DNA of 38,513 nt from Acidocella aminolytica 101 = DSM 11237. Its GTDB lineage: Bacteria; Pseudomonadota; Alphaproteobacteria; Acetobacterales; Acetobacteraceae. The stretch covers positions 1 to 38,513 of the forward strand of contig NZ_FQVJ01000035.1 of assembly GCF_900129125.1 (NCBI RefSeq). Direction: 5' to 3'. Under the pieces are notes generated by a model, which was not told the DNA's origin, ran no database searches, and was given only the letters and a program-made list of their open reading frames with translations. Positions 1 through 38,513 of this stretch are shown one piece after another (position 1 is the first letter of the stretch; each line of letters starts with the position of its first letter). The translations under genes and the position numbers were made by a program.

Positions 1-106
1 GCGGAATCCCGCACAAGCCAAACCCGCCAGACATAATCGTCATACCATCAAATAGCTTGCCACTCAGGGCCTCAACGGCATTGGAAGAAACTTTAGAAAA
101 CGGCAT
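1..106 (-). CDS. 3-oxoacid CoA-transferase subunit A, N-terminal part (runs off left edge)
   Basis: Only the first 35 codons lie in the window. The translation from ATG at 106 begins MPFSKVSSNAVEAL and continues into FDGMTIMSGGFGLCGIP, the signature of the A subunit of succinyl-CoA:3-oxoacid CoA-transferases (ScoA/PcaI family). These enzymes move CoA from succinyl-CoA to acetoacetate or 3-oxoadipate. Acetoacetate is an end product of the homogentisate operon found further right, so a role in activating it is plausible but inferred. The gene follows the porin on the same strand, separated by a strong hairpin, so it probably has its own promoter. PcaI and ScoA cannot be told apart from this fragment. 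Confidence 0.8.
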   Translation of the reverse strand, partial: MPFSKVSSNAVEALSGKLFDGMTIMSGGFGLCGIP

Positions 107-130
107 CTGGACTCACAGTTAACATGGAAC

Positions 131-154
131 GAGGCCGGGCATTACACCGGCCTC
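131..154 (-). terminator. Hairpin after porin gene
   Basis: A perfect 8-bp stem (GAGGCCGG / CCGGCCTC) with an 8-nt loop lies 7 bp past the porin stop codon and before the CoA-transferase start. The sequence after it on the minus strand has no clean T-run, so a terminator role is inferred from stem strength and position. Confidence 0.5.
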
Positions 155-160
155 CAAAAA

Positions 161-1360
161 TTAGAAAAGTAGACCAGCCTCTAGCGTGCTGACAAACTGA
201 AACTTACCGTTGCCGCTATTACCATATCCGTAAGCGCTGCCATTATCACTACGATTATGAAGCAAATACAGCCCACCTGCATTTACACGCGCGAACAGAT
301 GTTTGTATTGCCAGGTAGGCGAAACAGCAAAGCCAACTGCCTCCGATTCTGGACCCACAAACCAATTGCCTGCGCCGATAGACTTTTCATACTCAACCCA
401 CCCGCCAACGGAATAAGGAGTATTTTTAAAGTCATAAGAGCTGAAAAGTGCGGCGCCAAAATTAGAGGTAAATTTGTCAATACCTACTTGATGGTCCGGT
501 TTGGCGTAAACATACTGTACCTCTGGCACTACGCTTAAATTGCCGCGAGTGTAGCTGTAAAAGCCGCCAAACATCTGAGAGTTAACAAAGTACGACCCAT
601 ACTCGCCAACAGTTAATCCATTCGGCCCCCAACCACTATTCAGTGCATAGGTATAAGCATTTAGACCCGTTCGTCCCAAATTGCCAGAATAATAGACGTA
701 AAGCGAGTTGTTTTCGTTAAACGTATAATTGAGAGACGCCTGCAAAAAATTAAATACATGCGTATCCCAGCCATCACCGAACTCGACATTCAAAGTAGCT
801 GAGCCAGCGTTATATGTCGCCAAAACACCATCTGCCTGATTGTTCTGGACGTAGAAAAGCGATGTTGTCAGTTGTGATGAATTAAGCCAATCTATTCCTG
901 CTTCGTAACCCTCGAGTGAGCTAAGTCTCCCAGCCGAAACAGTAAAAGGCATATTCTTAGGCGCAATCGTCAAATATCCTGCGTAGAGAGGTCCGGTGCT
1001 AAAATTGCTGATGGACGTCTGCAGTAAGTGCCCATCGCTCCCATAACTAAGCGCACCAACCGTCAGAGGTGCCTGAGTTGCACCAACTTCGATCGTGAAC
1101 TGCAAAATACCGCTATTCTTCTGTAGCTCTACCATCGCATTAGCAACGTTCATGCCATGAGACAATTGGCCGCTACTGGTATTCGATGCATAATATCCAT
1201 ATCCATCTACGCCACCCGAAATTGTTAACGGACCTAGAGGACCGCCATCAATTGAGATACCCTCCGGGCCATTCAGCGCAAAAGCCGGATTGCTACATAT
1301 CCCAGCCAAAGAAATACCAAAAAACAGAACATGTGCTTTTAAATGAAAAAGCTTCACCAT
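161..1360 (-). CDS. Outer-membrane beta-barrel porin (BBP2-like)
   Basis: This 399-residue protein has an N-terminal signal peptide (hydrophobic stretch about residues 10-28, cleavage probably near the ALN after PAFA). The mature part is rich in Gly, Tyr, Asn and Ser, with alternating beta-strand patterns throughout, and it ends in LLF, the C-terminal phenylalanine expected for BAM-dependent barrel insertion. The early mature sequence, GPLGPLTISGGVDGYGYY, resembles the putative beta-barrel porin-2 family seen in acidophilic Acetobacteraceae. It most likely provides an outer-membrane pore for small solutes; the substrate cannot be read from sequence. It lies downstream of the permease/oxidase/cupin operon on the same strand, separated by hairpins, so co-regulation with amine uptake is possible but unproven. 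Base composition is AT-richer than in the homogentisate cluster. Confidence 0.75.
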   Translation of the reverse strand: MVKLFHLKAHVLFFGISLAGICSNPAFALNGPEGISIDGGPLGPLTISGGVDGYGYYASNTSSGQLSHGMNVANAMVELQKNSGILQFTIEVGATQAPLTVGALSYGSDGHLLQTSISNFSTGPLYAGYLTIAPKNMPFTVSAGRLSSLEGYEAGIDWLNSSQLTTSLFYVQNNQADGVLATYNAGSATLNVEFGDGWDTHVFNFLQASLNYTFNENNSLYVYYSGNLGRTGLNAYTYALNSGWGPNGLTVGEYGSYFVNSQMFGGFYSYTRGNLSVVPEVQYVYAKPDHQVGIDKFTSNFGAALFSSYDFKNTPYSVGGWVEYEKSIGAGNWFVGPESEAVGFAVSPTWQYKHLFARVNAGGLYLLHNRSDNGSAYGYGNSGNGKFQFVSTLEAGLLF

Positions 1361-1411
1361 TCATCTCCCTAATATGATTAGTTTTATTTTCGCGTTCTAT
1401 CGGTATAATCA

Positions 1412-1460
1412 TCCAGCCCATTCGGCTGGAACGGAGTGACGCTCATAGGCCGCCACTCCG
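1412..1460 (-). terminator. Tandem hairpins after cupin gene
   Basis: Two stem-loops follow the cupin stop. One has 7-bp arms CGGAGTG / CACTCCG (1432-1460, long loop). The other has arms TCCAGCC / GGCTGGA with a 5-nt loop (1412-1430). No T-run follows either on the minus strand. They could end the permease-oxidase-cupin transcript. Confidence 0.4.
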
Positions 1461-1467
1461 AATTGTC

Positions 1468-1824
1468 TTACACAACCGCCAAATAGTGCTTTACAAAACG
1501 AGGCGTATGAACTGTCCAGAGGACGGGCGTCCCCTTCTCTACCATCCAGCCTTCACCTTGCTTGTAGGTCACGGATTCACCGGTGCTTTCATTCGTGAGA
1601 GTGACTTCGCCTTCCAGCACCATGGCGTGCTCTGTAAACGGATAAACCATCCGAAAACGACTCTTGTTTACGCCAAAATAGCCAGCGCTAATCTGAGCAT
1701 CCGGCCCGCCAAGAGTAAAGCTTCCGAACGCGGCCCCGACACCTTCGAGGATTGTTGAACCGAGATCAGCTACCGTTCCCCAACTATCAAGTTGAGGAAT
1801 CGAAGAAGATTTAAGTGCGAGCAT
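1468..1824 (-). CDS. Small cupin protein (Cupin_3/DUF861-like)
   Basis: A 118-residue single-domain cupin. The barrel is recognisable from YPFTEHAMVLEGEVTLTN (about residues 63-80) followed by a Gly-rich turn, GEGWMVEKGTPVLWTV, as in the Cupin_3 family that includes ureidoglycine aminohydrolase and EutQ-like proteins. ATG at 1824 is preferred over the upstream in-frame TTG at 1839 because AAAGGA sits 6 nt before it. The gene starts 15 bp after the FAD oxidase stop and is the last gene of the permease-oxidase-cupin operon. Similar small cupins accompany PuuB-like oxidases in amine operons. Its reaction is unknown; a binding or sensing role is also possible. Confidence 0.7.
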   Translation of the reverse strand: MLALKSSSIPQLDSWGTVADLGSTILEGVGAAFGSFTLGGPDAQISAGYFGVNKSRFRMVYPFTEHAMVLEGEVTLTNESTGESVTYKQGEGWMVEKGTPVLWTVHTPRFVKHYLAVV

Positions 1825-1839
1825 AGATAGTCCTTTCAA

Positions 1840-3147
1840 TTAAAAATAAGGTGAACGACCATTCCAAAGGCCAGATACTTGGTTCCAGACCTTACCCGCG
1901 GTCATCCAAAGCGCACGCATCTTGTCCTTGCCTGCTACATTGATGTGAGGAATGCTAGCCATCAGATCATATCGTGCTGACCCTTCGCTCATTCCTTCAG
2001 CCAAAACCTTACAAACGATATGGCTTGGCGTGACTCCAAACCCTGAATAGCCCTGCACATAGAAAACATTTTTATGGTTCGGTAAGGTACCAATTTGCGG
2101 AAACAAATTGGCACTGCATGCCATAGGCCCTCCCCAGGCTAAATCGATATTCACCTTATCGAGGTAAGGGAATATTTTTAACATTAAAGCCTGATTCCAT
2201 GTTGCGAGATCAGATGGAGTATATTCAACAAATCTTGTTGCGCTTCCAAACAACAATCGATTTTCACGTGTAACCCGGTAATAATTGATGATCGGGCTGA
2301 TATCAGAGAATGCACCTTTGATCGGGCTAATTCGCTCGATTACATTATCAGGTAACACCTCGGTCATCATTTGAAAGGCGCAAGTGTTAATTGTCTTTTT
2401 ATATATATAAGGCTCCATGTTCGCTAAGAAGCTATCACAGGCCCACAGCATCTTTGCAGCGCGAACCTTCCCACCTGCTGTCCGCACAGTGATTCTGTCG
2501 CCGTATGTCACCTCCAGAGCCGGACTGTGTTCGAATATCCGACCACCAAGCGACGTCAAAGCCCTCGCTTCCCCCAGGAGGAGATTTAATGAATGAACAT
2601 GCCCTCCACCCATATGCTTCAAGGCAGCTTTATAGACAGAAGAGCCAACAATTTTTTGGACATCTGAGCCTGTCAACAACTCAATATCCTCTTGAGCGTC
2701 AACGTCCTTGAATTCTTTTAACCAACCTTGCAGCGTCTTCTCTTGCCTAGAATTATAAGCAAGGTACCCGTAGCCGTGACATAAATCTGCCTGGATATCG
2801 TATCTCTTTACGCGATCGGCAATAATTCCAGCGCCAAGGTTTGAGATTTTAAATATTGTCTCCAAGCCTTTTCCACCGACATGCTTTTTTACTTTTGTAA
2901 TGTCATGACCAATACCTGCCATGACCTGGCCACCATTACGACCGGTACCACCATAGCCAAGATATTTTCCCTCGAGAACGACGATATTGGTGATGCCATG
3001 TTCCGCCAATTCGAGGGCCGTGTTTATACCAGAAAAACCTCCACCAATCACGACGATATCGGCATCGATATCTTTATCAAGGCGAGGAAAAGAGAGATCG
3101 TATTTTTTCGTTGCGAAATAATACGTTGGAGACTCGATTGTTTTCAC
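1840..3147 (-). CDS. FAD-dependent amine oxidase, gamma-glutamylputrescine oxidase-like
   Basis: A 435-residue DAO-fold flavoprotein. The dinucleotide-binding motif VVIGGGFSGINTALELAEHG lies at residues 32-51, followed by the GYGGTGRNGGQVMAG segment typical of the PuuB/OrdL family, and the C-terminal FAD contact FYVQGYSGFGVTPSH. Family members oxidise a secondary or glutamylated amine, releasing an aldehyde and hydrogen peroxide. The start is GTG, with TGAGG about 8 nt upstream that overlaps the permease stop codon, so the two genes are translationally linked. Together with the APC permease it suggests uptake and oxidation of a polyamine, gamma-glutamyl amine or N-substituted amino acid. No gamma-glutamylputrescine synthetase or dehydrogenase is present here, so the substrate stays open. 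Confidence 0.8.
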   Translation of the reverse strand: MKTIESPTYYFATKKYDLSFPRLDKDIDADIVVIGGGFSGINTALELAEHGITNIVVLEGKYLGYGGTGRNGGQVMAGIGHDITKVKKHVGGKGLETIFKISNLGAGIIADRVKRYDIQADLCHGYGYLAYNSRQEKTLQGWLKEFKDVDAQEDIELLTGSDVQKIVGSSVYKAALKHMGGGHVHSLNLLLGEARALTSLGGRIFEHSPALEVTYGDRITVRTAGGKVRAAKMLWACDSFLANMEPYIYKKTINTCAFQMMTEVLPDNVIERISPIKGAFSDISPIINYYRVTRENRLLFGSATRFVEYTPSDLATWNQALMLKIFPYLDKVNIDLAWGGPMACSANLFPQIGTLPNHKNVFYVQGYSGFGVTPSHIVCKVLAEGMSEGSARYDLMASIPHINVAGKDKMRALWMTAGKVWNQVSGLWNGRSPYF

Positions 3148-3156
3148 GACTAAACC

Positions 3157-4620
3157 TCAGATCTTCTCGAACCCAATGCTCTTATAACGGGCTGGATCCG
3201 CTGCGCGCAGACGAATTGACAGTATACCCCCGATGATTGCGGCAAATAGGATCAATCCGGTCAAGCTATAGGATAGTAGCTTCGAAGCGCCGGTCAGCAG
3301 ACTAAAATTAATCACGATAAAATAAAGCACTGTAACCAATAGCGCCCCCGCCACGACAGGCGCAATAAAAGAAGAAAATATACCGTCGGAAAGGTGACGA
3401 TTTCGGGCAAAGAAAGCCGGCACTGCAAAAGAAGCAATTGCCATCAACGCAATAACGCCAAGCGTCCCAACATTTGTTAACCAGGAGAATAACGACAGCA
3501 CAGGATCTTGTTTGGCGATCACAAAGATTAAGACAACGACAGCAGCAAGAACGGATTGCGCCACAGAACCAGTATGTGGGCTCTGATGGACATGATGCGT
3601 CTTACCAAAATACTGAGGCAGCAGCCCCTCGCGCCCCATTGCAAAGAAGTACCTCGCCACAGAATTATGGAAGGCAAGTAAACCAGCATAAACAGAGGTT
3701 ACGAAAAGAACACTCATCAAAAGCGATAGCCAGTGCCCAGCATAACGGTTAGCCATTAGGAACAAGAAACGCGTTGGGTCCTGTAACCCGCCTAGGAACC
3801 CGACGAGCTTGTTTGTACCAATCGCGTTAACAAGACACCAACTAGACAACATGTAAAAACCGCCGATCAAAACGACTGAGAAATATGTTGCAAGCGGAAT
3901 TGTACGCTTAGGATCCTTAGCTTCTTCGCCATAAATTGTTGTTGCTTCGAAACCGACAAAGCAAGCGAAGGCAAACACAAGACCGATAGAAGGCGACATA
4001 GCAAAGACCCTCGACGGCGCAAAAGGTGCCGCACTCAATCCAGATGCTCCACCTTTAGCTATAATGGCAACATCCAGTACAAGCACACACAGATATTCGG
4101 CCGCCACAAGCAAGGTCAGAACTTTGGCAGACAAGTCAACCTGACGGTAACCGAGCACAGCAATGCTGGCCATAGCTATGTAAGAATAAGCCCACCAAGG
4201 CAGATTGATACCAGCTTGCTGGAACAGGCTCTGCGCTGCTGCACCAAACATTCCATAGAGACCTATCTGCATCGTATTATAGCCGATAAGAGCAATCATG
4301 GAGGCCGCACCTCCAGCCACCCCTCCCAACCCCCGAGCAGCAAATGCGTAAAAGGCACCGGCATTAGTTATATGACGCGCTAAAGCACAGTAACCAACGG
4401 CAAACAGCGCTAGGATAATTACCGTAATCAGGTAAGAACCAGGCATTCCGGGGCCGTTTCCCAGAAGCATCCCTAGTGGTGCGCCGCCAGCAATAGCCAC
4501 CAATGGCCCAGCCGCCGAAATTACAAAGAATGTGACCGCTCCGACCCCTAACGTACCTTTGCGTAGTTGGTTCGCCGCAGGAGCGAGTGGCGGTAAAGTA
4601 TCGATATGTTCGTAGGACAC
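3157..4620 (-). CDS. APC-family amino acid/polyamine permease
   Basis: About 487 residues with roughly 12 hydrophobic segments. The first membrane helix carries the APC consensus (VTFFVISAAGPLVAIAGGAP), and FVGFEATTIYGEEAKDPKRT (about residues 226-245) is the conserved helix 6/loop motif of this family. It is an inner-membrane proton-coupled importer of amino acids or amines. Two in-frame GTG codons compete for the start, at 4629 and 4620. AGGGGG abuts the first but stands 8 nt before the second, so 4620 is chosen. It is the first gene of a minus-strand operon with the FAD oxidase and cupin, divergent from an AraC-type regulator. Eukaryotic-type or sugar transport is excluded by the APC motifs; exact substrate unknown. 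Confidence 0.85.
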   Translation of the reverse strand: MSYEHIDTLPPLAPAANQLRKGTLGVGAVTFFVISAAGPLVAIAGGAPLGMLLGNGPGMPGSYLITVIILALFAVGYCALARHITNAGAFYAFAARGLGGVAGGAASMIALIGYNTMQIGLYGMFGAAAQSLFQQAGINLPWWAYSYIAMASIAVLGYRQVDLSAKVLTLLVAAEYLCVLVLDVAIIAKGGASGLSAAPFAPSRVFAMSPSIGLVFAFACFVGFEATTIYGEEAKDPKRTIPLATYFSVVLIGGFYMLSSWCLVNAIGTNKLVGFLGGLQDPTRFLFLMANRYAGHWLSLLMSVLFVTSVYAGLLAFHNSVARYFFAMGREGLLPQYFGKTHHVHQSPHTGSVAQSVLAAVVVLIFVIAKQDPVLSLFSWLTNVGTLGVIALMAIASFAVPAFFARNRHLSDGIFSSFIAPVVAGALLVTVLYFIVINFSLLTGASKLLSYSLTGLILFAAIIGGILSIRLRAADPARYKSIGFEKI

Positions 4621-4730
4621 TGAATGCACCCCCTAAAACCGGTTTACTTGTTTATTTAACTGAGAAGTTATGATTTCTCATAGGACAGCCTTTTAAACAG
4701 CAAGCCACAACATTAAGGCGATTGTAGAAA

Positions 4731-4760
4731 GCGCCAAATTTATGATAAGATACGCCAAAT
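4731..4760 (+). promoter_or_regulatory. Conserved regulator site upstream of permease operon / AraC gene
   Basis: The octamer CGCCAAAT occurs twice, at 4732 and 4753, exactly 21 bp apart (two helical turns), around a TGATAAGAT core. The whole 30-bp element matches 22 of 30 bases at 16769-16798, in front of the paralogous regulator gene. Direct half-sites two turns apart are the usual pattern for AraC-family proteins, so this is probably the binding site of the regulator encoded at 4793-5836. Confidence 0.65.
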
Positions 4761-4792
4761 TCGTTTTATTCCCGGCCTAGACTGAGGATTAG

Positions 4793-5836
4793 ATGCGTCG
4801 CAAGCATACACAGCTCGAATCCATACCAATGATACGCTCTTCAGTTGTAAACCAAGTGATAGATGCAATTCTTGCACAACCAAATGGTGCAAGTTTTTTA
4901 CGACAACAGCACGGCATAAGAGAGCCGAAGGCAAATTTGTACGAGCAGATTCCACTATCTCGTTATCTATCTCTGTTTGAACATGCTGCTTTAGTAGCCA
5001 AAGATCCTTTACTTGGTGCTCGTATAGGCTTCACGAATCCGCCTGGAGAGCTTCTCGGGCCAATTGGCTTTCTGGTTCTCACTAGTCCTAGCCTGAGGAT
5101 AGGGCTTGAACATCTTAGCCATTACATACGCGCATGGCAGGACACGACCGACATTAAATTACATCTCGGGGAAGATACCGCTACGTGGTCTTACCGGATT
5201 AATTCTTCAAATCTATGGCCTCGACGGCAAGATTCTGAGTTCACCCTAAGCGCGACATGCTCAATGATTCGCGCCTGCTTTGGTGAAAAATGGATTCCTT
5301 ACGAAGTTCATTTTGAACATCATAGACCACAAGAATGGCGTGAATTAGAGAGAATGTTCAGATCTAAAATTCGGTTTGACCAATCTGACAACGCACTAGT
5401 TCTTGAACTAAATGATTTAGATCGACCTTTATTAAATAGAACTAGTTCTGGATTTGCACCATTTTTGCGGAAGCATATCGAAGACATTCTAGCTGATGAA
5501 CCTGAGACCATTCCGCTTGAACATCAAGTCAGACAGATAATTTCCCGCGATCTTGGTAAGGTTCCAGTGAACCTTACGTCCCTTTCAGCTGAGTTGGGTA
5601 TCCCAGCTCGTACGCTACAACGGCATTTGGCCGAGCAAGGAACATCTGTTCGTGAAATCATTCGAAAATTAAAGCAGCAAGAGGCTAGAACTCTACTAAC
5701 GCAAAGTAATCGCCATATTGGCACAGTGTCCCAAGCAGTGGGATACACTGATCAAGCCGCTTTCTGGCGTGCGTTCAAATCCTGGGAAGGCGTTTCGCCC
5801 GCCGATTACCAGCGGGCGAAACGTAAGAAGAGATAA
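4793..5836 (+). CDS. AraC-family regulator, OruR/ArgR-like
   Basis: A 347-residue activator-type protein. The N-terminal two thirds match the 'arabinose-binding domain, N-terminal' type (PF12625 style), with IPLSRYLSLFEHA, LLGARIGF, LGPIGFLVLTSPSL and QDSEFTLSATCSMIR. The last ~100 residues are the double HTH, with LGIPARTLQRHLAEQGTS as first and VSQAVGYTDQAAFWRAFKSW as second recognition unit. GAGG 6 nt upstream supports the ATG at 4793. Divergent transcription from the permease-oxidase-cupin operon and the adjoining repeat element suggest it activates that operon in response to its substrate. It is clearly paralogous to the regulator at 16820-17860. AT-rich codon use differs from the neighbouring homogentisate operon. 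Confidence 0.88.
   Translation: MRRKHTQLESIPMIRSSVVNQVIDAILAQPNGASFLRQQHGIREPKANLYEQIPLSRYLSLFEHAALVAKDPLLGARIGFTNPPGELLGPIGFLVLTSPSLRIGLEHLSHYIRAWQDTTDIKLHLGEDTATWSYRINSSNLWPRRQDSEFTLSATCSMIRACFGEKWIPYEVHFEHHRPQEWRELERMFRSKIRFDQSDNALVLELNDLDRPLLNRTSSGFAPFLRKHIEDILADEPETIPLEHQVRQIISRDLGKVPVNLTSLSAELGIPARTLQRHLAEQGTSVREIIRKLKQQEARTLLTQSNRHIGTVSQAVGYTDQAAFWRAFKSWEGVSPADYQRAKRKKR
5791..5823. terminator. 12-bp perfect hairpin inside the 3' end of the AraC gene
   Basis: CGTTTCGCCCGC at 5791-5802 pairs perfectly with GCGGGCGAAACG at 5812-5823 across a 9-nt loop. It lies within the last codons of the AraC gene and just beyond the stop codon of the convergent MBL gene (only 3 bp separate the two genes). 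It is placed to stop the long homogentisate transcript coming from the right. No T-run is seen. Confidence 0.5.
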
Positions 5837-5839
5837 GGA

Positions 5840-6793
5840 TTACCCTTGTAATGCAGCCCACATGTCACGGTCACGCTCAGCCGTCCAAATACGGGGATTC
5901 TCAATCCCCAGCGCCTCATCGTAGGCACGCGCGACGTTAAAGGGCAGGCAATGCTCATAGATTGCATAATTACCAAACTTGTGGTCGCACGCCGCACGAC
6001 AAGCTGTCATCGCGTCCTTTAAAGAGCCGCCACGTGCTGCGACCTCCGCCACGGCGTTATAGGTCGAGGTCACAAAGTCCTTGGTGGCGTCCAAACCAGC
6101 CTGTACCATTTCAGCCCCTACCAGCGCATCACCACGACCGGGCGCAATAGACTTTGGATTGTATCGCGCAATGGCATCCAATGTGGCGGGCCAGTCATTG
6201 TAATGCGCATCGCCGCAATAGCAGGCGGAATGATACTCCACGATATCACCCGTGAACATCACGCCCGCATCTGGTACCCAAGCCACAATGTCACCTGCCG
6301 TATGCGCCCGGCCAAGCTGCAGCAGTTCCACGCGTCGCTTGCCAAGATAAACCGTCATTTTGCCATTGAAGGTCATTGTCGGCCAGGTCAGCCCCGGCAC
6401 AGACTCAGCAGCCTGGAACAAGCGCGGGAACCGGCCAAGCTCAGAGGCCCAGTCCTCATTGCCCCTCTCCTGGATCATGCCGCGGCATTTTTCGGAAGCA
6501 ACGATCTCCGATGCGCCATAAGCGGAGGCGCCCAAAACGCGCACAGCATGGTAGTGCGAGAGCACGACATATTTGATCGGCTTATCCGTTACGCTACGAA
6601 TTTTTTCAATTACACGCTGCGCCATGGCGGGGGTGGCCTGGGCATCTATGATCATCACGCTGTCATCACCGATGATCACGCCGGTATTCGGATCTCCCTC
6701 GGCGGTATAAGCATAAAGGTTCGGGCCGACCTCAGTAAAAGAGACTTTTTTCTCGGTGAGATCACCTGTGGAGGCAAAGGAAGGTGTCGACAT
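5840..6793 (-). CDS. MBL-fold hydrolase with altered metal motif
   Basis: A 317-residue protein with a metallo-beta-lactamase fold: GVIIGDDSVMIIDAQ (about 38-52), VVLSHYHAVRVLG (76-88), LGRAHTAGDIV (160-170) and MFTGDIVEYH (179-188). The classical HxHxDH signature reads HYHAVR here (H80 and H82 kept, Asp84/His85 replaced by Val/Arg), while H164 and D183 are kept. A normal two-metal site is therefore unlikely; one metal or a different site is expected. It is the last gene of the homogentisate operon, starting 6 bp after the maleylacetoacetate isomerase stop and sharing its AAAGGATAA ribosome-binding region. A role as thioesterase, lactonase or detoxifying hydrolase for the pathway is possible but not shown. 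Confidence 0.75.
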   Translation of the reverse strand: MSTPSFASTGDLTEKKVSFTEVGPNLYAYTAEGDPNTGVIIGDDSVMIIDAQATPAMAQRVIEKIRSVTDKPIKYVVLSHYHAVRVLGASAYGASEIVASEKCRGMIQERGNEDWASELGRFPRLFQAAESVPGLTWPTMTFNGKMTVYLGKRRVELLQLGRAHTAGDIVAWVPDAGVMFTGDIVEYHSACYCGDAHYNDWPATLDAIARYNPKSIAPGRGDALVGAEMVQAGLDATKDFVTSTYNAVAEVAARGGSLKDAMTACRAACDHKFGNYAIYEHCLPFNVARAYDEALGIENPRIWTAERDRDMWAALQG

Positions 6794-6799
6794 AGCAGA

Positions 6800-7447
6800 T
6801 TATCCTTTTTCAAAATCAGATTGGTTTTCTGGCGCCGCATTGATGAAAGCAGGCAGCGAATGAGCCGCTTCGTCAACGCGGCAAAGGCCGGGATATGGGG
6901 TGAGGTCCAGACCGAAGCGGCGGGCGTTATAAAGTTGCGGCACGATACAAAGATCGGCGAGGCCGGGTTCGTCGCCAACGGCAAAACGTCCAGCCGTTTT
7001 CCGCAACCGGGCTTCAATCGCGGTAAAGCCCGCCTCCATCCAATGCCGGTTCCAGGCGGCGCGGCCTTCTCCACTTTCCCGGTAATCGGCGCTTAACTTC
7101 CCAAGCACGCGCAAATTGCCGACAGGATGAATATCGCAGGCAATGATGCAGGCAATTTCCCGGGCATAAGCGCGCGCGGCCAGATTACTGGGCAACAATG
7201 ACGGCGTCGGATGCGCCTCTTCGAGATATTCGATGATGGCCAAAGACTGTCCCAACGCCACCCCCTCCTCGCTGAACCAAGGTACAAGCGCCAGCGGATT
7301 CAAGGCGCGGTACGCTTCGCCGTGCTGTTCTCCCTTGCGCAGATGCACCGGCACATGCGTGACGCTCAGCCCTTTCAGGAGGAGCGCAATGCGCACTCGG
7401 TAAGCCGCAGTGGAGCGGTAATAGCCATGGAGTGTACGCTCAACCAT
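6800..7447 (-). CDS. maiA: Maleylacetoacetate isomerase (zeta-class GST)
   Basis: A 215-residue glutathione-S-transferase fold of the zeta class: thioredoxin-like N-domain with the active-site stretch YYRSTAAYRVRIALLLKG (about residues 9-26), then LNPLALVPWF with the cis-proline, QSLAIIEYLEE, and a helical C-domain containing VGDEPGLADLCIVPQLYNARRF split over about 150-175. It converts maleylacetoacetate to fumarylacetoacetate with glutathione. The ORF is open much further upstream, but ATG at 7447 is chosen because the GST homology starts there and it overlaps the fumarylacetoacetase stop by 8 bp. Its place directly after hmgA and fumarylacetoacetase fixes the assignment over a generic GST. 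Confidence 0.92.
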   Translation of the reverse strand: MVERTLHGYYRSTAAYRVRIALLLKGLSVTHVPVHLRKGEQHGEAYRALNPLALVPWFSEEGVALGQSLAIIEYLEEAHPTPSLLPSNLAARAYAREIACIIACDIHPVGNLRVLGKLSADYRESGEGRAAWNRHWMEAGFTAIEARLRKTAGRFAVGDEPGLADLCIVPQLYNARRFGLDLTPYPGLCRVDEAAHSLPAFINAAPENQSDFEKG

Positions 7448-8714
7448 CGCACCATTCCGGGCGCAAGGAAGGTGCTGGAAGAATTGTCCCCTCGCAGACA
7501 CCAAACCCAATACGATAGTCAGGCCCTTGCGCCCATCCCGTGAGCGTAAGCGTGTCCCCGTCCTCAATGAAGCGCCGCTCAACGCCACCTTCCAACAGTA
7601 GCGGCTCCTTGCCGCCCCAGGTAATTTCCAGCAACGAACCACGGCTACCTTTGTCCGGACCGGAAATGGTGCCCGAGCCCAGCAGATCACCCACCTCCAT
7701 CTTGCAGCCGCCAATGGCGTGGTGCGCCAGTTGCTGCGCCGCCGAATAATAGAGCTCGCAAGTGTTTGTCCGCGAAATCATATTATCGCCATCCTGCCCG
7801 GCGGCACGCATATGCACCTCCAAATGAACGTCATAACGCATCGGAGCTAGCTCGCGCAGATAGGGCAACAACGGGCGCACCCGACTAGGACTTGGCAAAC
7901 GGAACGGCTCAAGCGCGGCCTTGGTTACCACCCAGGGGCTAATAGAAGTAGCGAACGCTTTCGCCTGAAAGGGACCCAGCGGCTGATATTCCCAGGCTTG
8001 GATGTCACGGGCCGACCAATCATTCAGCAGCACATAGCCGAAGATCAACTCATCGGCCTCAGCCACGGTCAATGGCTCACCCATCTGCGTCCCCTGCCCC
8101 AGCACCGCTCCAAACTCCAATTCGATGTCGAGGCGTTTGGTGGGGGAGAAGATGGGAAAGTCCGCCTCAGGTGGCTTGATCTGCCCCAGAGGGCGGCGCA
8201 CGGGTGTTCCACTGACCACAACGGTGGATGCGCGACCATTATAGCCGATGGGAATGCTGAGCCAGTTTGGAGGCAACGCATTTTCTGGGCCGCGGAACAT
8301 AGTGCCAACATTTTCTGCGTGGTGGCGCCCGGCATAGAAATCCGTATAACCAGCCACCTCGAAGGGGAGATGCATACGCACAGCCGTCTGCGAAATCAGC
8401 ACCTTCGCGCGCAAGTCAGCATCATCACGCAGTGCCGGGTTGCCGTTCTCTACGAACAAATCCATCAACTGGGCGCGAATATTGGCCCAAACGGCCTTAC
8501 CCTGTGCCATGAAGGCATTGAGCTTTGGTTGGTCGAAGCCAGGAGCTTCAATCAACCCCGCACGCTCCAGCGCCGCCAGATCAGCCACATACCCACCGAT
8601 AGCTGTGCCGCAACGCGGCATCTCACCATCCCGGCTAAACACGCCATAGGGCAGGTTGTTCAACGGAAAATCGCCATCCGGCGCATTCGCGTCTTCAAGC
8701 CAGCTGCGCAGCAT
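7440..8714 (-). CDS. Fumarylacetoacetase
   Basis: A 424-residue FAH-family hydrolase that splits fumarylacetoacetate into fumarate and acetoacetate. Starting from ATG 8714, the metal ligands of the mammalian enzyme appear one residue earlier than there: D125 in GYTDFY, E198 and E200 in LDIELEFG, D232 in LLNDWSARD, with the catalytic His at 132 (GRHHA) and R141 after GTMF. The N-terminal SH3-like domain (residues 1-~115) is present, so this is a full-length two-domain enzyme rather than a short FAH-fold hydratase. A GTG three bases upstream (8717) is an alternative start. The ATG shares one base with the hmgA TGA (TGATG), indicating translational coupling. Confidence 0.95.
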   Translation of the reverse strand: MLRSWLEDANAPDGDFPLNNLPYGVFSRDGEMPRCGTAIGGYVADLAALERAGLIEAPGFDQPKLNAFMAQGKAVWANIRAQLMDLFVENGNPALRDDADLRAKVLISQTAVRMHLPFEVAGYTDFYAGRHHAENVGTMFRGPENALPPNWLSIPIGYNGRASTVVVSGTPVRRPLGQIKPPEADFPIFSPTKRLDIELEFGAVLGQGTQMGEPLTVAEADELIFGYVLLNDWSARDIQAWEYQPLGPFQAKAFATSISPWVVTKAALEPFRLPSPSRVRPLLPYLRELAPMRYDVHLEVHMRAAGQDGDNMISRTNTCELYYSAAQQLAHHAIGGCKMEVGDLLGSGTISGPDKGSRGSLLEITWGGKEPLLLEGGVERRFIEDGDTLTLTGWAQGPDYRIGFGVCEGTILPAPSLRPEWCDG

Positions 8715-10021
8715 CACTTCACCCCCGGAGTGCCGTCAAATTTCTTCTCAAGCCCGGCCCAGCAAGCCGGATAATCTGGCTGCAAACTTGGCAAGTCGGC
8801 CGCATATTGGGTGAGAAGCTGCGGCAACCGCGTCTCAAACATGAAAGCCATAGTATTGCTGAGTTTCTGTGGTTTCAGTTCGGCGGTACTTGCTTTCTCA
8901 AACGCCTCGGCATCCGGTCCATGCGGAAGCATGCAGTTATGCAGGCTCATGCCGCCCGGCGCAAAGCCATGTTCCTTCGCATCGTACTGACCATAGATCA
9001 GTCCCATAAACTCGGACATAATATTCATGTGATACCAGGGCGGGCGGAAGGAATGTTCCGCTACCAACCAGCGCTCAGGGAAGATCACAAAATCAACATT
9101 CGCGGTTCCAGCTTCGCCCGTCGGAGCGGTGAGTACTGTAAAGATCGACGGATCCGGATGATCGAACAAGATCGCGCCAACTGGTGAGAAGGTGCGCAGA
9201 TCATATTTGTACGGCGCGTAATTGCCATGCCAAGCCACTACATCGAGCGGCGAGTGATTAATCATCGTCTCATGAAACTGGCCGCACCATTTAACTACGA
9301 CGCGCGCCTTCACGTCGCGATCCTCAAATGCTGCTACTGGCGTTTTAAAGTCACGGGAATTGGCAAGACAGTTAGCACCGATCGGCCCGCGCTCCGGTAA
9401 AGTGAATTTGGCGCCGTAATTCTCGCATATATAACCACGCGCCGTACCATCCAACGGTGCGACGGTGAATTTCAGCCCGCGCGGCAATACCGCGATCTCG
9501 GCCGGTCCGATCTCCATAATACCGAGCTCCGTGGCAATGCGCAGCCGCCCGTGATCAGGCACCAGCATCAACTCACCATCGGCATTATAGAAATACTCAT
9601 CCTGCATCGGCGCGTTGATCAGGTAGATATGCGCGGCCATGCCGGTCTGGGAGTAGACATCGCCTGCTGTTGTCATGGTGCGCATGCCGGTCAGGAAGGT
9701 CAGCTGTTCATCCGGCAACGACACCGGATCCCAGCGCAGTTGGCCAAGAGGTAAGCCATGTTCCACCACATGCGGCGCAGACTTCCAGAAAGGTAGATCA
9801 AACCGCCGGAACGCTCCAATATGCCTTACGGAAGGCCGGATGCGGTACAACCAGGAGCGCTCATTGCTACCGCGCGGCGCTGTAAAGGGTGACCCGGAAA
9901 GCTGCTCGGCATAAAGCCCATAAGGACAGCGTTGCGGCGAGTTCTGCCCCTGCGGTAATGCGCCAGGCAGAGCTTCTGTTTCAAAATCATTGCCGAATCC
10001 CGGCAAGTACTCAAGTGCCAT
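8714..10021 (-). CDS. hmgA: Homogentisate 1,2-dioxygenase
   Basis: This 435-residue protein is unmistakable: it opens with [19 protein letters not shown] and [17 protein letters not shown], and keeps the iron ligands H331 and E337 in [12 protein letters not shown] and H367 in CMLPHGPD, each offset by four from the human enzyme. It opens the ring of homogentisate to maleylacetoacetate using O2 and Fe(II), in the cytoplasm. GGGGAG 8 nt upstream supports the ATG at 10021. It is the central gene of the operon: the flavoprotein hydroxylase lies upstream and fumarylacetoacetase and isomerase lie downstream in pathway-compatible order. No 4-hydroxyphenylpyruvate dioxygenase gene is in the window, so homogentisate is probably made another way here. 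Confidence 0.97.
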
Positions 10022-10066
10022 CTATTAACTCCCCAACCGCGTTTAGGCGTTTCCGATTATTTGGCG

Positions 10067-10258
10067 TCAAAGCCGACCACCAGCCATCCGCAGTGCCGAG
10101 CGAATGACCTCACGGTCGCCGATATGATTGGCTAGAATTAGGACCAGCTTGCAATTCATCATGGCCGCTTCGGTGTCATTCATCCGGCGCTGGCTGTCGA
10201 TGAGCTCTTTATAGAATCCATCGGGGTCGTCGATGTTCGGATTAAGATTCAGATCCAT
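10067..10258 (-). CDS. DUF2783 small protein, possible hydroxylase coupling partner
   Basis: A 63-residue acidic protein (MDLNLNPNIDDPDGFYKE..., ending ALRMAGGRL) with the DUF2783 pattern, including LILANHIGDREV. ATG at 10258 is chosen over an upstream in-frame ATG at 10273 because AAGGAG, which spans the stop codon of the hydroxylase, stands 6 nt before it. This small protein sits between the flavoprotein hydroxylase and hmgA. In Pseudomonas putida U the 3-hydroxyphenylacetate 6-hydroxylase is described as a large flavoprotein (MhaA) with a very small coupling protein (MhaB); size and position fit that model. Equivalence to MhaB is inference. Confidence 0.75.
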   Translation of the reverse strand: MDLNLNPNIDDPDGFYKELIDSQRRMNDTEAAMMNCKLVLILANHIGDREVIRSALRMAGGRL

Positions 10259-10269
10259 GCTTAACTCCT

Positions 10270-11877
10270 TCAAGACGCCATCGCGCGGGCCAGTGCGCGG
10301 CTGATCTTGGCTTTGTCGAAACGCTTCCAGCGCGCGGCGATATATTGGTCTGGCCGAATAAGATAGGTTGTACCTGGATCGGCACCATAACGGATAGCCA
10401 GATGGCCAGATACGTCCTCGATATCTTTTCCAACCTCCAACACCTTTGCTTGAACACGTCCAAACGCCACATACTCAGCCGGCACCGGACCAAAGCTCAG
10501 CACAGTAAATCCGCGGCCGGTCTGGTTCAGAAACCAAGCATCCTGGTCATGAACACGAACCGGTGCATCCGCTGCATTTGTACCGGGTGCCACACCGCCA
10601 GGGAATGGCTCTTCATCAGGCGTATTCAACGAAGAGTTGGCATAAGGTGTAGGCATGGAAAGCCGCCCGCTATTAACCAACCGGCGGGCAAAGGGACATT
10701 CGTGTGCCAACCGCAGCACCGCATCGCGGTACAGACGGCTCGATGGCGTTTTCGGCGTGATGAAATCTGTCGAACGCGTCGAGTTCAGGATATTATCATC
10801 CGCCGCAAAAGCCCGCTCCTCATGATAACTATCAATCAGCGCCTCAGACGCGTCGCCGTCGACCACAAGCTTCAGCTTCCACATCAAATTATCAGTATCT
10901 TGTACACCTGAATTCGCGCCCCTCGCCCCGAAAGGCGACACCTGATGCGCTGAGTCTCCGGCAAAAATCACCCGCCCATAACGGAAATTGTCAATCCGCC
11001 GACAAGCAAACTGATAGACAGAAGCCCATTCCAGCTCGAATGGACGATCATCCCCTAGCATAGCGCGCACACGCGGAATAATACTTTCCGGCTTCTTTTC
11101 TTCCGCGGCATCACAATCCCATCCGAGCTGGAAATCGATACGCCATACATCGTCCGGCTGCCGGTGCAGAAGTACTGACTGATTGGGATGAAATGGCGGA
11201 TCAAACCAGAACCAACGCTCGGGCGGATATTCAGCGCTCATGATGACGTCCGCGATCAAGAAGCGATCTTGGAAAGCCTGGCCTGCCCACTGCGCGCCAA
11301 CCATATTACGGACGCTTGAATTCGCACCGTCGCAGGCGAGTACCCAATCGGCTTCCATGGTGAATACGCCGTCCGGTGTTTCAACCGTTAGAGCAACATA
11401 ACCATCTTTCTGCTCTAATGCAGTTATCTTGTGCTTCCAGCGCAAGTCAACCTGCTGTTTCCTTGAAATCGCCTCGACCATATATTCTTCGAGATAATAT
11501 TGCTGGAGGTTTATCATCGCCGGCATTTTGTTGTCGGCCTCAGGCAGCAGATCAAACTGATAGGATAGTGCGTCCTTAAAAAATACCTTGCCTAACTTCC
11601 AGTTAACCCCCTTGGCAGCCATACGTTCACCAACTCCAAGACGGTCAAGCACTTCCAGTGTACGCTTGGCATAACACACCGCGCGCGAGCCCATTGAGAC
11701 AGTGTCATTATCATCAAGAATGACACATGGCAGACCTTGATTCGCCGCATCCAAGGCCGCAGCCAACCCAACCGGCCCAGCACCAATAATCACCAGTTTA
11801 TGTCGCAGAATTTCTCCGGCTTTTTGCTCCGGGGATTGCTTATAGCTGAACCGGGGATGGGTATAGGTTTTCAGCAT
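10270..11877 (-). CDS. FAD-dependent aromatic hydroxylase (MhaA/MhpA-like)
   Basis: A 535-residue class A flavoprotein monooxygenase. It has the GxGxxG motif VIIGAGPVGLAAALDAANQG (about residues 29-48), the DG motif VLACDGANSSVR, and the GD motif VIFAGDSAHQVSPFGARG, followed by a thioredoxin-like C-terminal domain. It uses NAD(P)H and O2 to hydroxylate an aromatic ring. Position directly before the DUF2783 gene and hmgA suggests the product is homogentisate, so 3- or 4-hydroxyphenylacetate is the likely substrate. The ORF stays open to 11985, but ATG at 11877, preceded by AGAGGAA, avoids overlap with the VOC gene and starts where family similarity begins. An MhpA-type 3-hydroxyphenylpropionate hydroxylase is the alternative, but the context argues against it. 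Confidence 0.85.
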   Translation of the reverse strand: MLKTYTHPRFSYKQSPEQKAGEILRHKLVIIGAGPVGLAAALDAANQGLPCVILDDNDTVSMGSRAVCYAKRTLEVLDRLGVGERMAAKGVNWKLGKVFFKDALSYQFDLLPEADNKMPAMINLQQYYLEEYMVEAISRKQQVDLRWKHKITALEQKDGYVALTVETPDGVFTMEADWVLACDGANSSVRNMVGAQWAGQAFQDRFLIADVIMSAEYPPERWFWFDPPFHPNQSVLLHRQPDDVWRIDFQLGWDCDAAEEKKPESIIPRVRAMLGDDRPFELEWASVYQFACRRIDNFRYGRVIFAGDSAHQVSPFGARGANSGVQDTDNLMWKLKLVVDGDASEALIDSYHEERAFAADDNILNSTRSTDFITPKTPSSRLYRDAVLRLAHECPFARRLVNSGRLSMPTPYANSSLNTPDEEPFPGGVAPGTNAADAPVRVHDQDAWFLNQTGRGFTVLSFGPVPAEYVAFGRVQAKVLEVGKDIEDVSGHLAIRYGADPGTTYLIRPDQYIAARWKRFDKAKISRALARAMAS

Positions 11878-11915
11878 TTCCTCTTTTTCCTTCGCGGATT
11901 TTTTCAGCGTCTGGT

Positions 11916-12455
11916 TTAGCGACTGCCGAATTCGATCTCGTGCGTCCAGGCCATATAACGGGGCGGCGTCTTGGTAAGATTCCAATCACGCAGCATCAAA
12001 TCCGCTACATCCTGCATACGGTTTAATTGCTCTGCAGTAGCAGTGTTCACTGCGAGTTCAATGCGATGTCCATTTGGATCGCGGAAATAAATGGAGTGGA
12101 ACAAGGCATGATTTGTGGGACCCACGACATCAAGCCCAGCTTCTTCCAGACGTTTCTTTGTCGATATCAGTTCATCGATGCTCTCAAGTTCGAATGCCAA
12201 ATGCTGCACCCAATCCGGGGTATTACGATCCCTATCCATCTCCGGCGCGTTAGGAAGCTCGAAGAAAGCCAGGACATTGCCACCACCCGCATCAAGAAAG
12301 ATATGCATATAAGGGTCAGGGGCCTTGGTAGACGGCACATGATCCTCGGCGAAGGCGCCTATCAGCCTCATGCCAAGATGCATCTTATAGAATTCGGCTG
12401 TCTCGCCCGCATCCTTGCAACGATAGGCAACATGATGGATTTTCTGGATCGTCAC
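11916..12455 (-). CDS. VOC-family protein (glyoxalase/dioxygenase fold)
   Basis: A 179-residue protein with two beta-alpha-beta-beta-beta modules: IHHVAYRCKDAGETAEFYKM at the N-terminus (candidate metal ligand H8), PDWVQHLAFEL in the middle (His), and FRDPNGHRIELAVNT (Glu) near residue 135. These spacings match metal-binding VOC proteins such as glyoxalase I and small dioxygenases. It starts with GTG (AGGA about 8 nt upstream) and is the first gene of the homogentisate operon, directly behind the MarR-operator region. Its reaction is unknown. Ring cleavage is already covered by HmgA, so isomerisation, detoxification or an upstream oxidation are options. Confidence 0.8.
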   Translation of the reverse strand: MTIQKIHHVAYRCKDAGETAEFYKMHLGMRLIGAFAEDHVPSTKAPDPYMHIFLDAGGGNVLAFFELPNAPEMDRDRNTPDWVQHLAFELESIDELISTKKRLEEAGLDVVGPTNHALFHSIYFRDPNGHRIELAVNTATAEQLNRMQDVADLMLRDWNLTKTPPRYMAWTHEIEFGSR

Positions 12456-12490
12456 GGTATGATTCCTAGATCGTTTCTTTGATCATATTA

Positions 12491-12504
12491 GTAACATATG
12501 ATAC
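12491..12504 (-). promoter_or_regulatory. MarR operator, proximal to VOC/homogentisate operon
   Basis: GTAACATATGATAC is itself an imperfect palindrome (12 of 14 bases symmetric around CATATG). Its reverse complement differs by one base from the site at 12576-12589. Located 36 bp upstream of the VOC start, it is well placed for repression of the homogentisate operon. Confidence 0.6.
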
Positions 12505-12575
12505 GATAATCATCAAGGATGAATTTTATGCTCAGCCAAAATTTGTCTATTGATATGATGCATGCATGATTTTAG

Positions 12576-12589
12576 GTATCATTTGTTAC
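12576..12589 (+). promoter_or_regulatory. MarR operator, proximal to marR
   Basis: GTATCATTTGTTAC, the mirrored partner of the site at 12491-12504, lies 16 bp before the MarR start codon. A duplicated palindrome in a divergent MarR promoter region is the standard autorepression arrangement. Confidence 0.6.
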
Positions 12590-12605
12590 AGACAGGACAC
12601 GGGCA

Positions 12606-13088
12606 ATGGCGACTCCTAAGACAAAACGCGACGAAGCCTCACCGAAACTGACCTTGAACGCCTTCCTACCTTACCGCCTGGTCGTGCTGGCGGATGAAAT
12701 TTCGCGGACGGTCGCTCATATCTATAGTGACCGCTTCAACCTTACCCGCCCTGAATGGCGTGTCATGGCTTCGTTGCAGGAGCTTGGCCCCGTCTCCGCC
12801 ACTGAAATCTGCGCCCACTCCACCCAGGACAAAATGACTGTCAGCCGCGCTGTTGCCAGTCTGGAGGCAAGTGGCCTTTTGCACCGAAATGACGACCCAC
12901 AAGACCGGCGCAACAAGCGCCTTGAACTGACTCAAGCTGGGCGTGTCTTGTACCAAAAGCTTGTTCCGCTGGTGTTGGCACGGGAGGAATATCTGATCGA
13001 AACCCTTAGCCCAGAAGAGCGGACCTTTTTGGATAAGCTCTTGACCACATTGCTCCAGCGCGCCCGGGAACTTGAGAAGCGGGGCTGA
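12606..13088 (+). CDS. MarR-family regulator of the homogentisate operon
   Basis: A 160-residue winged-helix protein with the MarR layout: N-terminal dimerisation helix, LTRPEWRVMASLQELGPVS, recognition region TEICAHSTQDKMTVSRAV, and the wing DDPQDRRNKRLELTQAG with the conserved DxRxxR-type element. It is divergent from the seven-gene homogentisate operon, and the 150-bp gap between them holds two mirrored 14-bp palindromes. Its ligand is probably homogentisate or an arylacetate, by analogy with other aromatic-pathway MarR proteins, but this is inferred. It converges on the aldehyde dehydrogenase gene with a 26-bp gap. Confidence 0.88.
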   Translation: MATPKTKRDEASPKLTLNAFLPYRLVVLADEISRTVAHIYSDRFNLTRPEWRVMASLQELGPVSATEICAHSTQDKMTVSRAVASLEASGLLHRNDDPQDRRNKRLELTQAGRVLYQKLVPLVLAREEYLIETLSPEERTFLDKLLTTLLQRARELEKRG

Positions 13089-13114
13089 GCTACAACATCT
13101 CGCCCCACCCCACC

Positions 13115-14521
13115 TCAAACCAGCAGCGTCTGAATGGTGGTGAACTCCTTCAGTCCCTCAACACCAAATTCCACTCCCATACCGGACTGCTTAACCCCGC
13201 CAAACGGCGCATTTGGCTGCACGGCGCCATGCTTGTTGATCCAGACCGAACCACATTCGAGCCGCGTGGCAACAGCCTTGGCGGCTTCGATGTCTTTGGA
13301 CCAGACCGAACCGCCTAGGCCGAACGGGCAGTCATTGGCCTTAGCTACAGCCTCCTCGACGGTGCCGTAGCGGATAATCGGCAAAGCCGGGCCAAACTGC
13401 TCCTCATCCACAAGGCGGATACCATTATCGACGTTGGAGACTAGAGTAACTGGATAAAAGAAGCCTGGTCCATTGCCTGGATTGCCGCCCAAAAGCACCT
13501 TCCCACCATGCAACTTGGCGTCTTCCACCAACTCCCGTACCAAGGCCAGCTGCTTTTCGTTCTGCACCGGCCCTAGAATACTATCTTCCAGAAGCCCATC
13601 ACCAACCTTCACCTGAGAGGCATAAGCCGTCAGTGCGTCACAAACAGCATCATGGATGCTGTCATGCACGTAGAGACGCTTGAGCGCTGCACAGGTCTGG
13701 CCGTTATTAATGAAAGCGCCCCAGAACAGCCCTTCGGCAATAGCCTGCGGGTCAGCATCCGGCAGAACGATACCGGCGTCATTGCCGCCCAGTTCAAGCG
13801 TCAACCGCTTAAGGGTACCGGACGCCGCTTCCATCACTTTTTTGCCAACGGGCGTCGAGCCTGTAAAGACGACCTTGCTGATGCCAGGATGGGAAGAAAG
13901 CTGACCACCGAGCCCGCCTTCACCAGTAACTACATTGATAACGCCTGGCGGCAGAACCTCGTTCATCAGTTCCACCATGCGAATGGTGGAGAGCGGCGTG
14001 AGGCTGGAGGGTTTATTGACGACAGTATTCCCCGCCCGGATGGCAGGTAGCACGTGCCAACAAGCAATCATCACCGGCCAGTTCCAGGGGGTGATGGAGC
14101 CAACGACGCCAATCGGCTTGCGGTGCAACTCTACCCTGCCCTCAGGCGTATCCTGAAGGATCTCAACAGACAGGGTTAGATCCGCCGTTGCTCGCGCCCA
14201 GGCGACAGCGCCACCAATCTCAAAACGTGACCCCAGACCGTTGAGAGGCTTACCCTGCTCGAGCGTGAGCAGCTCCGCCAACTCCTCTGTATGAGTCTCG
14301 ATAATGTCCGCGACCTTATGACAAAGCGCCTGACGTTCCGCATCGGGCGTAGCGGCCCAAGCAGGAAAAGCTGTCGCGGCAGCGGCCACCGCCTTGTCCA
14401 AATACATCTGCGTGGCTAACGGCATCATCCCCACCACAGCGCCGTCTGCCGGGTTGCGCACCTCCGCATACTGCGCGGTCTGAAGCTTCTTGCCGTTAAT
14501 CACGAGGCCATAATGGGTCAT
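13115..14521 (-). CDS. NAD(P)-dependent aldehyde dehydrogenase (aryl-acetaldehyde type likely)
   Basis: A 468-residue ALDH with all catalytic elements: PWNWP with N147, K170 in NKPS for NAD(P), general base E243 in LELGGND, and nucleophile C277 in NNGQTCAALKR. It oxidises an aldehyde to a carboxylate. The sequence alone does not fix the substrate. The gene just upstream on the same strand encodes a FeaR-like regulator, and in Escherichia coli FeaR controls the phenylacetaldehyde dehydrogenase FeaB, so an arylacetaldehyde is the best guess. GGGGGA 8 nt upstream supports ATG 14521. A direct repeat pair just upstream is a likely activator site. Alternatives: vanillin- or betaine-aldehyde type ALDHs. 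Confidence 0.88.
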   Translation of the reverse strand: MTHYGLVINGKKLQTAQYAEVRNPADGAVVGMMPLATQMYLDKAVAAAATAFPAWAATPDAERQALCHKVADIIETHTEELAELLTLEQGKPLNGLGSRFEIGGAVAWARATADLTLSVEILQDTPEGRVELHRKPIGVVGSITPWNWPVMIACWHVLPAIRAGNTVVNKPSSLTPLSTIRMVELMNEVLPPGVINVVTGEGGLGGQLSSHPGISKVVFTGSTPVGKKVMEAASGTLKRLTLELGGNDAGIVLPDADPQAIAEGLFWGAFINNGQTCAALKRLYVHDSIHDAVCDALTAYASQVKVGDGLLEDSILGPVQNEKQLALVRELVEDAKLHGGKVLLGGNPGNGPGFFYPVTLVSNVDNGIRLVDEEQFGPALPIIRYGTVEEAVAKANDCPFGLGGSVWSKDIEAAKAVATRLECGSVWINKHGAVQPNAPFGGVKQSGMGVEFGVEGLKEFTTIQTLLV

Positions 14522-14578
14522 GCCGGTAATCCCCCTCTAATTTTGGAGACTAATTAGGCAGTTCTAACGGCCCCCGTC

Positions 14579-14615
14579 TTGGACAAACGCGCAGTCTGAT
14601 TTGGACAAAAACGCA
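14579..14615 (-). promoter_or_regulatory. Direct repeats, probable AraC-type activator site for the ALDH gene
   Basis: TTGGACAAACGCGCA (14579-14593) and TTGGACAAAAACGCA (14601-14615) match at 13 of 15 bases and start 22 bp apart, two helical turns. They lie in the 103-bp gap between the FeaR-like gene and the ALDH start, 58 bp from that start. This is the expected geometry for an AraC-family dimer. Confidence 0.55.
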
Positions 14616-14624
14616 CCATCACCT

Positions 14625-15614
14625 TCAGTTGGGCCGCAGGAAATCCCCTGGAGTTCCTCCAAACATGGAACGGAAACTCCGATTGAAGTAGGAGATGTCA
14701 TTAAACCCTGCAGAGAGCGCGATGGACGCTATGGTCTCGCCCTGACGCAGCCCGTATCTCCTAAGGCGGTCATGCACGCGACGTAGCCGGCATTCACGAA
14801 TGACTTCCGTGCAACTCTGGCCGGAGATACGGAAATCTTCCTGCAATGTCCTTATCGACACACCGAGGCGATCTGCCAGCCAAGTCACCCCCAACTCAGG
14901 TATCGTCAGATTTTGCTCAATTAAAAATCTAGCTCGCTGAAGCCTGATCTCCGCAGCCTCGACCACGCCCCCTTTCGGCACGGCGTCTATCAAACTCTGC
15001 CGGATAGCGTCATTCAATAAACCAATAAGTGGCTGGGCCTCAGGTTCACTTGGCATCGTGAGCAATTTGGCGAAGAGGGCACGCAGTACAACTGCCATAG
15101 GATCGTACCCATCAAGCTTGCGCGGCCCCCCCAATCCCATGGGTTGTGCAGCCAAGATCGCCTGCCGCGGCAAATGCAACGAGACATGATTTGAAAGCGT
15201 TCCACCGAAATTAAACGCCAAAGGTACGGCGGAATCAAGCAACGTGCAATCTCCCGCAGCAAGCATGAACCTTACATCCCGCTGCTCCACGCCGCATTGC
15301 CCTTCAACCTGAATAAGCAGCAGCAGATCGCCCTTGTCATCCCTACGAATATCGGAAGGTGATCTGACGATCCGATCTAAATCATTAACCACATGCGCGA
15401 AAACCAAACCCGACAATTCCTTGCGGCTGACTCCCCCCCGGACTTGCTTCCCGGGTTCCACCGGCTTGGGTTGGAAGCGACCACACACCGCATGCAAGTC
15501 CTCGGCCCATTTGTCGAACCGGTTGGTAGACCATTGGCGGTTGGCCAGCGTGCTTATCCTGCTCAGATCCACGTTAAACTCCCTCGCCGAAGACGCAGCT
15601 TCTACGCAAATCAT
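14625..15614 (-). CDS. AraC-family regulator, FeaR-like
   Basis: A 329-residue regulator with an AraC_binding_2-type sensor domain in residues ~40-200 (RKELSGLVFAHV, LLLLIQVEGQCGVEQ, LAAGDCTLLDS) and a C-terminal double HTH: WLADRLGVSIRTLQEDFRIS and IASIALSAGFNDISYFNRSF, ending in GGTPGDFLRPN. This domain pair is shared with FeaR, activator of 2-phenylethylamine catabolism in E. coli. It sits upstream of the aldehyde dehydrogenase on the same strand, with repeats suited to its binding between them. Inducer likely an aromatic amine or arylacetaldehyde (inference). Confidence 0.85.
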   Translation of the reverse strand: MICVEAASSAREFNVDLSRISTLANRQWSTNRFDKWAEDLHAVCGRFQPKPVEPGKQVRGGVSRKELSGLVFAHVVNDLDRIVRSPSDIRRDDKGDLLLLIQVEGQCGVEQRDVRFMLAAGDCTLLDSAVPLAFNFGGTLSNHVSLHLPRQAILAAQPMGLGGPRKLDGYDPMAVVLRALFAKLLTMPSEPEAQPLIGLLNDAIRQSLIDAVPKGGVVEAAEIRLQRARFLIEQNLTIPELGVTWLADRLGVSIRTLQEDFRISGQSCTEVIRECRLRRVHDRLRRYGLRQGETIASIALSAGFNDISYFNRSFRSMFGGTPGDFLRPN

Positions 15615-15680
15615 TTTTATCCGCTACCAAACGATTTAGAATATTCAAAAAATTGCGTTAACAAAGTCTATTCGCTCATC

Positions 15681-15709
15681 TCAGATAGATTATAGAACTC
15701 GCTATCTGA
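15681..15709. promoter_or_regulatory. Inverted repeat upstream of FeaR-like gene
   Basis: TCAGATAG (15681-15688) and CTATCTGA (15702-15709) form a perfect 8-bp inverted repeat with a 13-bp spacer, 67 bp upstream of the FeaR-like start codon, in the 276-bp gap after the MoaF-like gene. Arm size and spacing suit a dimeric regulator; the protein is unknown. Confidence 0.4.
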
Positions 15710-15781
15710 CCGAGGACAAGCTTCTAGTCTGAAATGTGTGATGTTTGATAAGGTACTCTTTTAAGTACAACTTCTTAAAGC

Positions 15782-15824
15782 GCTAAAGCAACAAACAAGC
15801 ACAACTCAAGGCGGCTAAAGCAAC
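15782..15824. repeat. Perfect 11-bp direct repeat in the moaF-feaR gap
   Basis: GCTAAAGCAAC occurs at 15782-15792 and 15814-15824, 32 bp apart (three helical turns). It lies between the MoaF-like stop and the FeaR-like start and may be a regulator site. Apart from this and the inverted repeat at 15681-15709, I see nothing in this gap. Confidence 0.4.
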
Positions 15825-15890
15825 GCTGTATTGACGCCGTTCATCAACCCAGAATTACGCAAGCAAGCGAAGCCAACTTTTAAGGGTTCG

Positions 15891-16691
15891 CTAAGTCATT
15901 AGCGGTTGACTGGAATTAATCGCTTCAACAAACGCGCCAATTTTAAAGTTAGAAAATTCTCCATCAACAAAATCGGCTTTACCAAAAATTTTTCCGTCCG
16001 TCTTACCACGCGCAAGATCCAGGAGCACAACACCAAGCGTCGGCACAACTTTCTCTTGCCAAACAAATAGATATAAATTATCGCGCAACTTAAAATAGTG
16101 GCAAAGATCTGTATCCGCTAAGCCTGCTTCCACTCCTTTAAGACAATGCCATGTATAGAATGTCTCGTTAAGATAAAGATGCTCGTAAACTTCTGTAGGG
16201 CTATAGCGGTAACGCACATGTTTACCCAACAGCTCTTTAGTACGAGGAAAACCAAAGCCATGCCCCCCACCGTCTATCCGTGCATTCCGAAACACCACAG
16301 AAACCGTGGTAAGCGCTAGTCCAGCAGCAGCTCGTTCTTGTAAGACGACAGACGCCTCTTCGCGAGCTGGTAGCTTGCCTTGAAGCTGTAAAGCTCGCCC
16401 AGAAACCATGTCCGCAACCAGTGATACTGCCTGATTGTCCGTAATATAGTCGACAAAATAAACCCCTTCGCACAAAGATGTTACGCGTACATTCGTACGC
16501 AAACCATTAGGCAAGTTGATAATCTGTTGGTTGCCGTCTAAGTCTATATTGGCGTTCCAACTAGAGCCATCTTCAAAAAGAAGCTCTAAAGACTTCCCGG
16601 AAAAATCGTGGCAGGGAGGTAATGTGTTGCTGTCTGTAGCAAAACCCTGCCCCAAATCTCCCACAGATATCCAATTTGCTGCAGCGCTCAT
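15891..16691 (-). CDS. MoaF-like protein (monoamine-regulon type)
   Basis: A 266-residue protein without signal peptide or membrane segments, resembling the MoaF family: an N-terminal lipocalin-like half (LELLFEDGSSW, VRVTSLCEGVYFVDYI) and a C-terminal half (VRYRYSPTEVYEHLYLNETFYTW split at about 177-200, then CHYFKLRDNLYLFVWQEKVVPTLG). MoaF was first described in the monoamine regulon of Klebsiella aerogenes; database labels calling it a molybdenum-cofactor protein derive from the gene name. Its biochemical role is not known. AGGAGG before ATG 16691 is a strong ribosome-binding site. It is divergent from an OruR-type regulator and upstream of the FeaR-like regulator and ALDH, supporting an amine-catabolic context. 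Confidence 0.7.
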   Translation of the reverse strand: MSAAANWISVGDLGQGFATDSNTLPPCHDFSGKSLELLFEDGSSWNANIDLDGNQQIINLPNGLRTNVRVTSLCEGVYFVDYITDNQAVSLVADMVSGRALQLQGKLPAREEASVVLQERAAAGLALTTVSVVFRNARIDGGGHGFGFPRTKELLGKHVRYRYSPTEVYEHLYLNETFYTWHCLKGVEAGLADTDLCHYFKLRDNLYLFVWQEKVVPTLGVVLLDLARGKTDGKIFGKADFVDGEFSNFKIGAFVEAINSSQPLMT

Positions 16692-16768
16692 GCACTTCCC
16701 TCCTTTTAAATCTAATTCTACAGGGGATTAAAATATGCTGATATCCAAAACACGGGAAATAGCGAAAT

Positions 16769-16798
16769 GCGCCGAAGTTGTGATAAAATCCGCCACGG
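16769..16798 (+). promoter_or_regulatory. Conserved regulator site between moaF-like gene and AraC gene
   Basis: A second copy of the 30-bp element at 4731-4760 (22 of 30 bases identical): GCGCC start, central TGATAA, CGCC again 21 bp later. It lies 21 bp upstream of the regulator gene start and 77 bp upstream of the divergent MoaF-like start. Both occurrences sit in a divergent promoter next to a paralogous regulator. Confidence 0.65.
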
Positions 16799-16819
16799 CA
16801 TAGCAAAACGGAGCTCAGC

Positions 16820-17860
16820 ATGGCGAATGGCTTGCAGACTTTCACCCCAGAAATTCGATCACCGTTGATATCTATTTTGCTAAACGGCTTGAGGGGAGAA
16901 GCCATGCGTAGGAGGGCGCGAGAGCGGCTAGGCATCTCCAGCCCCATGCTTGAAGCCCGTCTGTCGGCAGTACCTCTAACCCGTTACGTCGCGCTATTCG
17001 AGGAACTTGCGATCTATCACAGAGATCCGTTACTAGGTGCACACCTCGGTATGTCACAGACTGCCGCAGATGCATTGGGGCCACTTGGTTTTCTCCTCCT
17101 GGCAATGCCAACAATGGGTCAAGGTCTTGAAGCTGTAGCCAGATACATAAGCACATGGCAAACAGGAACAACTGTCGTGCTAAACCACTCCCGGGACGAA
17201 GCCTTCTGGAGTTACCGTATTGACGATTCAAAAATCTGGCCACGACAGCAGGACTCTGAATATACTTTAGCGGTAATGTGCTCCGCGATGCGCAGCCGTC
17301 TAAATCCTGGTTGGCGTCCTCTAGAAGTGCATTTTGAGCACGAAAAGCCTGCCTCTGCCTCAGCCCTTCGCTCGCTGTTCCAGGCGCCGATTCGGTTCAG
17401 CCAACCCGTTAACCAGTTCGTACTCGACCCCACAGAGCTGGATCTACCATATCAAACTCCGTTTGCTTGCTTTATTCCTTATGTTGAAGAGTATTTGCGC
17501 GCATTAATTCCCCAGCACACCGTAGCGCCGGACATTGTTTCTCAAGTTCATAATGCTGTCCGGGGGGCAATGAGTCATCGTGAAATATCTCTCGACTGGG
17601 TTTCACAGACACTTCAAATATCACCACGCACCCTACAGCGCCAACTTGCGACTAACGGAACCAATCTTCGAAAAATTATCCAGGAAGTACGAGAGAATGA
17701 GGCCGCGGCTTTGCTCCAGACAGGCCAGCGCCGTAGAACAGACATCGCTCATGCGCTCGGCTATTCGGATCACACTGCTCTCTGGCGAGCATCTCGCTCA
17801 TGGAGTAACCGCTCCCCTAAAACTAACTCCAAGAGCTCAACTGAATTGAAAAAATGTTGA
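16820..17860 (+). CDS. AraC-family regulator, OruR/ArgR-like (paralogue)
   Basis: A 346-residue protein aligned end to end with the regulator at 4793-5836: PLTRYVALFEELA, DPLLGAHLGMS, LGPLGFLLLAMP, WSYRIDDSKIWPRQQDSEYT, EVHFEHEKPAS, then the first HTH (LQISPRTLQRQLATNGTN) and second HTH (IAHALGYSDHTALWRASRSW). After that helix the usual aromatic/YR ending is replaced by a Ser/Lys-rich tail, SPKTNSKSSTELKKC, so the extreme C-terminus is atypical. GGAG 7 nt upstream supports ATG 16820. It probably controls the divergent MoaF-like gene and perhaps the whole amine module through the element at 16769-16798. Confidence 0.86.
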   Translation: MANGLQTFTPEIRSPLISILLNGLRGEAMRRRARERLGISSPMLEARLSAVPLTRYVALFEELAIYHRDPLLGAHLGMSQTAADALGPLGFLLLAMPTMGQGLEAVARYISTWQTGTTVVLNHSRDEAFWSYRIDDSKIWPRQQDSEYTLAVMCSAMRSRLNPGWRPLEVHFEHEKPASASALRSLFQAPIRFSQPVNQFVLDPTELDLPYQTPFACFIPYVEEYLRALIPQHTVAPDIVSQVHNAVRGAMSHREISLDWVSQTLQISPRTLQRQLATNGTNLRKIIQEVRENEAAALLQTGQRRRTDIAHALGYSDHTALWRASRSWSNRSPKTNSKSSTELKKC

Positions 17861-17865
17861 TTTCA

Positions 17866-18450
17866 CTGAGAATCCCCATAAAATGCCGAAAGTTTTTTTG
17901 TGCAGATCATTGCCCACTCAGCTTCTACCTTATCGAAGCCGCGTACGAGGTATGGCCAGAGCCTCTGGCTTGTTTGATCTGTCCGAAGACCGTTTCTACG
18001 GTATATTTGTAGATCCGGTAGCGGCATTGCTGGGCGCCCCTTCGGAGTCTGACGCGTACGACCTGAACCAGCTTGCCGACTTTTTCCGCCACCCCGCTTA
18101 CTTGCTCGTCCCACCAGCAGATAGCCGCATACTGCACACGCTTTGAGACCCTCGAGATTAGCTTCTGAATAGAAGTTATTATCGGCGGGGACGGACCTCG
18201 TTAGGCATTTCGCCGGTATTGACTCCAACCGTATCGAGAAGGACCCGCAGGGCATCCTCATCGGAACCATTGTGGCTAACGGATGCACCACGATGATCTG
18301 GGCGCCAACATCGACTGCGGCCTACACATTATACGCCTGGATGACGCCATCGCGCGCTTTCATGATCCGGCTTTGCGGATCGATGAAGGCTTTCAATGGA
18401 CTTATCAAATATCGCGGCTGAAAGCTCGATTCGATTTAGCTTTAGGTGCT
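17866..18450 (-). mobile_element. IS1182-family transposase remnant
   Basis: Minus-strand translation in shifting frames gives pieces in the right order of an IS1182-type DDE transposase: DPQSRIMKARDGVIQAYNV followed by a stop, AAVDVGAQIIVVH, SHNGSDEDALRVLLDTV, ADNNFYSEANLE, TVETVFGQIKQARG, then LLRGFDKVEAEWAMICT-like residues. Several frameshifts and stops make it inactive. The N-terminal third is gone or unrecognisable. The outer borders are approximate. Confidence 0.75.
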
Positions 18451-18619
18451 TCACAACGCGTGCGGAATTCGAATTTGTCTTTTCTGAAACTCAACTGATG
18501 ATCGAAGACCTGAAGACGACGCTTATCCGATCACCGTGGGACAGATTATGTGATCCCGCTTCCCGTAATGTTTCTGATTGCAAGCAATACAGGAGTTACC
18601 GCACATTAGGTATGAACGG

Positions 18620-18775
18620 CAACAGTTAGGAAGTTGCGCTTCTCGTCCTTCAATACCTTTAACAAAGTGCCGATGTAGGCAGCACGGTCTCCTCCAGATC
18701 CACAGTAGTGCCTAGGTTAGCGCAGTGGAGGGCGCCGCTTAACTCAACCATCAGATATTCGACAGCCCGGCCGAT
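18620..18775 (-). pseudogene. ArdC-type antirestriction protein fragment
   Basis: Minus-strand reading gives VEYLMVELSGALHCANLG and, after one frameshift, AAYIGTLLKVLKDEKRNF. Together these match the C-terminal part of ArdC/DUF1738 zincin-like antirestriction proteins (pattern ELVAELGAAFLCADLG ... AAYIASWLKVLK). ArdC is typical of conjugative plasmids. The metal-binding HETxH region is not found. From 18776 to 18970 I see nothing further that I can name. Confidence 0.6.
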
Positions 18776-18970
18776 TCAAATAGCACTTGCGACCGGATTC
18801 CATGTTGCGCCCCCACGAAGTCCCGATATCGTCCACTGGCCGGAATAGCTTCGTCATGTCAATTTTCAACCGCCCCCAGCCTCATTAGAACGCCGCGGCC
18901 TCATCATGCCCATCACCGCCCGCGTCGCTGTGTTTGATCCCTCCTCCCGGACACTCGCTCGGCCCGAAGG

Positions 18971-19861
18971 CTAAGTTCGCGCCAAAATTCCATATTGCTC
19001 GCGCGGCTCGCCGCTTGGCGGCGGGTAAGGTTGGCAAAATTTCGCCAAATCCGCGCCGATACGTGCCACCCGCCCCAACGCCTTACCATGACGCCGGAGC
19101 TGCGCCGTCAAAGCAGACGACTTCTCCTCAAATACCTGCGCAATCCGGCGGCTCAACATTCTTTCCCGCAGCATCGAAGCCTGCTTCAGGCCGCCTGCGC
19201 GGGCTTCCGAGGCTTGGTGAACCGTCTGCACTGCCTGCTCAGTTCCACGCCGCAACCCGGCCGTACAGTCTATCAGCGCCAACGCCGCCTGCTTCTCCGA
19301 TACTTCTACAAAATTCGGCAAGATATTGTTCAGCACATCACTACGGCCAATCTCACGCCGGTCGCCTAGCGGCCGCCGGGCGATGATCTCGGCGCTCTCC
19401 GCCCCTTCCGACGTCACGATAAAGCTCTGCTCACGGTGCCAGCTACCCGTTGTATAAGCCCCAAACGCAGAGATCAGCTTCGTGCCAGTTGGCATGGCAT
19501 GGATATGCTCGGTAACTGTGCTCCTTTGCGCGGTATTGGTGGTCAACACTTCGCCATAGGCCAACTGAACTCTACCATTTGGCTCGCCTTGCAAGCTCTC
19601 CCACGCCACTAGCCTTCCCCTGCCCGTGGAGGTCTTCAAGGTCCGCCCAGCATCATCAATGGCGGCGATCTCCAGCGCCGTGCCGTTGCACCCGATATTC
19701 TCGACCGTGCCGGTCTCTACGAACTTCGCATTCGTGCACCTGAACAGACGTACGCGATTATTCACGGCTAGCGCCAATTCATAGTCCCACTCCCCCGCGC
19801 CATCGGTGGCCCTGAGTGTCATAACGCCTGACACGATATCTCCCCTATCCCGGAGCTGCTG
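18971..19861 (-). pseudogene. MobF-type conjugative relaxase/helicase, C-terminal fragment
   Basis: An open frame of about 290 residues without its N-terminal relaxase and helicase motifs. The readable part matches the C-terminal region of TraA/TrwC-like relaxases of alphaproteobacterial plasmids: AVNNRVRLFRCTNAKF, GCNGTALEIAAIDDAGRTL, GRVQLAYGEVLTTNTAQ, STVTEHIHAMPTGTK, FIVTSEGAESAEIIARRPLG, followed by a Lys/Arg/Ala-rich tail. The frame continues upstream of a GTG at 19834 to a TGA near 19862, so no proper start exists. It is a leftover of a mobilisable plasmid. From 19862 to 20046 no gene is seen. Confidence 0.65.
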
Positions 19862-20046
19862 TCAGATAGCCAAGCTGAAGTCATGCGCTTGAAACTTGCT
19901 CGGCGCGCTCGCTGATATGGAAAATTCCGGTCCGTCCCAGTTTGCTTCAAGCCGCTACTGCCAAAGCCGGGCAACATATTGCACCGCCTCCTCATACGCG
20001 CACGGCACGATTTTGAGGGCATCGTTTTCATCTTTATGGCGTGTCG

Positions 20047-20083
20047 TGTTGATTTACACTTAGAACCTCAGCGCAAATCAACA
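20047..20083 (-). repeat. Likely IS21-family terminal inverted repeat
   Basis: TGTTGATTT (20047-20055) and AAATCAACA (20075-20083) are perfect mirror images 19 bp apart, in the position expected for an IS21 end, about 100 bp beyond the istB stop. The outermost TG fits an IS21 terminus. Confidence 0.5.
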
Positions 20084-20182
20084 ACTCGGCCATTTGGCGG
20101 CGCAAAAGCCGGTCACACAGTTTGCGCGTGGGAGAGACCTACTCGGGCTACTCCCCTCACGCCCCCACGCGCGGTGATTTTT

Positions 20183-20345
20183 TCAGGGTGTCCGACTGGC
20201 CTTGCGCGCCCGGATTTGGGCAAGGCGGTAGCTATCGCCATTCATTTCCAAAATCGAGACGCGGTGGGTCAGGCGGTCGAGTAAGGCACCCGTGAGACAT
20301 TCGGATCCGAAGGTTTCGGTCCACATAGCAAACGGAAGGCAAACT
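20183..20345 (-). mobile_element. IS21-family istB C-terminal remnant
   Basis: Minus-strand translation ending at 20183 reads MWTETFGSECLTGALLDRL, then THRVSILEMNGDSYRLAQIR and ARKASRTP before a stop. This is the C-terminal end of IstB, the ATP-binding helper of IS21 transposition (usual form FDEWTEVFGSERLTGALLDRL). The rest of istB and istA are absent. Together with the inverted repeat at 20047-20083 it marks one end of an old IS21 copy. Confidence 0.75.
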
Positions 20346-20385
20346 GAATGCCGGAGAGCGGTGCCCGATCATCCGGCTATTCAGA

Positions 20386-21609
20386 CTATTTCGCGAAGCG
20401 CGGCGCGGTCTCTTTCAGGAATAGAACGATGACGAAGCCAAGAACTAACCCTCCCATCGCCAGATCCAGAATATGCGGGAGGCCATAGGTTTGGGCGATC
20501 CAGCCACCAAGGGCGGGTGCCACGCCGCCGCCAAAAATCTCACCTGAGCCGGATACGAACCCAATAGCCGTGGCGGTGGAAGCAGCGCTCACGCCCTCGG
20601 TTGCCAGCGGGCCGGTGAACAACCCCAGCAATCCTAGGCAGAAAAAGCCGATTAGGAACAGCAAAGCGAACAGCAGGGCCGGGTTGGCACCGGTATGCAT
20701 GAAGGCATAAAGTAGCGGAATAGCGAACAGAAAGGAAAGGATTGCCACGGTCCGGCGGCCGATCAGGTCGGAAAGGCCGGGAATCCCGAACTCACCGAAG
20801 AAGCCGCCAAACCCGACAGCCGACATGATGAAGCCCATAGTCTGCGGGGAGATCTTCAGATACTCCATGAGGTAGCTCGGCATCATCGCGCCGATCACGA
20901 AAATGCAGCACATGGCAGACAAGATCCCCGCCACGGAGAGCAGCACATTGCGGCTGCGCAGCACCTCGCCCCAGCGCACATGCTGCACGGGCTGATCATA
21001 CGGAATCTCAGACTGTTTGGAGGGTTCACGGACTACCAGCCAGATCAGCCCCGCCAGAATGAAGCCAGGGATCGAGACGATAAGGAATACATAACGCCAG
21101 GACGGCACAACGGCGAGCAACTGGGTGGCGATAATCGGACCCAGCCCTAACCCCAACAGCGCGAACAGGCTGAGCTGAAACCCTTGGTTCAGACCACGAC
21201 GGGAGGGTTTGGAGGCTTCGGCCGTGCTGGCGACGCTTGCAGGCAGGAAGGCGCCCTCGGTCACACCCATCACTAGGCGAATGGTCAGCAACATTCCAAA
21301 GCTGGCGGCCGTGCCGGTAAGACCTGCCAGCAGGGAGAACAGCAAAATGGCCGGAATGAGCACCCGGCGGCGCCCCACCTTGTCGGAAATGGTGCCTACG
21401 CACATGGCGGCGACGCCCCAACCGATCCCGAGAATGCCCGCCAAGGCACCGAGTTGGCTAAAATTCAGCCCGAGATCCTTCATGATGAAGGGGAATAGCG
21501 GCGTAATGATCCAGCGATCGATGCCCACCAGACCGAAACCTAGGCTCAGCAGCAGCACCGCTTTCCATTCATAGGATACACTCCAGTTTTCGACCTGGCC
21601 GATTTTCAT
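20386..21609 (-). CDS. MFS transporter, probable gallate/aromatic acid importer
   Basis: A 407-residue major facilitator with 12 predicted membrane helices; motif A appears after helix 2 (GTISDKVGRRRVLIPA) and a related sequence, GLSDLIGRRTVA, at the start of the second half. RLVMGVTEGAFLPASVAS in helix 4 resembles the anion:cation symporter group that imports organic acids. It lies 77 bp downstream of the gallate dioxygenase gene on the same strand, with AAAGGGA before ATG 21609, so it probably shares its transcript. Uptake of gallate or a related hydroxybenzoate is inferred from context, as for GalT of Pseudomonas putida; sequence alone does not fix the substrate. Confidence 0.82.
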   Translation of the reverse strand: MKIGQVENWSVSYEWKAVLLLSLGFGLVGIDRWIITPLFPFIMKDLGLNFSQLGALAGILGIGWGVAAMCVGTISDKVGRRRVLIPAILLFSLLAGLTGTAASFGMLLTIRLVMGVTEGAFLPASVASTAEASKPSRRGLNQGFQLSLFALLGLGLGPIIATQLLAVVPSWRYVFLIVSIPGFILAGLIWLVVREPSKQSEIPYDQPVQHVRWGEVLRSRNVLLSVAGILSAMCCIFVIGAMMPSYLMEYLKISPQTMGFIMSAVGFGGFFGEFGIPGLSDLIGRRTVAILSFLFAIPLLYAFMHTGANPALLFALLFLIGFFCLGLLGLFTGPLATEGVSAASTATAIGFVSGSGEIFGGGVAPALGGWIAQTYGLPHILDLAMGGLVLGFVIVLFLKETAPRFAK

Positions 21610-21686
21610 TGTCTTCCCTTTGCAAAGCTTATGTTTTTAGGTTTTTGACGCCAGAGGGCTGGTTCCCCGCAGCGCGGAACGGCGGC

Positions 21687-22943
21687 TTATTTGGTGCCGA
21701 CTGAATAAAGAACCGGCGCATTGCGAGTTTTCAGGAATTCTTCCAGCGACAGATCCTTCATTGCTGCGTAGATATGCAAGTTGGAAACCCCGACCACGGC
21801 GCCCAGCTTTTCCAACATGAAGAAGATCACGCCATAATGAATCATACCGCGCCAATCACGCGATTTAATTAATACCTGCTCCTCTGGTGTAAGGTCGGAA
21901 GCTGCTAGCATACTGTCCTCATCCGCCAGGAAGGCTTCGCGGAAATCCTGCTTCACAAGCTCATGTAGAAACTTGTTCAAGCGGTAACCCTTGGCGCTAC
22001 GTTCCAGCGTATAGGGATAAGTGCCTTCAAGTTTTTCAGCGCCAGCAAGCTGCTCGTTCATGAAGGCACGGTGGCGTTCCATCGCGGCTGCATTGGGGAC
22101 ATCTGCCGTGGTTTCATAAATGGCGGTGGCGATACCAGTCATTGACGGCAAATAGTAACTGCGATTACGCACCAGTACACGGCTTGGCATGGCACCGCGC
22201 ATGACTAGCCACATGATGATCTCCGCGCCTTCCATGCCGCCCATCGCCGCATAATCGGCTAGGGTCAGACGCGTGAGGGCCTCCGGATCGTTCTCCAGAA
22301 GGTCCATAAATTTGGCGTCCCACTCGACATTATTGAACCCGCACCGCTCGCCATGCACCTGGTGCGATAAGCCGCCTGTCGCGAAGATAACGACGTTCAG
22401 ATCCTCCGGGTAGCTCTCAACCGCTCGGCGCAGCGCTTGGCCAAGCTTGTAGCAACGCCTGGCGGTGGGCACCGGGAATTGCAGAACGCCCACCTGCAGT
22501 GGCACGATCTGCATGGGCCAGCCCTGCTCGTCATGCGGCACCAGCACGGAGACAGGAGAGAAACAACCATGGTCCAATGGCTTGTCACGAAACACGGAAA
22601 TATCGAACTCGTCCGCTGAGAGCGAGGTGGCGATGTGGCGAGAAAGCCCGGCATGTCCACCGATAGGTGGCAGATCACGCTTGCCGCCGCCTTCATCGGC
22701 AACCTCGTAACTGTCATCCACGCCCAGCACGAAGGGAGAATAATGGTCGAAAAAAAACGAGGTAATGTGATCGTTATAGATCACCACGGCCACATCCGGC
22801 TTCGTCTCCTGGAGCCAGAGGCTAAGCGGCTTATAAGCCTCGAAGATCGGCACCCAGCTCGGATCCTGCTGCTTATGCGTGTCCAGCGCAAAACCGATGG
22901 TCGGCGTGTGAGAGGTGGCGATCGCGCCAATGATACGAGCCAA
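21687..22943 (-). CDS. galA: Gallate dioxygenase (LigAB-type fused extradiol enzyme)
   Basis: A 418-residue protein combining a LigB-like catalytic domain (1-~285) and a LigA-like C-terminal domain (~300-405), the fused architecture of gallate dioxygenase. Iron ligands and base are visible: H12 (ATSHTPT), H59 (YNDHITSFFF), acid near E238 (GGMEGAE), base H194 (GGLSHQVHGERCGFNN). DEGGGKRDLP, DFDISV-like and LQVGVLQFPVPTARRCYKLG segments match GalA closely. It cleaves gallate at C4-C5 to 4-oxalomesaconate. Translation most likely begins at TTG 22943, preceded 7 nt upstream by AGGAG; the open frame to 22973 lacks such a site. Protocatechuate 4,5-dioxygenase is the alternative, but its subunits are normally separate. 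Confidence 0.9.
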   Translation of the reverse strand: MARIIGAIATSHTPTIGFALDTHKQQDPSWVPIFEAYKPLSLWLQETKPDVAVVIYNDHITSFFFDHYSPFVLGVDDSYEVADEGGGKRDLPPIGGHAGLSRHIATSLSADEFDISVFRDKPLDHGCFSPVSVLVPHDEQGWPMQIVPLQVGVLQFPVPTARRCYKLGQALRRAVESYPEDLNVVIFATGGLSHQVHGERCGFNNVEWDAKFMDLLENDPEALTRLTLADYAAMGGMEGAEIIMWLVMRGAMPSRVLVRNRSYYLPSMTGIATAIYETTADVPNAAAMERHRAFMNEQLAGAEKLEGTYPYTLERSAKGYRLNKFLHELVKQDFREAFLADEDSMLAASDLTPEEQVLIKSRDWRGMIHYGVIFFMLEKLGAVVGVSNLHIYAAMKDLSLEEFLKTRNAPVLYSVGTK

Positions 22944-22971
22944 GTGACATCTCCTGTACCGGGCCCAGCGC

Positions 22972-22990
22972 ATGGAAATATCATTTTCAT
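22972..22990. promoter_or_regulatory. Possible LysR-type binding site
   Basis: ATGGAAATATCATTTTCAT is an inverted repeat (arms ATGGAAA / TTTTCAT, 6 of 7 matched) in the 150-bp divergent gap between the dioxygenase and the LysR gene, 29 bp from the dioxygenase start. A TATAAT at 23069-23074 may be the -10 element of the LysR gene. Confidence 0.35.
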
Positions 22991-23093
22991 GGCTGAACGG
23001 CGATTATTCTTTGCTGTTTGCCTTCTATAGCTTTGTGCAAAGCAAGCCAGACGAAAATTTGATCCTGATATAATTTTTAGCTATTTAACATCT

Positions 23094-24317
23094 ATGCTCC
23101 AGGGCCATGACCTTAATCTCCGGCACTTATTTGCCGCGATCACTATTGCACGTCTTGGCAATATGAGCCGCGCGGTGGAAAGCATCCATATATCCCAACC
23201 CGCTCTCACCCATGCCATCGGCAAGCTTGAAACACAGCTTGGCGAAAAAATTTTTGAACGGCGTAACCACGGCGTGGAAACCACGAGGGCTGGCAAGCTA
23301 TTCCTGGCGCACGCTCAGGACGGACTGGAACGCCTTGCCGCCGCGGCCCAGCAACTGCGGCAAAGCGGAAAGATGAAGCCACTGGCCGCGCCAGAATTGC
23401 ATATTACCAGTACACAGCTCCGTGCATTTCTCGCGGTGCTACGCACGGGCGGCTATACGTCCGCTGCCAAGGCGTTGATGTTTTCCCAACCTTCCATCTA
23501 TCGCGCGGTACGAGAGCTGCAAGCCTTTCTCGGTGTGGCTCTGTTTGAAGCTTCAGGCAAGCTCATGCGTGCCACAGAACCGGTTCAGCAGTTCGGCGCT
23601 CAGGTTCAGCTTGCCTTAGCCAGCATCCAGTCCGGAATTGATGAACTGACTGCACTTCACGAGCCAGGTTTCGGGCGCATCCAGGTTGGCTCCCTACCGC
23701 TTGCGCGCTCAGCGTTGCTGCCCGGCTTACTGGCAAACTTCTCCAGTATCTACCCCAAGGTTTCCATCACCGTGGCAGAAGGGCAATATAGCGAACTGAT
23801 CGGCGGGTTACGCAACGGTACAATCGACATGATGTTCGGGGCGCTACGCGCGGATTTTGACCTGCAAGATCTTGAGCAGCACACCTTGTTCATCGACGAG
23901 CTTTGCGTGGTGTGCCGTACGGGCCACCCTTTAGTGAAAGCCGTGCCTTCCCCTTCGGCTCTCGCCAATTATCCGTGGATCGTCGCCGCTGAACACTCCC
24001 CGACCCAGGCCATCTGGACCACGTTCATGAAAAAAAGCGGTGTCGGTCTGCCCCCTCAGCAAGTGCAATGCGGATCCATTTTGTTGGCACGGGAGTTGAT
24101 CCGCAATGGAGATTGGCTGGCCTTGATGTCGCCGCACCAATTCCAGCTTGAAGAGGAATACGGCATACTGGCCCGGCTTGATATGAAAGTGCATGGTTCC
24201 AGCCGTCCTATCGGCGTAACCTTACGCAAAAGCTGGCGACCAACCTCGGTTCAGAAAAATTTCCTGAGTATGGCTGAGGAGATGGCGCAGTCTCTATCTG
24301 CCGGGCACCTACCGTGA
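23094..24317 (+). CDS. LysR-family regulator with two N-terminal winged-helix domains
   Basis: At 407 residues this is about 100 longer than a usual LysR protein. Residues 7-66 are a normal LysR HTH (LRHLFAAITIARLGNMSRAV, SQPALTHAIGKLE). Residues 107-166 are a second, complete one (LRAFLAVLRTGGYTSAAKAL, SQPSIYRAVRELQ, LGVALFE). A periplasmic-binding-type effector domain follows from about 195 (GRIQVGSLPLARSALLPGLL, PWIVAAEHSPT). The frame is continuous, so the duplication is within one gene. It is divergent from the gallate dioxygenase gene and probably activates the gallate genes on both sides, with gallate or a pathway acid as ligand (inference). Confidence 0.88.
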   Translation: MLQGHDLNLRHLFAAITIARLGNMSRAVESIHISQPALTHAIGKLETQLGEKIFERRNHGVETTRAGKLFLAHAQDGLERLAAAAQQLRQSGKMKPLAAPELHITSTQLRAFLAVLRTGGYTSAAKALMFSQPSIYRAVRELQAFLGVALFEASGKLMRATEPVQQFGAQVQLALASIQSGIDELTALHEPGFGRIQVGSLPLARSALLPGLLANFSSIYPKVSITVAEGQYSELIGGLRNGTIDMMFGALRADFDLQDLEQHTLFIDELCVVCRTGHPLVKAVPSPSALANYPWIVAAEHSPTQAIWTTFMKKSGVGLPPQQVQCGSILLARELIRNGDWLALMSPHQFQLEEEYGILARLDMKVHGSSRPIGVTLRKSWRPTSVQKNFLSMAEEMAQSLSAGHLP

Positions 24318-24326
24318 GTGCCCGGC
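24300..24326. terminator. Bidirectional terminator hairpin between lysR and sphA-like gene
   Basis: GCCGGGCAC (24300-24308) pairs perfectly with GTGCCCGGC (24318-24326) around a 9-nt loop. It spans the LysR stop codon and lies just beyond the convergent sphA-like stop. A TTGTTG stretch follows on the plus strand. Confidence 0.6.
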
Positions 24327-24342
24327 TTGTTGAAATATTGGC

Positions 24343-25269
24343 TTAGCTGAAGGGGAACATCACGCGAAAATAAACGCGTGTGCCCACAGAGCCTCCCTGA
24401 CTGGCAACAACGTCGTGGGTGAAATATCCCGCCACATCCGCCTTGCCGAGTTTATAGCCAACCAGCAAACCAGGCGCGAAGGCCCCCGGCTCGCCGAACA
24501 AAGGCTTGTCAGGCCCGTAATAGATGCCGTTATTTGTATCCGCCGTAACCTGCTTTGTGTAATAAGCCACCGGACCGACCGACCATTTTCCGAAATTATG
24601 CAACGCTGTGAAATCAACAAACAGCTGGTCGCCGGAGGTATAGTCCGTCGCTTTGTTTTCGGTGTTGGTGTCGTACATCACATGCGCTGAAAGCAGCCAT
24701 TTCGGCGAAATGTACGACAGAGCCACTTCTGGCTGGAAAGTCCAGAAATTATTGCCGACATTCACCGTAGCGGAGGAGGAATAACGGCCGATGGGCGGAT
24801 AGAAACCAAAGGTCGCACTGCCGAACAAGCCGGGTACGCCAAGATTCCAGGACAGATTGATCGGCGTGAATTCCGGGTTAGCGAAGGCTAAGGAATGGCC
24901 AGTTACACCAGCCTCACCGGGAATGTTTGAAACATCGAGATTGACTATGGGCACGACAACGAACGCCATTTCCCTGGCGCCCAGAATCTTCCACGGCGTG
25001 GTCCAAAGAATACGCGGCGCAGTGGAAATGGCGGTAATTTTTGTACCGTCCTTGGAAGAGCCTGCAGTGTCTGTCGTCTGCGCAACATAGACGCTAGAGG
25101 TATCCTCGAACCAGACACCTTGCGGTGGATTGGCGCCAGTGGGCAAGCCAAGGGACGAGCCCTGGGAATAGGCATTGCCCACCCCAGGCTCCCGTGCCAA
25201 CGCCGGGCCAACCAGAAGGATTGTTGAAATTAAGGCGCAGAGAAGGGTTCGGCCCATGTCCGTTTTCAT
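24343..25269 (-). CDS. SphA/MetA-pathway-type outer membrane protein
   Basis: A 308-residue exported protein. Signal peptide: LLCALISTILLVGPALAREPG with cleavage after ALA at about residue 25. The rest is a beta-barrel with alternating aromatic strands and the C-terminal end YFRVMFPFS. It resembles the SphA/Phenol_MetA_deg family (PF13557) of outer-membrane proteins found in aromatic-degradation clusters, for example GPVAYYTKQVTADTNNG and PGLLVGYKLGKADVAGYF. It probably allows aromatic acids such as gallate through the outer membrane. GGGAG 7 nt upstream supports ATG 25269. It is the last gene after LigJ on the minus strand but lies 146 bp away, behind a GC-rich hairpin, so expression may be reduced or separate. 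Confidence 0.8.
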   Translation of the reverse strand: MKTDMGRTLLCALISTILLVGPALAREPGVGNAYSQGSSLGLPTGANPPQGVWFEDTSSVYVAQTTDTAGSSKDGTKITAISTAPRILWTTPWKILGAREMAFVVVPIVNLDVSNIPGEAGVTGHSLAFANPEFTPINLSWNLGVPGLFGSATFGFYPPIGRYSSSATVNVGNNFWTFQPEVALSYISPKWLLSAHVMYDTNTENKATDYTSGDQLFVDFTALHNFGKWSVGPVAYYTKQVTADTNNGIYYGPDKPLFGEPGAFAPGLLVGYKLGKADVAGYFTHDVVASQGGSVGTRVYFRVMFPFS

Positions 25270-25351
25270 TTTTAGTCTCCCTATCCATGAGATTCACGGA
25301 TATTTATCGTTACATTCTACGTTGGTCGGTTTTCAGCCTGACCGGGGCGGC

Positions 25352-25369
25352 TGGCGCCCGGGGGCGCCA
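25352..25369 (-). terminator. GC-rich hairpin between ligJ and sphA-like gene
   Basis: TGGCGCC (25352-25358) and GGCGCCA (25363-25369) form a perfect 7-bp stem with a 4-nt loop. There is no T-run after it on the minus strand. It may attenuate or protect the mRNA rather than terminate fully. Confidence 0.4.
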
Positions 25370-25415
25370 ATCTCATGACCAGACACAGTTGGACAAAGCG
25401 CGTCTGAAATATCTA

Positions 25416-26441
25416 TTAGCGGCCTTGCGCTTTCAGCACCGTATCAAGGCGCGGGAACACGCGACGGGCATTTAGCTCAAAAATCTTGTGTTTATCTGCA
25501 TTGCTCAAAGCCAGAGCATCGATGTAACGCTTAGTGTCATCGAAATAATGTCCGGTCTCGGGGTCGATCCCGCGTACCGCGCCCACCATCTCAGACCCGA
25601 ATAGAATGTTCTGAACCTCGATCACGCGCGCCATCAGGTCGATGCCCGGTTGGTGGTAGACGCATGTATCAAAAAACACGTTTTTCATCACATGTTCACG
25701 CAAATCAGGCTTCTTCAACATATCCGCCAAGCCCCGGTAGCGCCCCCAGTGATACGGCACTGCGCCGCCGCCATGTGGAATAATGAAGCGTAAGCCGGGG
25801 AACTCCTTGAACAGATCACCTTGGACGAACTGCATGAAGGCGATAGTATCCGCCGCGATATAATAGGCGCCGGTGGCGTGCATACAGGCATTACATGAAC
25901 CCGAAACATGAATCATCGCCGGCACATCCAGCTCTACCATCGCTTCGTAGAACGGATACCAGCTTTTATCCGTCAGCGGCGGCGCGCTGAATGATCCGCC
26001 CGACGGATCAAGATTGAGGTTACAGCCAATGAAGCCCATCTCGTTCACACAGCGCTTCAGCTCCGCGACGGATGCCTCCATAGACACACCGGGAAATTGC
26101 GGAAGCTGGCAAACGCCAACGAAATTCTCGGGGTAAAGGTCCACGACACGCTTGATTAGGTCATTATTCGCCCGCGCCCAATCCTGGGAAACGCGTTCAT
26201 TTCCCTCGTGCGGCGCCATGGCCGAGGCGCGGGGGGAGAAAATCGTCATATCCGCGCCACGCTCACGTTGCAGCTTGAGCTGATTTTCCTCGATGCTTTC
26301 ACGAATTTCGTCATCACTGATCACATCGGGCTGCGGGGCTTTGCCGGTGCCCTCCTGCGCCCAGGCAAGCTGTCGCTTGCGGAACTCCTGATGGGCTGGC
26401 GGGGCGGTGGTGTAATGGCCGTGACAATCGATAGTCAGCAT
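25416..26441 (-). CDS. ligJ: 4-oxalomesaconate hydratase (LigJ-type amidohydrolase)
   Basis: A 341-residue amidohydrolase-superfamily enzyme that follows the LigJ pattern of Sphingobium nearly throughout: TIDCHGHYTTAP at the N-terminus (metal HxH), ISDDEIRESI, FSPRASAMAPH, CVNEMGFIGCNLNLDPSGG, MIHVSGSCNACMHATGA, IIPHGGGAVPYHWGR, VFFDTCVYHQPG, GAVRGIDPETGHYFDDTKRY. It hydrates 4-oxalomesaconate to 4-carboxy-4-hydroxy-2-oxoadipate. ATG at 26441 is chosen; the in-frame GTG at 26453 overlaps the previous gene and AGAGG precedes the ATG. In P. putida this step is done by GalB of an unrelated family, so this cluster uses the Sphingobium-type enzyme in a gallate setting. Confidence 0.93.
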   Translation of the reverse strand: MLTIDCHGHYTTAPPAHQEFRKRQLAWAQEGTGKAPQPDVISDDEIRESIEENQLKLQRERGADMTIFSPRASAMAPHEGNERVSQDWARANNDLIKRVVDLYPENFVGVCQLPQFPGVSMEASVAELKRCVNEMGFIGCNLNLDPSGGSFSAPPLTDKSWYPFYEAMVELDVPAMIHVSGSCNACMHATGAYYIAADTIAFMQFVQGDLFKEFPGLRFIIPHGGGAVPYHWGRYRGLADMLKKPDLREHVMKNVFFDTCVYHQPGIDLMARVIEVQNILFGSEMVGAVRGIDPETGHYFDDTKRYIDALALSNADKHKIFELNARRVFPRLDTVLKAQGR

Positions 26442-26449
26442 GATGCCTC

Positions 26450-27304
26450 TCACTTCATTCCGGATTCAGTACCCACCGCGTCCAGAAACGCGGGTAAATC
26501 CTGATATTGCAGTACGTTTTTGAAAGAAGACGCCCAGTCCTGCAGCTCCGCCGTGGCGGCGCTCATGCGCGGCTCCAGTCCGGCATCCGCTACGGTGCGG
26601 GCGGCCTCTCGCATCTCTTCAGCCCGGCGGGTGCCGTGCTGCACGGCACGGGAGACCATGTAGCGCGCAAGCTTTTCCCATTCCGTGCCGGGGAAGAAAT
26701 CCTGCATCGACGCCAACACCGTCTGTTCCACGCCATAATGGCGCGCGGCGAGCATAGACTCTGTCAGGAGTGCTTCCAGGCCCTTTACAATCACGGAGCG
26801 GCACAGCTTGGTGGCGGATGCCAAGCCAAGTTCCGCTCCGTAAAATGAGGCACCTGAAAAGCCAATATTCTGTGCCACGGATAGAAATGCTTCCGCATAC
26901 GGCCCGCCCAACAGCATCGGTGAAGCCAAACGCTTATTGCCGATAGGCGACATGATCACGGCGTCAACATAGCGCCCGCCGGCTGCCTCAATGATCGCGG
27001 CAGTCTCGATCTTCTGGCTTGGGGAAGCGGAATTGACATCCAAGAAGTAGGCGCCTGACTTCATCGACCCAGCTATACTCTGCGCGGCCACCTTGCCCTG
27101 CGCCGCCGTTACCGCGCACACCACCACATCCGCTGCTGCAACTGCCGCCTGGGCACTGGCGGGAGCAGCCACGCGAAGCCGCTTTGCTGCCCGCGAGGGG
27201 ATGGAGTTTTTATCGACAAATTTGATGTCCCAGATGGCAAAATCAGCACCTAAATCTTCCGCAAAGGTTTGGCCAACCTCTCCGAAGCCGAGAAGGCAGA
27301 TCAT
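26450..27304 (-). CDS. NAD(P)-dependent dehydrogenase with DUF1932 domain
   Basis: A 284-residue protein of the beta-hydroxyacid-dehydrogenase type. The Rossmann fold begins at once with ICLLGFGEVGQTFAEDLG; later segments are DVVVCAVTAAQ, YFLDVNSASPSQK and DAVIMSPIGNKRL. The C-terminal ~75 residues match DUF1932 (LCRSVIVKGLEALLTESMLA ... FFPGTEWEKLARYMV). ATG 27304 overlaps the GalD stop as ATGA, so it is coupled within the operon. Gallate cleavage needs no redox step in the known route, so the substrate is unknown; a side product or another 2-hydroxy/2-oxo acid are options. LigC is a different family, and that name should not be used. Confidence 0.8.
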   Translation of the reverse strand: MICLLGFGEVGQTFAEDLGADFAIWDIKFVDKNSIPSRAAKRLRVAAPASAQAAVAAADVVVCAVTAAQGKVAAQSIAGSMKSGAYFLDVNSASPSQKIETAAIIEAAGGRYVDAVIMSPIGNKRLASPMLLGGPYAEAFLSVAQNIGFSGASFYGAELGLASATKLCRSVIVKGLEALLTESMLAARHYGVEQTVLASMQDFFPGTEWEKLARYMVSRAVQHGTRRAEEMREAARTVADAGLEPRMSAATAELQDWASSFKNVLQYQDLPAFLDAVGTESGMK

Positions 27305-28386
27305 GCCCAAATCCCCGATTTGATATAGACCTCACCTTTCATCAGTTTGCGCGCTGTGCGGATGAGCGCTGCATGTTTGACCTCAATGTTCGGACCGTCG
27401 CCGGAAAGCTTCATATTAACTTGAAAGAATCCGGTCGGATGCTCCACCGACAACGCCATTTCGTCACCTGCAGTTTGGATGCTGGCGATACCTTCCGCAA
27501 CACTCCCCTTCAGTACACAGCCTGTCGCAACCGAAACTGCGCCTAGCACGCCAATCGCCTCATGTACGCGATGCGGGATAAAGGTGCGGGTGTTCACCGC
27601 CCCGCCCTCACGCGGTGGAGAGATCAGCGTCATTTTCGGTACGGTTTTCCTAGAGACGTCGCCGAGCTTGATTCGCGGCCCTAGCGCAAGACGGATGGCC
27701 TCGATGCGCTGCTTCAACGCCTCATCTGCTTCGAGTTCGGCAGGTGTTTCAATGCCAGTCTTGCCAAAATCAGCGGCATTAAGAAGAACCACAGGCATGC
27801 CGTTATCCACACAGGTCACACGCACGCCCTCAATCTCGTCAACTACATTGCCTGTTGGCAACAGAGCGCCGCAGGCAGAGCCGGCAATACCCAGAAATTC
27901 GATGGAAATGGCCGCAGCGGTACCGGGCACGCCATCGATCCGCACAGCGCCTTCATATTCAACGGTCCCACCGGGTGTGGGTACGGAGGCAACGGCAACG
28001 GAAGCGGTATTCACCATATGAATCCGAACTGGCGTCACGCCATTCCGAGCTTTCACTACCCCATTCTCAATAGCCCAAGGCCCCACACCGGCCAGGATAT
28101 TGCCGCAATTCTGTGCGTCTGAAACCTCGGCCCGATCTACGAAGACCTGCAGGAACAAATAATCAATATCTGCATCCGGCCGGGTTGCTGGTCCAATCAC
28201 AGCCACTTTGCTGGTGAGCGGGTGCGCTCCGCCTAGCCCATCGATTTGCCGTACATCTGGGGAACCCATTGCAGCCAACAGCACGGCATTGCGCAGGGAT
28301 TTGTCTGTCGGCAAATCTTCCACCGCGAAATACAAACCCTTTGAGGAACCGCCGCGCATTAAGGTGGTGGGTATGGCCCGCATCAT
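27301..28386 (-). CDS. galD: 4-oxalomesaconate tautomerase
   Basis: A 361-residue PrpF-fold protein (two similar halves, diaminopimelate-epimerase-like). Recognisable parts: IPTTLMRGGSSKGLYF at the N-terminus, GSPDVRQIDGLGGAHPLTSK, AQNCGNILAGVGPWAIENG, MPVVLLNAADFGKTG and TGCVLKGSVAEGIAS. The N-terminal MRGGSSKG and the CGN loop are family hallmarks. It converts the oxo form of 4-oxalomesaconate to the enol/isomer used by the hydratase. The gene begins one base after the aldolase stop codon. A 2-methylaconitate isomerase is the other known function of the fold, but the pathway context favours GalD. Confidence 0.9.
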   Translation of the reverse strand: MMRAIPTTLMRGGSSKGLYFAVEDLPTDKSLRNAVLLAAMGSPDVRQIDGLGGAHPLTSKVAVIGPATRPDADIDYLFLQVFVDRAEVSDAQNCGNILAGVGPWAIENGVVKARNGVTPVRIHMVNTASVAVASVPTPGGTVEYEGAVRIDGVPGTAAAISIEFLGIAGSACGALLPTGNVVDEIEGVRVTCVDNGMPVVLLNAADFGKTGIETPAELEADEALKQRIEAIRLALGPRIKLGDVSRKTVPKMTLISPPREGGAVNTRTFIPHRVHEAIGVLGAVSVATGCVLKGSVAEGIASIQTAGDEMALSVEHPTGFFQVNMKLSGDGPNIEVKHAALIRTARKLMKGEVYIKSGIWA

Positions 28387-28387
28387 G

Positions 28388-29077
28388 TCACGCGTCTCCG
28401 AGGCGCCTAACGTATTTCAACCCTTTTTCTGCTAGGCGTTCGCGCATCTTGTAGAGATCCAGCCCCAGCGTGCCTGAGGCCAGAATGTCGCGCTTGGAAG
28501 TTTCGTGCGCTTCACGCACCTTGGCCCTGTCCAGCACAGTAACCGCCTTGGCGGCGGGCACCACCACCACGCCATCATCATCGGCAATCACGACGTCGCC
28601 TGGGTTGACCTGCGCCCCAGCGCAAACGACCGGCACATTGACGTTGCCCAGCGTCTCCTTCACCGTACCCTGCGCGTAAATCGCCTTAGACCAGACGGGA
28701 AAGCGCATCTCCGTCAGCGTCGCCACATCCCGCACCCCGGCGTTGAGGATCAAGCCCTTCACACCGCGCGCCTTCAGGGACGTAGCAAGAAGATCGCCGA
28801 AATACCCGTCCTCACAACGGCTTGTGGGCGTTACGACCAAAACATCTCCCGGACGGCATTGTTCCACAGCAACGTGGATCATCCAGTTATCGCCAGGTGC
28901 CACCTCGCAAGTGACCGCCGGACCGGAGACCAGCGCGGGGCGATAGATCGGACGCATATAGGAGGCCATCAGCCCACTCCGCCCCTGTGCCTCATGCACT
29001 GTGGCTACGCCAAGCGCCCCAAGAGCTTCTGCCACGCCCAAATCAGCGCGTTCAATTTCGGTCACTACAACAGCCAT
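28388..29077 (-). CDS. galC: 4-carboxy-4-hydroxy-2-oxoadipate aldolase (GalC/LigK)
   Basis: A 229-residue RraA-fold class II aldolase. The segments [20 protein letters not shown] (about 24-43), [50 protein letters not shown] (with the conserved Arg-Asp pair) and DDDGVVVVP match LigK/GalC/HMG aldolases. The product of the hydratase is split to pyruvate and oxaloacetate. The ORF is open to a TTG at 29116, but ATG 29077 with AAGGAG 10 nt upstream is preferred. It is first in the operon galC-galD-DUF1932-ligJ. Upstream (29121-29130) lies the palindrome CATAATTATG, a possible regulator site. Confidence 0.92.
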
Positions 29078-29214
29078 ATGGCACGCACTCCTTGGCGGAA
29101 CAGGAATTTTCACCAATTCTCATAATTATGACTGTTCTTTAGGGCCGGATACGGCTTTCCCGCCAATCCAAACAATGCTCTAGATATAATTTTTTGCTTT
29201 AGATGGATTTTGAC

Positions 29215-29775
29215 GATGCGTCCGCCCGAAGGCGGTTGCTCTTGGGCGTAAACTTAGGCAAGGGATGGCCTGAATGGTCTGACGCTTTATTTGTTGACGT
29301 TGTTTCAGGATTAACCATGCCCGGCCATGATGGACATTGGCTGACTTAGGGTTGCCCAGGCCCTCATGGTAGCGATGGTTGCTGTAATGTTCGATGGAGG
29401 CGACGATCTGCTGTGGGATGTCGCCAAGCAGGCAGTAGTTTTCGAGCAGGATACGGTTTTTCAATGCCTCATGCCAACGCTCGATTTTTTCCCTGCATCT
29501 GCGGATGGCAAGGCGTACCGCGAATATGCTCGAAGTCTTTGCTCGTACACCATTACGAGATCACCGGCGATGTCGCACTGCCCGTTATCTGAGAGGAGGC
29601 GCTGTTCGCACTTGACTTTTGCGGAGATGCAGCCTGAAATCGCGAGGGCGAGCATGAGTGTGTCGGTGACATCTACGTCTGCATGGTAGTGCGGAGTTTC
29701 CCGGCAGTGACGTAGCGCGAATGATCGTAGAGGATAGTCGAGAGATACATCCTCCCCTGCCTGCCTGCCAAAGGT
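29215..29775 (-). mobile_element. IS3-family transposase (orfB) remnant
   Basis: Minus-strand frames contain, in order, YLSTILYDHSRYVTAGKL, VTDTLMLALAISGC, EQRLLSDNGQCDIAGDL, and KNRILLENYCLLGDIPQQIV with EHYSNHRYHEGLGNPKSANV. This is the C-terminal DDE integrase core of an IS3-family orfB (second Asp in LSDNG). Frameshifts separate the pieces, and the first DDE Asp region is the only trace of the N-terminal part. Borders are approximate. Confidence 0.78.
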
Positions 29776-29969
29776 GCCACGCGTCGTCAAAACCCTCAGG
29801 CAAGCAGTGCCCTCCAGCTAATGAATTTCAGATAAGTGAAACTCATCAGCCAAAGCTGGTTCGGCGCGGTGCTTTTTATCCTAAACTAATCAGAAGGCCC
29901 GAGCATTTGAATGCCCCAAGGACTCTGTCAGCTACTGCGGGTAGCAGGGCGGCACGCCGTCGATTGACT

Positions 29970-30175
29970 TGAAGAACTCCGTGTCATCGGCATTGATGAC
30001 TTCGCTTTCAAGCGTGGTCAGACATATGAACGACTATTTGCGATCTGGAGCGCCGAAAGCTGGTCTCTTTGTTGCCGGAGCGGGCACTGGAAACGTCGCG
30101 GGCCTGGCTTGCCAAGCGTCCGTCCATATCAATTGTCACCCGAGACCGGGGCGGCGGTTAGATAACGTACAAAAT
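29970..30175 (+). mobile_element. ISL3-family transposase fragment
   Basis: Plus-strand translation reads VIGIDDFAFKRGQTYE, and after one frameshift DLERRKLVSLLPERALETSR and AWLAKRPSISIVTRDRGGG. This is the ISL3/IS1165 core around the first catalytic Asp (GIDDFAFKRG) and the VTRDRGG motif. Both ends are missing. The stretch 29776-29969 shows nothing further that I can name. Confidence 0.75.
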
Positions 30176-30249
30176 CTTTCGCACATGGTCGGCAGTAATG
30201 TCGTAGATCCCGAGCTTCTTACCTATGCCAAAAAGCTGCATTACGAGGG

Positions 30250-31527
30250 CTAGATAACACTATATCCGGCCTTAACCAGAGCCGTTTCGACGACGAGCAA
30301 AAGCAGGAAGACGCCTAGTAGAGCACAGCAGCGGCTTTTGCTTTTGGCCGCCCAGTCCCCCATGCCTAGAAACAAGGCAACGGCGGGATACAACAACCTG
30401 ATGCCGTCGACGAAATATGATGTCGTACTCACCATGAACCAGAGATAGCCGAGGACAACGAAAAGGCCGGCTATGGAGATCTCCTTATGCCGGAAACGCC
30501 TGAATGTCCTGGACATGGCAAAGATACCTAGGCAGACAGCAAAAAAGTCAAACAGGAGCTGAAAGGCGATATTAACTGTGTCGCGTCCGGTTTCGGTAGC
30601 CAGGAAATGGTGATATAAGACGCCATCCACAGCACGGACAACAAATCCGAACACGACAAGGTACCGGATTGGATCTAAAAATTGGACCAGATGCCCTACG
30701 AAGTTAGGGGAAGAGCCCCATGCCTCCTGAGCTTTTATGAACACGAACGCATCATGGAATTTGAGGAACATATATGCCATGAAGGCCAAAAGACCGCTCA
30801 CCGAGAGCAGGCCAAAGGCGATCAGCTTGGGGATTTCTCGTGGTTTGGTGTCTTCCTTTACCCATTTTAGGGCGCTGTGTAAGCATAGGGCGGCAGCGAC
30901 AAAGACCATGGTTGGCGCTATCGCGCTACCAAGGCCGCACCAGATGGCTGCCCTAAATCTCCGAGCTTCGATGTAGCCTTGCAGACAATAGATCGCGCAC
31001 AGATTGATCAGGCCGGTCGGGTAGCCCATCCACAAAAAGCACGCGGCGGGCCAACAGATGAAGAAAGCACTGGCCCAGAAAGCGGATCTCTCAGGTAACA
31101 GCCTGAGGGTAAGCCGGCTGAAGGCCAGATTAGACCACAAGCCAAAAACCAAGCTGAGAAATGAGAGGCCATATTGGCTACCCATGCCTGGTATGGTGAT
31201 GAGTAGGCGCTCGATCAGCGGATAAAGCGGGAAGAAAGCTGTATTCTGGTAATGGCCCTTTAACACGCCCAGAATCGAATCCCAGCGATAGCCGTTAAGT
31301 GCGATGTTTTGGTACCATTTGCCGTCAAAAAAAATCAGGACGGCGCCCTGATTGCTGTTGTGGAAGCTTGGGCCTTGCGGCAGCAGGCAACCCAGCGCCA
31401 ATCCCACAACCATAGCGGTGAGAGCCATGACGTTCAGCCAGATGAATTTTGCAGGAAGCCGCCTAGGCGTAGTTAGATGCGAGACTAAACCGCTTATTTT
31501 AGCCTCATTCGTAATATTTGTACCCAT
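30250..31527 (-). CDS. Polytopic mannosyltransferase-like protein (PIG-V/GT76-like)
   Basis: A 425-residue membrane protein with about 9-11 hydrophobic helices. The first outer loop carries FFDGKWYQNIALNGYRWD and then NTAFFPLYPLIERLL; the combination W-(D/Y)G-x-WY, GY and FFPLYP is the PIG-V (GPI mannosyltransferase 2) signature. Such enzymes use lipid-linked sugar donors at the outer face of the membrane. A TTG at 31548 opens the frame, but ATG 31527 preceded by GGAG is preferred. The gene follows a second mannosyltransferase-like gene by 64 bp on the same strand. Its acceptor (lipid, exopolysaccharide or protein) is unknown. Transfer of mannose itself is inferred from family. Confidence 0.7.
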   Translation of the reverse strand: MGTNITNEAKISGLVSHLTTPRRLPAKFIWLNVMALTAMVVGLALGCLLPQGPSFHNSNQGAVLIFFDGKWYQNIALNGYRWDSILGVLKGHYQNTAFFPLYPLIERLLITIPGMGSQYGLSFLSLVFGLWSNLAFSRLTLRLLPERSAFWASAFFICWPAACFLWMGYPTGLINLCAIYCLQGYIEARRFRAAIWCGLGSAIAPTMVFVAAALCLHSALKWVKEDTKPREIPKLIAFGLLSVSGLLAFMAYMFLKFHDAFVFIKAQEAWGSSPNFVGHLVQFLDPIRYLVVFGFVVRAVDGVLYHHFLATETGRDTVNIAFQLLFDFFAVCLGIFAMSRTFRRFRHKEISIAGLFVVLGYLWFMVSTTSYFVDGIRLLYPAVALFLGMGDWAAKSKSRCCALLGVFLLLLVVETALVKAGYSVI

Positions 31528-31591
31528 GAAGGCTCCACAGAAATTCAATGCTTTATCGCAGATCGAAACAACAATTAATTCGAAACAAAAA

Positions 31592-33106
31592 TCACCTCTC
31601 TAGTCTATCTGATATGATGAAAGGCTTGGCTCTTTTAGGAAATGGGAACTCAAATGGAGGCCAGTTTCCATCAGGTACAGTTAAGCTTTTCTGTATCCAC
31701 ACACAGACCTGGGGCTTTGGCTTGGGCGCGAAGGGTATCCATCCCCCACTAAAACAAGCTTGTTTTGTAAAGTTGCTTGGTATTTTCATCGTATCCACGG
31801 CGGCGACTATGGCATCCGCCTCGATCTGGCCTGATGGCGTTGGGATGACGGTTTCGCGCGTCAATATAACCGATCTCCCAAGAAGCACATCCATAGGTAA
31901 AACATTCACGTTCGATGCCGTGAAATCACGCTCTAAACCTTCAACGCTTACGATGCGAGGATGCTGTCGTGCGATATCCTCAAATATTTGAAAAGAATTC
32001 GTTTGAAAATTGAGCATGAAGTAGATCCATGGACTACAAATTGGTCCGATGAGTAAAAATGCTCCTAAGATAATTCTTGGCGTTGATAATTGATCCTTCT
32101 TGCGCAGATATACCCAGACTTCAGCCAAGCCGACCCCCGCTAGCGGGACGGCCAAAGCTATAGCAGGAAATATAAAACGATACTCCTTGTGAGCTATCAG
32201 GCTATGGGTAATGATAATCGCAATGACAGAATAGCCCGCAACTTTGAGGATTTTACCTCCGCGCCAACATAGGAAAACCATTGCAGGTAGCGTCCAAAGC
32301 CAATCAAGACCCATCATGTAGATGAAATAACTTTTTGGATTGGCGCCAAATTGATTTTGGGAAACACCCAGAAATAAGTTCAAATATATATTGAGCCACA
32401 AGCTACGGAATGGTTCACCCCATGTGATCCAATCCAGCACACCAACAATCAAGAGCGGCACTGCGCCTACCAGGACACCTATCCACCATCGCTGAATATC
32501 ACGCCCACATAGGGCTATACCTGCAATGGCGATGGCGGGAGCGATCTGAATTCGCATAACCAATGCCGAACTCAACATAAAGCTGACAAGGACAATCTGC
32601 CGCAAAGGCGCGCGCGCGCCCAAAGTTTCGACCAGATAGATTGCAGGGACAAGTATATCTGCTGAGAATACTTCCTCCAGCGGATGCGGCGCCATCAACC
32701 AAAGGTCAGGCCAGAGTGCGGCAAAAGTGCCCGCGATCCACATCCCTTGACTGCCGTAAAACCTGTCGCCCCATTTCGCCGCAGTCCACACAATCGGTAG
32801 CGAGGCTATGACCAGAAGTACACGTATAAGTACGAGGCCAGCCAGTGGGCTCGCAAAAACCACGTGCGCCAGGGCCATCGGGACAGCGAGTATAATCGGA
32901 ATGAGCCATGACCTTAATCCGACCTGAAATTCCCAGGGCACGATACCTTGGCCGAACACCAACCGGTGCGCCTGCTCTAGGTATTGGAATACCTCATCCG
33001 GCGCTATTATATTAGGAAATGAGAGAGCTACTGCGACCCGAACCGCCAACGCCAAAACTAGAATCCACGCCATCTCTGGAAGCCGGCGAATATTGTTCGT
33101 TGTCAC
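31592..33106 (-). CDS. Alg9/PIG-B-like membrane mannosyltransferase (GT22-like)
   Basis: A 504-residue protein with about 8-10 membrane helices. The first loop has NIIAPDEVFQYLEQAHRLVF with the acidic DE pair of GT-C enzymes, followed by WEFQVGLRSWLIP, a typical GT22 pattern (TWE..GLRS). Another hallmark, HSLIAHKEYRFIFPAI, lies near residue 320. Eukaryotic relatives add mannose to N-glycan or GPI precursors from dolichyl-phosphate-mannose; bacteria use polyprenyl-phosphate sugars. Start is GTG 33106 without clear ribosome site; ATG 11 codons on is an alternative. It probably forms an operon with the PIG-V-like gene downstream. Confidence 0.72.
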   Translation of the reverse strand: MTTNNIRRLPEMAWILVLALAVRVAVALSFPNIIAPDEVFQYLEQAHRLVFGQGIVPWEFQVGLRSWLIPIILAVPMALAHVVFASPLAGLVLIRVLLVIASLPIVWTAAKWGDRFYGSQGMWIAGTFAALWPDLWLMAPHPLEEVFSADILVPAIYLVETLGARAPLRQIVLVSFMLSSALVMRIQIAPAIAIAGIALCGRDIQRWWIGVLVGAVPLLIVGVLDWITWGEPFRSLWLNIYLNLFLGVSQNQFGANPKSYFIYMMGLDWLWTLPAMVFLCWRGGKILKVAGYSVIAIIITHSLIAHKEYRFIFPAIALAVPLAGVGLAEVWVYLRKKDQLSTPRIILGAFLLIGPICSPWIYFMLNFQTNSFQIFEDIARQHPRIVSVEGLERDFTASNVNVLPMDVLLGRSVILTRETVIPTPSGQIEADAIVAAVDTMKIPSNFTKQACFSGGWIPFAPKPKPQVCVWIQKSLTVPDGNWPPFEFPFPKRAKPFIISDRLER

Positions 33107-33261
33107 TTTGTATCGATCACGACTAAGTTGGCAGGCATCTAAAACACCTAAATGAAAAAGATAATTGAGCGATTTCAGTTGGTAACGTAATTTCTGTGAT
33201 AGTCAAACGTCTATGATTCTATCGTGTGCGGGGATAATCAACCAAGCTCACGGCTTATTGA

Positions 33262-33858
<597 letters not shown>

Positions 33859-33978
33859 TAATAGATTGTTTTACATATTATTTTGGGGTGTTCTGCTTTA
33901 TGTAATAAATAGTGCATTAAAATCAACAAGATCGGTACGGTAAATTCTGAAAAATGTGCTAGCTGTCGCGCTGTGCGG

Positions 33979-34380
33979 CTATGCCAGCCAGTCTTCACAC
34001 CTCAGCCCTAGCACACGCTGGAACTCTCCCAGATTACCCGTGACGACAATTAAGCCTCTGCTGCGCGCATGACCGGCGATCATTAAATCATACGGTCCGA
34101 TGACATTGTCTCGCCGTTCGAGATCGCCCCGTATCTCGGCAGTATGGGCCGCGGCCTCACTGTCGAAAGGCAGCACTGTCAGGCGCCCAGCAAAATGCTC
34201 GACCTCACGGCGGATGCGCGGTGGATCGTTCGAACGTTCAGCACCATAAAGCAATTCGTAGAGAACCACATCCGAAAGGCACAAGGCTTCGGCATTGGCA
34301 TTGAAGCGCGTCCTCACCCCCTGCGGCCGATCCCTGAGCACGCGGATGCAAAGGTTGGTATCGAGCATGTAACGCAGCAT
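33979..34380 (-). CDS. vapC: VapC-type PIN-domain toxin
   Basis: A 133-residue PIN ribonuclease. Acidic active-site residues are visible: D7 in MLDTN, E in VLYELLYGAE, D in GPYDLMIAGHA and the C-terminal TGNLGEF replacing the common TNNxxEF. VapC toxins cut initiator tRNA or rRNA when freed from the antitoxin. Its ATG overlaps the antitoxin stop (TGATG), so the pair is coupled. The sequence belongs to the FitB/VapC branch with HARSRGLIVVTGN. Confidence 0.88.
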   Translation of the reverse strand: MLRYMLDTNLCIRVLRDRPQGVRTRFNANAEALCLSDVVLYELLYGAERSNDPPRIRREVEHFAGRLTVLPFDSEAAAHTAEIRGDLERRDNVIGPYDLMIAGHARSRGLIVVTGNLGEFQRVLGLRCEDWLA

Positions 34381-34604
34381 CAGAAACGCTCACGCTCCTG
34401 CGCCATTGGCTGCACACGCTCGCCAAGATCAATCCCCGGCGCATCGAAGAAATCATCCCAAGCCGATTCGGCGGGCGCGATGATCCGACGCGGGCCGTCG
34501 GGAACGATGACCACCTCGTGTACTCCCTCGGAAAATGCGACAGCCTTGGGCAACCGCACGGCCTGCGAGCGGTTGGAGAGAAAGAGTGATGTTCGCGCGA
34601 GCAT
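34380..34604 (-). CDS. vapB: VapB-type antitoxin
   Basis: A 74-residue protein with an N-terminal SpoVT/AbrB DNA-binding segment (TSLFLSNRSQAVRLPKAVAF, typical of VapB) and an acidic C-terminal tail that would wrap the toxin (WDDFFDAPGIDLGE). ATG 34604 with GAGGG before it is preferred over the upstream TTG at 34625. It precedes the VapC gene and has a palindromic operator just upstream. Confidence 0.88.
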   Translation of the reverse strand: MLARTSLFLSNRSQAVRLPKAVAFSEGVHEVVIVPDGPRRIIAPAESAWDDFFDAPGIDLGERVQPMAQERERF

Positions 34605-34616
34605 GAGACCCTCATA

Positions 34617-34635
34617 TATATCCAATACGGATATA
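34617..34635. promoter_or_regulatory. Palindromic VapB operator
   Basis: TATATCC (34617-34623), 5-bp spacer, GGATATA (34629-34635): a perfect inverted repeat 12 bp upstream of the vapB start, the usual place for autoregulation by the VapBC complex. Confidence 0.65.
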
Positions 34636-34684
34636 CAACGTCAGCTCGCCTCATTTCAATCCCTTTTGAAAGCTTGCCACCGGC

Positions 34685-36142
34685 TCAGGTCAATAAGTTC
34701 CAGAACGAGTGCTTACGGCCATGCTCCCTCCGCAACCGGGCCACATAGGCATCGTGCGCTTCCAAGCCTCCGAATGCCTCAACCCCGGCGGAAAGGCTGG
34801 CGCAGCTCAACAAGTGCCGCGCGGCGTGCTTGTAGCGGCTGGAACGGTTCTGGTTCAGCGCAAAATCGATCATCGCCCGCAGCACAAGCACGGCCGCCAG
34901 CTTGTGCTTGCCCGCCAGCGCCTCAGATGCCGGCGTGAGAACTTCATAATAATCACCATCCAGTTCCCCAGCGCGTTCCAGCACCAGCGCCGCCGCGCGA
35001 TTCAGGTCGGGCCAGGAGATAAGGAACCCAAGCGCGCGCGAAAAATCCTTATCCTGCTTGACAAGATCGAGCGCCTTCTCCTCGGCCTCGACATCGTCGA
35101 AATCTGGTAGGCGCTTTAGATATTCCCGCAAATGTAATGGCGAAAGCGCGCGCTCAAAGCAATGCCACCGTGCTTCCTGAGCCTCCGTGGCGCGGCCAAG
35201 CGCCTCCAGAACCGCGATGCGGGCATCCTCCCACTCAAAATCCAACCAATCCTCCCGGTCGCGCTGGCGGGGAACGGCCGCCTCAATGGCGCTCCAGGCT
35301 TCCTTCAACCGCCCTGCCGTCAGCAGACGCTGGGCGATCTCGGCGGCAATGGCCGGCACCTTGCGGGTTTTGGCGTCATACTGCGCGATGAAAGCATCCA
35401 CGTCCCCCTGGGCGTCGGCAATTTCCTGCAAGGCCAGCTTTACCGTGCACACGCGGGACCGTTCTGCAATTTCATCCTGATAAATCGGCCCGGCCGAGCC
35501 ATAGCCGATCTTGATACGGTCTTTCGCCGCCGGCTTCTCCACCGGCCGGTTCGACAGATCGATCATGAGCTGCTTCAGATGATCCAGCCCCGCCTTCCCC
35601 AACGCCTTGGCCAGGGCCGTAATAAGCCCATCGAACTGACCGTAATCATTGGCCAGCAGCGCCCTGAAACTCTGCTCTGCCAGCGCCTGGGGCGAAGGTT
35701 TGGCCAGCACGGCTATGGTGCCGAGATCTTCACAGGCTAGGTGAAAAATCGGACTAATATGGCCATTGCTGTCATCGCAGCGCGAAAAGACTGGGTTGGC
35801 CAGTTCCATGAAGCGCCAGAGCAGGTCGAGTGCTTCCGCCGGGTCACGCTGGGCGATGGCCCCGGCAATGGCGGCGCGCTGAGCTTGAAGATCAGCCGAC
35901 AGGAGCTTGATGCCGCGCCAATCCACGAAGCTCCGCGCCCGGGCAATGGCGGCGAGCCGCTTGCGGACCTCCTTGCCTAGCTCGGCAGGGCTTTGCGCTC
36001 CCGCCAACTCCATCCGCAGCCTGCGCTTCGCCACGGCATCACCCGTGCTGATCTCAATCAGCAGCGCGGCAAGACGCTCTGCCCCGAGCGCTTCCAGGTT
36101 CTTGGCGTTCAGCGTTGTCGTCTTGGCCATGCGAATGTCCAT
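34685..36142 (-). CDS. DUF6880-family protein of unknown function
   Basis: A 485-residue soluble, helix-rich, Ala/Leu-rich protein beginning AKTTTLNAKNLEALGAERLA and containing GDAVAKRRLRMELAG and ARARSFVDWRGIKLL, as in proteins labelled DUF6880. The middle has repeated helix pairs similar to TPR-like folds (AEALDLLWRFMELANPVF; GRLKEAWSAIEAAVP). No enzyme motif or membrane segment is visible. ATG 36142 with AAGGTG 7 nt upstream is used; ATG 36130 is an alternative. It lies between the VapBC pair and a broken restriction gene, so a role in defence or in element maintenance is possible but only by association. Confidence 0.75.
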   Translation of the reverse strand: MDIRMAKTTTLNAKNLEALGAERLAALLIEISTGDAVAKRRLRMELAGAQSPAELGKEVRKRLAAIARARSFVDWRGIKLLSADLQAQRAAIAGAIAQRDPAEALDLLWRFMELANPVFSRCDDSNGHISPIFHLACEDLGTIAVLAKPSPQALAEQSFRALLANDYGQFDGLITALAKALGKAGLDHLKQLMIDLSNRPVEKPAAKDRIKIGYGSAGPIYQDEIAERSRVCTVKLALQEIADAQGDVDAFIAQYDAKTRKVPAIAAEIAQRLLTAGRLKEAWSAIEAAVPRQRDREDWLDFEWEDARIAVLEALGRATEAQEARWHCFERALSPLHLREYLKRLPDFDDVEAEEKALDLVKQDKDFSRALGFLISWPDLNRAAALVLERAGELDGDYYEVLTPASEALAGKHKLAAVLVLRAMIDFALNQNRSSRYKHAARHLLSCASLSAGVEAFGGLEAHDAYVARLRREHGRKHSFWNLLT

Positions 36143-36341
36143 CCAATGTCACCTTGTCCTGGCATGCTTGGCTTTGGCCTGACAAGCAATGCCGGCACTG
36201 CTCAAAATTCGCTCCCGCACCTCGCCAAATATCCACACAAACAATTGATTCTGCTTGCTTTAATTAGCCAGACTCACTCACCCATAAATTGCCCCCAAGC
36301 TGTAGAGGTTAATGCCGGAATCAGGTGAGCAGGGCGAAACA

Positions 36342-36735
36342 ATGACCGAAAGCAGCTTTTACGAACGGCCAATCCTTAATCCACCGTACCGGGCGCCAGA
36401 ATGGCACCATCCGCGCGACGATAAAGGCCAGCCAGTCGGTGGCTCCCCCCTTGCCGGGCGCCGCCGTCACGCTTCACCGTCCCGGTACCTGCTGCGCGCA
36501 AAAGAGCTGCGTCTTCCCAGGCGTCGCTGGGGCGGAAACCTACGAAGAAACCCGCTGATCAACGATATCCGCCGCCATGTAGATGAGTGGCGGCGCCAGC
36601 CAGACCCGGCGAAATGGGGCGTCACTTCGGTTACCCAACGGCTCCTTGAGCATTGGCGCCATCACAAATTCAACCCTAACCATTTTTCTGTCAGATCGAG
36701 GCGGTAGAGACAATCAACTGACAACCAGCCGGGAT
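36342..36735 (+). pseudogene. BPTD_3080-family restriction endonuclease, N-terminal remnant
   Basis: From ATG 36342 the translation MTESSFYERPILNPPY and then NDIRRHVDEWRRQPDP, TQRLLEHWRHHKFN matches the N-terminus of the large type III-like BPTD_3080 restriction endonucleases. After this a frameshift occurs: the conserved continuation FFCQIEAVETI is found in another frame and ends at a stop after two codons. The helicase and nuclease parts (normally ~900 residues) are missing. The gene is dead. Confidence 0.7.
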
Positions 36736-36746
36736 TGCTATAGGGA

Positions 36747-37247
36747 TTATCCAGCCAAAGAAGCAGCAATCGCCGAGATAGGGCGGAACAGAACAAGCGG
36801 GTCGTCCTTCGAAGGCAAAAAACCACGGCGCTGCCAGAACTGCGCCGCCTCCGCATCGACGGCGTTGACCATCAGCGCACGTCCCCCGACGAGTGCGGCT
36901 GCCTGGACGCAGCGCTGCAGTGCGTGCTTCAGCAGCCCTGTGCCGATCCCGCGACCGGTCCAAGCCGTGTCGGTAGCCAATTGCCCTAGAAGGAGGCAAG
37001 GGACTGGGTCGGGAGGCTGGCCTGTCCGAACCGAACGAGGCAGCACTGAAGGAACGACAGCTGTCGGTGCGAGGCCGTAGTATCCGACGACACGGCCATC
37101 ATCGTGGACGACCATGACAGCAGTAAAGCCCTTCTCCTGGTTGGAGAGCGCCCGCGTCTTTAGCCAGTGATCGAGCGTGGGCTTACCGCAAGAAAATTCG
37201 GAGACATCGTGCGCAACGGTGAGCGCTTCTGGAGCTAATAGAGCCAC
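36747..37247 (-). CDS. GNAT acetyltransferase toxin (TacT/AtaT-like)
   Basis: A 166-residue GCN5-type acetyltransferase with the acetyl-CoA loop RGIGTGLLKHALQRC (about residues 97-111) and the motif LLLGQLATDTAWTGRGIG, as in TacT/AtaT toxins that acetylate aminoacyl-tRNA. A conserved aromatic AVDAEAAQFWQRRGF follows. It begins at GTG 37247, 3 bp after the antitoxin stop. The DUF1778 partner immediately upstream supports the toxin role over a metabolic acetyltransferase. Confidence 0.85.
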   Translation of the reverse strand: MALLAPEALTVAHDVSEFSCGKPTLDHWLKTRALSNQEKGFTAVMVVHDDGRVVGYYGLAPTAVVPSVLPRSVRTGQPPDPVPCLLLGQLATDTAWTGRGIGTGLLKHALQRCVQAAALVGGRALMVNAVDAEAAQFWQRRGFLPSKDDPLVLFRPISAIAASLAG

Positions 37248-37250
37248 GTC

Positions 37251-37550
37251 TCACCGCTTGGCGATGTAGCCGGACTCCCAAGGTGCGGGTCGCTTGGCTA
37301 GATCTACCATCTCGGGAACCGGAGCCGCCGGACGGGACAGGACATCCATGAAATCAGCGAAGCCTTTAGGGCTCATGCGGACTAGCCGGTTTTCCATCAC
37401 GACCTCTTCGGCGGCGCGAACGGCGGCGTCGCGCACGAAATCCGTGCGCGAACGGCCACGCAACGTAGCAGCCCGGTCAATCATCGCGACATCCGCTTCC
37501 GGCAGTCGCATCGAGATGGGATATTCCTTACGGTCGACTGTGGTGGCCAT
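37251..37550 (-). CDS. DUF1778 antitoxin (TacA-like, ribbon-helix-helix)
   Basis: A 99-residue protein with an N-terminal ribbon-helix-helix (KEYPISMRLPEADVAMIDRA, SRTDFVRDAAVRAAEEV) and a C-terminal segment (MSPKGFADFMDVLSRPA) that in this family neutralises the GNAT toxin. AGGAGG 6-7 nt before ATG 37550 is a very strong ribosome site, in line with the excess of antitoxin needed. A 22-bp inverted repeat lies upstream. Confidence 0.87.
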   Translation of the reverse strand: MATTVDRKEYPISMRLPEADVAMIDRAATLRGRSRTDFVRDAAVRAAEEVVMENRLVRMSPKGFADFMDVLSRPAAPVPEMVDLAKRPAPWESGYIAKR

Positions 37551-37585
37551 GCGTCACCTCCTTTGAACCCGAAGATAACGCCTTG

Positions 37586-37607
37586 TAGCGTAAATAGCAA
37601 TACGCTA
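37586..37607. promoter_or_regulatory. Inverted-repeat operator of the DUF1778/GNAT pair
   Basis: TAGCGTA (37586-37592) and TACGCTA (37601-37607) mirror each other around an 8-bp AT-rich spacer, 36 bp upstream of the antitoxin start. It suits RHH-protein autoregulation. Confidence 0.6.
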
Positions 37608-37744
37608 TGATTGTTGCCATCTGGCCTTTCGCTCAAGATTGTAAGATCGCGGGAACAAGAGGAGTTTCAGGGCGATAACTCGTATGGACAACCCACCGAA
37701 ATTGCAAAACCGAGCCAGTGTCCCGATTCTGAAGTTTCCATGAT

Positions 37745-38254
37745 TTATTCGGTGGCGAGGCAAAATCGCCTGATAGACGCGAGTATGTCATCGGCGGATT
37801 TGGTCCATTTGAACGGCTTTGCATCGCTGTTTCGAGCATCGATGAAGGTGTGGATGGCGGTTTCGAGTTCCGTGGTTGAACGATGGACACCGCGCTGGAT
37901 CTGCTTTTCGGTCAGCATTGCGAAGAACCGCTCGACCTGGTTGATCCACGAGGCGCTGGTCGGGGTGAAATGCACATGCCAGCGCGGGCGTTTGGCAAAC
38001 CAATCACGGAAAACCTGGGTCTTGTGCGTGGCGTAAATGTCCATGACGATGGGGATGTCGAGATCGCTCGGTACGGTATCTTCGACGCGGTCAAGGAACT
38101 TTCTGAATTCTGTAGAGCAGTGCCTGGGATAGCATTTGCCGACGATCTTGCCGGTTGCGATATCGAGTGCTGCGAACAACGATGTCGTGCCATGGCGCGT
38201 ATAGTCATGGCTGCGCCGTTCGATCTGGGTGGCCCTGAAGAAATTGAAGATCAT
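37745..38254 (-). mobile_element. IS630-family transposase, 5'-truncated
   Basis: A 169-residue open frame carrying the second half of an IS630 DDE transposase: SHDYTRHGTTSLFAALDIAT, then VMDIYATHKTQVFRDWFAKR with the second catalytic Asp, and FTPTSASWINQVERFFAML with the catalytic Glu. The N-terminal DNA-binding region and first Asp are missing; the homology stops at 38255, where a copy in the opposite direction begins. Nothing else is seen in 37608-37744. Confidence 0.85.
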
Positions 38255-38264
38255 TAAAAAAAAC

Positions 38265-38513
38265 GACGAGGTACGCTGAATCTTGTTGCGAAGAGAGAAT
38301 TATATTTCTTCGCCAACTGCGGCTCTGGGTTGCGGAACATAGCTGGAAGGATGTTGTCTATTTCGATGAGAGTGGGTTTACCGCCAACGTTCATCGTCCT
38401 CATGGCTGGGCGCTCAGAGGCCGAAAAGTCTTCGGCAGAATAGCCGGCAATAGGGGCAAGCGAACCAATCTCATCATGGCTCAGCGGGGCAAAGACTGGA
38501 TCGCCCCCATGCT
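38265..38513 (+). mobile_element. IS630-family transposase, internal part (runs off right edge)
   Basis: Plus-strand reading gives KKTTRYAESCCEERIIFLRQ, DVVYFDESGFTANVHRPHGW and GRIAGNRGKRTNLIMAQRGK, followed by DWIAPM at the window edge. This is the first catalytic Asp region (FDESGF) of another IS630 transposase. An A-run (eight A) at the left end precedes it and might be the frameshift site used by some IS630 elements. The N-terminal ORF is cut off by the opposing copy. Confidence 0.75.

Follow-up and report, generated by a model that had tools for sequence, protein, structure and literature searches.

The window analysed here, a stretch of 38,513 nucleotides of Acidocella aminolytica DNA, contains two regulator genes, A and B, each of which faces a different catabolic gene set (Table 1). 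Opposite regulator A lie genes for an APC permease, a DAO-type FAD oxidoreductase and a cupin; regulator B stands opposite moaF, behind which come genes for a FeaR-like regulator and an aldehyde dehydrogenase. The two modules are separated by homogentisate genes. Among 80 named loci that were retrieved by a conserved peptide (hereafter the relatives), a permease relative is present within the retrieved flank at 71 and tyramine oxidase subunit B is linked at 18. Additionally, A-like clusters are linked to homogentisate genes in Rubrimonas and Frigidibacter. The linkage to homogentisate and tyramine oxidase genes points to aromatic or other amines as the probable substrates.

Both regulators carry an N-terminal Arabinose_bd domain (PF12625; 119.7 bits for A and 125.2 for B, cut-off 27.6) and a C-terminal HTH_18 domain (66.0 and 44.9 bits, Pfam cut-off 33.6), the latter placing them in the AraC/XylS family and the former in its Arabinose_bd branch. 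Among named models, both match QhpR (NF049968) best, at 232.7 bits for A and 223.5 for B, which is below its 250-bit cut-off and hence outside the equivalog; it is also the best named model for three other paralogs. The label "OruR-type", given in an earlier sequence-only reading of this DNA, found no backing, as no OruR model occurs among the matches of a library that may hold none. At the structural level, VirS of Mycobacterium tuberculosis (8rcx) matches residues 55-340 of A (E 1.8e-10). The sequence-only reading had the two regulators aligning end to end; they do align over 284 residues at 39% identity, but the alignment starts at residue 53 of A. A and B form sister clades in a quick 118-row tree, with an SH-aLRT value of 94%, short of the 95 level. 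Further regulator relatives are encoded in the genome on contigs C13 (two), C35, C84 and C15, and the C13 paralogs fall in other groups of the tree, which suggests that the pair is an old duplication within the lineage and that the C13 copies are separate.

Table 1. Features of the window discussed in the text, with position and strand.
Feature	Position	Strand	Remark
EutQ-like cupin	1468..1839	-	
FAD-dependent (DAO) oxidoreductase, likely amine oxidase	1840..3147	-	
APC permease for amino acids or amines, putative divergent target of A	3157..4629	-	
Candidate -10, divergent permease operon (A)	4693..4698	-	GTTTAA, 23 nt from operator; no TANNNT match
Predicted operator A	4722..4757	+	TTGT-N6-CGCCA-N6-TGAT-N6-CGCCA; 45-site matrix score 26.3, highest in window
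Putative -10 of regulator A	4746..4751	+	TAAGAT, within operator; matrix pattern GATAA-N2-T
Regulator A	4793..5836	+	Arabinose_bd + HTH_18, QhpR-like
Aldehyde dehydrogenase	13115..14521	-	
FeaR-like AraC regulator	14625..15614	-	166 bits, FeaR cut-off 199
MoaF, putative divergent target of B	15891..16691	-	Both MoaF domains
Candidate -10, moaF (B)	16730..16735	-	TATTTT, 24 nt from operator; consensus 23
Predicted operator B	16760..16795	+	TAGC-N6-CGCCG-N6-TGAT-N6-CGCCA; 45-site matrix score 25.0, second in window
Putative -10 of regulator B	16784..16789	+	TAAAAT, within operator; from sequence
Regulator B	16820..17860	+	Arabinose_bd + HTH_18, QhpR-like

Two direct-repeat elements in the window

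The sequence-only reading had described a pair of 30-bp elements beside the regulators, and these are indeed found at 4731-4760 and 16769-16798, with 22 identical positions out of 30. Aligned without indels, the two gaps share a best 30-mer match of 24/30, starting at 4728 and 16766; when both gaps were dinucleotide-shuffled 60 times the best was 19/30, and with one gap turned to its reverse complement it was 18/30. A pattern combined from both elements, with up to three mismatches, has no matches in the 3.96-Mb genome other than these two, and its reversed form has none. The pattern that had been suggested for a genome search, GCGCCRAA-N13-CGCCA, finds neither element and hits only C19:15010 and C45:44132 (contig and position); the true gap is N14, one base longer.

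The conserved element extends beyond 30 bp to a total of 36 bp (operators A and B in Table 1). On the permease strand, operator A reads TGGCG-N6-ATCA-N6-TGGCG-N6-ACAA. When the window is scored with a matrix built from 45 sites with Acidocella and Paraburkholderia left out, the two sites rank first and second, and the next place reaches 6.6. As far as sequence can tell, the element is real, well conserved and was correctly spotted.

A conserved repeat upstream of related regulators

A pair of CGCCA boxes spaced by 21 bp, with at most one mismatch, lies upstream in 62 of the 80 relatives, which come from Alpha- and Betaproteobacteria, compared with 0-12 of 80 at the other spacings (8-20 and 22-40 bp). 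Exact CGCCA repeats occur at 21 bp in 42 relatives and at any other spacing in at most four. The orientation along the regulator is likewise fixed, being forward in 62 and reverse in 3 of the 80. A matrix from 57 unique sites reads TTGC-N6-(C/T)GCCA-N6-CGATAA-N3-TGCGCCA, that is, two direct repeats of 15 bp, each with a box-N6-box arrangement, as in the XylS-type layout. Counting against the operator reading, the two 4-base boxes, TTGC and CGAT, are unlike each other, yet both are conserved. With this full matrix, 73 of the 80 loci score at least 18 and seven have no match at that level, whereas equal lengths taken within the regulator genes give 0 of 80, a comparison that is partly circular in that most of those sites trained the matrix.

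The element stands upstream of six of six orthologs of A from same-genus genomes (L058-L063, 60-66% identical; one with one mismatch) and two of two orthologs of B (63-69%; one mismatch in one CGCCA pair and two in the other). The motif whose absence upstream of orthologs the sequence-only reading had named as its refutation is thus retained at both sets. In the B sites, the first CGCCA is relaxed (CGACA, CGACG or CGCCG). A scan of related genomes with a genus-wide pattern gave five exact places, all on these operators, and 13 places with one mismatch, of which four are at operators and nine elsewhere; four of the nine were opened and lie inside ORFs. With one extra base in the spacing, 38 genomes gave six single one-mismatch places, none of them at these operators, which serves as a control for wrong spacing. 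The proposal of a duplicated regulator with conserved DNA specificity therefore stands in that A and B are paralogs and the element is kept at their orthologs, but it finds no support as something special to this pair, since the element is also upstream of the 62 relatives and at three other places in the genome. Taken together, the element looks like the standard landing site of a whole regulator branch, and the best reading widens from the pair to this branch and its putative regulon. In the literature that the search reached, no description of this operator was found.

The QhpR model matched 94 places across 385 genomes of the class, and 90 of them were surveyed, after the four matches of the studied genome that fall below the cut-off had been set aside. 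For the 24 proteins above the cut-off, the 21-bp CGCCA repeat was found exactly in 0/24 and with one mismatch in 3/24, a background level (other spacings 0-8), whereas 25 of the 66 places below the cut-off have the repeat (other spacings 3-16). This contrast argues that the code is that of a branch next to QhpR and that it has variants. Two proteins of the genome studied here, on C15 and C84, pass the QhpR cut-off. By eye, several of the below-cut-off sites read, or nearly read, TGAC-N6-CGCCA-N6-TGAC-N6-CGCCA, a perfect double repeat.

Candidate targets without a divergent regulator, and promoter geometry

Five sites were found in the genome, the two in the window and three on contig C13 (2999, 7037 and 14603). 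The site at C13:7037 precedes a gene for tyramine oxidase subunit B with no divergent regulator, and the best match to a regulator remnant beside it (E 0.008 over 31 residues) is not convincing. A loose scan of the same genome, for which the pattern had been relaxed to fit both window sites, returned 81 and 88 places (38 and 29 with the pattern reversed), most of them attributable to chance; among its 17 two-mismatch places, two on C13 were inspected and judged real by the matrix. In 1.17 Mb of retrieved loci, 37 further matrix matches were obtained, compared with 0 per shuffled replicate and 1 in the reversed control. Sorted by hand, nine of them are regulator-upstream sites met again and 28 (one twice) lie before candidate targets.

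Specifically, the Paraburkholderia-type loci have the permease downstream of the regulator, and in 21 of the 22 the permease is itself preceded by a second, identically oriented operator. Operators also precede tyramine oxidase subunit B in three loci (L122, L126 and L137), in addition to C13:7037, and a histone-deacetylase-like gene in another (L115). In Acidocella sp. KAb 2-4, a further permease copy carries the whole operator, with no regulator gene next to it. The two permeases of this strain are alike in 424 of 488 residues and 75% identical in DNA, so the retained operator reflects more than recent copying.

At 13 of 28 non-redundant divergent sites, TANNNT lies exactly 23 nt past the last box of the operator, and no other offset between 10 and 37 shows it in more than one of the 28. 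A -10 element at 23 nt would place the last operator box at the expected -35 position; by eye, no good -35 was seen at the divergent promoters. TANNNT at 23 nt recurs in all 21 Paraburkholderia-type second sites, which are close kin forming two non-redundant groups, and is missing from all five non-redundant second sites that lie outside Paraburkholderia. The two window sites likewise lack TANNNT at precisely that distance (Table 1), fitting the geometry more loosely than the rhizobial and Paraburkholderia sites do; GTTTAA, as at site A, or GTTAAA is found at 22-23 nt in the Acidocella orthologs L058-L061 as well.

Two other explanations of the boxes were considered. That the regulator activates itself in the fashion of XylS was rejected for the many loci at which just 11-33 nt separate the site from the regulator start, too little for a promoter. 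The view of TTGC and TAAANT as no more than the -35 and -10 elements of the regulator is weakened by B-type sites, which read TAGC or TGGC in place of TTGC, and by the retention of both boxes at operators without a regulator.

A predicted operator, its rivals and known systems

From the conserved repeat, with its fixed spacing, orientation and place, we infer as the probable reading that the element serves as operator for a QhpR-like branch of the AraC/XylS family, whose members would bind there, activate the neighbouring amine genes and probably repress their own synthesis. Two monomers would bind head-to-tail, one per 15-bp half-site (a 4-base box, a 6-base gap and a 5-base box), with the half-sites 21 bp, or two helical turns, apart. 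In the direction of the divergent gene, the operator (TGGCG-N6-ATCG-N6-TGGCG-N6-GCAA) would end at the expected -35, with the -10 lying 23 nt on. In the presence of an amine-type inducer, bound regulator A may recruit RNA polymerase to the permease/oxidase operon, and bound regulator B to moaF. In the regulator's own promoter, the site would span the stretch between the -10 and roughly +1, and because of this overlap binding should limit regulator synthesis.

It is possible, though less likely than not, that, as the sequence-only reading suggested of the two modules, the two window regulators share a site code and regulate each other's modules within one amine-to-homogentisate pathway. Sites A and B agree at 26 of 36 positions in the window, about as well as A sites do between species (24-26/36), so that shared recognition is permitted; orphan target operators must be served in trans by some regulator; and both modules flank the homogentisate genes, beside which A-like clusters also stand in Rubrimonas and Frigidibacter. 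On the other hand, the second DNA-reading helix is changed, from FWRAFKSW in A to LWRASRSW in B, which may separate the two proteins, the first CGCCA is relaxed in the B sites, and the sensor domains are only 39% alike across the aligned residues. Rather doubtful in our judgement is a broader form, in which at least four QhpR-like paralogs (A, B and the two on C13) would share one operator code together with the orphan tyramine oxidase subunit B site, the amine modules being coupled and the sensors differing mainly in the amine accepted.

We regard it as unlikely that the element serves only as the regulator's own promoter and self-repression site, with the divergent genes controlled otherwise. 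The element always points along the regulator, contains a -10-like TAAANT and lies a short distance from the regulator start (median 38 nt; 24 in many rhizobia), and C13:2999 precedes a regulator with no divergent ORF of at least 150 aa within 1.7 kb, all of which fit such a role. However, the operator, including its GATAA centre, precedes targets that have no opposite regulator (the 21 Paraburkholderia-type permeases, KAb 2-4, L122, L126, L137 and C13:7037), and the divergent -10 is position-locked to it. Common descent alone, that is, recent duplication of intergenic regions with no conserved function, agrees with A and B being sister clades but is highly improbable, since the remainder of the two gaps does not align and the best 30-mer is the site itself, the proteins are only 39% identical, and the site is common to phyla-wide relatives with differing flanks.

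If the element is the operator of the QhpR-like branch, what looked like a chance pair of motifs becomes a predictive operator for a large, little-studied regulator group. It would name targets without experiments, among them permeases, FAD amine oxidases, tyramine oxidase subunit B and moaF, and would fix the exact position of the activated promoter in several lineages. Additionally, orphan target sites beside several paralogs would offer a clean case for asking in what way paralogous regulators with near-identical sites escape or exploit cross-talk.

Among known systems, QhpR resembles the window regulators in its amine-linked gene neighbourhood and differs in that its above-cut-off proteins are without the 21-bp CGCCA repeat, while the window proteins score under that cut-off. 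VirS of M. tuberculosis is like regulator A in fold match and differs in gene setting; in those parts of the literature that the search reached, no information on its operator was found. For XylS at Pm, the repeat has a 21-bp period and is placed against the -35 element, and the sensor domain differs from that of the window regulators. The Pm site consists of two 15-bp direct repeats, each with a 4-base box, a 6-bp gap and a second box (PMC5481539), the same box-N6-box arrangement as in the window operators. The boxes there are TGCA and GGTA, and unlike the XylS site the window operators lie between divergent genes and would overlap the regulator's own promoter. In ArgR, the half-site is TGTCGC-N8-AA, an order that agrees with the operator. 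SphR of Pseudomonas aeruginosa is described as having the half-site TGNCCSNNRNNSNCC in two direct repeats 6-8 bp apart, with half-sites starting TGNC and poor -35 elements (PMC3900636). SphR differs in responding to sphingosine, and its half-site, likened here by its description, resembles the TGGCG-first reading of the window operators.

Operator copies apart from a regulator

On contig C13 of the same genome, the tyramine oxidase subunit B gene behind an operator copy matches NF004848 at 687.8 bits (cut-off, 362). No regulator gene adjoins this operator, and no long ORF lies on its far side across ~1.3 kb, a region that looks rearranged. In Acidocella sp. KAb 2-4, a second APC permease gene carries a complete operator of its own, also without an adjoining regulator, which offers a natural experiment on trans action.

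Further genes of the window

The FeaR-like gene is flanked by aldehyde dehydrogenase and moaF genes, and no CGCCA operator was found there at a matrix score of 18. The hydrolase shows 89-93% identity in Acidocella relatives, and its top NCBIfam models, with scores well under cut-off, are quinoprotein relay zinc metallohydrolases.

Coordinates of the features
Feature	Location	Content
Operator copy	G000 C13:7037-7072 (= L168:7037-7072)	Immediately upstream of tyramine oxidase subunit B gene
Second APC permease gene with operator	L172:16881-16906	Acidocella sp. KAb 2-4
QhpR-like paralog	G000 C35:31047 (L170)	Exact CGCCA-N16-CGCCA repeat
Two-operator arrangement	L072 and 20 similar loci, about position 7120	
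Third AraC protein	Window 14625-15614	FeaR-like
Hydrolase	Window 5840-6793	Metallo-beta-lactamase fold
Likely aromatic ring-cleavage cluster	Window 20386-29116	MFS transporter, fused LigB-LigA dioxygenase, LysR regulator, amidohydrolase, PrpF, RraA-like

Variant and paired operators

The repeat of the C35 paralog differs in its centre, which reads TTGTCA, as it does in G120 (locus L039). In 21 Paraburkholderia-type loci there are two operators each: one precedes the regulator, the other the permease that lies downstream of it. Toward the target, a -10-like TANNNT stands 23 nt from either operator.
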